From positions 5,538,543 through 5,602,542 of the forward strand of contig FN649741.1 in the NCBI GenBank assembly GCA_000310025.1: a DNA stretch of 64,000 bases, written 5' to 3'. Positions 1 to 64,000 of this stretch are shown here, one piece after another. Every line of letters starts with the position of its first letter. The first letter of the stretch is position 1. Origin of the DNA: Ectocarpus siliculosus. Its lineage: Eukaryota; Sar; Phaeophyceae; Ectocarpales; Ectocarpaceae. The position numbers and the translations under genes are program-made. The notes beneath the pieces were generated by a model. It searched no databases. It had not been told where the DNA came from and saw only the letters and a list, made by a program, of their open reading frames with translations.

Positions 1-148
1 GCACTTACATACGGGCAAATCCGGGGGGGGGTTCCTGAGCGGCGGCCCTTTATTGGGGGGGGGGGGGGGGCGCGGGATAGACAAAGACACGAATTGCAGC
101 TGTGTGCTCCATTCCAAGACTAAACAAAACAGGCTATCCCTTACATAC

Positions 149-3100
149 CTGTCGGGAAAATCCCATGCCAAGTTCTGGCTCCTCACCCCTGGCATACGAA
201 GACTTACAACAGGGGCAGCCACACATGGTTTACCCGAATGACAAGCAATCTCTTCCATTCATTGCATGCCCGAAAAGTTGCTTCGCGACGAGGGCACTTG
301 CCACCGGTGTTCCTGAAAGAATGTACTCGAAGACGGGTGGGGGGAGACATCTGCGAACGCGGCATTAGAGATCTTGCCTCGAATAACGCGCAATCCTCTC
401 AGCCGACCAAACCGTCCTCCAAGGCGCAGCGTACACTCGTACCAAATTTCGGCTGGGGTGCAGTTGCGCACGTTGAAGAGATCTGTGTCGCCCGGTTCAC
501 GGTGCGATGGAGCAGGACGAACGAGCAACCGTCGAACATGCATTTATGTTGTAAGATGAAAGCCAGCACCTGCGCGGCTTTCACGCGACGCTACTGGCCC
601 CATGCACCCCTAACTAAATTTGGGTAGCATACGCATTTCATCTCTTATGTGGACAAATCCCGTCCGATTTGCGTGCGTTTCGATACCCGTTGCCAACGTC
701 AGATAGGATCGCGACAGGCAACCGACAGATGCGCTATTATAGTTTGTACTTCGACCGTTACCGGCTAACCTCTTCATTGGAGCTCCCCGTGCACAATCAG
801 GCGCATACAAATAGACGCCATCCCCCTTAGGTGTTTGATCCAACGTTTCTTTGACACTTTGCAGGGATTCAATCAAGACGGGAGCCTAAACTCGAAAGCG
901 TCAACTACGCTCCTGCTCACCTGGTGACCGAGGGAAGAAACAGCCCTGTATGATCCGGGACCCGGCACCCCGGGGTCACGAGCGCTTCTAGAACGAGTGC
1001 TTTGGCCGAACGAGCTCGAAACAGAGTTGCACAGGGTTGAGTCGACCTGGATAGCGCAGGCAATGTATTCAATTTGTTCATGTGTCCAATGGAACACGGG
1101 GTCGAGGGATGGATTGCATGAGCATTTCTTCGGAGTTTATAGCGGTTGGAGCTTGTTCCAGACACTTCTTTCGCGAGTAGGAGCAGGGAGATCCGAGAGA
1201 TATTTCAGTTTGTTCTGTCGGCCAAGGTTCAATATTGCTAGTCACCGACGAGGAAAGGTCTTTCACGCCAGTAGGCTCTTCGAGGATGTCAAGAGAGAGA
1301 AACGTGATCCAAACCGAACCCTCAGCTGTCTTGATGTCCCTTTGATGACAATATTTGCAAGTAAATAGGCGACACGTGTTTCGGGCAGCCGTGTCATCTA
1401 GCTCAACCTTGTCATTCAGGTGGGAAGCCACGGGTACATCACGCGCAGACGAGCGGTCAAATTCGTTCTCCCGATATGAAGAGGAAGTCGTGCGTAGACG
1501 CAAGTGGCCGACATTCGTCAACTGCGACGAATGAATCCTCGATCTCAAGTACCTGATTTCCCATTGAGCCGGGAACGTTACGATACGCCCCTGGTCCCGG
1601 GTTTGCGATGTTACAACGCGATGCATAGCCCTTGAACCCTGGGGCGAGAGCCTGGCCTGCCTGCTCTCGTGTCCCCGTCCCAAAGGTGGTCACTGGCCGT
1701 GCGGCTGACGACAGGTGCCACGATACCTATATGGGCAGGACAAGTAAGTGTCGCCGAAACAATAGAGTGGTGAAGTGGCTGAGTAAAGACTAACCCCGTT
1801 TGTTTATTTGATTCCAGGGTGAGTCAGCATGAGCAACATGGGGCCCACAACACGTGTGTATTACACTGGTTGACTATCTATTGCGGGGGCCAGTCCACCT
1901 TCTTTCGCCGTTGCGCGATCGATCTTTTAACAAATGGGTCCTCCGGTTGCACATCTTTTCTTCCCTCGAGTTCGGACCCTTACAGCAGTAAGACATCATC
2001 GTCCTTACCGAACAATCATCGAAAAGAAACTGCGATTTGTTTTAGCCCCGGCAAAGTTGTAGGAAAAGCAACTGCCCCCCCCTGTCTTAGAGCTCTTCAC
2101 GGGGTTACTCTTCCGAATCTTCTTCGATATATTTTGGCTGCACGACGCGTCGCCAGCCAAAGACTGCGTGTGGCATCTACGTTAAACACTATCAATGAGT
2201 GCATCATGCGTGTTCTAGAATGGCAAGCAGCTTGACTTGCTGCACAACATCGCCAATTGTTTTCGGACTTCCACCCAGAGGAAAATCCCGTACCGGGGTG
2301 ACTACACACGTTCATTTTCCCCTCTTCGTTCTTGACTTTTCCCCTCGGGAGGTTTGCTGAAAAAACGATGTCACTCCAGGCGCGAAGTAAAAGCAGAAGT
2401 CGGCATCTCTCTCGTCGAAAACGCGAGCACCATGGGGTACAGATCTGAAGGCATGAGTGAATGTGACAAAAATTTCTGACGGCACGCCAACGCTTGTTGA
2501 GCTTGTAATTCTCTCTCACCCGACTGTCCCCCGCTGAAAGAGACGAGTTTGACCTCTTGTTGTTCGATTGTTTCTCTCTCGACCCATTCGCACGTCTGGT
2601 TCGGATGTACACGGGCATACAGTTAAAAGGTCCGAACGATGACCAAACCGATGTTTTATAGGTGGGCGGAGTCGATCGATCCCAAATCATCCAAGAGCGT
2701 ACGTGCCGCCCTAGAATGACTTTCCTTCGTGTAACGTAGTCCTGGGTCAATGATTCTTTCGACGAAGACGGGAGGAAGTGTGCCACAAGGGTCGCACTAT
2801 ATAGTACATCCTATCGCACTGTTTTTGTCCTCGTTTATTCGTTTGCATCCAACTTCCCGTCCGTATGGTATCTCATGAACATCGCAAGCTGCCTAGCTAT
2901 GCCGACGTACACTACAGTACTGCCTGTGCCTTGGTACCAACCGAGACATTGCCGAAGCCCGAGGATTGCTTCTGGATGGTGTTGATCGGGGGGGTGTCGA
3001 GCCCAGTGAGGGCAGCTGCCAGCTGTCCTGTCCCTAAGTGTCGGTGAGCGAGAACCAAGCAACAGCCGATGAAAGCTTGGTGACTAGCGTTGGGTGTTGG

Positions 3101-5077
3101 GGGTGGGGGGGGGGTTAGTTCACTCTGAACCTGCTGTACAGCAAGCAACCCTGGACTTGCCGAGATTTCGAAACTGACACACGAGAAGCGCGACAACTCT
3201 CAACAAAAAAACTTGACGCTTGTTTTTTCTTCTGTTTTTTGTTTTTTTCTCCTGATAGAATCGTAGGGGCTACTGCTCTATTCGAACCTTGAAGACTCAC
3301 TTTCAATACACCTGATGCACTGATGCCTTTCTACGACAAGGCGGATGTCTTCGAAGCAACGTCACCTTGCGCGACAAGAGGGAAGGTGTTCTTCTACTTA
3401 AGGCACATGACGTTTTTCACGTGTTGTCTGACGTTCAACGCGGTGTTGGATTACCTGGCTATCGACAAACCGGAACGGGGAGAGACTGAAGTAGCTACCT
3501 CCGCAGGAACTGTTAACCCCTTCAGCCTCGATCTCCCGCCGATGGTCCTGAGAGCGTCTATCGTCAGTCGATCCCGGAAAAACCTTGTACCGTAGTAGCG
3601 TGGTAGGGCTCCGGGTGTCAGAGGTAGGAGGCCATAGCGGGAAGATAGATCACCGATCTTGTTTAACCATCCGAAGTTACTCTACCTCATTGAAGATCCT
3701 AAAGTTGGCACGACTCGGTGTCTCTAGACACCTTGTGATTGAACTCTGAGTTCAGTGTATCAATACAGGTTCTGACCTATTGGAAACGTGACAAAGGTTG
3801 ATAACCGCATGCGGAAAGAATGAGAGCTTGGTTCAACACGCTCTGCACAGCTACCGTTGAAGTGTGCATCGGTGTCGACGACTCCTCCTAACCGTGCTCA
3901 TGTATCCAACGAGAACACCCACTTACGAATCCCCTGGTACTCGCTCGCCCAGGCTCCGATACCGATGCCGACGCCGCTGCTGAGTAGCACCCATTCCGAC
4001 CCGAACCCTGCGTCGGCAAAACTCTACACAATCCATTGGTTGTGTTTTCTTCGTACGCGCCTGGGCCTGGTGTATCTGATCGATACGCTGCGCCAAGAGG
4101 GCCGGTCTGAACCCGGTCGACGTTGGCTAGGGGTCCACCAATGGTTATACCCGGTTCGCGCGTGGGAAACTGAAAAACAGGACGATGCCATCTAAGTTCG
4201 TAGGTGCCGGGACCAGGAGTATTTCTTTTCACGTACGCCACGGCATCCTTCCCTAAGAACAGCTTGCTGAGGTCGTCGCGGTTGGCTCTCCCGAAAACTA
4301 CCATGTGTGGCCGCTCGCATAGATCCCTTGCCTGCAAACGCGAGGGGATGCGCTCATGATAAGCGATTTGACTATGTATGATGCATCCCAAACAACATAA
4401 CAAGTAGAAGCACAGCTTGAGGAAACTTACCCAGTGACAAGGTGGCGCACCTGTTCTGTCCCACGCTACGACGGTGCAGTCCCGTGGACCTCGTTAGAAA
4501 CAACCAGGGACAGCAGCAGCACATCACGTACTACGTGTACTGCTGTACATGTACGATAGGTGGTACCCTTTTCGGGCTCTATCGGCAGTCACGTAGTGCC
4601 CACATAGCACATTGTCACCTGTTCTTCAGCCTCGACAGCATAGGAACATGGGCCCGGCACAAATCCCTTATCTTCTGCAACTTTCAACGGTCCTGTTTTC
4701 TCTCGGTCCACCCTGTTGAGGGAACCGCCAAAAGCGACGGTCGGCGCACTCTTCAAACATTGGCGGCTGGCATTGCGAACATCGTACGCTCCAGGCCCCT
4801 GTTCAAAGGGAGAAAAAAATCAACAGCAGCATCACATGTGCAGCAAGCATCCGCACACTTATCAGAGGTTGGCAGCAGTCTCAACACAGCAGACACCGCC
4901 GTTGTTGACAGACCTAGCGCGGACATATCGATTTATGTCCACGAATACTTGTATGTGACTGGGATCTCTCCTTTTTTTTATTTTTCTTGATGTTCTCCCC
5001 TGTATTATTGTAGTCTACAGCAGTGGGATCTCACCGCTCACCGGTGTTCGGTAGCGGTTCCTATTCTCAACACCCAT
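149..5077 (-). CDS. Sperm-tail PG-rich (SHIPPO/STPGR) repeat protein, partial
   Basis: Axonemal or microtubule-associated repeat protein, by family. Exons in coding order: 5042-5077 (MGVENRNRYRTP), 4619-4798, 3927-4331, 3455-3547, 2921-3022, 1553-1726, 921-1046, then a tentative pair 413-482 and 298-350, then 149-202; the gene continues past the left edge. The introns down to 921-1046 are all phase 0, and reading through gives at least 430 residues. PG motifs seen: TPGPGAYD (across the first intron), VPGPCSY, NTPGPGTYEL, DTPGPGAYEE, NPGPGAYRNV and VPGPGSYRAV, each followed by FG-x-(S/T)-x-R elements such as TFGTGTR, SFGQSTR and KFGTSVR. The 3455-3547 unit is degenerate (SCGGSYFSL). The ATG at 5077 is the best start, but an open stretch upstream (AFGGFSWTTVRR, to about 5134) could be part of an earlier exon. 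If exon 413-482 is not spliced at 413, the frame ends at a stop at 399. Family certain; exact 5' and 3' ends not. Confidence 0.82.
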
Positions 5078-5302
5078 ATTATGAACGAACCGCCGCACAG
5101 TAGTCCAAGAGAAGCCGCCAAATGCCTTTTGGAGAGAGGGGAGTGGAGAAGGGAGTGGAGAATTAAGGAATAATAAATACGGGAGAGCGGAGAAAATCGA
5201 GGTTTTTTGAATCCCAACCGGCACAAATCCTGCCGCCTTTTCTGTCCGTATTGGTCGCTTCTTGACAAATGGACATACACACCTCCACCAGTGTGGTCCA
5301 AA
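5078..5302. promoter_or_regulatory. Putative bidirectional promoter between two divergent genes
   Basis: Only 225 bases separate the proposed start codon of the PG-repeat gene (minus, 5077) from the start codon of the next gene (plus, 5303). A shared promoter is inferred from this head-to-head spacing. No TATA box or named factor site could be recognised. Part of this stretch may be untranslated leader or a 5' exon of the minus gene. Confidence 0.35.
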
Positions 5303-7342
5303 ATGGCGAAGGATGGCGCGAAGGTCGTGGATGAAGTCTCTCGGCAGGTGAGATGTATGGGTATCACTGATTTGCTGGTATTCTTCTACTGTATGTGACA
5401 AGCACAGCGTGTCTACAACTTCAACGGTCCTACAGCGCGCGAAAAGACAGCTCCTCATGTACGTACCTTTGATCACCCCGTGCCGATCATCGTAAGCACC
5501 TAAAACACACGCTGCTATGCGGAAGAGAGCACACGGTATGGCGTGATGAAGCCCTCGCTCTACGGGATGCCTCGAAAATCTTCTTGTGAGTACCAGTGTA
5601 CTACTGTACTGCTGTAGTAGTACTGCTGTCGTGAAGAGTCTTCCAGTTGCACCATGATGGCAAAATCTACGGCGTACAACAGAACCCTATGGAATGCCGT
5701 GATATGCCACGGCACGAGAAACTACTGTTTGACACACTTGCTTTTGACACCCGTGTGTTAATCCGCATGTGGTGCGTGTGGTGAACTCACTCTGTTTGGT
5801 AGTAGCGAATTTCTGTCAACGCGGAAACAAGCATGCATGCTCTTCTTCCTGCTTGCTGGTAACTCTTGACGGCGCAGTCAGTAGATACTTTACGCCCCCG
5901 TACTTAATCGCATTGATAGATCCGTAGGCAACACATTTGCAACCTCGTCATTTTGAACATCCCGCAAACACCGCTGGGGTGTTCACACCTTCTTCAGGGT
6001 TCTTAGTCTTCTTGGTTCAGAAAATCACTACGCCAAGACTCCCGCCACTCAACAACATACTCGATGTACTCCAGATCTTGGACCACAAAGCGAAGGAGAA
6101 CGACTCTGTTTCCGAAACCTTTCATCCTCGAACAAGACATCTTGAGCTCGTGGAGCCAGCGGGTTCCTCTTCTCTCCAGTGTACTGATGAAAACAGGAGA
6201 CATACGTCCATTAGTTGTACGGCGTGCCGGACACAGAGCCCCAATAGGGAATCGGTTACGCGGCAGCGGCATCCAGAAGCTCCGACGTTTCGCCCCAGAA
6301 CCGAGGAGTGATCGCTGCTTGACCGTACTTACATCAACAGACCTTTGATCTGTAGGTTGTTTTGCGCTTGAATTTCCCTTCCGGCAGGCGATGTGGGCGG
6401 AGGTGATCAAGAAAGAGAACGCCACAATCGGTGTGCCCCACCGGTTCTTCCTCAACCCCAACAAGTTGGTATTCATCGCTAGGAAGCCTACGGAGGTTGA
6501 TCCGAGGACGTACGAGGCGGACTCTTTGTCGACAGGGCATCAAGTAAGGACGTGTATGCCCTATCCCATTTAATGTGAAAGGTACAGGAAATTGCAACCG
6601 CCTATTCCAAGCATGAAGGTGTGCATTCCTTTAGAACCACATATCACGCACGCAACAAGAGGACGGCACATGAACGTCTTTGTGCTCAACGCGTGAAAAA
6701 CCGCAACAAGGATCATGAACGTGTGGGTTGATGCGTTGTCCTATGTGTTCTTCTGACAGCTTGTCCTTGTGAGGAAGATATTGGTCTTGCTAAAAGTACT
6801 AAATACATGTAATCCCAAGCCATTATCCGACGTTTTTGCCAGGGCTCCCTTGAGTCGCCTTCGTGCATCAGAGAGGCAGAGGAGGGCGATAACAGAGACG
6901 AAGCCACCCTTGACGCGAGTAGTGCTAAACTATGGAAAACGGAATCCCAGCGATGGGGCAGCTTTTACGCTAAGAAGAGACCACCGGGGGTGGATCCCTA
7001 TAGCTCGCAGCGAAGCTGCTGGAGGAAACCACGTTCAAAATGCGACGTCACAGAATATGGAGACAGGTTGGTTAGCGGAACATAGCCGACAAAGTTTCGC
7101 GCTGGTGCACTTCTGAAATACTGCCGCCCAATACGTCCGTCCTTGTTGTACAAATCAAATGACGACTCTCGAGAGAATTGGCAGGAGTTGCTAACATCCC
7201 ACCCAAACGTTCATGGATGCGCGTGAAACGCTCAATACCTCCGTTTGGCCTGTCTCGCTTGATTTACGCCGGCAGGTACTGCGAGATGACGGGGGTCAGC
7301 CCCTACGCTAAAAAGAACTTGGACTCTGCGACCAAACCCTGA
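5303..7342 (+). CDS. Small conserved-looking protein, candidate axonemal protein
   Basis: Four exons: 5303-5347 (MAKDGAKVVDEVSRQ), 6388-6543, 6843-7066 and 7276-7342 ending in TGA. Phases match at every junction (0, 0, 2) and give 163 residues. The family is not recognised. The sequence is basic and rich in Tyr, Trp and Pro, with two similar short motifs, EVDPRTYEAD (exon 2) and PPGVDPYSSQ (exon 3), and a C terminus reading TEYGDRYCEMTGVSPYAKK. Such short, Pro/Tyr-rich, disordered sequences are typical of microtubule inner or flagella-associated proteins. The head-to-head position next to a PG-repeat axonemal gene supports the same role, but this is inference. No signal peptide or membrane segment is visible. 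The gene model is good; the function is a guess. Confidence 0.6.
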
Positions 7343-10300
7343 AAAAACCCGCCGTGTGAGTAGGCTGGCGGGTGTGTAGGTTTCCTCTTTTCGCGCGGGG
7401 CCAATCCAACAGTACGGTTCATCAAGGGCGCGGGGGAAAGTATACCGGTCCACCACTCTAAAACATTGTAACATTAGACTATGATGATGCACGCCTTCTC
7501 TTCGGGGCATTGTTCGTTTCGACGTTCTCTTGGTACGGCTACAACATAAGCATGGTGTCCGATGGCCTAGACGTATCTAGCTGTGCAGTCATGGCCCAGC
7601 ATTCACCCGGGAAACGGCCGATGGGCACAAGAAGAGTAGTTTCGAGTTTGAACGAACAAGATTCACGTGGGGTACCAAAAAAAGGGGCGATTCATTGGCG
7701 CAGCGGGCGAGAGTTTGTGTCACGAACGAAATACGGCGAACGTTGAACAGGCAATCATTCAGGGAGGTGGCGGAGGGGGGGGGAGGGGGCAGCGCCTGGA
7801 CCGCCAAACAATTTGCATCACCAAGAAGTATGATGGTCCTGACAAGAAGGTCGTTCAAACTACCGTGTAGAAGGTCTCTCTGGAGAAAAAAACACCTATC
7901 AGCCAGTATACAATGCGTTAGCTGCCATGGAAGGTACGCTCGATCTCCACGGACGAAGCTGAACTTATTTGTCCAATAGTGGGAGGTCGTTGTAGGCCTG
8001 GCACCGTTAAGTTCGTTTTTTCGCGCAGATCGGTTGGTCTGACCGACGCGTAGGCTGGCCGCCGCTATTTTGGAAACGACAAGCACGTCCCGTTGTTCGA
8101 CGAGAACAGGGTGTAATTCGAGCACACCTATGCACACGTAGTTTGTTTGCCGATATTGATATACGGATACAGCAATCAAAAGTTTGTCGGAATTGCCCTC
8201 TTGGTGTGAGGGGTGGGTCGCGTAATGCACAAGTATAGTAATTTCTTGGTGTGCCAACCTTAAGACCGTGGAATCGGCCAGTGTGAATGACGTGGACAAG
8301 GAGAGAGCCAATACGCTGGTCGGTCGCGGGGGAGGTGGAAGGCAAGAAGTGGTTTGAGCCGGTACTTGTCGCGGATGATCTACTTGGACTCCTGCTTCTC
8401 GCCGCAGAACACCGATCCTTGCTTGTAGCGCACCGTTTTCTTGGTTGAACGACTGCTCGTTTCGAAAGCGGCAACCAGTAAAAGCCTACAATCAAGCAAC
8501 CTGCGCAGAAAATAGCATGCATGGGTAGGTCTCTAGTCTACGGAGTGGGTTGCGGAGAACGAAGAAGTTAAATTTTTTATGCTGCAACTATATCTTCGTA
8601 GGAAACCAATTCCGCAGAGGTGTTTCCACGGTTTCCACGAACAAGAGACCTGGAACCTTCTGGGACGACTGACTAGATGTAAAAGACTAAGACTTGCGAG
8701 CGAGAACGGGATGATATAGATGCATCGTGCCGAGAGCGGGATGCAGCGAACGGGAAAGAAAAGAATGTCGTCTACAGGTCTTAGTGAAAGAACAAAGAAA
8801 TGACGATACGATTACCCTACGCAAGAAGACCTATATAGCCTATCACCTAATTACGTACCACGCGGTTTAATGGGTGGGTTCTGTGTTCTGTGCGTGCCCC
8901 GCACGTTGCTTTCCTCTTGTTCCGTTGTGATTGGATACATGGATGTATGTAATTCTTGTAAAATCTATGCTGGTGCTATACAATAAACAAACGAGCACGA
9001 TGAACTGAATCGAACTTGTACTCACGTCCGACTACTACAACAACAGAACACAAGTAGACGGGATTCATTCCTGCTCTACTGCTGTAACCGACGACCTACT
9101 GCTGCTTCTGCTGTGTGTGGTGGTGGTGGGGTGCCAGTGAAAAATGACGCAGAGAGTACACAACAACAACGAACGGCATTCATCACTCCTTGTGCCGGCG
9201 CACACTCGTTCACTCGCCAAGACACACACGACTGACTGCTGTTTGTATTGAAGAAAAATAAATTGCGACGAGACAGCCCTCCCCAGTCTCGTACGTATTT
9301 ATTTACTACATTATGACATACATGAGATACATCTACTCTGTAAACTCAAAATGCACTAGCCCAGTGCAGATGATCCTATACTGCTGATTTTTTGGCGTTT
9401 TTTCAACCAAAAAACACTGCAGCCAGTGTAATTACAGTAGTAGTCTGCCGGTATGTTGATGTACGTACACCTCTGCGCATGCATTCCATACTGACCGCGG
9501 TATGTATGTATGTATGTATGTATGTATGTATGTATGTATGTATGTAGATGCGCATCCACATACTGTGACGGTCGCTTCGTAGCCTGTGCTCAATCAAACG
9601 TTGAGAGGCTGAGCCTTGCTATGTATATTAGATGCATACAAAAAAGTTTATGTTGTTTGTGAGCGGGCCGGACGGGATGCCTCCATCCATCCTGTGCATA
9701 TCTATCTTCTTCCCAGTGATGGATATTGGTCCGGAAGAAGGGTTCGATACAATACGCCCACCGTATCGAGAAAAAAACGCAAAAAATAAATACCGATATT
9801 TTGTTCGATATTCTGAAAATGGCTCGTATCGAGTATCATTACTCGATATCGACACGGACGGCTGTTTTGAAGGCCTCAGGTTACAAGAAGAGCGAGCGTT
9901 ACGCAACGACACGTACCCTGGCACACCCAAACCCTATCGGAAGTATTCAGCAGTGCGCAAGACGTGGGCGCATGGCCCGGCGGTATGGAAGTTTGAAGTA
10001 GTAATTATTGTATGCAGTGGTGTGTGCCAGGTGTGTGTGTGCAATTGGACATGACGAGCACAACAGGGGGCACACGCTGTGGTGTGATGTTGCGTATATA
10101 TATAGAAAACTGCATCGTACGAGAGGCAGGCAGGGTGGTTGTGTAGCTGTGTCGACCCGATATATATATATTACTTCATTTTACAGCCAGTCAGTGTGCA
10201 TGTGTGTATACTCTACTGTTGCGATCGAATCAGTGCAAGCTCGGCTGTGCCCCCCCTGCGAACAGGATTTCATGACAAAAAAACGCGGAAAAAAAAACTC

Positions 10301-10952
10301 GAACATTGCTTTCATATTATCTTACACTACCAAGTATATTATGTTGGGGCTGGACTTCAAAAACTGCATGCAGCAGCATGCAAAATTCCACCCGCGAATT
10401 GTTGGGTGCCCAACAACGCACCTTGAGCGAGTATCAACTCTAGACACCCAACAGACAACAAGAGGAAACAAAAAGAAAAAACCTTGCGAAAAAAGGATGT
10501 ATGAAGGAAAAGGAAATGGTGCGCAGGCGCTGTTGTTGTGTGGTGTGTGGCTGGTGGCTGGTGTGTGTGTGATTGTGATGGCTGTGGGGGGCGACAGGAG
10601 TAGGCGCCGCTAGGCCCCATTCTGCTCGGACGTCAAAAAGCATAAAGGCGTACTGAAATTTCGGGGGAAAGCCGCACAATTGGCCAGAAAAGGAGCATAT
10701 TTGGCAGTATTGGGCATATTATTATTTATTATGGGGCATAATAATCGGCCCGGAAAAAGAGTATAATTCGAGGAAATCCTTTTTATTTTAAGAAAATAGC
10801 ATATTATTTCAGAATGCTTTTAAAAGAAAATAGCACATTCTTTCAGAAAAATAAGCAGAATGGGGCAAGCCCTAGGCGCCGCAGCGAAAAAAGGGGGTCG
10901 ACAGCTGGGAAACCGACCCCTCCCCAGTAAAAAAAGGCAATGCATATTGATT
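7343..10952. other. Intergenic stretch, no confident gene
   Basis: No convincing exon chain was found. Two short plus-strand reading frames deserve mention: 7591-7746 (starts MAQHSPGKRPMGTRR and ends RTKYGER) and an open stretch near 8049-8110 that reads GNDKHVPLFDENR just before a stop. Either could be an exon of a small gene or an alternative 3' exon of the upstream gene, but no phase-consistent model joins them. The stretch from about 8530 is AT-richer, with a TATG microsatellite at 9501-9544 and several A-rich runs. Confidence 0.4.
9501..9546 (+). repeat. (TATG)n microsatellite
   Basis: Eleven uninterrupted copies of the tetranucleotide TATG are read directly from the sequence. It lies in non-coding DNA. 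Short open frames that cross it (for example His-Thr-Tyr-Ile repeats on the minus strand) are artefacts of the repeat. Confidence 0.97.
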
Positions 10953-11046
10953 GGCGGGATAGAAGCCGAAATCAAACCATTGGAAGAAGACTAGTCAGCG
11001 CTGACTAGTCTATCTAATGGTTTGATTTCGGCTTCTATTGGCCCGC
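10953..11046. repeat. Imperfect inverted repeat with palindromic centre
   Basis: Two arms of about 46 bases face each other around a dyad at 10999/11000. The central 22 bases (10989-11010) are a perfect palindrome containing ACTAGTCAGCGCTGACTAGT. The outer parts share a perfect 20-base stretch (GAAGCCGAAATCAAACCATT and its complement), with small differences between these and the centre. It looks like two terminal repeats joined head-to-head, or a small fold-back element. No open reading frame is associated. Confidence 0.85.
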
Positions 11047-11264
11047 TTGGTCTTGTGTTGTTTAGTGTTGTTCTGTTTGTTTGTTTGTTGCTTGTCGCTA
11101 TGGAGTGTGTCTTTCTCTGTCTATTTCTTTCTCTCTCCCTTTGCTTCTCTCCATCTGCTCAATTCCTTTCTTTCTTTCTCTTATTATTTTTCTTTTTCTT
11201 TTCGCTTTCTCGTTCTTTTTCTTTTTTCTTTTTACTTTTTCTATCTTTTTCCAATCTAGGGTTA

Positions 11265-11624
11265 CCTCGCATAGAGTGCAAAGAGGCGAGCGGAGTGGCC
11301 TCGACTATCTGTCGTTGACTTTTATTGGCTTGCAGAACCTTCGGGTCCATCTTGTTTCTGTATACCTTTTTTGGGTAAGTTAGCCTTGTTGTTGATGTTG
11401 TTGTTGTCTTCACAATAAAAACCGTTCCGATCTCTTTCTACCCAGTACCTTCGTATGTCCGTACTGATCCAACACTCGACGCGGTCGATTCCCGTGGTCA
11501 CAGGTTAGCTTACCCTAGAAAGGTACACTCAAATAAACTGGCCCCGAGGGGTCCGCAAGTCAATAGAAATCAACGACAGATATTCTGGAGTCCTCCACTC
11601 CCTCTGCGCGCTATGCGAGGTATC
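11265..11624. repeat. Fold-back (diverged inverted repeat) element
   Basis: The arm at about 11265-11393 reappears as its reverse complement at about 11496-11624, with clear but imperfect identity. Shared blocks include ACCTCGCATAG, TATCTGTCGTTGA and GGGTAAG-TAGCCT or its variant. The spacer is about 100 bases. Both arms are flanked on the outside by strand-asymmetric pyrimidine tracts (CT-rich at 11100-11255; the complementary GA-rich at 11700-11900), so the inverted structure may extend to about 11050-12000. It is probably a non-autonomous transposable element, or two diverged copies in opposite orientation. Confidence 0.7.
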
Positions 11625-12041
11625 AACTGAGACTAGGAGTCACTATCACGGGCCGGAGAGAAAGAGGTACACTCCCTTGGTTCAATCTTGGTACTTCACA
11701 ACGCAAGCAGAGACAAGGCCATCTGGCACAGAAAAAGAGAGAAAAAAAAGAGAGCAAAAGAGAGAACAGAGAAAAAGGGAGAAAAAATAAAAAGGAAACG
11801 GTAAGGAAAGAGAAAATAAAATGAAAAATAAAGATGAAAAAGAGCGAGGGCAAAAAGGGACCAGGCCGAAAATAACAAGAAATAAGAGGCAGAAAAAGGC
11901 ACACGGTGGAGGGACCACTAACGAACGAGCAAACACGCAAATATGGCCACCAACCAGCGATACATTGTAATGGTACGTCATCACTAGTGGGGGATTGGTG
12001 CAATGGCGCAGCGTTGGGGGGGGGAATTGGCTAACAGAAAT

Positions 12042-15000
12042 TCAATCCGGCACGTATCGCGCCACTCGGTCCGTCTCTTCTCGTTTGCTTTCTTCCCTCG
12101 CCGTCTCGTCCGTCTCCTGCCCCCCTCCCGCCCCATTGGTTGTTGGCTTGTGGTTTCGTTTGAGCGCTCGTTGTCGGCTGGCCTCTTCTTCCTTCTCGTG
12201 CCAGGAGGTCATGAACCTCTCAGCTCCCTGCAGCACCGCCGCATGCCAGGGTACTCCCCCCTCCACCTTCGCGGCTTCCGTCCACTTTAACTTCGGTGCC
12301 GTGTCTTTCGGTACCGGGATTCCGAGACAACATGGATCGGTTTTCGTAGATCCGTGGTCGGCCCCGAATGCCTTCAGGTCGTCGAGCACACACTTCGGCC
12401 AGTTCTGTTCCTGTCCCCCCCTACGTGGCTTCTCCCCCCCCGCCAGTTCGCCGAGCATCAGTCGTTTCGGGAGTCGCCCGTCCGGCTGCCTTGCCAGTGC
12501 TCCCGCGAACAGTAGGCGTCGTTGTCGGATCGCGGCTTCAACGCTCTGGCATTCGACCCTTTTCAGCGTCTGGGCGTAAGAGAGCTGCCGGTAGGTGTCT
12601 TTCTTGCGCGTGTACCCGATAACTCGAAGGAGCAGTCGGTGGTGTATCGACCGCAGCGTCTGATAGTGGCCGCTGAGTGGTGACCATGTCATGCAGCCGT
12701 ACAGCAGTGCCTCCATCGCCTCCGCCTGGAGCAGGCGGATCTTGAGTCGGAATGGCGCTTTCCGTCTGTCAAAGAGCTCCCGGCCATATCGCCTGAGGCA
12801 CGCCCACGCTGCTCTGCTCCTGTAGTTGATCTCCCAGGTGAGGTCGCCATGTTCGTTGACGAGGCCACCGAGGTACCGGAACTCGGTCGTCTGGGCGTAT
12901 TTCTGTCCCGCGGCTTCGATGGTCAGCGGTGGCGGCGGGGGGGGCTGTGATGTTGTAGTCGGCTTGTCCTTCGCGCGCATCAGGAGCGTCTCCGTCTTCT
13001 TCTCCGACACCGTTAGCCCGAACTCCCCGAACACCTCAACGATGATGGTCATCATTCTCGCCAGTCCTTCTGCAGACCTCGATACGACGCCGGCATCATC
13101 GGCATACAGCATCCCCCATACTGCCCTCCGTACTCGGTCACGGGGTGTCTCCTCCCCCCCCCCCCGCTTCCGTCTTCCCCTCCTCCAAGCACACCAGGTT
13201 CCGCAGAACAACATCATCCTCGCTGAATCGGATGACGACGACCTCGAGGACCTCGGCGAAGAAGATGTTGAACAGCAGCGGGGATAGCACACATCCTTGT
13301 CGCACGCCCTGTGTGACGAAGAACCACTCTGATAGTTCTCCGTCGTCCATGCGCACCCGGGCCCGCATTCCATCGTGGAATTGGCGGATGACTTTGATCA
13401 GCTTCGCGGGAATCCCGGCCCTGGCCAGCACCTTCCATAGCATCTCTCGGTCCACCGAATCATACGGCTTCTTCAAGTCGACGAAGCACATGCAGAGCGG
13501 TATTTTCTTTCTCCGCCCCAGCTCCTGGAGGCGGCGCATGACGAACAGCATGTCGACGGTGGATCGCCCGGGTCGAAATCCGCACTGTTCCTCCGGGAGG
13601 ATGTTGTTGGCTTCGCAGAAGGCGCTTAGACGGTTGGTGATGATCTTGATGGGGACCTTGCCTACGTGAGATTGTAGCGAGATCCCCCTGTAGTTGTTAC
13701 AGTTCTTGTACAGCACCTTGATGGTTGCATCCTTCCACTCTTGCGGGATATCTCCTCCGTTCCACACCTTGACGAGGATGGTATGGAGGTGTCCCAGGAC
13801 AAAGGGTTCGTCTCATCGATCTTGAGCAACCCGGCAGGGAGGGAGTCATGGCCGGGTGCCTTCCAGTTCTTGAGGCCTTTCGCTGCCCGTGCCACCTCCT
13901 CGAGTTCTGGTACCTCTCCCAACCGTTGAGTGTCACGTGTCGCTGGCCGCTGCGTCACTCGTTCGATGATGTCTGGGTTCAGGGTGGGGGATTTGGTGTT
14001 GAGTAGGGTGCTGAAGAATCTCGCCCACCGCTGGAGGATGTCGTCCCTCTTCCGGAGCAACATGTCGTTCTCATCCGCGACGAACTGTTGTCCCCCCGCT
14101 TGTCTCCCGCTGAGGCCCACTGAGATCTTAAGGTGTTGGTACAGTCCTCTCATGTCGCGATCTTTGTAGATTGCTTCGAGTTCAGTCACATATCCGTCCA
14201 GGTGGGCATAAATACCCGTTTCGACTGCTGTAGCCACTCCCTTACACGCTGCTTTGAGAGCTCTCCACGTTGCTGAGTTCCAGTTGCCCCTCATCGCCCG
14301 GCGCGCTTCCCGCCGTTTGGTAAGGGCCTGCTCCAGCGCTGCTCTCGTCTCTGGGGTCTCACACCATTCCTGCGTGAGGCGTCTCCGCGGTTCCTCCCCT
14401 AGGGTCGTCCGCGCTGCTTCGAGGAGAGCATTGGTAAAGTCGGTCGCCAATTCCGCGGCGGTGCTTGTTCGCTCGTCCAGTCGTGTGTCGAGGTTGAGGA
14501 GGAACCGATTAGTCGCCGCACACCGTGCTACTTCGAACTGCAATTCCCGTCGGTTGAATTGCTGCTGTTTCAATTTAGTCCGGACTGCACGGTTGTGGGC
14601 AAGCCTGTCACCGAGGTTGACGGTGGCTACTACCATATTGTGGTCTGAGTCTGCTTTGACTGGGCGAACCGGCTGGGGGATGACAACCACGTTAGATACT
14701 CGGCCGTGATGTGCCTGCCTTGTCAGGATGTAGTCAAGGCGCTTGCGATCGTTTCCCGACACACCGTTGTATGTGTGCCATATTCCGCCTTTGCGTGTCT
14801 CGAAGAACGTGTTCGTGAGAGCTAGCCTGTTTTCCGTTGCGAAATTCAAAAGTAGCATGCCATTGTCGTTGAGCTCATCACGCCCGTACATTCCTATTAC
14901 CCTTCCGTCCCCTCCGTCCAACCTATCTCCCGTCCGCGCGTTGGCGTCCATCAGGACATACACACATTCTTTGGAAGGGATCCTCCGCACGAGACTGTGA

Positions 15001-15560
15001 AGTTTTCCCAGAACCCGCGCTTGCTGTCGGCGGTTGAAGGTTCGGTTGGAGCATACGCGGCTTTGACCGCTCCACGGTGGCCTGCCAACAGAAACCTCAT
15101 GGCCATAAGGCGTTCGTCGATAAACTCCGTAGTGAACGTGGATGTCTTGCACAGTGACTCTTTGACGGCTATCCCCACACCATGGACTCCACCAGTCTCC
15201 GTGCCACAGCAGAACACCCGGAAACCCGCTGCTGCAAATTCCGTTCGACCTGCCCTCCGTGTCTCCACCGATACGTCTTGGCATCTTGGTAATGATGTGT
15301 ATGTAGTCTAGAGGTGTTCCGCGGTCGGTAGGAAGTGTCTACATCAAGCCCACAACGCCCTTCGGTCGGGTGTCGGGACGATGAATCAGGTCTGCGTACT
15401 TCATCAGCAGCAGCACTCTCTGTCGTCGTTGGAGCGAAGTTTCCTTGCTTGGCGGTGGGGGTATCGGAGCAGGGGAAATGGAATCCGGAGTAGTAGGAAA
15501 TAGTATGCATAAATGGGATGACTTGCTGTGGGACTTCGAACTTGTTTTCTTTCCTCACAC
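12042..15560 (-). mobile_element. Degenerate non-LTR (LINE-type) retrotransposon, EN plus RT
   Basis: Reading from right to left: an apurinic-type endonuclease (EEP) region with ETRRAGRTEF, VLMDANARTGD, RLDYIL and the catalytic SDHN (about 15270-14640), a linker, then a reverse transcriptase with [35 protein letters not shown] (usual AFDS altered to PYDS), [14 protein letters not shown] and the catalytic box YADD (about 13105), then a basic C-terminal domain ending at the stop at 12042. The protein is spread over several frames. Shifts are needed near 15000 and near 13740, and at a C-run near 13150-13165 between the RT palm and YADD, so it cannot make an intact protein as read. The 5' end is approximate. 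No terminal repeats or RNase H were recognised. The type resembles LINE elements common in stramenopile genomes. Confidence 0.88.
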
Positions 15561-16063
15561 CAGTTAGTTGATGTGCATATCCGACAAGAAAGGAACATCT
15601 AGACTAGTACCACTTATCTGCCTTCTATTCCGTCGGGTACCACCCCTCGCGGTTTGGACGCCGCAGCGATGAATTCGTGTGGTACTGGCGAAAATATGAA
15701 AATATGCCTACTGGCTGTATCCACCATTCGCAGATCCACAGGTAGGTGCGCATGCAGTCGATGCGACTGTATTGATTGGCCGGTGACACATCATCTATCT
15801 TTATTTGTTCGGATAGGCAAGGGAAATCGAAAATCGTATATATCTAGAGAGAAAGGCAGGTGCCCAGAACACGGGGCACGACATCCTCTCACTTGGTCTA
15901 TACGTCAGGGACGGTCTCGTGATATGTAGTTCCGGCGGCCCCTCAACGGTACCGTCCGTGCATGCATAAAATATGCATACCAAAATACCAAAAGGTTGCA
16001 TCCGGTACCAACCCCGCCCCCCCCCCCCCCCCACGGCATTTTTTTTTCCTCAAAGAATCCCTT

Positions 16064-16103
<40 letters not shown>

Positions 16104-16433
16104 GCCTCTTTCCTTCCTTTGGTCGTTTTAGCACCAACCTTGCATCTTGCAACAACACACACCAGCTTTGGAAGAGCTCAAACCCGTGGTCTGCACGCTC
16201 GCCTGGTAACGTTCGAAGGTGGTGGGCATTCGTCCCCCCAACCATCTCTATTCGGTAGGGTCGAGCCCTCACGCGCGGGCGGCGCGCTTTGTCTGTACGC
16301 GCTACAGCACCGGCCCGCCCGTGAGAGACGGCGGGAGTGGCGGAAACACCTTTTTTGGTTGAGTGTTTTCGTGTCGTTGTTGAGTGTGCCGTTCCACAAA
16401 GGGCCGTGCCGGGCAGAATCATGGTTAGCAGGC
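15561..16433. other. Non-coding stretch with simple repeats
   Basis: No gene recognised. It contains a C-run near 16016-16032 and a CT microsatellite at about 16070-16101. Open frames running through these are low-complexity (Leu-Ser or Arg-Glu repeats) and are not credible proteins. It probably holds the promoter and 5' untranslated part of the exchange-factor gene that follows. Confidence 0.4.
16070..16101 (+). repeat. (CT)n microsatellite
   Basis: About 16 copies of CT are read directly, preceded by a less regular pyrimidine tract and a long C-run. No coding role is seen. Confidence 0.95.
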
Positions 16434-18001
16434 GTTCCTCCACGTCCCCAAACTGACGCAACCCCAACATTTCCGTTCCTGATCGCCGCTACGCCCCGAA
16501 GCTCGATTGACCTCGTGGACGCGGCATCAAGCGGTTCTGTTACAGCGACACGCGGTGGGGCGGCGGAGTTGACAGACGAGGAGGGAGAAGTTGGCCCGGC
16601 AATCGGCATGGGATGGGACGTCGAGGTGAGAGAGGTAGACCCAGGATGGTTATCGCTCTGTCACAACACGCGCCACGCGGGGGGGAGATTCCGTGCGTCC
16701 AACGAAGGGATCGGGTCGTTGTGACGTGCGACAGCTGGCGAGAGAAAGGGTTAGTTATGTGGGAAATCAAGTCTATGATGCCCGCGTGATTGAGGTGTGT
16801 GATGAGTTGGCACAACGCACGAGAGACGGCATGGGTCACCCTGGCGGTGATATATTCTAGCTGTGAAACAGGCAAACCAGGTAGGTGATGAGAGCGACGA
16901 GAGAGGTAAGTGAACAATGCGGTGGTCCCTGTTTTCCGCAACCCTCGCGGAATGGGTTCGACAGCAACAACAGGAGGGCCCTCCATGCTTCTCCACCATG
17001 ACAGCAATAGTGCCGAGGCGGTCACCCCTTCTCTCCTCTACATTCTTTCCGTGGGGTATTTAAAGCTATTTTTGTAGGTGCCATCCATCTCTACTCTTGA
17101 AAATGCTGCTGTAGACTAGCCGTGTACCAGCTGCTCTTTGTATTGGTGTGTTGTTTGTGTTTGGTGTTCCGGCCGAGATAGTTGGTCCGCTCGCGTTCCT
17201 TCGCTCCCATCGGCTCAACAGGTTGTTACGCAACGCCTAGGCTTCCCGAGTTCGAGACATTGCTGCCACGTACCCTCGGGACACGTATTGGTAACCGAAG
17301 AGGTTGCTGGTCCTAGCCTAATCTGGGCGAAAAAAAAAATCTGTGCCTGCTGTTGCTGGTCGACCGACCAGCAACAGCAGGCACAGATTTTTTTTTTTCA
17401 AATTTTTTTTTGGTTCAGTGCTGCTTGCTGCTAGTTTACGTCACTGACTTGCACTGACATGCTGTCTGAGAGCAATCAATCCCGAACACGACGACCAAAT
17501 GAAATGAGTTGGTTCAAAGCGGCAAGGATTTGTCGGCATTTTGTTTTGCACGGTCACTGCAGGGAGGGCAGGTGTTAAAACCGCCACGCAACAGCAGTAT
17601 CTCTACAGGGGACGCCTGCATCGGATGCCCAGCGGCAGACGGGGCCCAGCGCAAGCCATCGATACAAAGCCCCCAAGAAGCCTCCGACGCGGCCTTGTTC
17701 CAGCATCACCACGCTTGCGGCGGAGCAAATCCAGACAATATCCCAGGCGATGGCCCGGTACCGTTGGCGCCGTTCGGGACAAGCGCCATCAGCATTCGTA
17801 GTGGTAGTGCTGCTGCTGGCGTGCACATGCACAAAAGGGGGGGCGGCGGCATGGAGCTGGAGCCCGAGGCGGTGGTTGTTACGCCGTTGGCGTCGGCCGG
17901 CGCGGGAGACGTCGGTGCCGAACACGACGCAACGCCGTTGCAGAGTCGTCATAAGGGCTCCGCCCGGAGCGGCGGGGGGTTTGGTTCACCGCGCAGCAGC
18001 A

Positions 18002-18032
<31 letters not shown>

Positions 18033-21000
18033 CGCAAGGGGCGAGACCGCTTCCGACGGGGCCGCCTCCGTTTCCGGGGTTGACGACAGCCTCTCCAGCG
18101 TCGGCGAAGGGCCGGGGGGGTTGAAGCGTAAGGACACCATCACTTGGGAGTCGTTTTTGGCCAACATTACGGTGACGGACGAGGCGAAAGAGGCAGGAGG
18201 GGGCGCGAAAGGAGCGGAGGCAGCGGCTGGTGCTTGTTCTGACTCTTCGCCACCGGTGGCGATGCGATTGACCTCCGGAGCAGCAAGCGAAGGAGTAAAG
18301 GTGGGGGGTCGGGTTGGGTTTTATTTTTTTTTCTTATTTTTTTTGAAAGTTAGAGACATACACAGAGACATACAAGGCGTCCCTCCGGAGTGGGGTAAAG
18401 AGAGCACCGACATACCAGTTTCTAATTGTCAACTGCCGCACGGCCATGCCCTTGTCTCTACAATGTGAAGAGCTTCATCGGGGGTCACGCCGAAGAATTT
18501 CTCTTGGATATACTACAAAATACGCTTTCAGTTGTGTCCACCTATGACAGAGTCTACACCCCGTATCCACTTTATTCCCTTTCTCTATGCATATTGACTT
18601 GGTAGGGTAGCGAAGCGGGGAACTCGTTCGCACAAACATTTAGGAGTATCATTGTGGGTAATACGGTAGACCACACTAATATCGTTTGTATTCAAAGTTT
18701 GAAGCTCTCTTCCTGCGTTCGCTGCATATGCATATAACCGTTGAGCAGGGACTATTTATCACGAAGTCGTCCTCACGCCACCACCCAACTGACAAGTATC
18801 GCAATAAGGTGGTAAACGCTCGTCGTGCACAAGTCGAGGGGCTGAGACGCTTTCAGTGGCATGTCGATAGTTAAAAGAAAATGCACGCAACCACTTCTGG
18901 TACGTAGCCCTTTTTCATTCCGTTCTGTGCATGTTTGTCGGGGTATGCAACATATATCCGTTGAGTTTTTGCTTTGAAGTCAAGTGGTGGGTGTAACTGC
19001 GCAGAGGGCGAACTCTCATGTATTGCATGCCTTAGCGGTTAGACCCTTTCGCGCGTCTTTGAGAGCACGGAGCATTGCTCCCACAGGACGAATCACCAAT
19101 GCCCAATCGTTACGTGGCCTAAAGGTGGCTCAAAAATGTGTTCCCTAGCCCATCTATGCTATCGATATTGCTTCCCGCCCTTTTTAGCCCACTGCATGCG
19201 CCCCATTAAAGCTGCCTACGCAGAGGGGGGCGTTATTTTTACATACTGCACCCCAGCTTGCTGGGATGATACCGAGCCCGACATGCCAACGGGCAGGTCC
19301 GAAATAGCGAAGTAGAACGTGTCGTTTTCCACCAGACAATTTTTGGTGACAACCGAGTAGAGGAAGAGGTACGGAAGCAGACAGATTGGAGCCGCTTGTC
19401 GGACGCCATTTCGTGCCAAGCCGGTCAGGCACGCGCGTGGCGCGTTATTTTGTTAGATACGTGTGTGTGTGTCTTTCTTTTCAGCATCGTCCGCGCTAAA
19501 CCGGCTGACCCATGAAAAGACCTCACACGTGTGTGTCTGTGTGTGTGATTATGGATTACCCAAGAGCTCGTGCTACGCTCGAACGGCCCAATAACAATGG
19601 TTGAACTCTGGGTAATTTTTTTTTACGTGTCGCCCCCCCTGCTGCTACACGTGATGCCATCATGCGGAGTACATACGCTTTCGCCTCAATGTATTCGGAG
19701 GAAGGACTGCTGTGACCAACGCGTATTGATAGTATGTATCTTCGTTTTCCTGGGTCCGCAGACGAAAGTCTGCGCCGCGGCTTGTTTCACAATGACACCA
19801 CGAGATCTACGAGAGATAACGTGAGATGACATGGGCGTACAGCGGGATGTTTCCATGTTGCTATGCATACGATCCCTTCCAATCGCTTGGGGTCGACATG
19901 ATTGATTGACATCACGAGAAAGCATCGCACCCTGGGAACGCTTTTTGAAACCCCCCGCAGCCAGGGAGTGCGCGCACACATCTGATCGACGATCCCCATT
20001 CTGTGCTTCGTGGTGTTGTCTGATACCAACCAGGGGTTGTTGGGGAGCGCTGCCGAACAGCCTTTGACGGCTCGCACTCGGTACCTCCGAGCGATGGCCT
20101 CCAACGCGGGCGATGTTCGTTGGAACGACGACCTCGACGATGAGGACAGGAACGACGATTGCGATGGCGATGGCGACAGCGACGGCGACACGGAGAGCGC
20201 GGGGTTGCCGGAGCTTTCCGAAGGCCAGCTGGTGCACCGCGCGAACGTTCAGCGCCTGCTGAGCGACCTCAGCGACAGAACGTTTTCGCCGCGAGCAAGG
20301 CACCCCGTCGACCTCGGTAGGTCGCAGTCCATGTCTTCGGTGGGCATGGGATCGATCAACAGCGTGCGGGTGAGTGCCTTGCAGCAAGCGCCAAGAGAGG
20401 CATGCGCGCAGTCAGCCAGGTTGATGAGAAGAGCTGTGCCACCTATCTAACTGCGGGCAAATTGATCATGGCTGCAGCAGCAGTGGTTGGTTTCGGTTTG
20501 GACGTGAAGGGAAGGGAAGAAAAGCTGAATGGTCCGTTGTTAGTGTTTCCGTTGTTGCTGCCGTCCAGCCGACTGCATAAATGGTGTCTTGTGTACATAT
20601 GTGCGGTGGACATGAATTGCCGTTGGGAAGTCCGGACACGTTGAATTTCAGCGCAGATATAGATAAGTGACAGCAGAAAGCTCTGCTGTTGTGGTACTTT
20701 TACTATTTAAGGCGATTTTGGTGTGTGGGTGTCGTGTTTTACTTGTCCGGTTGCTGGGTTCGCTGTCTCATGACGTCAAAGCGCTGCATCACGGCCATGT
20801 TCCATATTATGTGGGTAGCAAGTGGTGATGCGCTGGTTGCTGGCAAATAAACGAAACGTGTCATGGAAGCGCGAAATATTTATCGCGGTTTTCGATGGCC
20901 CTTGCTTGCTGTCTGCATCCACCTCTCATCCCCGACTTTCTGTCGCAACCTATCTATCCGTTTCGCAGAAAATCATGGAGAGAGGAGTGAACAAGTTCAA

Positions 21001-24000
21001 CGTCAACCCCAAGGATGGGATTGCGTACTTGATCGACAACGGTCTGGTAACGGACAGCGCGCAGGGCATCTGTAGCTTCTTGTGTTCAGCCGAGGGTCTC
21101 AGCAAGCGACGACTCGGGGAGTACTTCGGCAGGGTGAGAATGATATGATAATCATTGTAACAGGCAAGAGACGACCACAGTCACGTGTCGCGATGCGCCC
21201 TTCGAGCGGGTTGTTTGGAACTATGATTTTTTTTTCGTCTGCTGAAAGGGCGTTGTGCCGGCGGCCCCCGCTTGGATTGGTGCCTGGTATGTCTTGTTGT
21301 TGGTCGTACAGTAGTATGAATACGGCCAAGGAGTGTTGGTCGAGACTGAGTCCTGTTGCTCTAGCTCCCCCGTGAGGCCTGGGACCAGGCACCGGTTAGT
21401 GCGCGTCAAGCATCGAAGGCTTGGAGCTACAATATCGTCTGTGCCATGATCTACTGCACACACCGGTATGACACCCGCCTCTTGGGAGTGACATCCTGCG
21501 TCACGGCCGCACACTTTTACACTGCGATGCACTTGTCGCAGGTTCCACCGCAGCTCTCACGGGAGAAGCCCTCGTCGAGTATGGATGTATTTCGATTGTT
21601 GGAAGACTGAAGCGACGCACGTTGTTCGTGCCTTCGTGGCGTGCAAGCTTTCCCCGTTTGACGAAGACCGTACAACCGTGTGCATGTTTGCCTGTCCTTC
21701 TTGTGTGTCTGCGGCGTGTGCCAAGCAGGATAACCCGAAGGCCCAAGAAGTGTTGCGTCTTTTCTTGAAAGAGCTCAAGTTTAAGAACGCTAGCCTGGAC
21801 GAGGCGCTGCGGGCCATGGTGATGAGGTTCCGTTTGCCAGGGGAGGCGCAGCAGATGGACAGGTTCGTACCTTCAAGATTTTTCCTGAAACAGCGTTAGG
21901 GGGTGTCCCGCTGTTGAGTTGACGCTGGCCCCTGCAGAGGAAGCCCTGGTCTAGGACGGACGGTGGTGCTTATTTAGCTTTCTCTTATTGGAATTTTTTT
22001 TTAGTTTTCCCCTGATTTTAGGCTCGGTATGCCATGCCTTTTTCAGGACGTCAGCTACTATGGTGGCGGATGTCATGATGGCTTGACAACAGCAGTCCTT
22101 CGCTTGAGCTGGTGCAAGTTTAGGTTTGTTTTAAGTGAACTCGCCTGGTGGGGCCAAAGCTACCCGTTGAAGCAGCATGGTTCTTGGAAAGGAACCGAGG
22201 TTTTATATGTCCCGTGAGTTCTGCAAGCGACCACATTTTTTGCTGCCAATTGTTGTGTTGGCGCCTGGTTGTATTTGCAGGATAATGGAGAGCTTTGCCG
22301 TGAGGTACCACGAGGAGAATCCGTATGTATTTTCCTGCTCTGACACGGCGTGGGTGCTGGCGTTCGGCTTGATGATGCTCAACACCGACATGTACAACAG
22401 AAATATCAAGGTTAGTAGAGTCAATGATGCCACGGCGATGGTGGTCATGGGGTGAAAACTGCACTCCGTAAAACACGACGGGTTTGCGTCGCAGGTTTGT
22501 GTGTTGGCCCGCGGATTGTAGTAGTACAGTTTTTTATTAATTGGGCTGGCCTGAAACCATGGTGTCGATGACTTTCTCGGGCTGGCGGCAAGGTCACGTT
22601 GTATGGCACGACAAGGGTAGAGCGCTACACAGAGTGTCGGGTAAATGTTCGGGCATGTCGCCAGCCGTATCGACACGGCCGGATGATCGTGGCGCTAGCC
22701 CATGTACAGTACGAGTGCACATTTCATGACGCGCAGACTACTGTAGAGCAGTAGGAGACTGGCATTATGACAACGCTTCGTGACGATATGTAGGTGTCCT
22801 CTTGACATTTATTTTGTCGTCGACACCTCTTCCGTCAGGAGAGCGACAAAATGACCGAGGCAGAGTTCGTTAAGAACCACCGAGGGATTGATCAGGGGAA
22901 GGACCCGGCCAAGGAGCTGCTGGAAGGAATGTACAGGCGGATTAAGGTGAGACTTGGCGCGTTGATGGGCAGTGGCGCGATCATGAGGATCGTAATGCTC
23001 GCGTCCGCTCTGCCTGTTTTTCTGCTACCAACGCCCTAGCTTGCCGTCAACGCTTCCCTTGCGGCCCCTGCCACCCCCTCTTGCGGAACGAAGCCACCGA
23101 GCTATCACCTGGGAGTCATTGACTGATGCCGCACTCTTGTCTCTGAGCGATTTTGGTGCGTCTGTTTCGTCGGCTGATGTTGCGGCTTTGTTTTTGGTTC
23201 CATCTTTTCAAGGCGTCGGAGATCCGCATGGCCGAAGGGGATATGTACGAGTCTGAGGTCATCACGTTCGTCGCGCCCAAGAAAAGTGGCTGGCTAAAGA
23301 AGAAGAGCACAGGTACAGTATGCATATGATAGGTGTTGATGTTTATGTTGTTGGTTTGTTCATGTCGGGGATGGGGCCGTCGTCAAGGGTTTTGTGTACC
23401 GACAAATTGCTTGTCCCCAACAAAAGTTTGCGTCTGTTGAAGTAGCGTGTAATTTCGTCGTAATTTTTCGTCACTTTTCAGTTCTGGGTAGGACTGATGT
23501 AGTATTGTGTTGTTTTCAATTTTTATTTTTTGGGGGTTGAGTAGTGAAGACCTTCAGCTGTTTATACATTGTCGGCCAATCCATTGATTTTTGCTTCTTC
23601 TTTTTTTTTGCATAGCTTCTGCGCAGCACAGGACTACGACCCGTTATATTTTTCACCGCCTTAACCGAACCGGAACATGGCTCCTTAATTTGCGCGTTTA
23701 TTGCTCGTGCGTTGTCCCAGGGTACGTCGGCAAGTGGAAGCGGCACTGGTTCGTCCTGAACGATGCTGTCCTGTACTACTTCCTCGCCCCACAGCACCAA
23801 GATGAGGCGCCCCGCTGCATCATTCCCCTGGAAGGCATCAACATCAGCCCCATTGGAGCGACTGACCTGTCCATTGGCTTGAGGGTGAGACATGCCGGGT
23901 TAACGAGTTGGGCGTCGTGGGCTTGTCGGGCGTCTGTGTTTGCTACGACTCGTGATGCCCCTAACCCCTTTAAGCGCAATGTTGGCACGAACGATCTGTC

Positions 24001-26109
24001 CGTTTTTGGCAGCTTTTTGTGATAGACAGGCTCATTCCTCGTGGCTTCGCGCACACGAGATGACGAGATGACGCCATAACCAAACGACTATTGGATATAT
24101 CGCGCACCGCCACCCACACGTTCCGTGAGGTCATGAGCTAGGTTACCCACGTAGTCAGTCACCGCCGCACTCTCTCTCTGACGCTGGGCTTCCACCTAAC
24201 GGTTCCGGCATTCTCGCAGACCAACCAAGGCTTCGTGAAGAGCGTCAAGATGGCGGACAACGGCACCATGCAGCAGGGCACCCACCGCTCCTTCACGCTC
24301 CGCGCAGACACCAACAGCGAGCGAGACATCTGGGTCGACGCGCTGCGCGCAGAGGTGCCCGCCTTCCACATGGAGCTCTCGGCCAGTCGCTCCCTCTCGG
24401 CGACGCCGGCGACTTCGTCCGCGCCGACGCCCATTGGAACTCCGTCGGAGTCCGGACGGCGATCGGGCAAGTTCAGCGCCAGCGGCCGGACCCGCCGCCG
24501 CGCTACGATCGATTTGGAGGCATCGAGCAAGATGCAACCGCCGGTTATCCGCGGCTGGGCGCGGACGCAGAGCGACCAGCACCAGGTGGGGAGTGTCTCT
24601 GTGTGGCTGGCTCTCTGTGTGCCGGCGTTGATGTTGACGGCGTGTACGGCAAACAAAGTCATCCATGACAAGTACAACAAAATGGTGGTGTGTGCACCTT
24701 TTCGACGAATGCATGCGCGCCTTGTTGAACGTGTAGGGATCCTTGTGTTGTCTACCTCTGACCGCTTCCACGTTCATTGCTGTGCTCGCCTGTGATGTGA
24801 TGCCTCCCCCCCCTGACCACGACCAATGAAGCAGAGCGGAGGGCGGCGCTACATCGCCCTGTTTCGCGACATCGGGCCCGACCAGCAGGACAACGTCATC
24901 TACTTCTTCGGCGACGCGGCCATGTGCGACAAGATGATCGAGCAGCACTTGCGCACGTCCCACGGGAGCCTGAACCTGTCGGACGTGACCCGGGTGCAGC
25001 TGCAGCAGGAGGAAGGCGGCGGGGGCGGGCGGGCGATCGCGCTTCAGACCGGCGCCGGGAAGCACGTGAAGGAGGTGGTCATCGTCCCGGAGGAGCAGCG
25101 GGAATTCTTGGCGTGGACGAGAAACATCAAGGTGAGCGGGGGTTCAGGAAGCAGTGAGTGCCACCCGTTGGGGGGTTGGTTTGGCAGCGTGAATCAAGTG
25201 TAGGCGCTGCCAATGTCCTCATCTTGGGTGAAGGTGGCGGAGGAGCTCGGTGGACCATTCATTCAAATATGTTGTTTGCTCCCCCGATGATTTTGAGGTC
25301 GGCATTACCCAGATTACACCTCGTGGGCAGATGGCAATGTGTACCTTTTTTAGGGTTGCATGTACCGTTTGAATGCTGCGTGTAGGGTATGGCTTTGTCG
25401 ATAGCACGAGCATATGTATTTTTATGTGAGAGACTCGGCGTTGTAGCTCTGCAGTTGTCTGCGTCGATTGAGCAGATAAACCCCTTGCTTGTAGTCACTC
25501 CTTTTTCTCACCTCGCCCCCGCCCCGCCCCCGCCCCCGCCCCCGCCGCCACCAGGAGTGCTGCCCGGGGAGCGCCTACAGCATCGCCGCCGACTGCACGC
25601 CGAGCGCCAGCGTCGGCGCCACGGCGTTCCCCTCCGTCAACACGGTGGACTCGAACGGCGACGGCGTGGCGTCATCGGTGTCGGTGTCGGTGAACAGCGC
25701 CATCGCTATCGCCGACCACATCGGCCTGCACGACCCCCCGGCGGCGGCGGACGACGTCTTCGTTTCCGTCGGGATCCCCGCTACCTCTACCACTGAGAGC
25801 GTGGCGGGGACTGCCGACGGCAAGGGGCAGGGCGAGGGTGCCGCCGAGGGGTCTGAGCTCCACACCCGGTCCGAGAGCAGCGTAACGCAGCCGGTGGACG
25901 CCGCCGCCGCCGCCGGGGCGGGCGGCACGGGGGCGGCATGCGAGGTGAACAGGGTAAACACCACGCCTAGCGCGGAGACGGAAGCGTACGGCCGGTTTGA
26001 GCACCACGCGGTATCCGCAAGCGCGCCTGAGCCTCAGAGCCCTCCCCGGGTTGGGTCGGCCTCGAGAATCGTGCGAGAAGGCTCGATGCCCGGCACGGAC
26101 GTCGAGTAA
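16434..26109 (+). CDS. ARF guanine-nucleotide exchange factor (Sec7-PH protein)
   Basis: Catalyses GDP/GTP exchange on ARF-type GTPases in membrane traffic (family role). Firm exons: 17563-18300, 20034-20369, 20969-21133, 21729-21862, 22281-22410, 22839-22946, 23213-23312, 23721-23884, 24220-24585, about 24835-25131 and 25555-26109 (TAA); phases agree throughout and give 1030 residues. The Sec7 domain spans exons 3-6: KFNVNPKDGIAYLI, the catalytic glutamic finger in RFRLPGEAQQMDR, and MMLNTDMYN. A PH domain follows, split by an intron (SGWLKKKST, then YVGKWKRHWFVLND, ending DIWVDALRAE). Next is a second, PH-like region (RYIALFRDIGPDQQDNVIYFF to EFLAWTRNIK), then a low-complexity Ala/Ser/Gly tail. 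The N terminus is Gly/Ser-rich and disordered. The start is unresolved: an acidic open stretch ending at a good donor at 16625 (TDEEGEVGPAIGMGWDVE) joins in phase to 17563 and is probably a 5' exon. The layout is cytohesin-like but longer. Confidence 0.88.
17330..17397. repeat. Perfect 33-bp inverted repeat (hairpin) with 2-base loop
   Basis: The left arm 17330-17362 (ten A, then TCTGTGCCTGCTGTTGCTGGTCG in two parts) is exactly complementary to the right arm 17365-17397, with only AC between them. It lies upstream of exon 17563-18300, inside what is probably the first intron of the exchange-factor gene. A transcript would form a near-perfect 33-pair hairpin. Confidence 0.95.
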
Positions 26110-27404
26110 ACCAAGCCGGGCAGAGGCCAGGCAAAGGCCTAGACCCGTGCAGCGTTGGCTTGGCCTTGTGCTCGGCGTGCTTTCTCCGTTAGAGGTGTTG
26201 TGTGTGTGTTTTTTGTATGGTGAGAGTGTATGAAGAGAAGAGAAAACGATAGGTGAACCCACGCAGTTATACGCGGTCACCGCGACCTCCGCCCACCCAC
26301 AATCACCCCCCCCCCCCCTCCCCTTCCCCGGGTTCTTGTTGCACGGAAAGATCAAGATTAAAAGAGTTGCAGTTGGCACCGAGGGGAAAGACCTTACTTT
26401 TACCTTAACTGAGTTTTCATGTTTTTTTAGGGGATTTTTCTCGACTGCTGCTGTGCTTTTGTCACTTGTTTTCCCCTAGTTTTTAATCACTCCGGGTCCG
26501 ATATTGTTTGATTTTGTCCACGCACGAAGTGGGAGCTGAAATGCCATTCGGTATTCACTAGCTAGTGTTCACTCCAGCAGTCAACTCGAAACCCAGCCAC
26601 TGCTTGTGGGGTGTAGTGCGCAGCGGGCATTTGGGGGGAAGGGGGAGCGGGCAGCAGCTGAAAGATTGATACTCTGTTGCAGCTGCTGCCCTTTTTCCGA
26701 AGGCAGGTGAGGTACCTGAACTTTACGCAAAGGGGGTAACCGCGTTGAGTCAGGTGCCCCAGTGGCTTTTGTAATGGTTTAACCAAGGATGGCGATCCCA
26801 GTGAATCGTTGAATCGGGTACTAGTAGTGTTTGGGTCCCTTGTGGGGATCGTTCGATAGTACCTACCAGTTGATACGAGGGCGCTTTCGAAACGCCAGAG
26901 AAAGAGATAATTCCTTGCAGTAAGAGAGAAACCCCTGGCTACCGAGTAAGAGGGTTTCGTTACAAGAAGTCGTGGCGCGTTTGTGCCAACAGAGTGGGTG
27001 GCTTGGTTCGGGCAGAGGGCGTACCAGCCGCCAGCGGGAGGGGAGGGGGGGGGTGCGGGGGGGGGTAGTTTTTGCACGTGCTCTGTTGTATTTTGCTGAG
27101 TCGCTTGTTGCAAAAGGCGATGTGCAGTGGATTTGTGTGGTAGAAAGGGAAGGGCCCTAACCTAACCTAGCCCCTCCCCCCCCCAACACCTGTCATCTCA
27201 TGTTTTCTTGTGGTTCTTGTGGTGGTTTGGGTGTCCAGTTAGGCAAACGTGTAAGGTCAGGTCGGACTGTGTTCTCGACGCGGTTGGTTCTGTTTTCAGA
27301 AAGGGGAGTTTTGCTTATAGCTTGTTTGGCTGATGCGCGCCTCGTGTTCGGTGGTGAGGTGTTTCCGGTTGTGGCAGCGGAGATTCAAACGTTGCCGCGC
27401 GGGC

Positions 27405-27512
27405 NNNNNNNNNNNNNNNNNNNNNNNNNNNNNNNNNNNNNNNNNNNNNNNNNNNNNNNNNNNNNNNNNNNNNNNNNNNNNNNNNNNNNNNNNNNNNNNN
27501 NNNNNNNNNNNN
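27405..27512. other. Assembly gap (108 N)
   Basis: A run of 108 undetermined bases, followed directly by a G-rich tract that probably stopped sequencing. Reading frames that cross it are meaningless. Confidence 0.99.
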
Positions 27513-29621
27513 GGGGGGGGGGAGTGGGGAGGGGGGAGGGGGTGTTCTTGTGTATCCCCACGCAGGTCGCCGGCACAGAAGTTGTTCTTAAGGGTAGTGC
27601 GCCCGGCGTTTGAGCCGAGATACATGGCGGTGTTTTACCTGTTTTTTATTCCGAGGGTCGCCAGGAGGCTAGAAGAAAATCAAATCGGGGATAAGATGGG
27701 GGGGAAACGGGGTGTGGGGAGTTGGCAGACAAGACTGGAAGTGTATTTTTTATGCGTCCGGTCCGGAAGATATACTAGGTATGGACGGCCAATTGTGTGA
27801 CGTTTGTTCGGTTGTGGTCGCGTTTTTTTTGCGTATATAGCTGTATTTGTGTATGCATGTGTCTCGCGACGCGACTGAGCATCTCTGTGCTGCCAGAATT
27901 ACAAGTATGGGTGGGTGGGCGGGGAACGGGGGGGGTTTGCGGGAAACGATAAAATATCTGTTGGCTGTATCCACCCGACCGGGATGTTAACGCCGGCCGG
28001 ATAGGTTGGGTGCTGTTGCTACTTCTTTTATTGATGTCATTCAGACTCATGGATATATTTTGATGCCCGTAACCGACGGGTTGTAAACGTAGCATTAGTG
28101 TACGTCCTACCATATGTTTTTTCTTCCTCAAAAGTACAGGATCGCATGTAGTACGCACGGTATGTTCGCTTTTTGTTTGTAGCAGGATCGGGGGGGCGGG
28201 AGTGGGGTTACGCCGGCTGTTGAGACACGTGTGCGAACGTGTACAATGCGGATGTATTGCAGTAAATGTTAAGTTCACGGTAGTACAGTATGCCTTTACA
28301 ACCTCTTGCCATGTGGCACCGCAGTGTAGATAAGGTCTTGTGTCTTTTTTTTACGTTTTTTTTTTGTTTTTTGTTGGGATTCTTCGTTGCCCGATCCTGC
28401 CGGGAACTTTGTTTGCATTTTCCACATTTATTGATATCTTAACGTTTACTTCTTATTTCTTAGATGGAGATATCATGTTATTTCAGAGGGCGGGAGGGTG
28501 GCGGGTAGTCTGAGCATGTGTAGGTTGGGCTTAGTGGTGGGACCCGTCGTGCTCGAGGAGGAGACGGTGCTGGGATAATCTTGTGATGAATAACAGTCCA
28601 TCAGTGCCTTCGCGATTGGCCCTAACACAAAAGAATGCAATAGCGTGCCGGCAATAATTTACGCCGCTCAAAAAACTCCGCAAGACAACAAAAAGCGTTG
28701 TGTGGGGGAGGCTGAAAGGTCAAACCTGGCAGGGTTTTTCTTGTGGAAAAAGAGCGTTGGGAAACGTTACTCTGGTTTCGGAGACACCCAACGCGTGTAC
28801 CACATGCCTACCTATTATGCTGTTCTATGAACGTTGTTCTGGTGAAATTTATGAACTAGCATTCGCGCGATAAAAGCAAGGCAAGGGGCCGAGAAAGAGA
28901 CAAAAGACACATTAGGGCGGTTTTCTCACCATCCGTTTATGAAGACTACGGCGCCACACATCAACACAAAATCGGTGATTCTATCTGCCCCCACTCAAAA
29001 CCTAATAGAGATTCTCGAGAACGCCACTGCGTGAAGATTTCACCTGGTTTGACAAAAGACGCAGAAAACTTCCCCGCTCGTATTCATACGTCAAATCCAT
29101 TAACGGGGGGCCAAACAAAACGTTGTGTCCCCAAGATGCTCGTAGAAAGTTCCCCCCAAAACGTTCAGCCGCCATGAAAGCACCCTAGAAATGGACTTTT
29201 ACAGAATCCTCCCACGTTGGGATATGTGGGACAAAACATACGAGACAGATTGAGTGTCCCGAAAACCCTTGCACGCTCAACACAACGTAAACCACGCTAG
29301 CTACCCAACCGGCTGATCGATGAAACATGTGTGGTGCAAGTGCAAGTCACCCCGCTTCTTCTGGACGTCGATCGAGCATTTTTTTCGCCTCTCGTTTGCC
29401 CTCGTCATGACTTTTGTTGGACATGCCAGCCTGGGTAACATTCTACAGAAGGGATGTCACAGAGGAGGACTTGCTTGTTTTTGCCATGTCGCGGCAAGTG
29501 TTCAGCCGTTCCTTTTCCTCGATAATCGTGATTGATTCCGTTGTGCACACCACACGACGAATCAATCGCTACAATATCCAGTTAGGTAGGACTGCTTTTG
29601 AGGGAAGATTCTGATTCGTTT

Positions 29622-29687
29622 GACGGCGCTGAGATTCGGACTCACGACTGCAGGTTGCGAGTTTTTAACCACTGGAGCGACAGCGTG
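29622..29687 (-). repeat. tRNA-like sequence, possible tRNA-derived SINE head
   Basis: On the minus strand there is a box-A-like CGCTCCAGTGGTTA followed about 30 bases later by a box-B-like GAGTCCGAATCTC. This is the spacing of an internal RNA polymerase III promoter. The T-arm-like stem has one mismatch, and no full acceptor stem could be folded with confidence, so a functional tRNA is unlikely. A degenerate tRNA pseudogene or SINE head fits better. Confidence 0.3.
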
Positions 29688-30260
29688 GGTTTGTGTGCGC
29701 ACATCAGATGCATCAAATCGAAGGCTACAGATCGGCCAGCATCACCACCGAGTTCTTGCACCTCTTTCCATCCAATTTCTTGACCGCCACGGTAGTTATT
29801 AATGACTCTGCCCTATGCATGCAGTCTCATCTCCGACTGAAGAGCTCCGCCTCATCTAGGGTCGTCGGCAACACAAATAACCGACCCCCATATATATGCG
29901 GTGCACTGCAACGCACAGAACAAACCAACGCAAGCGGGACGCATGCACGGCCTCAACACCGGACTTCTCCTAATGCCATGTGAAACACGATTTCAGAGAG
30001 CCGTTCGGAGTACATCTATCTCCCCGGTGGAGTACATTGTACCCCCCAGGAATTCCACACCACGCACCAACTGCTGGCAACCTGAAAGCGAGGAACGCAT
30101 ACGCATGCATGCGTGTACACTGTATGAATCACGGCGCCCCGTTTACCTTGCTAGACCCCTTGCTATGAAACACACAGGGGTTTGACTGACTGAACCCTAC
30201 CGCCCTCAGCAACAGCAGTAGAAGCAGCGCTGCACCGTCGTATCTTGCACGTTTTTCCCT

Positions 30261-33200
30261 TCACAAGGTTGCACGCAAGAAGGCAACGCACTGCTCCCGA
30301 GTACCCTCTGGGTGCTCCAGCTGCCAGGAAGCCTGCGCGCAAGGATTGGTCCAAGTGGGGGAACGGTAGGCCGTCCGTCAGGTGCACGACTAAGGTGCCA
30401 GTCCTAAATGAGGCTCCCTTTCTCAAACCATCACGGCTGCACTCACGAGCGAGCACAGGGAGAAACGTTCGTTTAATGAAATGTTGAGGCTACAAAACAA
30501 AGCACACGCCTTTTTTGGGTAAAATCACACTTGTAGGGCTAGCGAAATAAATTGAGCCACATGAAAACCTCGAAGAATGTAGCGCGGAGGATAATCTTCC
30601 TACTCTGCGAATAAGCTTCGGGGCTACAAACAGGCCAGTTGGCCAGGTGGGGGACGACCGGAGTACGCTAGTGTTGTACTTCGAAGCAGTACTATCAAGG
30701 GGAGAACGGCGTGGCCTGGCACAGAAACAGATACACTAAACCGTGGGGTTCTCTGGGACACAGTAACAAGTCACGCTTAATCACCTGTTTGGCCATTTGT
30801 TTGCCGATTTCGGGCCCCTTTGGCAGTTGCAGCTCGGCCATCAACTCATTGCCCTGCTAGTCGCGCGTGGATCAATTGCATTAGAGGCACTGAGGCGGCC
30901 AGGGGCATGCACACAAGTGAAGGCTGAGCGAATGATATCAGTTGCTACAGGATTGACTGCGCTTCCTGCGCCACCCCGTACTCAATACGCTCCCTCCTTA
31001 CGTAGGAGGGACGTAACTGGGTTGACACCATTGACAAATTAAAAATTACGAGCACGGCACACAATATGGCTGGTTTACAAGTATTGTTAGTGTACCTAGT
31101 GCGCGGGAACGGGCGAGGGTTGACCGTGAGTCACACAAGCACGAAGAATAAAAGGCGTTGATCAAAACCTGCACGCACGATACATTCTACAGCGAAATTT
31201 ACCACAGGGTCGATACGGGTGCGGTGGGGAGAAAGAATACGATGGGAATGACAAGACGACTTGTCATGTCGGAGGATTGAAACCTCAACTCACACGAGCC
31301 AGAGGCACCATGTCCCAGGCCCTCTCCAGGCCCATGCCCGCCACAGCTTTCCGCAACCCAGCGTACTTGTAAATCACGGCTCGCTCCTTGCCCCCCTCCC
31401 GAAAAGGTTCATCTTCTTCTCCACCCGCCGCTGGTGGTGGCCCGCTTCCTGCCGAGCTGGTGACGGCGGCGGCTTCAACAGTTTGCTCTAGGTGGTCAGC
31501 AGGGCATGCAAATATTGTGCCTGTGGTTGTCTTTGTCGTTGTTGGTGGTGGTGGCGGCGATGGAGACGGTGGCGCCTGCTGTTGAGGCTCGCACATTTCC
31601 ACGGCGCAGCACAGGTCCACGCACGTCGGCCACAGCTGTTTCGCCTGGGCAGTTTACGAAAGAGGATCTTTTTTGGCAAGTCACCGGGAGCAGGCACCAA
31701 CACGTCTTGTCGACCACGCTTCGCAGGACCCACCTGGGGGCTCAAAGTGAAACCACCGTGACCAGCAACAAGAGGCCGACATCTAGACTGACAGCACACC
31801 AACATCCCTTCGTTCGGGCATACGTTCGATTTTGGTACTGGGGGAGGAATACTCCCAAATTAAGCAAGTCGGGGTCTTTTGTGTCATGTACATCTATGGG
31901 CACGTGAGGGGAGCGGGACCGCGCGAAAGGTGGGCGAAAAAAGAAAAATCACATGGACCGCGACGTTGGTTCAGGTGGCTCCTCATAACTCGAGACATGC
32001 CAACGGTGTGCTACGGGGGAGGGGATCAGGCAGCGCAACACTGACATGGATGAACTCCGATACCTGTAGGTGCTGCGGTAGCACAGCACGGCACAGCCAA
32101 CGTGGAGGGGGCGGCGTTACTTTGTCAAGAGACCGCCAGCCAACGATCTTACACAAGACGATCGCGCGCATCCACACGGCACAAGGGGAACACGCATTCA
32201 ATTCGCCATCACCTGTCTCACGGCGAGCCCAACCGAAAGTCTCGAGAACGTTGCTCTCCCTTCCCGGTCTGTCCCGTCTACCTCTACCTCCATCTTCGTT
32301 GCCACCGCGCTCGTACCGGGCGAGGTAGGATAAGCCACGTAAGCATCTGCCAGCGGGCGGAAAGTCTTGAGGAGATCTAGAATATCTTCCACGTTCTTCG
32401 CTTCCTTGGACTTGAGCTTCTCGATGGGGTCGCCAGGACAGCGAGGCGGAGGGAACGCAGAGGGGGGAAAGAGGGGAGAGACTGCCATTGGTGCGATTTG
32501 AAAGAAGGGGGTTACCAGGGTTTTTGACGGCTGACATGTGACTTGTCCATGATGTGATCGTAGCTACTCAGGTACGACGAGGTACTGAAGTTGCGTGCTG
32601 CTGCATTGGGATGTGGTCGAAAGGCGAACTGACGCTGGCAAACTCAGGCATGGAGTCCTAAGCCAACACTACTAAGTCTCAGGTCTGGCAACTTCCGCTT
32701 GAAGCACACCAGCAATACAGCACCTTGAGGGAGTCAGCGACGACGGAATGGGCTGCGGAAACAAGTTTCCCCTTCTTGGCCTTGTGTTTCATCCCCGCCA
32801 GCGGCAGCAGCGCGGCGCACAGGAAGAGCTCTCGCACGAGAGTCGTCGGTGCCTCCTTTTTTCCATCGCGAGAACCCGGCTTACCCCCCATGCTCACCCG
32901 ACCCTCCCCCCCCCCCCCCAGCGGTGACATGTTAGCCGGTTCTTTCCCTGGCGCGCTTGCTTTCCCGCCTGGTTGAGCCCCACCGGCGCTGGGGGCACAA
33001 CTCGAGCCCGCGCCTGCTGCAAGACCCGCTTCTGCTGCGGCCCCTTCCGCTGGCGCTACTGTTTCCACCGCCGCTGCCGCTGCCGGCGGTGGTGCACCGT
33101 CCGTAACTTCCTCCTCTCCCGCCTCCGTCACGCTCGAGCGGAACTCCAAAAGGCGGGCAGCGGCACGAGCGACCGCTGCCCCACGCTCCCAGTCAATACC

Positions 33201-36200
33201 TCCGTCGACAGGCGGTGGAACCAGGTGTTCCGGGGGAGCGTACACAGCAGCGGCGAGACCTAGGTCTTGCAACAAGGAGAGGGCAAGCGCCGGCTGGGCC
33301 ATCTAGAAGGGAGATCAGACGGGGGGAGACACCGGCAGTCGGGGAGGGTCGGCGTACGATTGGCAGGGGGTGGTTGGTCAGGCGAAGGAGCTTTCACAAC
33401 GATTTGTCCTGTGTGAGGAAAAGGATACAAAGCACAAAAGTCGACCTTTCATGATGCGAGAATGCCTCCTGAGGTACTCACAGCCTTGCACAAGCGGCCG
33501 ACACAACCGCCAAACGAGAAAACGCCCCCGTCATTCGATGGATCGCTCACCTTTCCCGTTATCATTCCGCACAGTTCCGTCCCCACCCGCTCTCGACTGA
33601 CTTTCGTGCCCAAGGCTGCCTGGATCTCGCTGTCCCGGGCCGCGGCGCGCAGATCCTAGAGTGCAACAGGAAACGATGAAGGGATCTAGGGATCAAGGGC
33701 ACGGGGCGGGTGAAAGGGGTATACTGAAACCGTACATGCCGTGGTCGTTAGACTACTTACCTCGCATCCCTACAAAGAAATGAAAAAAAAGTCAAAAATG
33801 AACGGCACGGGGGCGGGGCAATCAAAGTACTGCTGTAGGATCAATGTCAAGGCCAACGCGGGGGATTCTTGAGTGAAAACCAAGCCACAACAACTTCATC
33901 TGTCTCTCTTTCCAAGGGGGAAGTCTCTCATCCGCATCGCATCACCTATACGTACATGCAAGCCGAGGGTTTGTAGGCGATCAAACTGCGATCGTGGGGC
34001 TCTACTTCGTCCAGCTCTCTAACGGCCCGCTGAAACATCGACCAGTCGCTCGCTTTTCCAAAACGTTTCGAGAAAGAAACATCACCTCGTGCAAGGCGAA
34101 CCCGAAGCGTGCCGCAAAGCGCACCGCGCGGAGCACCCTGAGAGGGTCGTCCCGGAAGGTGATCATCGGCGACAGGGGGGTGCGGATGATGCCGTCACGA
34201 AGGTCGTCCACACCCCTACAGTATACATGTACCCGCAAAAGGCGGGAAAACGGGGGGAAACAGCGTACCCAATGGGCGGCGAACGGTGAGGTGCAAGCAG
34301 GGCAGGACAAGAACGAAGGGCATGGTCGCATAAATAGCGACGGGGAGCACCAGTTATCGCCGTACCATCACTCAAGGCGTTACGTTTGGCCGGCTAACCA
34401 GTTCGTCGCATAGAATACGCTGCCCAGAGAACATCGTACATACATTGATGAAGGACGGTGACACAGATAAGACCAGCTTTTGATCACACCTAATGACGAA
34501 GCTGTGGCGGTACTTTCCCCCACCCAAATCAAACTTCGACCTTACACCACCCAACTCCGAAACCTGTCGTCCCTCTCTGGACCTACAGTACACCCCTTCT
34601 TTCATCTCACCTCCCTGTCTTGTCTTCGACCTTCCCTTCGTTGACGTTGTAGAACAGGGCATTGAGGGTGAAATCACGGCGAAGGGCGTCTTCTTCCGCG
34701 GTACCCAACGACGCTTCAGGGATGCGACTATCTGATCTGGAGGCGAAGATAATTACGTCATAAACAAGCGGCCGCCGTGGGATAAACCGTTGTTGTTGTT
34801 GTTGTTGTTGTTGTTGTTGACATACCACGTCACCGTTCAACCGCCGAATCTGTGCCGACAGCGTTATCCACAGCGTGAGCTTTCTCTGACGCAGAAGGTA
34901 ACGTGCAAGGTGTAACGTGGACGAAACTGATGCAAAGATGCAGCCATTGAGACAGAGTCGCGTCCCTGTACCGAGCTTTCGGGTGCTGGCGACATGAGGC
35001 ACATCACCCATGCGTTCGATACAAAGCAACAGGACCATCTGGTCGGGTGCCACAAGTGTTGCCCACCACGATTGCAGAGGTATTTGATGGGGTTTTACAA
35101 GGTAACCAACCTCACAAAATGTCTTACCATCAAGCGTCGTGCCCCGCGGAGTGCGAGTAAAACCTTAGCCTAGCATGCGTTCGCCATCTAGCATAGAAGC
35201 GCCAGAGAGTGTAACGCAACGATAACACACCTGTACACCTCGGTTCGCAGGTTGACCAAGTCGACCCACACCCCCCTTATTTTCATCCGCGCAGTTTCCA
35301 GGTGCTTGGACTGCTCTGGGTTCGCCTTCGGGTAGAACGGGGCACGGGGGGGTTTGCATACGGGGGGCGATGGTCGCGCGCAGGGTCGTCCCGTCATAGG
35401 TTTCATATCGATTGCTGCTCGCGGCCAAGGGCCTTCTCTCAACCCAAGCGAAACTCAAATGTACGATACGTATGTAGCGTTCGTTTTCGTTGTCATCGCA
35501 ACTGCGCAGTTGTTGCAGGGTACTCCACTTCGGACCGAGTTCGGACGAGCAACGAGCACACAACGCCGTGCGACGGCCAAAGGGGCTCACTGGGTTCGTT
35601 CGTCCACTCCGGACACCGACACCGCGACAAGACGTGCCCTACGCTATGTTTCGACTTGAGAGCCAGCGCTCGTCTGCCTTCTGCCTTCTGCGTTCGCTCT
35701 CCGTCGTCCGATGAATCGATCAATCAGCTTCTCTCCGCCCTAACCGTCGCTACATACGGCGAGGAAGGAGCGAGGGAGAGTTGACCTCACCTCGATCACG
35801 GCAACCTTGCCCTCGTCCCGCCCCTGGGATTTCAAATAGGCGTTCACCGTCTCAGCGAACGCCACGCCGGTGCAGTTGTCGAGTGCAATATCGATGTCTT
35901 CATTCTGTGACGAAGAATACAAATTAAGCAATGCCGCGGGGAGGGTTGAGCGCTATCAAATGACGGACGGTTTGCATCCTTGGGCGATTGAAAAGCGTAT
36001 GCATAAGACAGTGCGTTGTTCGCAGCAATATGACTTCAATTTTTTTACTACATATTTTGTTTTCGTTAGTACTTGTACAGGCAGGAGCCCATACATTCCC
36101 TCACCTCGAGACCCAGGAGCTTGTCCCGCACCCAGCCCCCTGCAACTCTCACTACCGTCCCCGTTTTGGAATACTTCACAGCCTCGAGCAGCATAGCCAG

Positions 36201-36338
36201 AATGTCAGCTTCGTTCGGCTTCAGGCAGGAAACAATGTTCATCTTGAGCGTTCCTCCTACGGCGCTCTCGCCACGGCGACCATTCCTCGGTGTTAAGGCG
36301 AGTGGGCCCATGTGCTCCCGGCTGCGGTTGGCCGCCAT
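30261..36338 (-). CDS. CCA-adding enzyme, tRNA nucleotidyltransferase
   Basis: Adds the 3' CCA to tRNAs; class II nucleotidyltransferase family. Eleven exons in coding order: 36105-36338, 35791-35904, 35231-35325, 34611-34736, 34086-34215, 33551-33655, 32724-33302, 32213-32416, 31294-31644, 30785-30856, 30261-30332 (TGA). All phases agree; 693 residues. Motifs in order: RVAGGWVRDKLLG, catalytic aspartates in NEDIDIALDN, NPEQSKHLETARMKI, WVDLVNLR, DSRIPEASLGTAEEDALRRDFTLNALFYN (read in two parts), DDPLRVLRAVRFAARFGF and KVSRERVGTEL, ending in WQLEHPEGTREQC, which is typical of eukaryotic members. Exon 32724-33302 carries a low-complexity Ala/Gly/Pro insert of roughly 90 residues not expected in the family. 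The ATG at 36338 is the first in frame; no clear mitochondrial or plastid targeting peptide is visible. Identification is firm. Confidence 0.95.
34789..34819 (+). repeat. (GTT)n microsatellite in an intron
   Basis: Ten copies of GTT within the intron between exons 35231-35325 and 34611-34736 of the CCA-adding enzyme. The poly-Gln frame it creates on the minus strand is not coding. Confidence 0.95.
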
Positions 36339-37368
36339 GTCCCCGCCTGCACCAAAACCGATGGATGCAGGAAACGACGGCAACAGCAACGGATCAGTTG
36401 TGCGAGAAGCTCGTAGGCGAGAGCGAACATCTTCTGAAGAAGGCTTGGGGGACCAGACAAAAGTCGGTGTATTTAATTTCTTAAGCTTCCCTCTTGTACC
36501 GCGCAGGACGACATCAGCCGAAATTAAAAATTTGCAGGAACAAAATTGAAGACTAGGCTAATATTTAGTCTAACGGTCAAACGGCGGTGCACCCGATCGA
36601 TTACTTTTTCATGCGGTAGCAAGTGAATGACATTGCTGTAAAATAGTCTTGAATGATACTGCTGTCTAATTTACTATTTTTTCTGTTGAGCACCACGATG
36701 TTGTGGTACGTTGTGGCGTCCGCTAAGTAATCTAGGCAAGACATACAGTACAAAGCGCCACTACGACGCCTACATCTCTCATGGCATTTCCTCAAGACCT
36801 GCGGAGAGCCAAGTTACATCATGCACTTGCTGTGCACTGTGCACAGAGCACAGAGTCAGGTTGAGGGTTTTCTGCCCCCGCCGCAACTCACCTATGGAAT
36901 CGGTCCTCTGTCGCTTGGCACAGGACATCCGCTGATAATATGCTGGCCTTTTCTTACTGTCCCTCCTCCTTCTACCCTCCTCGTACTAGTGGTGCACAGC
37001 GAGAACAAGAACAGCGCCAGTGGTGCACCACTGGCCGGGCGGTGGTGTGGGTGTTACATTTTACATGCAACGAGGGGGTCCGCAGTTGGAAAGAAGCTGA
37101 CTATACCGCATAGTTTTCTACATTTTGCGGTGCTCATTGGCCCCCTATTGTACCTTTTTCGCAGTTTGTTTGTCTTGCTGCGTGGGTTAGTTTCTGTTGC
37201 CTTGGCTTTGGTGCTAGGGCGTCCTTCACACAACCGAGGAGGTTGTCGGTTGTCGTCTCAGTAGTATCCCAGAGCTCTCACTCTTCCGTGAGACGCTCCC
37301 TTTCGCATAGATTCAAAGCGACAACTTACTCCCCCCCTGTGGATCCGCGCCCCCCCTTCCTGTAAAAC
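36339..37368. promoter_or_regulatory. Divergent intergenic region between CCA enzyme and SET fusion gene
   Basis: The CCA-adding enzyme (minus) and the SET fusion gene (plus) start about 1.03 kb apart and point away from each other, so both promoters should lie here. Visible structure: a perfect 20-base palindrome at 37016-37035 and an interrupted palindrome CTGTGCActgTGCACAG near 36830-36846. Both contain TGCAC elements. No TATA box was recognised and no coding exon was seen. Confidence 0.45.
37016..37035. promoter_or_regulatory. Perfect 20-bp palindrome in divergent promoter region
   Basis: GCCAGTGGTGCACCACTGGC reads the same on both strands. It lies about 330 bases upstream of the SET fusion start codon. 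A dimeric factor site is possible; no factor can be named. Confidence 0.4.
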
Positions 37369-40300
37369 ATGGAGTATGGGGATGCGCTGGCAAACGACGA
37401 CGACGACGACGACGTGTTGATGGATAGCGAGGACGACCAAGAGTCGGACGGGAGGTGAGGATCGAAGGGCCTGGTTGGATGCTAGCAAATCCTGCGTACG
37501 TTCGTGGGTAAATCCTGTGGGCCGATCTTGCTGTCGGAGGCCCGCCACACTAACCCTACCAGTGTACATTTTGGGCACAGCGCTAATTTGCGGCGCGCAA
37601 CAGCAGGCGGATCACACACACACATCGGTGTTCCCGCCCACGCCGACACGCCAACACAGTTGTCGTGGTGGATGACGGATTGTATCCGACAAGAAGGTAC
37701 AAGGGTAGCGTGGCCCGTCCAATGAGATATCTCCGGTGAACAATACCCCACATGCCATCGAGAACGAGTCTGGCCATTTTTCACACACCAGGCCGAAAAA
37801 TGCGTCTCGCACTTTTTTGAAATTCACGACAACAGCAGCAACGCGCTCAAGAGGCTCAAGAAGTCGACAACTGCCGGCGACAACTCTGACAACGGCATGG
37901 ACATTGACCGCAGCAGGCACAAGAGCAGCAGGAGAGAACTAGAAGAAGACGTGGGCAGCAACAGATCGTCAGGGCGAAGGAGCGGCGAGGTCGGCCACCA
38001 TAAGAACGCCGAGCACGGTGGTGGTGACGCCAACACCAACAGCGGCGGCGGCTACTCCCGCCGTCACGCCGCATCCCCGTCCTCCAGTGCCTCCGCCAAC
38101 TACAACAACAACGGCAGGAGAAAGGGAAGGGACTCGAGGGGATCCTCCTCGTCCCGGTCCCGATCCCCATCGCGGTCCCGGTCTCGTTCGAACTCGCCTT
38201 CAGATCGCCCGCCGCCTCCACCGCCGCGGCCGCCGCCGCCGCCGCCACCTCCGTCCTCGTCCTCCCTCTTCGATCGCCTTAAGGCCGACTGGGGTAGGGA
38301 AAGTTGGCAGGACTTCGAGCTCTTGCAGAACAATGTGCCCGGGCCGGGAACCAAGGGGCATGGAGGTCCAGGAGCCGTGGGCGGTAAATGTGAGCGTCAT
38401 ACTGCGCGTGGAGCTTGATCTCTGATTGCACAGCAACCAGTCGGTGCCAGGCGGAGTGACCCAGAGCGCCACAATGCACCAGCAGGGGGTGCTGCCGTGG
38501 TGTTGAGCGGTTGATATTTTCGCTGCTGCACGTATGGTGGGGCGAGCCAGTCGTGTGGAGTCGTCTTGTTGGCGATGTGTACTCACTTAGTCACTGCTGC
38601 CTGTAGGAAGGCTACGGTTGAATCAGCAGGCTTGTTGGGGCATAGAGGCGTCATCGTCTTTTTAATGATGAGGAGTGACGGGTGCTGCATGTTCACCAAC
38701 AAAATGCGTAGGACCGGTGTGCCGTGGTGCTTTTGGCACTGCAGTTGGCACTACATAGTTGCCCTTCGAAGGGGGAAACTTGATCTGGAGCCCCATTATC
38801 GGTCATATCGCGGTACACACTACTGTACTCCACTTCGGACAGCATACGTCCAGATACATGCAGCGTGCCCCACCACCGTCATCAGTCTGTCGACACATGT
38901 TTGCATATGCGCTGCTGAGGGTGTATCGCTCATTTTCTTGCCCGTGTGCTTCCCGCGTGCAATTGCTCGCCGACTGGCAAACGAACGAAAAGCTGACATG
39001 GGCGGGGAGCTTGAAGAGCACGAGTGCAATTGCACGCCGGTCGGCGGAGACCCGAACGCCCCAACATGCTACGACGACCAGTGCCACAACTACGTTACCA
39101 TGCAGGAGTGCAGGAAAGACCAGTGTCACCGTGGCTGCCGAAATCAGCGCATCCAGGTGTGTTGAATGTACACACAATAGACAAGGCGGCATTGTGTTAC
39201 GCCCCCCCTACTTGTACTCCCGTTTGATTTCCACAAGCCCCCCCGGTGTGGTAAGCATACTACTTTTTGGAGGAATGTGCATCTGCGAGCACGTTGCGGT
39301 GTATGCCGACAAGGAACCAACTTGTTTTCAGAGTGAGTATCGGGATGTATGATGTTGGGTGATTATCGACGCTAACGAGGTATGTCGTTGTAGCTTTCCC
39401 CGTTGGTTGATCGTTACCCCAAATGGACATGATTATCACGATAGAGCACGACAGCAGCAGCACGGACAGGAGTGCCGTGGCAGGGTGCACTGTCCCAGGG
39501 CAAGCGCTTGGTACACCACAAGGAAGGACATAGTTGCGTTCGTTGACACAGGATGTCTTCGCTTGTTTGCTGGCCACGACTCGCAACTTGCCCCGTGTAA
39601 TCTCTCCTTGCCCCTCGCGGTCTCTGTGGGCGGCCCCGTGTATCATTCGATCTGCTCTCCGTCACAAACCCCAAGAAACGGGAGAACGCACAGGTAGAGG
39701 TGTTCAAGGCCGATGGCAAGGGGATGGGCCTCAAGGTGGTCGAGCCGGTGTCCAAAGGACAGTTCATCGCCGAGTACGTCGGAGAGGTGAGAGGTTGCTA
39801 CTGCCTCGAAACAGAAGCACCAGAACAAACAGTCCGCGTATCCGCGGCTCGTTGTTAGACAAGTGAAGGAATGCACGTGTGCGTGTGTGTGTGTTCTTTT
39901 GCGTGGGGGGGGTGGTAGCGGTACTCTGCGTGACGCGGTGCCAATGACGTGATAGTGTACGAAGAGTTCTGGAATGTACTGCTGCACTGTTCCAACCGCG
40001 CTGGATGGCACGCACGCCGACAAGCAACTGCGGTACGTACGTAAGGGAAGGAGGCCCGTGTCTCTTTCTTTGCTGTTTACAGTCGAAGTCGTATTGTACA
40101 GTAAGGAGCTGATTTGCTGTTGCTGTTGATCCAGCTGTACACCCGTCACTCTGGGCAGTGAGGCGCCTAAGTGGTAGGTAGGTAGGTTGGCAGGCACGGC
40201 TTTGTACTGCTACTGCTGTTTGACACGTGTGAACGGGCGGTTCTTTTGTCAATGTTCCACGTGTTTGCCGCCTGTGCATGTGCAGATCATCACGAGGAAG

Positions 40301-43300
40301 GAGCTCAACAAGCGCATGATTTCCAGCGCAGGCACACGGAAGCTATATATGATGCAGCTCGGTGATGACACGTGAGGATGTTTCCGACTGATGTGGTTCC
40401 GCGATGCCCCCTATTTATGACGCCGTGTCTGTGTCGACCCTTATGATTTTTTGGTTCCATGTGTTGATTGTTGACGCCTCACGTGGCTACGAGCAAAATC
40501 CTCCTGCTAGGTCGAAGAGGTTGGACGAAAACAAGTGAGCTCTTGGCGGGAGAAATCGACTTGTGCGTCGGTTTGGTCGAAAGTCTGAGCCCGCGACGCC
40601 TTGTCTCACAACCGCAGTGTCAACGCCATCTGTGTCATGTTGCATGTGCATGTCGTCCAGGTACCTCGACGCCAAGAGGAAGGGAGGCATCGCTCGGTTC
40701 GTGAATCATTCGTGTGAACCCACCTGCCGTCTGGAACAGTGGACGGCCATGGGCCAGCCGCGCTGCGCGGTGTTCTCGCTGCGAGCCATGAAGGCGGGAG
40801 AGGTGTGTTCATCGTTCAGATTCCGGTCCTCATGGATATGCTTGGATGACGCTGTGTGGTTGGGACCACGTCCTGCTTTTGTAGGAGAACTTATCTCATT
40901 CTGGCAAGACGGTAGGCATATGTACCTGTGTTGGTGGCAGTTTTTTGGTCGTGCTTGAGCGTGGTAGCGTGTGTGAATGTTTTACCTAGACTGTCTGTCT
41001 TTCTGGCATACAGAATCGTCGTAACAACTTGACTGGCCGTCGCGTGGCTTTTTCTTCCCCTTGGTTCATTTTTTGGGCTGATGCGCTGCTGTAGGTAGCG
41101 TCAGATTCGACGTAGGCTTAGACGGTAGGGTTAAGCTATCCTGTTGTTCACGGCTTGAACATGCCCTCGAATAGAACCAACGTTCTTAGGTCAAAATAGT
41201 ACGGTTGTGTTAGAGACATCTGGAGACCCCATCCTCTAAACACATTACCTTAGGCGTGTCAACTATCCTGTGCATCTATATTCTACGAGACATTTTTATA
41301 TCATGTTGAAGGCACTTGCTACGAGACGATGTTGCGGTTTGTGGCGTCAAGTCGGAGATTGTCGCACCTGAGTAGGAACAGACGGAACATATACCAGTAC
41401 CAATGCCCGTTTCGGACGTTTTCTGCACGGCACAGGAGTTGTCGTTCGACTATCAGTGGGAGGCACACCATCTCCGAGAAAACACCAAGTGTCTATGTGG
41501 CTCGCCGCAATGCAGGTGAAGACGAATACATATGTACCATCATTGTCATGTTATCGCGCGTCTAGCTTCTGGGTGTGTTGGGTACCAGAGCCGCGCTAGT
41601 GGGCAGAGAGCGAAGCACACAGACGAGACGGACCGATTGGTTCCTGAATCGTGTTCGATTCTGTTATCTCGATCCCGTTTATTTTCGGCTCGGGACAGAA
41701 CCAGCGTTTTACGGGGGAACTTTCCACACGCATCCCTGCTCTTTGTTACCTGTCCAACAGCAATCGAGGCGCCGTACCGATTGTGCACGGTGCAAATACC
41801 AAATAACCTACTCGGCGTTCTCTGTGCACACAGTTTGCAGGCGTCCGCGTGATAAGTTACCGCCCTAATTTTTACGCATGTTGACCCATGTGCACTTAAC
41901 GAGAGCTTGGCGGTACTGCTTTTTTTTTCCCGTTTCCGCGAAATGCATCGCTCCACACTTCTCTCGAATAGGGGAACGATCGAGGTGATTAACCCTAACG
42001 CAGACCCCAACGTGGAGTCTGGCGGAGGTCCGTTTGCCCGCGGTCGTGCCCCGGCTTCGGCGATGGGCGTCTGGCGCACGCCCAAGAACGACGAGTACGC
42101 TACCCCGGAGGCACTTGTTGGCCGAAAAGTACGGGTGTACTTCGACGGGGACTGCACCTACTTCGAGGCGCAGGTATGCATATGCATGCATATGTGCGGT
42201 GCAACCTTACCTACCCGTTGGTATCTTGGTTGGTGTGTGATGTTGTCAATCGTTTTTTTGTGGGTTCGCGGATGAGCTCCGTCATTCGCGCTTAGCAGCA
42301 GTAGCAGCAGCAGGGATGAAGTTGTTCACCCATACGGACGTTACCGTTTCCAGACGCTACAGTAGTTGACGCGGCAGAGGGACAAACCCGCTCCAATTTT
42401 ACGCCAGCCATCTTCTGTTGTTGAATAGTACGCCGATGTCGGCGTGTTGTGTAGTGTTTGCTCGAGTGGCACTCAAGGCTTCCCTCAACCCTGCCGGCCC
42501 GCGCGCGTGCCGAGCTTCGGCGCGCCTGGTGTGCTCCTCTTGCTGCTCTTGCTGCCGTAAATCGTCGACCTTTCTACTTGGAAGAATTGCACCGTCCGTT
42601 CCCGTCACATCCGAAGCGGAACCCACCAACAATGTGACACCACCATGCCATCAGGTGAAACGGTACAAGCCAGACACGAAGACGCACATGCTCCTCTATG
42701 CGGGGGAAGGAGAGAGGGAGCTTGATGAATTGGAAGAGGACCTCATTGGCGTTCAAGGGAAGATACAGGGTATCGACAAGTGGCAGATTTGGGAGCAAAC
42801 CGATAGGTGAGGGGGGCACAGCGGTGTTTGAATGGGCTCACAGGGGGATTCGGGGCGGCCAAGGATCGTTCGTGTAGCCTCTTGTAACTCTTGCCAAGCA
42901 AATATCCCGACCATTCTGCGAGTCTGGCACTCCGTGCGTGCCCAATATTAATATTCGTATCTCCCATTGACCAATGAAAAACGATGTGTGGAACCCTGCG
43001 GCAGCATCCGTAGCAACCCCGCCAATAGAGAGAGAGTACCATGGGCGTGTTAATGTGGAGAGAGTACGCAGGGTATGTGCACAGTTTCTCCTCAACACCG
43101 GTGGTCTGTATCATCAAGTTGAGACCACACGGGGCCTATCGCACTATCGCACCACTATTACTTGGCACAGGGTGCTCAAAATCAAGAAGAAGGAACAGGC
43201 TGGCGATATTTCCTTGGGGCCTGAGGGCTCCTCGTCTGGCTCCCGAAGGCAAGTCAAGGTGTATCTACCAGGCACTGCTGTACACACCATTTCATGTTTG

Positions 43301-44249
43301 CCAGCTACGTACGCACCCAAGTAACGCTTCACCACGCATCTCTTTGTGACCGCGTGTGGGGCTGTCAACGTCAACGTCAACGTCAAGATCAAGATCAATC
43401 TCAATCTCAATCCAATGAATGAAGGAGGAAGGTTGGGCAGGCCTGCTCGTTCCTATCGATTGTCGTGTCGTTTTGTCGCGTTTTCATGTTCTTGTGCCAT
43501 ACATAACAGGTGCTCTGGGCCTAAGGCCATTTGATGTTCATTTCGATTCCTCCACGCTGCTACAGCTGCCCAGATGTCGAACAAGTCGAGGAAGGCTTCC
43601 AATTCAGTATCCGTACTGCCGGTACAATTATGTATCCGCAAAAAACGGCCGCATTTAGTACCTGAAGCGAAACGGCGCCGCCCTTCCCCAAGAACACGCC
43701 TTCCCTCCACCATTGATCTTTGCAGGACGAATGGGAATGTGAATGGCCAACACCCCTACGGCGGCCCGCAACAAGGTGGCGACGGGAGACACTTCGCCAG
43801 CCGTTTCGGACCACCGCTGCCCCAAATGCAGCAAATGCAGCCTGGCATGGGCATGGGGATGGGCATGGGGCACGGAACGGGGAGTTTCTCGGGGATGATG
43901 GGGATGGGGGGGCCGCCGATGCCTCCGCGTGCCCCCCCTCCGCCTCCTCCGCCGCCACCGCCGCCGCAGCCGGTTGGGCCGCGGGTTGCGGAGGAGTTCA
44001 TGGTGCCTTTGAAGGTGCCCCCGCCGTGCCGTACAAGTGCCTGTGTGTTTGGCGCTGCTACCGTTCTTAAACGGTTGTGTTTTTTTGCCACGCAATTTTC
44101 AGACGCTGCAAGCTTTGCACCTTGTAATTTTGTGAAGCACGAAACCATTTACCAGGTATTGTTGTACAAGCGGGTTTATATTTTTGCCAAGAACCGGTTT
44201 GTCAGGAGGTGCCGGGCACACCGTTTGCACCGCTCATTGTCTCGTGTCG

Positions 44250-44300
<51 letters not shown>

Positions 44301-47300
44301 TATGTTGCACGTCCTTCTTTTATACAGGACACCCCACTGGTGTACGGCGGGTCTGAGTTAGTAGAAAGGATCAAGACACGAACAGCGGTGTACCTCCTGG
44401 AGCTTGTCGACGAGGAAGATGCGCGCGCCAAACAGTGCCCCGCCGGCCAGAGACTTCTTCGGGTTGCTGGGGGGCGGGACCAGGTGAGCCAGCAGACAGG
44501 AACATATAACTTGTTTTTTTTCGATACAGGGACCAGCCGAGCGCCTTGTGCGTCACTTGCCGGTTTTCAAGGCACAATGAGGGGTTTGTTGGTGAGGTTT
44601 GGTATTGCTTATTTATAACCACTGACAGCAGGTTGCGATTTTGGTTTCAAACTCTGCCTGGTGACTGACTGGACAGGCGTGTGCTGGATATATGCCACTT
44701 TCCTTTTTTTTTCCCGCGACAATGCCTCGTCTTCCACCGCAGGTGCTGTTGTGCCGCAACGTCTGAAATATTTCCCAATACATGTTTGGCGAAAATAGGG
44801 ACCACCGCTACGATGAATCTATATGCTTAACATCAGCAGACAACCTGAAAAGTTCTTCTTAATGCTGGGCGCACCCCCCCCCCCCCGGTTCTGGCCATAC
44901 CCCCTGCTTGTGATCCTGTTGTGTGCGAAGGTTAGTGCGGCGGTTGATATACTCCGCGCCGAGGTGGTGTCGATGAGATCCTTCGAGGACTGGCTGGCCG
45001 GTAAGCGACACCGCGAGGCGCAGGAAGAGGCCGAGACCAGGGACCTAGAGGACGCCGCTAAGGCGCAGGTCGACCGTCCAAGACTTCGCTCCTGCATCGG
45101 CAGCGGTGAGAGCGAGGGAGAGAGGGGGACGTTGCTCGCTGGTTTCTGTACGATTACGTGCTAGAACTCCCTGAACGAAACCGATTTTGCGCAGCTCCAT
45201 TGAACTTTGTGATGGCTCCGCGTATTCCAACGCGGCTCTGATGCCTGCCGGGTGATACATGTCTCAGCCGACCACACGCCCCCGGGACTACGAGTGCTGT
45301 ACGCACGTCTCGCATGCTGTTTTTGTGTTGAGTTTGTGTCCTCTCCTCTCCAACTACAATACATGGATCGATATGTCCTTCCGCCCCGTTCCCCAACAGA
45401 CTGGCACTGCTTCTCGAAGGAGGTGGTAGCGCAGATAGCGGCGAACAAGGTCGTTGCAGATCTTCGCCGCAACGCTCTCCACGTCGTTCGGCAGGTGTCA
45501 GAGAGTGGCTCGGGTACAGCAGTCAACTCGGCGCCGCTAATCTGCCATGCGGTGCGTGCCGCCAAGGAAGTAGCTCGAGCTGAGGTGTAGACGTTGTGTA
45601 GGTGCTGGGAGCGAGGGCGGTAAATTTTCTCTGTTTTGTGAAATTCTTGACATGGCTCGGCATTATGGCACGGCACGACCGATTCACGACAAAATCTCCC
45701 TGAGAACCTCTCTGAAAATGCGTTACACACGAACGCCATCGAGAGTCTTGAGCAGCGCTTTCATATCAACTTCTGTACGAATCCGGGAGCCTTCGAAATA
45801 CCCGAAGCCTATGCATGCAACAGCACGCAACAGGGCCGGCTCAACTGGAGACCCCTTTCTGCCTTTGTCTTGTAAAAACACGGTGAAAACAGGGCATACT
45901 TCTTCACCGCTACCTGGCCGTGCTCTGCGTGTCCACGCCCGCGGAAGCCGCAAGCACCGCCACGAAGAGCACGGCACCCTCCTCGGACACCGGCGGCGCC
46001 AATGGCACCTATGGCAGCGGCGGCAGCAGCAAGAGGCGCCAAAGCGGCGGCAGCAGCAAGGGCAGCAAGGACGGCAAAGACATGACCCACGCAGCAAACG
46101 GTAGTGGTGGCACTGCCGCCACCAACGGTTTCAGCACCGCCACCACAGGCACCGCCGCTTCGGCCAGCGGGGGGCGAGCTCGCCTGGAGACAAACTTCTA
46201 CGTTCTCGCGACGGCGTGCCTGCTGCTGGCGAACAAGTCCCTCCGGGCCCGTGTAGGCGTGGCGCGTCCCCGAAGAAGAGAGGAGCTCCTGAGGGCTGCC
46301 TACGGGGTGCAGTTCCGCGGGAGGGCGGTGGAGAAGGGGACGGCGGAGGTGGTGAAGTGGGAAGGCAAGCTGGCCGCGGCGGAGCTAGAAGTGATGGTGG
46401 CGCTGGGGTTCGACTTGCACCTGGCGGATCCGTTCGAGGCGCTCGACCAACAGCGCCGGCAGCAGGTGACCGGGCGGTGCTGACGTAGCAGGTTTTGGTG
46501 GTGGGGGGGGGGTGGGATGCTGTGCAGTTTGTTGCGGGTGTTGCAGGCGAGGTTAGCTGCTCCTTGATGTCGTACAAATTGTTGTCCCCGAAATATTTCT
46601 CTGTCGTTTTAAGCTTGAGGGCGAAACGAGTGACAGCAGTGCCGCGCAGTTGAAACAGACTTGTATTGTTCTGTGCTAGAAATCTCTCTATTCTATCTCC
46701 GCTCACTCCTCCCTAACGTGTCGTCGTTGCTGGGGCCATGGCTTTCGTCTTGACGCAGTTGATCACTGCCGAGTGCCATGAGAAGACAAGATCGCTTGTG
46801 CTGGAATCGGTCACGCAAGGGTGCTCGGCGTGGCTGCGGTTCGAGCCGGATGTGGTGGCGTTGTCGACCTTGCTGCTTGCCATCTGGAGTACTTCCAACC
46901 AGCATGATCTCCTCAACAAGGTACGTCTCACGTCAACCGTTCGTATTCTGTTGCGACACGCACAATGTTTTGACGCGATTGACGTGTTTTGCTTGCGTTG
47001 TCGTATTCGGTTGGCAAAGACCGCACCTTCACCACACGGGTCCAGCGAAAGAACGAAGTGTTCGCGTTTTTTCAACCTTAAGCCATCTCGGTGTGCCCGA
47101 TTCCGACTGAACAACCAGGCTCAGCAGTTCTCGGTGAATGCTGGGGGCACGTGGCCGGCAGTGCTGGCTTGCACTCAGTCCCTGGCGAGGTCCCTACCGT
47201 CCCTGGGAGACAAGGTCGATGCCGGACCGGACGGTGTGGCCGCTACGTTGAGGCAGGTGCCGACCGTCGACCCATCGCAGTACCCCGAGTTCGAGAGTCC

Positions 47301-50300
47301 GCTAATGGCGGCGAAGGAACGGCTGAGCCAGAGGCGGCGCGCGGAGGACGCTGTGGCTGATAAGCAGGTATGCTAGAGGGTCACGGGGAGGGATGCACCC
47401 TCGCTTTTCATTCCGCAAGTCATGTACATGTACATCCGGTAGCTGGTGCGATTGTTGTCCGTTTTTTTTCCATGATGAGTGATGGGGGGCCCTCTTCCAT
47501 GGCGGGTGCCTCGAGAGCGATCACTGACAGTTGTCCGTCCTGTCGGGATGGCGGTCTCCTGCTGCTACGGAAGATGGATGGGACAAGCAAGCCTAGGTCA
47601 AGCGAGCCAAGCACCTACCCCTCTGAGGCCTTGTTTGCGCACATCCTATGCATGCATGCATTCATGTTGTGAGTGCCTCCTCCTTCCCACGTACCCATCG
47701 CTCGCCCGCTGCTTGCTTGGCGACGCGTCTGCTGTGTGTCGTCGTGGTGCTTCAGGTGTGGACCACCGACCTGCTGATGATGAGAAAGGCCCAGGATAGG
47801 GCAGGGCTGCACGGCGGGCTTGGAGGTTTGCAGGGCATGAAGGGGCTGGCGGGGTTCGGAGCCACGCTGGCGTCCAACAAGTTCGTTCGCGCGGCCATAC
47901 GGGAAGATGTGCGTTGGTCCATCCCTCAACCCATCCCTCTTGTCCCTCTTCTTTTTATTGGTTCTGGGTTGTCGGGCAGCACCATCCATCCGCCACGTAT
48001 CTGTGTAGCTAGAGTGTGCGTGACCGAGGGCAGCCAAGTTGGAAACAATCACGTACTCGACCGCAGTGGGGTTTCATGCACGAGCTCTTTTCTGTGGTTC
48101 TGCTGCTCTGATGCCTACTTGCAGACAGTCAATTCACTCCTTGCCTGTAGAATGTGCACCTTATCTCACAGCAGTTGCCTTGGCATGTTGGAAGCAAGAC
48201 ACCCAACGGAAGAACAGCACTTGGCAAACCATCCAGTGCTTCTATTCTCAGCAGCAGGTTCGATACTCTTTGTTGTTCGTTTTCGACCACGGCCCGCACC
48301 ACCCATTTTTTGCGACGCCAGACCCTCAAGGCCGCCGGGTTGAGTTGTCTCCTGCCTGCTCTAGACGCCTGGAAAGGGTCTACCGTGAAAGGACCGCTGC
48401 CGGGAGTAGACGAGGGACGGACCATGGAGATATATTTGCAGAGGTGGCCGGCGGATAAGAAGGTGCGATTTTGCTCTGTCGTGCTCTCGATTGGCTGCAT
48501 TTGATCATTCAGCACTTTTTTTTTTATTGGTACGTAGGTAGTGTGCACGAGTTGTGGACGAGTTGTGGACACTCTTGGCGTACTGTATGTATGTACATGC
48601 ATTGCTGTTTCGTGGAGGCTGGGACTTCGTTGTGCTCATGGTTGGAGAAATGTGGTCCATGTGTTCGCATCCAACTTCTCCGTTTCGTGTATGTGCACGC
48701 GGTGTATTATTTGGTATTGAGTACGCACGGGACTTTCACTATAGAGCACCCGAACGCTGTAGTACTGTACCCGTTGCTTTCACCTTGGGCAGTATCATGT
48801 TGTTGTCGGCGTCTTTGGGCGCATGCACCGCATGGTCCCCGCCTGTGACCTCTTGTATGTGCGCGTTTGTCGTCTTGCCCTGCCTTTCCTGGGTCCTCCC
48901 TTCCTTCCTTCCACGTAGGAGATGGACATGGCCAGCGGCTTCAGCTCGTCGGGAGTGGCTGAACTGGCGCTGTTTCAAGAGATGCACTCCTACAGCACCA
49001 ACACTAGCGGACACAGCACCCTTCTCGTGCCCTTCGCGGTGGTGAAGGGAACAGGTACAGCAGTACTGCGTGCCCGCTTTTCTGCACGTCCCTCCTAGAC
49101 ATGATGACGATGGGTAGCACGAAGCGGTATGATATGGCATGTCTCGCCAAAGACACGAAGGTCCAAGTTGTTGCTGCAAGGGTGCCGAGCATGAACCGTT
49201 GTGGCGTGCCAGGGTGCCGGCATGTGTCCTAGCTTATAGTTCGACCGTGTGCCTCTTCGCCCGTGCAGTTTTTGTTTTTGTTTTTAGGCGCATCCTGTGT
49301 GATAACGCCTGTTTCTCCGTCGACGTCTTTGGCATTGCATTCTCTTTTGTCAGGGCTCAAGCCACCGGCGAAGATCGGAGCACCAGGGTCTTCCAAGTCC
49401 TCGTCTGACCGGAACGCCGCCGGAAAGCTCGCCAAAGGTGCTGGAGCTGCTGCCGAAGGCGTACCCCTCGCGGCGGACGAGATAACGACGGCCGTGATAG
49501 GCATGGACCCTCTGGGCATCGCCGGCGTGCCGATGTCGCTGGGTTTGCAGCAAGGGGCCGACGCGGATCCGGCTGCCAGCGGAGGTGGTGAGGGGGACGG
49601 GGAGAAGGCGAGCCCTTCGAAGGTGTGTGAACGCTTGGTTGGTTGATTCAAGACCAGGTTGGAGTTTGGTCTTTCTTCCGGTGCGATGTTGTGTTCGGCG
49701 AGTGGCTTCAAAAGGCGGCTGTTTTGGCGGTAAGGCAGGGATGTGCTCGCTTTTTCGTTGAGTCAGTCGACACTTCGCGTCGTGTACCACCTGCGGCTGG
49801 CTTTTTGTCGTCGCATTGGGGGCATGAGAGCGTGGACAAGCCTGTGCGCGTCTTATTACAGTGCTGCACCCAGCCGCCAGTTACAAAAACCATCCTCCGC
49901 CTCGCACCGACGGCTCTTTGTCCCAGTTCCCTCGGTTCACCAGTATGCTCACTAGTGGCGGCCGATGCCCCCCTACTCGCGTGTCTGTCTCTCGCTGTCT
50001 TGTGATTGGTTTTCCATCCGACCGTTTCCAAGATACCGGATGAGCTCCTCAAGCCGAGCTACTTGCTTCTCGAGCCTGTTCGCTACACGCTCGCGGAGAT
50101 CTTGAGGCTCTGTCGCCGCCCGATGGTTCTCCCTGGACCCCTAGTGCGATCCATGCTGCAAGACCTTTTGGGTGCGGTTGCTCTCTGCCATGATCGCAAC
50201 GTCGTCATCAAATCCTTGGACGCAGAAAAGGTGAGGATGGTACAACTTAATAGTCGTCGTTATGACGTAGTACCTCGGTGCACGTCACGATGCACATCAC

Positions 50301-53300
50301 TCGATTTTTAAGCCTCACTGCTGCGTTGTGCATTCAATCCGTTGACAGCTGAAAGTAGACGTGACGTGCGATTGACGCGCCTCATGGCACCGAATCTTCG
50401 GTGGGCCAATGCTGTTCACAGTTCCGCCCTCTGCTCGTTGCAGGGGTGCTTTGTACGGACGACAGCACCATCGTGACTGCCGAGAGGAACCACACTGATT
50501 GGCGCGATTGGCTTGACTTTGTCGTTGCCGGTATCCCGTAAGTTCCTCTCACCAGGCGGTGTTTTTATCGGACATTTCGTGACGTGCTTGTGTGAGTGAC
50601 ACTTGTCTTGTGTGTTGATGCATGCAATCTGTCTGGTTTTGTCCCAGGTGTATCTCAGCGTATCAGGCTGCCTGAAGCTGGGATGCTTGGCCCAGGCCAT
50701 GATGGTGGCCCCCAAGGACGCAGCGACTGCACCCAACGATGGGATGAATGGCATTGATGAAGACGTGGAAGGAGAGGTGGACATGGAAGTTGAGGTGAGG
50801 CAAGAGGAGAAAGCTCACCACGAATGACAAACGATGCGTTCGGCAATGCGCACATGTTGCGGGATGTAGCAGGGCCGCGTGTCCTTGTATCTACTTCGCA
50901 ACGGTATTTACTTGTCTGGTGATCCTGACATCTTGACACTCCGTATTTGTCCTCGCCGTCCCTTCCCCCCTGGTGTGGACGTCTCAGGAGACCCCGGCCG
51001 GCCGTAAGGCGGCGCACAGAGAAGGGAAGCTGCGGATGAAGCAGGAAAAGCTGCAAAGAGAGAACGCCTGTAAAAAGGTGACGTCTAGGTTGTTTGTATC
51101 GACGGTGTCGCTTGCGTTTGTGACGAATTGGCAGCGTTTCGCACATGTAGGCAGGCGTGCCCGCGGTGAACATAGGCGGTCAGCTTCTGGTCACACCGCA
51201 GACCGGTAACGTTGGCCACCTCCCTCCCCCTTTCCCGTGAAGTGATGGCGCGCAGTGTTAAAAGAATACATATTCGTAAACGAATTCCCACAACGATTTG
51301 TAACGCGTCTCTGTGTCTCTCGGTTACTCTCGGTTACACCCTTGCGAAAAGGCTGTTGCGGCTGTGACGAAAGACGGCGAGCCGGCTAAGACCGTGCTAT
51401 GGGGCATGGCTCCAGAGGTTATCGTGGACCAGAAGCATCCCCATGGTCCTGCAACGGACATCTGGGCAGTGGGGTGAGATTGCCCCCCCGAGGCTGGCTC
51501 TGTTTCCCGTCAAGTTAGGCGCCCATGGGCATCAATCGCTCACGTAGTGATGAAGTTGTTTTGAGGTCACTTGGTCGGCGGCGTGTGGACAAGACAACGG
51601 GCTTAGGTTGGTGTGGCGGTCTCTGTTCTAGAAGATAACGCAATGTCGGCGGTCACGTTGGCGGCGGTGGCGGACAATCAATCCTGTTCGGATCGCTCCA
51701 CATACGCTTCGCGCCCGGGCTCTCATTTGTCGTGTGGCGCACCTTGACATGATCGAACCGGACCCTTTCGCACTCCCCGGGCGGTGTGCACCACCCGGCT
51801 CTTCATTCGGCAGGTGCCTCGCTGCGCAGCTTGCCCTGGGTAAACCCATATTCGGCGGTCGTACGCGCAAGCAGCAACTAGAGTACGTCTTCAAGTGCTG
51901 TGGTTCTCCCGGCCAGGGCCGGTGGCCGGAGGGGAACAAAGCCCCCCTATACCGGCACTTGCGGCCCGTGGACAAGGAGGGCAAGAGCCTCCACTTCAAA
52001 CCCCGCCTCGACAAGGTACGGCAGCGTTGGTTCTCCGCAGTCTGTAGGCATGTCTCACGTCTCATGTCTCCTCAATGTAGAGTGTACACCAGTCTAGCTG
52101 GAATGACTTGTTTCACGTTGCTTTGACTCAGCCGCAGCAGCTCTGGAAGGCGAACCGATGCCTGTCTGGAAGAAACTTGTGTTTTTTATCGAGCTCGTGG
52201 CCGCTAGGATTGCGCCCCCCCCCCCCCCGTCTTCTATCGTCTTCTGTTTCATACCCTCACGCGTGCAACCACCAAACGATGACCTTCTTTCTTCGCTCGT
52301 CTCGTTTGTCTCCGCCATGCAATCATGGAAAATCATGTAAACTGAAACCGAAGGTTCTTGCGGCGGAGGGGAACAAAGGCGTTCCCCTCGACCCAGCGCT
52401 GGCGGACTTGTTGCAAGGTCTCCTCAAGCTCGACTCGCGACATCGCTTGAGTGCAAGGGACGCCCTGGCGAGCCCTTACTTTGCGCCCAGGCATGGGCAG
52501 CATGACGAAAGGGTGAGAGCACTGAGGAGTCCCGGTTGGATTTATTTTTGTGTTGGACTTGCCGCTGCAGAGCTGTACAGATGATCCTGCACACAACCCG
52601 GAGAAAATGCTGGTAAAGCTGCTGGCTCTGCCACCGATCGATTTCCTATCGTGTGTCAACCTAGTAACCTCGTCAATGTGTATCCCATTCATGGCCTCCC
52701 TCTCGATCCTTGCCACATGACATGACGTGACACGGGCGTGCAGCTGGATGCGTGGGTTACCTTGCGGGGTGACCTAGATAAGGTGCAGATGGGAGTGGCT
52801 ACGCCGGATCAGCTCCGCGGCACGTTCGCCGCCGCCAATGCGCCCACGGGGCCTCCACCTCCCCCGCCCCCGCCCAGAGGTCTCGCCGATGCTCCTCCCC
52901 CGCCGCTTTCACCTAGAGGCGGCCCTTCAGGACACCCTAGCCAGCACGGCCGTCCACAGAGGGATAGGAAGGAGGAGGAGCGTGCGGGCCGCCGCTCGCA
53001 CGCCGACAAGGCACGCGAAAGCAGGCGTGCGCGAGGAAGGGGCGTCGCGACCCCTTCCCCGCCACGCGAGGGCCTCCACATCTCGGTACAGCTTCCCCTC
53101 AAGCCTGATCCACCAGGAGGGTATGGCGCCGTGTCGGTAGAGAGGACTGGCAGAGCGGGGCGGGCAGATCGGGGACGCCTCGAGGATCACGTCAAAACCC
53201 GTAGCCCAAGCCCCAGGGGGGGTAGGAGGCGGAGTCCGGCGAACGGCAGGAGGGAGCGGGAGCGGGAGTGGGAGCGGGAGCGGGAGCGGGAACGCGAACG

Positions 53301-53412
53301 AAGGGGAAGAAAAAGGGACAGAGAGAGGGAAAGGGGTGTAACGAGGTCGCGCGAGCGCGAGTGGCAGGGCGGTGAACGGTCGGGCAGGGACCCGCGCCGT
53401 GGTAGTCGTTGA
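37369..53412 (+). CDS. SET-Tudor-KH-cyclin-CDK-like pseudokinase fusion protein
   Basis: Exons: 37369-37454, 37836-38383, 38993-39156, 39694-39786, 40286-40371, 40661-40802, 41436-41515, 41972-42173, 42655-42806, 43726-44014, 44328-44483, 44931-45105, 45400-45584, 45893-46465, 46759-46920, 47119-47367, 47756-47908 (or 47912), 48365-48462, 48919-49054, 49354-49622, 50033-50230, 50648-50794, 50988-51077, 51352-51473, 51814-52015, 52354-52512, 52571-52612, 52744-53412 (TGA). Codon phase carries across every junction; only 47908/48365 is doubtful (a donor at 47912 restores phase; a tiny missed exon is also possible). Product about 1876 residues, starting MEYGDALANDDDDDD. It begins with an acidic and RS/Pro-rich region, then AWS-SET-postSET, Tudor-like, Pro/Met-rich linker, KH-like, cyclin fold, CDK-like pseudokinase, and a Pro- then Arg/Glu-rich tail. 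Separate entries describe the modules. Inferred to act in the nucleus on chromatin during transcription. Two adjacent genes are possible but no stop, polyadenylation region or new start is seen between modules. Confidence 0.8.
38993..41515 (+). other. AWS-SET-postSET module, Set2-class lysine methyltransferase
   Basis: Exon 38993-39156 encodes an AWS zinc-binding domain (ECNCTPVGG ... CYDDQCHNY ... QECRKDQCHRGCRNQRIQ). The SET domain follows over 39694-40802 with GMGLKVVEPVSKGQFIAEYVGE, then IARFVNHSCEPTC with the NHSC cofactor-binding motif, RCAVFSLRAMKAGE and ELSFDYQW. The post-SET cysteines are in TKCLCGSPQCR (41436-41515). Residues about 218-402 of the product. The AWS-SET-postSET order and these motifs are those of the SET2/NSD/ASH1 class, which methylates H3K36. 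All visible catalytic elements are intact, so this half should be active. No SRI or WW domain, typical of Set2, was found downstream. Confidence 0.93.
41972..42806 (+). other. Tudor-like domain
   Basis: Exons 41972-42173 and 42655-42806 encode LVGRKVRVYFDGDCTYFEAQ joined to VKRYKPDTKTHMLLYAGEGE and then ELDELEEDLI, the strand pattern of Tudor domains (as in ATX- and PDS5-type proteins) that read methyl-lysine or methyl-arginine. Aromatic residues suitable for a binding cage (Tyr, Phe, Tyr) are present. The intron splits the domain in phase 0. Call based on pattern; no alignment was run. Confidence 0.65.
43726..45105 (+). other. Pro/Met-rich linker and KH-like domain
   Basis: Exon 43726-44014 encodes a Met-Gly and polyproline linker ending EEFMVPLK. 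This joins exon 44328-44483 (DTPLVYGGSELVERIKTRTA ... GQRLLRVAGGRDQ) and 44931 onward (VSAAVDILRAEV). Together they follow the KH fold order: VP-start, Gly loop, helix ERIKTRT, strand, strand with LLRVAGG and final helix. The nucleic-acid-binding GxxG loop is degenerate (VYGGSE). The rest of exon 44931-45105 is a charged helix (EDWLAGKRHREAQEEAETRD). A CT microsatellite at 44253-44296 forms the pyrimidine tract of the acceptor at 44327. Confidence 0.55.
44253..44296 (+). repeat. (CT)n microsatellite doubling as a splice pyrimidine tract
   Basis: Twenty-two copies of CT end about 31 bases before the acceptor of exon 44328-44483. Length variation here could affect splicing of the KH-coding exon. 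Confidence 0.9.
45400..46920 (+). other. Cyclin fold, transcription-type (C/K/L/T-like)
   Basis: Exon 45400-45584 opens with DWHCFSKEVV, matching the W-x-F-(S/T)-K-E start of transcriptional cyclins. It continues across the intron into GILLHRYLAV (the family's TA-x-x-x-x-HR-(Y/F) helix). After a low-complexity Gly/Ser/Lys insert of about 85 residues come LETNFYVLATACLLLANKS and AAAELEVMVALGFDLHLADPFEAL, and exon 46759-46920 adds the next helices, including WLRFEPDVVALSTLLLAIWS, the equivalent of the cyclin K/T W-EP-IIAVA helix. Both halves of the box are recognisable. The long insert between two helices of the first repeat is unusual. Confidence 0.85.
48365..52612 (+). other. CDK-family pseudokinase domain
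   Basis: Kinase fold landmarks appear in order. There is an N-lobe strand EIYLQRWPADKK, a PSTAIRE-like helix GFSSSGVAELALFQEM (closest by eye to the SMSACRE helix of CDK8 type), then VRSMLQDLLGAVALCHDRN, a catalytic-loop position VVIKSLDAEK, an activation-segment start CLKLGCLAQAM, LWGMAPEVIV with the APE motif, TDIWAVGCLAAQLALGKPIF, and LLKLDSRHRLSARDALASPYF. Catalytic residues are gone: the ATP lysine of VAIK is Gln, HRDLKPEN reads IKSLDAEK, DFG reads CLA, and the Gly loop is unrecognisable. The C-lobe structural motifs are well kept. The domain is interrupted by a low-complexity insert (49354-49622). By family knowledge this cannot be an ordinary kinase; a scaffold or cyclin-bound allosteric role is likely. 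Confidence 0.82.
52744..53412 (+). other. Pro-rich and Arg/Glu-repeat C-terminal tail
   Basis: The last exon (223 codons including stop) encodes LDAWVTLRGDLDKVQMGV, then polyproline, Ser/Pro/Arg-rich sequence and a RERERERE tract ending DPRRGSR. Such RS/RE tails occur in splicing- and transcription-linked kinases such as CDK11- and CDK12-type proteins and in cyclin L (family knowledge). It mirrors the RS-rich region at the N terminus (37836-38383). Confidence 0.8.
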
Positions 53413-55438
53413 CGATACTTACAACACACCCGGCGCTATGGCATATAACACGGCGGGGTGTTCGGTCCGTAAAGGGGTTGCTTGATGTAGGCGCGATCGC
53501 GATTGTAAGAGAAAATTAGTTAAATCACCACGAATGAATGGCTATTGTTAGATTTGGGCTGACGGCTGTGTCGGGAGGTGACACTGTGAAAAAGGGGCAG
53601 TGGTGTTGACTGTTGACTTGGGGTCTTGGTTGGATCTTGCGATCATGCAGCCAGCGCACAAGAGAAACTTAGTGGCGTGAGTATGGGTTGCGTGGAGTCG
53701 ATTCCAAGTCCAGCGAAAGGGTCAGGCATGTGATGAAATGTTGAGGTGCCGACAAAAAGTGGCGCCAAAGCAAGAAAGGATTTGTGCCGGTGTGACGTCT
53801 TTTTGTTGTTCAGATCAAATGAGTTAGTTAGACCAGTTTCTTCTTCCTTTCGTAGTCGAGGGTGTGGTCTCCGTTCAACTGATTGTCTGAGTTCCTGTGT
53901 GCTGCTGTGACTTGCTGGCCCCGAAGCCGTGGCAACGAGTCACGCACTTCCCCCCCCCCCCATTTTTTGTTTTTGGCGTGAGCACGCAGTAGCACCCCGC
54001 CGAAGAAACATAATTCACGAAATACATATATGCATGCCGTAAATCCTGCTCGGGCCTGATCGTTTTTCTTGATCGATCAAAACTCGTGGGACACAAATGC
54101 GAAACATCACAAGCAATGGCCTGGCCAGAACTTTTGACTACTTTCTAATGCACCCGTGCATCGGTATCCGTACGCGTCTCACCCGCCTTCCTAGGGCAGT
54201 TCATCCGGCATCGACCATGGACGTTCCACGAGGAGATCGTGGTGTTCGTTAAAGTCTCGTTTACTGATGGTGCGCATAATGTTCCCCCACCGACATGGAT
54301 AACTATCATTCCACCCGGTCGTTGAGTTACCGCTGGCCCTTCTTGATCCTTGCCAACCCTCCCATGCGTTTCAAAGCACAGGCCTACGTCGCGCGACACA
54401 AGGCACGACGGCAACAGCGCAAAACTGTCCGTGTAACGCCTAGATCCACTTCCCTGCTTGTCTCCAAAATCAAAAATGGTGTCAACAGTTAACACCCATC
54501 TAATCGCGCCGTCTGAGCCACCCACGTACGCACTGGCGCAGTTGGCGTTCTCCGGCACACATGAAGAATAAGGTGTCCTCAATGTTTCTGACGCTGACAC
54601 TCGAACTCGCAGCGTATTTATTCTTCAGCGTCAATTTACCAAGCGCATCTTACTTCGTGTCCCACTTGAATGACCCAAGCAGGGACACTTCATATTGCAC
54701 TTGGAAGGGGATGGCCCTACACAACGGTTCGGAACGGGATTGTACCACGGGCCCTTCATTCTACACGCCAAGCACAGCACACCAAAAAAAACATTCGCCC
54801 GAGCAAATCCAAGTCAAACACAAAATAGTTTAACAGTTGCGCAGATTGCGGCAACAGACCATATACAGGAAGGGATGAAAATCTGAAAATCCCGTTGACA
54901 AGAAGAAAAAAACAACACAATTGCAAACAAGTGTCGCTCTGAGGTACGTAACCCCCGACAAATCGAATGTAACACTCAAAAACCGCTCTTGTGCTCGTAT
55001 GTAAACGTCAGTCTTCAAAAGTCGATATTAACTTACCTGTGGAGCCCGCCAGAGGCTGTACCTGTATCAACTTGTGCAGTCGTTTCTCTTCTCCCAAAAC
55101 AAACTTACAGGAGCAGCAGCGCATTCCAAAAGTAGGCAATCAAAAATAGAGGGCACTGCCGTACGCGCAGCAAAAAACGACTCCGACGCCTCAATCTCTT
55201 CCCCTCGACTCGCCCAAGATTCATCCAACTGGTCAACATGTATGAGACAGAAATGCATCTGCGTACAATGACAGCGATAGACCGCAAGCTTTGCACGACA
55301 CAAAGCACGAGGGGCGCCGACCGTCGTTTTCAATCCGGCGCTCACCTAAACATAAAACGCACAACCACAACTTTCACATTTGCCATGCATTCGCCCGTTC
55401 CGACGAACGCCGTCAAAGCAGCAGTGCCTTTAGCGTCT
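53413..55438. other. Convergent intergenic stretch, no gene recognised
   Basis: Lies between the stop codons of the SET fusion gene (plus) and the SulP gene (minus), so it holds both 3' untranslated regions. Open frames are short, without splice-linked neighbours or motifs. A C-run is present at 53949-53960. Confidence 0.5.
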
Positions 55439-58400
55439 TTAAACCTCAGCCGACGTGAGCCTCGGGACGCCACCACCGTGGTCATAGTCCCCAGAGGCGG
55501 TGCTCAGCACGCCACCGCCGTTGGTGACAGCGGTGGCCACAACAGCGTCGTCCGGCGACGGGTACGCTACTTCTGCCATGGACCGGGATCTGTGGCGACG
55601 AGTGTAAGGGTCCCTGTCGAAGAAGTTGATGATGAGGGCTTCTCCCACGCCCTTAGGGTGGCGCGACACTTGGGGCACGAGCGGGTCCTCGTCCATCACG
55701 ACGTCCATATCATCCGACATGAGTGCCTGGGCCTTGCTGGAATTTAGAGTGAAGTGGGACGTGAGGATGAAGCGGGGTGAGCGGCGTGCAGCACTAGGTA
55801 GACGGTGACAAATAACTGCCGTCTCCTAACTCAGGTTCCCATTGGCGGTCAAGACGTGTACCGTTGACTGTTGAGTTTTGGTTGGGGGGACTTTGTGCGC
55901 AGACTAGACAAAACACTACAGGAGGTTGGTGAGTTCAGGAGTAGAAATTTAGGACCAACTCCAGACCGCACTAATCCGGTTGCCACTTACGTCAGGACGC
56001 GCAGAGATTCCTTTTTTATCCTGCGCAGGCGGAGCCTCTTGCCGGCGTTCGCATAGCGCTCTCCAAGAGTCTCGAGGGTCTTCATGGCACTGAAGTCTTC
56101 GATATCGGCCGTGTGCAAATGGACTTCCACCATGGGAGGGTCGTTGCGGTGATCGAAGAGGTTGAGGAACGTCTCGCTGGATGCGAAGAAAAGGTTGCCC
56201 ATGATCTCGTAAACCTTGGCGTCGAAAAAGAATGTGAAATATGGAAAGGAGAACATACAGCAGTGTTGAGGAAGTGAGGCCGTTTCATTCTTCGCAAGTA
56301 GAATACGACTAAACAGTAGTGTCTCTTTTCCTCAAAAAGCTCGAGCGAGCGTACCTTAATGATTGCAGGATCTTTGACGTCGTAACCTGCACGGAAGTAA
56401 CTTTGGGCGGTGACCGCCTCCGAATTTTTCCACACGAACGCGAGGCACGCAACGGCGATACCGATGCCGACCGCGATGGCCAGATTCGTGAACGGGGTGG
56501 CCACAGTCACCACCACAATAATCAGGGCGTCAGCGCGCGAGATCTTCTTCTCAAACACCGCCTTGTGCGAGCGATACCTTTCCGGGAGCGCAGCTGCAAG
56601 CACCATCAGAGTGCTCCCCCAATCGAACGTGTTGAAAGCGATAACGAGCATTACACCCACGAGCCCTGCCAGTGGGATGAGGTTGATCGCCGGAGATGCC
56701 CCTAGCACCACGAAAAGCACGAGAAGCCCTGATACTGTCGCAGCGATGCGCGTCCGCCCACCGCACTCGACGTTCACCATCGTGAGTCCGATTTCTGAGT
56801 TCCCGCCCTGACCGCCGAACACCCCGGCCACGAAGTTGCCCACGCCGCCCACGATAGCCTCGCGATGGATGTTGGATGACGTCTGCGTGATCTCGTTCAC
56901 CAAGCGGACCGTCATCAGAGACTCCACAAGTCCCACGGCCATGAGGCTGATTGCCGTTGGGAGTATTGTCGCGAACGTGCTGCCGTTCAGGGGAGGCATG
57001 TCAAACTCGTCGTCGAACCACGCAGGCTGTGGGAATGAGCCGACGTCGTTGGCAATGTCCTCCAAGGTTCTCGTCCCGTCGTGTCCGGCTGCGAAGCGCA
57101 CGATCACCCACTCCACTGCCGTAGCCACGATGATACCCACCAGGATAGGAGGGAGCATCTTCAACACAGCCCAGGTTCCCTTCAAATTCTTGGTCAGCAT
57201 GGGGTACACGACAATCGTGATCATGGTGACGACCACGATGAGCAGCGTGTACCACAGCTGTGAGCCGCTCAGCCACTCGGAACCGTCAGTGAACACCGAG
57301 AAGCTGTTGAGGCGGCGCCTGGAGTCGTCGCCTTCGTCGTCGTCGCCGCCAGAGCCCCCGAGAGAGAGGCCCTCCTGGAAACTCTTCATCTGCGCCAAGA
57401 AGAGAACGATGGCCAGTCCGTTCACGAAGCCGATGATGACGCTCACGGGCATCAGGCGGAGAAGCTTCGCAACGCCTAGAAAGCCCAGCGCGACTTGGAT
57501 GATACCGGCCAGCATAAAGGCGTAGAACACCATCTCCGTGCCTTCATCAGCCACAAAAGGCTCTATGATCACGCCCATGCTACCCGAGTTGCTGTACACC
57601 ATACCGGTGCGCCCTGATCATCAGGTGATCAGACAGCAGAGAAAAAATACAACGCGTGCGTATCAAGGGAGGGATCAAGCCTTCAGTTTGCTACGGCGGC
57701 CCTGTAGCCAGCCAGCAATGGACCTGTGGGGGGTGCGTTTTCGAAGACGGAGAGGCCGCATGCGCCCTTTCAGGCGGAACTGGCCGTTCTCAGGGTCTCA
57801 GCAACACAAACACATCGAATTTTGAATTTTGAATTTTGAATTTTGAATTTTGAATTCTACGGCCGGAGGACGCACGCGGAAATGGGGGGGGGGGGGGGGC
57901 GAGGGAGTTCAAGAGTGCATGGGTGAGGGTGAGGTTCCCCCCGCGTTTTGCACGTCGTCGAATCGGTCGTGTGGGACAGGTCGGTGTACGAGGAGGAGAG
58001 GAAGCCGCTTAATGGGGGCTGGACATATGTTCCACCGTCCAGCGAGTATCTGATGCCGCGCACAAGTCGAGCCCCACTGACCCACGCGTCGTCACTGAGC
58101 ATCTCGATGTTCCTGTCCTTAATCTTTAGCAAGCCGTGAAAAACGAGTACAGACCGAGGGGAAACAAAAGAAGAGCTCAATACTGAGTAATGAACAATCG
58201 CACCATTTTCCCACGAAAACCTCACCTCATGACACGCACGCATTGGACCACACCACCATTCCCCGCGTGCTGCTTCAACCGCGCTACGAAAAAGACCATC
58301 TCGAGCTACAAAATACTTGAATAAAAAAACAAATTCCGTAACACAAACCACATCATTTCGTATTCATGAGACGACGGCACCTCACCTCCAAAGAGAGCCA

Positions 58401-60831
58401 TCACAAGCATGATAATCCAAGTTCCGCGAAGACCCACGGACGGCTGCACGCCCGCCAGAATGGCGAAAGCCACGGCAGTGGGCACGGCGGTCAGCCCCGT
58501 AGTGATGCCGGCCAGCCATTCAACGCGGTTGCTCGTGATCCAATGAAGCACGCTCTTGAGCGTGATGTTGTGCCCATCAAACGGGGTTGGACAGCCGCAT
58601 GACCGAGCGCAGGTGTACGGCTCCTCCTCCTTGCGCTAATCGTTTCATGGAATTGTATGCATACAGCAATATCACGGCATCACCGGAGGAGGTCCACGTG
58701 CGCGGTTCGATGCGCTGATTAGTTAACACTTTGTATAAGTAAGAACGCTACGTGGCTCGCAGTGCCTTGCTGGTGTGTACACAAGTAGGTCAGGGAGCGC
58801 TATCAACTAATCCTGCGAGGGAACCCCATCGCACGGGCTCCTTGGTAAACCCTTCATGACCTGCTGGTAGCCAACACTTCTCGGTTGATGTACTGCTGTG
58901 CACACTTGCTGTCTACGGGTTTTCGAAAAGGCTTTCTGGTCAACCGTCTGGACGTAGTTTGTGTGTTTGTAAGATTCGCCTATCGCGGGTATGTGGTTGT
59001 CTTCTAATACGTTCGTTTGCCTTCGTGATTTTCACTCCCCTGTGCGATAAACTACCTCTGGACCTCGGGGAAATCGACTGAATGCCAGCAAATATGGGGT
59101 AATCACATCGAAGTTCCCTCCCCAGGGTGCCTGAAGGTATTTGCATTACAACAATACACACTTGTACACACACAAAAAGACTACCCGTTCGAAATATACC
59201 CACAGTCGAACGGGATGTGTTCTAGTCTGAACGGGATGTGTTGTAGTCTTCGGTTGACGGAAGAAAGGTGCTCAAGTTGTCAAGTTATCGCACAATCTGT
59301 AACAATCTCGGAGGGGGTGCGAGACATGTATGGACAACAGCAGCAAAGAACGAAGTGTGATTTCCTTCGATTTTGGACAGGTTGGCAGCAGGGGGAGCGA
59401 AACCGCACTCGCCCGAGGGGAATACCCCCGTCTGGGCATTCTATGGTATGAACGCACTACATGGTACACACCGAAACAATTCTTGCTTTTGTCTGAGTGC
59501 GGTTCAATGATTTGTTGATGGGGTCAGTACCGTCTCTTTGGAAGTGCTCTGGACGCTGACGTAAAACGCTTGAAAGCTAAGAGTGAGAGAGTGAAAAATG
59601 AGCACATCTTTGCACGTTTGCAAGGCAACTTTGTATCGGCCATCGATCTTCCGAGTACCCCATGTTGGTACTACTCGTACCTTCTACGTAGGTATTCTAA
59701 AAAAACTGCAATTGCAAGGCGCACCACGAGCAAGATGCGGCTCAAGCACCAAACACCTCAGCTCTCTAAAAGTACGTACGCAAATGTCTCGGTCTCGGTC
59801 CATACAGCCTACCTGCGGTACACTTACGTAACTCCACCGGTCCGCCGCCGCTCAACGAGGTGATTTGGTATGATTCAAACAACCGGCTGGTCGACCATCG
59901 GCCAAAACGAGATCAGCGTTTCTGTGTTCTCATTTCACATGGTGGACAAGCCCGCGTGGAGTTCGAGTCAAGTTCAGCTACCTCCCTACCTGCCAACAAG
60001 AGGCGTCTCTACAGCTGTTGTTGTTTCGCAGGGTTCACAATCCTATGGACTCGTCGATATTTCCAAATAGTCAAGTAGGTGGTGCATGAGGAATGCGTGC
60101 GACTGCAAACTGCGTTACACACTCCCATGCAGCGTGGAAAAGAACCAGAACTGCACCATATTGGCTCGTGTGCCATGTGTGCATATAGATCGGCATCCAA
60201 ACTGCTGTATGCATCGCTCTGCCGCGCACAACTTCACGTGTAGTCTACAGTAATGGGAACCGACCTTCAACTGAATTATAAATTCTGGTGAAGAGCAGAT
60301 GCGCCGGTACAACAGCGTTTTGCGGTCACCTCCCACACACGCCTCAGCGCCTCGATCGGTTTCTGTACATCTGAATCTGCTTCACCCGTCTTGTCGCGAG
60401 GGAGGGCGAGTGGGGCTCTTTGTCACGAACCTCCTGGCAAGCTCAAACTACACAGCAGCATCGACAAGTCCGGCAAACCCGAGGTGTGCAATTTCGCAAT
60501 TTCCAGCCGAGCCACGCAAAGAGTACGTCCGTCACGCACCCTTTGGTTGGAGGGAGACTTAGGGAGCTAAACGTTTCGAAAACGACAATACCGGAGGCAT
60601 TACCATTTACACAGCTCGTGCGGCTCCATCACTGCTGTAAATGGGACAGCAGTGGCCTGGTAAGCTCTATTGTAGGCTATCTAAGCTCTACAGCCTCACC
60701 TCTTCAGGTTCCCACAGCAACTCCCCAGTTTTAACATCGACGGTGCTGTGGCCCTCAATGCTGCAGATGCTGTGAGGCTCCGAGCCATTGCGATCCCGAT
60801 CAGAGTGCACGCTTTTGTCTGGCCCTCCCAT
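55439..60831 (-). CDS. SulP/SLC26 anion transporter with STAS domain
   Basis: Sulfate or other anion transporter of the plasma or an internal membrane (family role). Five exons in coding order: 60700-60831 (start MGGPDKSVHSDRDRNG), 58386-58635, 56355-57613, 55991-56214, 55439-55736 (TAA). Phases 0, 1, 0, 2 agree; 720 residues. A short hydrophilic N terminus is followed by transmembrane segments from EWLAGITTGLTAVPTAVAFA onward. Typical SulP stretches are VGLRGTWIIMLVMALFGG, RTGMVYSNSGSMGVII and a GGQGGNSEIGLTMVNVECGG loop, with about 10-12 hydrophobic helices. The C terminus is a STAS domain (YEIMGNLFFASSETFLNLF, VEVHLHTADIEDFSAMKTLE). An acidic, Gly-rich insert (GGSGGDDDEGDDSRR) lies in one loop. 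The first intron is about 2 kb. Sulfate uptake would fit an alga making sulfated polysaccharides, but the substrate cannot be read from sequence. Confidence 0.93.
57817..57856 (+). repeat. (GAATTTT)n heptamer repeat
   Basis: Nearly six tandem copies of GAATTTT within the intron of the SulP gene between 58386 and 57613. A G-run of about 18 follows at 57882-57899. Confidence 0.95.
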
Positions 60832-62656
60832 GTTGTCCAATGCGTATTGAACTTGTCGGCACGGTGCAAGTAGGACTTGAATTGAGCGTGATGGACCGCG
60901 CTGTCGTCATGCAAGCTGACTGCTGTTTGGCTTGCGGGGTGTGTGTAAGGTACGAGGTGGTCTCTCTTTTTTTTTGTTCGCCAGTAAAGACCGAACGTTT
61001 CAATAAATTTCTGGACATGGAACTTCTACGAGGTTTGGTAGCATGCCATGGTAATGAGCTTGCGAAAAACCGTTCAAGTATGGTACGGAACGATAAAACG
61101 GATGGGGAATGAAGTATGTGTGTACTCAAGGCGACCAACGTGACCTTCGTTGTGCACAAAGTTGAACGCCTCCCATCGATCCGAGGAGATTCAACGGGGC
61201 AAGGTACTCGCGTGAACGAGCGCGAAAGGAATAACTCGGGAAAATACACATAATATAAAAAGAGCGTACGTGGACTAGACTCTTATGTACTGCGTATTCT
61301 CGTATTCTTTTACTAAGCAGTGGAGGACCCTCAATAGCGCCGGTATGTGCCCGGCGCATCGACCGGCGCTATTCGGAGGGAACCGGCGCATTGCAATGTA
61401 CAGAACGACTCGGTGATTCAGTCTGTGCCCAGCAATTTCACCGGTGCTATACAATGCCACGGTGCTAATCAACCGGAGTTTTGTTGACGCCCCCCCCGCT
61501 ACATGTACTCTTAAGTAACAATTAAGCGAGGCAGCAATTCCGTGCTTGCTTGGCAGCAAAGAGATAGGGAGTTTACTCAAGAGATCAGAACCAACGGGGA
61601 CACAGCAAACAACAGCAGTAGCAACATTTTCCAGCTCCAATCAACTGAATATGCTCAGGCTCACGCTCATGTTTCTTACTACGTTGTCCCAGTGGGCCGC
61701 ATGTACGTACTCCAACGCGCGTTGATGATTTATCTGTCCAGCAAATAAGCGTAAGACTCTACGTTAGATTCGAGAAGTCATTGGAGAATTTTTCATCCAC
61801 GCGTGGACGGAAGCCTGTACCCAGTAGAGTAGCTCCTCGACCATTGCTCCTGTTCTCGACTCCAACACTTCGCAAGCGACACACGTCTCCCGAAATCTTC
61901 TTGCGACGGCGGTAATAATCAAGTGATGATGTCTTGAGTCTCTTTCGCAGGGAGCCTACAAAACCAAGGTTTGAACCTACACGCCTCCTACTGCAGGCGG
62001 TAAATATCGAAGACCCCTCGCAGATTTGGAACTCCTACCTTTCGCAAAAAAACGAACACTAATAGCAGCAATATGGTCAATCTACGACGCAAGTAGAAAC
62101 AGATCGTTCGACCACGCAGATTAGATCGGCACCATCGCAGAAACACACAAACGCACACACTTTGCTACTGTGTTGCAGAGCACCAACTGTGTCCAACTTC
62201 TCGCTCAACAATGGCATCATCGTAGAAGTTTACACAGAATCGTGAAAAGAAGATCGAATCCAGCTTTTTTGCACGTCCTCTCGAAAGGCAGTGAATTTAC
62301 TTCGCGATATTGTACAAGTCACTCAAGAACTTACAGCCAGTAGTTTGGTTCGCTACGATGGTCCGTCGCTACGTCACTACGGAATCGACGGCACATAACG
62401 CCGATTGTTTAAACTGTGGATCAGCCAGGGTCAGTACGCCATGGAACGAGACGCGGGCCACGTGTAGCGTGTAGCTCGACGGTACATGTAAGTCCTGCAA
62501 GAAATCCTTAGCGTGCATCGCCAACAACTCGCCATACTGTGACAACAAAAACGATTTCTCTCTGAAAAAAGGTACACTACAGCTTATGCAAAAATGAAAA
62601 GCCTGGCTGTCGCAAAACAGCAATCAACCAATCACCTCCACAGAGCGGCATTTCCC
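60832..62656. other. Intergenic stretch, no gene recognised
   Basis: Lies between the start of the SulP gene and the stop of the Gln/His-rich gene, both on the minus strand. It should contain the SulP promoter and the 3' untranslated region of the next gene. No coding exon or RNA gene was recognised. Confidence 0.5.
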
Positions 62657-64000
62657 TCATCGCTTGTGGTGTGTTTCTGGAGACTGAACACCATATGCGC
62701 CTGGCGCCGACATGCCTGCCTGGTGCTGAGAAGGCGGCGGTGGTGGCTGCTGCTGCTGCTCGTCGCGATACGGCGTTGCCATCTGTACTGGTAACCCCCC
62801 TAGCCCAACCCCTCGAGCCCCTCTTGGATCAGTACCCATACCCTGCGACGGCATCATGAACGCAGACGATGGGTGCTGCATCTGCAGGTGGTGTTGATGC
62901 ATGTGCATCTGCTGTGCCTGGCTCGTCTGCCGACTCATGTCCAGCTGCTGCCCCTGGTGGTATACTTGCTGCTGAGGGTGTCCCTGGTGCGGCCGTTGTG
63001 GTGGCTGTTGCTGATGCGATTGATGGAACGAATGGTGAGCACTGTGTTGAGGGGGGTGCATGTGCTGCGGTATCTGGTCGAACACAGCAGAGAACGACGG
63101 GCAGAAGCAAGTTAGGGGCGCGCAATTGGTGCTCCATAGAGAATGGCGTCGTCGCGAGAGGTATGCATATTTCTGTTCACCATCCACGCCTAGTGTTCGC
63201 CATCGTCCTTCAAAAGCGTGGTAAGCACAACTCGTCACGCTCACCTGGACCTGGTTGAAATGCTGACGCTGGACGGGTACGTGGTCAGATTGATACTGAT
63301 GTCGTGGCAAGTGCTGCTCCGGCAGGGGCCCGCGACTCGCCGATTGCTGTCAGTTTCGACGCGCGTAATGGGGAGTTGTTCAATTCCACATGAAGCACAC
63401 AGACAGATGACTTTGACTGTCAACAACAACCCCACGGCGCCGGAATACAGACGACCGCCGAGAGCGTGATCAGAGGCAAATTAACGGTCTACCGACGACT
63501 GCAGCATGCAACTTCTCGACGGCGAAAGTTGAAAACAACAGGCGCCGACGTGTTTCGATTTGGTGTAGAATCAAATACCCAGGAAGGCAGAGGTGGCGAA
63601 GGCAACCAGTGAAATAAAGTTACGGTGTTTCTGGCCAATGTAGCCGACGACTGACTCCGTTGGCAGGCAAGGGGCGCACACCTGATTTTGGTAAGCCTGG
63701 GCCTGGAAATGTTCCGCCTGGAACTGGTGCAGCCCTGGATCTTGCATCTGGTGTTTCTGCCGGTCGTATAAATATAGGGGAACATGTGGCGAGCTTGACC
63801 ATGAGCGAGCGATATTTTCACAACGAGATCTTCAAGGTTTTCAATATTGCTACGGCGGTGAAGGGCTATAGCAGAATTATTATCCACGTACGTTTGCTTC
63901 GTGAACTTGATCAACCAAACTCGAACGCTTTACGCACTATTATTGGCGTACCTGGGGCTGGAAGGAGGAGAAGCCCTCCGAGGGATTTCGCTGGTACCCG
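62657..64000 (-). CDS. Gln/His-rich low-complexity protein, C-terminal part
   Basis: Exons in coding order: 63952-64000 (cut by the window edge; reads QRNPSEGFSSFQPQ), 63682-63756 (KHQMQDPGLHQFQAEHFQAQ and on), 63245-63346 (ending HVPVQRQHFNQVQ), 62657-63073 (TGA). Junctions are phase 0. The visible 210-odd residues are dominated by Gln, His, Met and Pro (for example QQQPPQRPHQGHPQQQ, MHMHQHHLQMQHP). There is no recognised domain, signal peptide or membrane segment. Such tails occur in transcription co-regulators and RNA-binding proteins, but the family cannot be named from this fragment. Confidence 0.7.

Follow-up and report, generated by a model that had tools for sequence, protein, structure and literature searches.

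A SET-cyclin-pseudokinase protein of Ectocarpus siliculosus, apparently a chromatin enzyme of a hardly described kind

H3K36 methylation in yeast and animals is linked with transcription by the SRI domain of Set2 together with the kinases of the polymerase tail. The kinases CDK12/13 and CDK9 are active, and each is paired with a cyclin (K and T, respectively) that is a separate protein. A chain in which a CDK-like kinase is joined to a methyltransferase appears in the 2010 Phytophthora kinome paper, whose authors we take to be Judelson and Ah-Fong. The passages on PITG_14137 call it an “inactive CDK-like kinase fused to an N-terminal histone methyltransferase” and name only P. ramorum and P. 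sojae as further holders (PMC3019232). The same paper reports CDKs with an integral cyclin in oomycetes and ciliates, in which the cyclin lies on the C-terminal side of the kinase, the catalytic Asp is replaced by Asn and a SET domain goes unmentioned; a search for these proteins in two diatoms is said to have found none (PMC3019232).

The gene described here lies in a window (the whole stretch of DNA analyzed) of 64,000 nucleotides from Ectocarpus siliculosus. Like PITG_14137, to which it is matched by description, its product has an N-terminal methyltransferase and an inactive CDK-like kinase; it differs in having a cyclin and a Tudor-like domain, neither being mentioned for PITG_14137 in those passages (PMC3019232). 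It shares with the integral-cyclin CDKs (PMC3019232) the presence, in one protein, of a cyclin and a CDK-like part whose catalytic Asp is substituted, but the cyclin is N-terminal of the kinase, a SET domain is present and the HRD Asp has become Ser. Compared with Set2/SETD2 (KMT3), which is its best single-sequence match in the PDB, it has the same AWS-SET-postSET order and motifs, but it is without an SRI match and has additional Tudor-like, cyclin and pseudo-CDK parts. Its features are as follows.

37369..53412, + strand: complete gene model of 28 exons encoding 1898 aa, from ATG at 37369 to TGA at 53410-53412
37836..38389, + strand: N-terminal part encoded by exon 2, rich in Ser/Arg (RS-like) and in proline, with an RS stretch at 38134-38190
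39016..39156, + strand: AWS region (EHECNC...RNQRIQ), 7 cysteines shared by all five sequences of a family alignment
39676..41515, + strand: exons 4-7, encoding SET and post-SET, NHSC at 40704-40715 and SFDYQW at 41442-41459
42066..42806, + strand: Tudor-like domain, exons 8-9, four-sequence profile against PDB 7de9_A at 2.3e-7
43171..43248, + strand: exon 10, with a GC donor at its end (GC-AG intron 43249-43725)
43991..44996, + strand: weak KH-like stretch, exons 11-13, KH_1 at 0.018 in one of eight members
45105..47208, + strand: cyclin domain by family profile, exons 13/14-17, exon 15 carrying an insert rich in Ser/Gly/Thr
48322..52512, + strand: predicted CDK-like pseudokinase, exons 19-27
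48436..48462, + strand: LQRWPADKK where the VAIK strand would lie (placed by eye), the aligned columns having no lysine
48937..48966, + strand: alpha-C (cyclin-binding helix) region GFSSSGVAEL, Glu unchanged in all 71 rows of an alignment, helix placed by eye
50189..50230, + strand: degenerate HRD catalytic loop HDRNVVIKSLDAEK, Asp replaced by Ser
50675..50698, + strand: degenerate DFG, KLGCLAQA, Asp missing
51406..51817, + strand: kinase C-lobe motifs APE and DIWAVGC, both kept, DIWAVGC being split by an intron
52744..53412, + strand: last exon, Pro-rich, then an Arg/Glu/Ser-rich tail, no SRI match

The first 28-exon model (1877 aa, one terminal stop) was in phase at 27 of 27 junctions, with 26 GT-AG introns and one GC-AG intron whose donor directly follows 43248. 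A sequence-only reading of this DNA had noted one out-of-phase junction, which arose because intron 43249-43725 is GC-AG and which is in phase once such an intron is allowed; at this exon 10 junction the related proteins P0004 and P0002 are continuous and P0003 and P0001 are interrupted. Comparison with the Ectocarpus proteins P0003 and P0004 placed the end of exon 2 at 38389 and that of exon 14 at 45551, bringing the product to 1898 aa rather than the 1876 residues first given, and the exons proposed earlier at 43726-44014, 45893-46465 and 52354-52512 all belong to the in-phase model. A candidate mini-exon at 44103-44123 was excluded, with which P0001-P0004 agree.

The proposal that this is one gene rather than two is upheld by its relatives. 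In alignments with the window model, the EukProt protein P0002 is gap-free over 27 of 27 junctions, P0001 over 26 of 27, P0004 over all 16 that it covers and P0003 over 15 of the 16 that it covers. P0001 and P0002, which are of brown-algal type, cover the whole query at 76-77% identity among the matches listed. The distant homolog P0005 has listed relatives that are diatom or unlabelled metagenomic, and SET and kinase occur together in 115 of the 120 listed (of 155); the 120 include five MMETSP transcripts that carry the label complete. Of the SET, cyclin and kinase combination that the earlier reading had suggested seeking elsewhere, SET and kinase were found in one protein in brown-algal-type relatives and in diatoms, and from these whole-query relatives and fused rows the SET-cyclin-pseudokinase fusion looks real and old. 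An ATG at 45363 in frame with exon 14 (MDRYVLPPRSPTDWHCFSKEVV) and the half-length models among the matches would suit two adjacent genes that had been misjoined, a SET/Tudor gene stopping at 45162-45164 and a cyclin-kinase gene starting from this ATG. However, we consider this very improbable, as it is contradicted by the orthologs, which are not always two separate genes, P0001-P0004 all being continuous over the junction from SET/Tudor to cyclin (CIGSDWHCFSKEVV), and as the MMETSP set holds complete fused transcripts. By Pfam, the kinase is missing from matches P0037 and P0039, and SET from P0034, P0035, P0038 and P0128-P0131. Each half-length match aligns over most of its length within a fused relative at 31-97% identity (e.g., P0037 with the complete transcript P0012 at 97%, P0128 with P0068 at 91%), and therefore these are likely to be partial models. 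A protein search for a stand-alone cyclin-pseudokinase outside the SET-fused family found none among its nine listed matches, which were six members of the family and three ordinary kinases.

The N-terminal half contains an AWS-SET-postSET unit of the Set2/ASH1 class whose catalytic motifs are intact, as judged from the alignments. Pfam matches SET at E 5.9e-20 in the window protein and AWS below cut-off (E 0.077). Searched alone against the PDB, the window sequence matches SETD2 (3.7e-40) and then ASH1L (5.6e-39), whereas the family profile places ASH1L (180.5 bits) above SETD2 (176.2 bits), and because of this ranking the window protein may not be the SETD2 ortholog. The Set2-class methyltransferase proposed earlier is thus supported by the aligned AWS cysteines and the match of the unit to SETD2, with ASH1L higher by family profile. 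It is unlikely, however, that the protein is an ASH1/NSD-like dimethyltransferase with an extra module instead of a co-transcriptional Set2 enzyme, given that SETD2 comes first with the single window sequence and that the genome yielded no second close relative, the same query returning this gene's own five exons and three short matches with 33-45% identity over 45-60 query residues. A search of the Ectocarpus genome for the AWS family gave no match at E 0.1 and was insensitive, because it missed the window's own AWS too.

The Tudor-like domain remains under the Pfam cut-off both in the window protein (PTM-type Tudor, E 0.091) and at its best in the family (PTM_DIR17_Tudor, E 0.0023), and the KH-like stretch matched nothing in the PDB below E 1. 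A predicted structure of P0003 from SET to cyclin was poor (pLDDT 50, pTM 0.33), its match list being filled by SET chains. Of the order first proposed, AWS-SET-postSET, Tudor-like, KH-like, cyclin and kinase fold, the SET part, the Tudor-like and cyclin parts (these two by family profiles) and the CDK-like fold stand, and the KH-like part is weak.

The cyclin is, by its family profile, of the transcription type (T/L/K-like): its PDB matches at E<=0.1 number 18, every one of them a cyclin T1/T2, L1/L2 or K, with cyclin T1 at 1.5e-6. The window protein alone has no Pfam cyclin match; of the five relatives scanned, P0040 and P0041 exceed the Cyclin_N cut-off, P0005 falls short of it and P0002 and P0112 have no match.

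Pfam Pkinase matches the window protein at E 2e-15 over the profile C-lobe only (positions 162-263). A predicted model of a relative has a CDK fold, nearest to CDK12/13 in a match list filled by the kinase and tied with CDK2 by Z; kinase sequence profiles ranked CDK3, cdc2 homologs and Pho85 first. The VAIK Lys, HRD Asp and DFG Asp are kept in none of the 120-121 aligned rows, the window included, and APE, DxW and the alpha-C Glu are kept despite these losses. Since these three residues are missing from every aligned row, the kinase part is predicted to be a pseudokinase that should not phosphorylate the polymerase tail, and the working cyclin-CDK pair envisaged earlier is not borne out. The CDK fold modeled in a relative, the presence of a cyclin and the kept APE and DxW would fit phosphorylation of the polymerase tail by a built-in, active cyclin-CDK, but we give this almost no credence in view of the sequence, which contradicts it at all three catalytic landmarks in every aligned row.

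The absence of SRI noted in the first reading agrees with our Pfam scans, which at up to E 1 matched no SRI to the window model or to P0002, P0005, P0040, P0041 and P0112; precomputed Pfam lists of the 120 listed P0005 relatives held none either. An SRI search of the whole Ectocarpus genome gave no match, but neither did any control genome, which left this search without a positive control. The exact heptad pattern of the polymerase tail had 0 matches in the genome and a heptad query only four (44% identity), counts that carry no inference because the stretch after RPB1 reads N.

We favor, at slightly less than even confidence, an H3K36-type methyltransferase with a Tudor-like domain, a T/L/K-like cyclin and a CDK-like pseudokinase, in which the last two form a module that docks the enzyme to the transcribing polymerase. 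The cyclin and pseudo-CDK would be a non-catalytic module in cis with the methyltransferase, docking on a binding partner of the elongating RNA polymerase II (the polymerase tail, the Paf1 complex or another elongation factor) and taking over the recruiting job that SRI has in the Set2 of animals and yeast. H3K36 methylation would in this way follow transcription, and the Tudor-like domain would read a nearby histone mark. A somewhat less probable reading is that the cyclin-pseudokinase is an internal regulator or scaffold with no recruitment to polymerase, acting in SET autoinhibition, in binding RNA or splicing factors or in recruiting an active CDK. Pseudokinases frequently serve as allosteric scaffolds, the RS- and RE-rich ends of the brown-algal protein and the weak KH-like stretch could fit RNA or splicing partners, and polymerase docking is itself deduced; against this, the cyclin kin (T/L/K) and the nearest fold (CDK12/13) are all transcription-linked, an argument weakened by the fact that L-type cyclins are also splicing-linked.

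For the docking module, a tentative history, less likely than not, is that an early stramenopile H3K36 methyltransferase took up a complete transcription-type CDK-cyclin pair in cis and that, with the kinase dead, the pair became a permanent docking module in place of SRI-mediated binding to the phosphorylated polymerase tail. If true, the rule that couples H3K36 methylation to transcription in brown algae and diatoms, and perhaps in oomycetes, would differ from the one in animals, plants and fungi. These ecologically dominant algae have an enzyme with no detectable SRI whose chain also contains a dead CDK-cyclin pair of transcription type. Replacement of a phospho-reader by a pseudokinase can be tested concretely in this enzyme, and the module is a ready deletion target in Phaeodactylum and Ectocarpus.

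The earlier statement that no described protein of this architecture was known holds in part: the methyltransferase/inactive-CDK fusion was reported for PITG_14137 (PMC3019232), and no description of the cyclin, the Tudor or the brown-alga/diatom spread of the fusion was found among the papers listed in searches of the CC-licensed PubMed Central literature. Diatom “SETD2 homologs” have conserved motifs IV-VII besides AWS-SET-PS (Plants 2023, PMC10421102); the main text leaves these motifs unnamed and uses “cyclin,” “kinase” and “Tudor” 0 times each. These homologs are probably members of the SET-cyclin-pseudokinase family.

The gene under study, in an assembly of 492 contigs and 189 Mb, lies between two genes on the opposite strand.

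34600-36560, minus strand: divergent neighbour just upstream, Poly A polymerase head domain (PF01743, 7.1e-10)
37369-53412, plus strand: whole gene model of 28 exons, 27/27 junctions joined in phase
55949-56331, minus strand: convergent neighbour, weak STAS-like stretch (PF01740, 0.0057, below cut-off)

The upstream neighbour is likely a CCA-adding tRNA nucleotidyltransferase, and the other is perhaps a sulfate-transporter-type protein. The sequence-only reading had codon phase kept at all junctions but one; the phase holds and the exception falls away, as 26 introns are GT-AG and the one following 43248 is GC-AG, which accounts for the otherwise misfitting junction. Comparison with two partial Ectocarpus proteins, P0003 and P0004, moves the ends of exons 2 and 14 to 38389 and 45551, respectively, and with both adjusted the product has 1898 residues rather than the 1876 first predicted.

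The locus is a real, single and conserved gene. A search with residues 200-1690 of the joined protein (E<=1e-3, 7980 candidates scored) matched eight proteins, the nearest among the matches listed being Ectocarpus entries (one 92% identical over 62% of the query, the other 94% over 59%). The brown-algal-type EukProt proteins P0001 (1744 aa, 77% identity) and P0002 (1827 aa, 76%) span the whole query region and carry both SET and Pkinase domains, as does the distant relative P0005 (2218 aa); P0006-P0008 are ordinary SET proteins. A stop at 45162 and an in-frame ATG at 45363 do exist, as would be expected if two genes had been wrongly joined, the first ending and the second starting there, but P0001-P0004 are continuous through this junction, which contradicts the two-gene reading. 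Alignment over the exon junctions is gap-free at 27/27 for P0002 and 26/27 for P0001, and at 16/16 and 15/16 of those covered by P0004 and P0003. The single gene proposed earlier is thus borne out by P0001 and P0002 and by fused diatom-type relatives, including at least five MMETSP transcripts labelled complete among the matches listed (P0012, P0020, P0040, P0070, and P0124).

With P0005 as query, 155 proteins were matched. Among the best 120 of these, PF00856 and PF00069 occur together in 115 and the cyclin domain PF00134 in addition in 13, and the named source organisms among the matches listed are almost always diatoms (Cyclotella, Thalassiosira, Nitzschia, Discostella, Cyclostephanos, Skeletonema). 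One listed match, P0016, is labelled Alexandrium tamarense, a dinoflagellate; it is 66% identical to diatom-type sequence over the whole query region and is probably diatom contamination of that data set. Of 128 family proteins, 99 have SET, cyclin and pseudokinase in this order when strict motif patterns are applied. Among the other 29, the strict cyclin pattern is missing from 15 whose SET and pseudokinase come in order; P0036 matches neither the cyclin nor the pseudokinase pattern, yet has SET and Pkinase by Pfam; and P0121 and P0124 miss the strict SET pattern alone, Pfam seeing SET in both. The remaining 11 are without one half, either the kinase (P0003, P0004, P0037, P0039) or SET (P0034, P0035, P0038, P0128-P0131). 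Each of the nine non-Ectocarpus half-length proteins fits inside a fused relative along most of its length at 31-97% identity (Skeletonema marinoi P0037 to the complete transcript P0012, 97%; P0128 to P0068, 91%; P0131 to P0053, only 33%), and these are likely partial models.

The kinase part is dead, to judge from its residues in the window model aligned with 124 relatives (120 or 121 rows per column set). The HRD aspartate column holds Ser in 51 rows, Thr in 42, Asn in 19, Ala in 5, Tyr in 2, Lys in 1 and Val in 1, with Asp in 0 of 121; Asp is found in the DFG segment in 0/121, and the VAIK lysine in the three surrounding beta-3 columns in 0/120 (beta-3 and alpha-C positions were assigned by eye). 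HMMER alignment to CDK3 sets 'CHSHRVIHRDLKPQNLL' against 'CHsnhivlrsldaeqil' in the catalytic loop, the 'DF' of DFG lying outside the family profile. The working cyclin-CDK pair first proposed is therefore untenable. The kinase fold is nevertheless evidently under constraint, because the Trp-Pro of LQRWP is retained in 120/120 rows and a 71-row alignment shows no variation at the alpha-C Glu (helix placed by eye). The diatom GFSPAALQE stretch presumably resembles the PITALRE/PITAIRE helix of CDK9/12.

Sequence comparison establishes an intact SET enzyme in cis with a conserved, non-catalytic CDK-cyclin module of transcription type. This module may dock the enzyme onto elongating polymerase or its partners, and docking would then fill the role of SRI, the C-terminal polymerase-tail-binding domain of Set2, elsewhere; as the earlier reading held, SRI had no match in the proteins scanned. 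Support for the docking is indirect: passages of two reports place H3K36me3 in Ectocarpus along gene bodies where the gene is expressed (PMC7784034) and in Phaeodactylum over genic regions (PMC10421102), so some coupling to transcription exists. The polymerase II C-terminal repeats are unreadable in this assembly because the DNA downstream of the RPB1 linker reads N, and a whole-genome heptad pattern search of the same assembly found 0. An AWS-SET query of the genome returned five exons of the gene and then only three short matches (33-45% identical over 45-60 residues), and hence the assembly yielded no close paralogue; further cyclins gave 12 exon matches elsewhere.

The earlier interpretation needs one major correction, the dead kinase, and prior credit to a 2010 oomycete report (PMC3019232). 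No description of the full architecture was found among the open-licence PubMed Central papers examined. The relevant part of the 2010 report places the methyltransferase/inactive-CDK fusion, represented by Phytophthora PITG_14137, also in P. ramorum and P. sojae and not in other species, and mentions CDKs bearing a C-terminal cyclin. This fusion is probably the oomycete version of the window protein. In the SETD2 homologues of diatoms, PMC10421102 notes motifs IV-VII that it leaves unexplained, and the word cyclin does not occur in its main text.

The four diatom-type members inspected (P0005, P0040, P0041, and P0112) share a C-terminal KRxA.L..A ... DDxLYDxxDxL tail; brown-algal P0002 and the window protein have an Arg/Glu-rich tail in its place.
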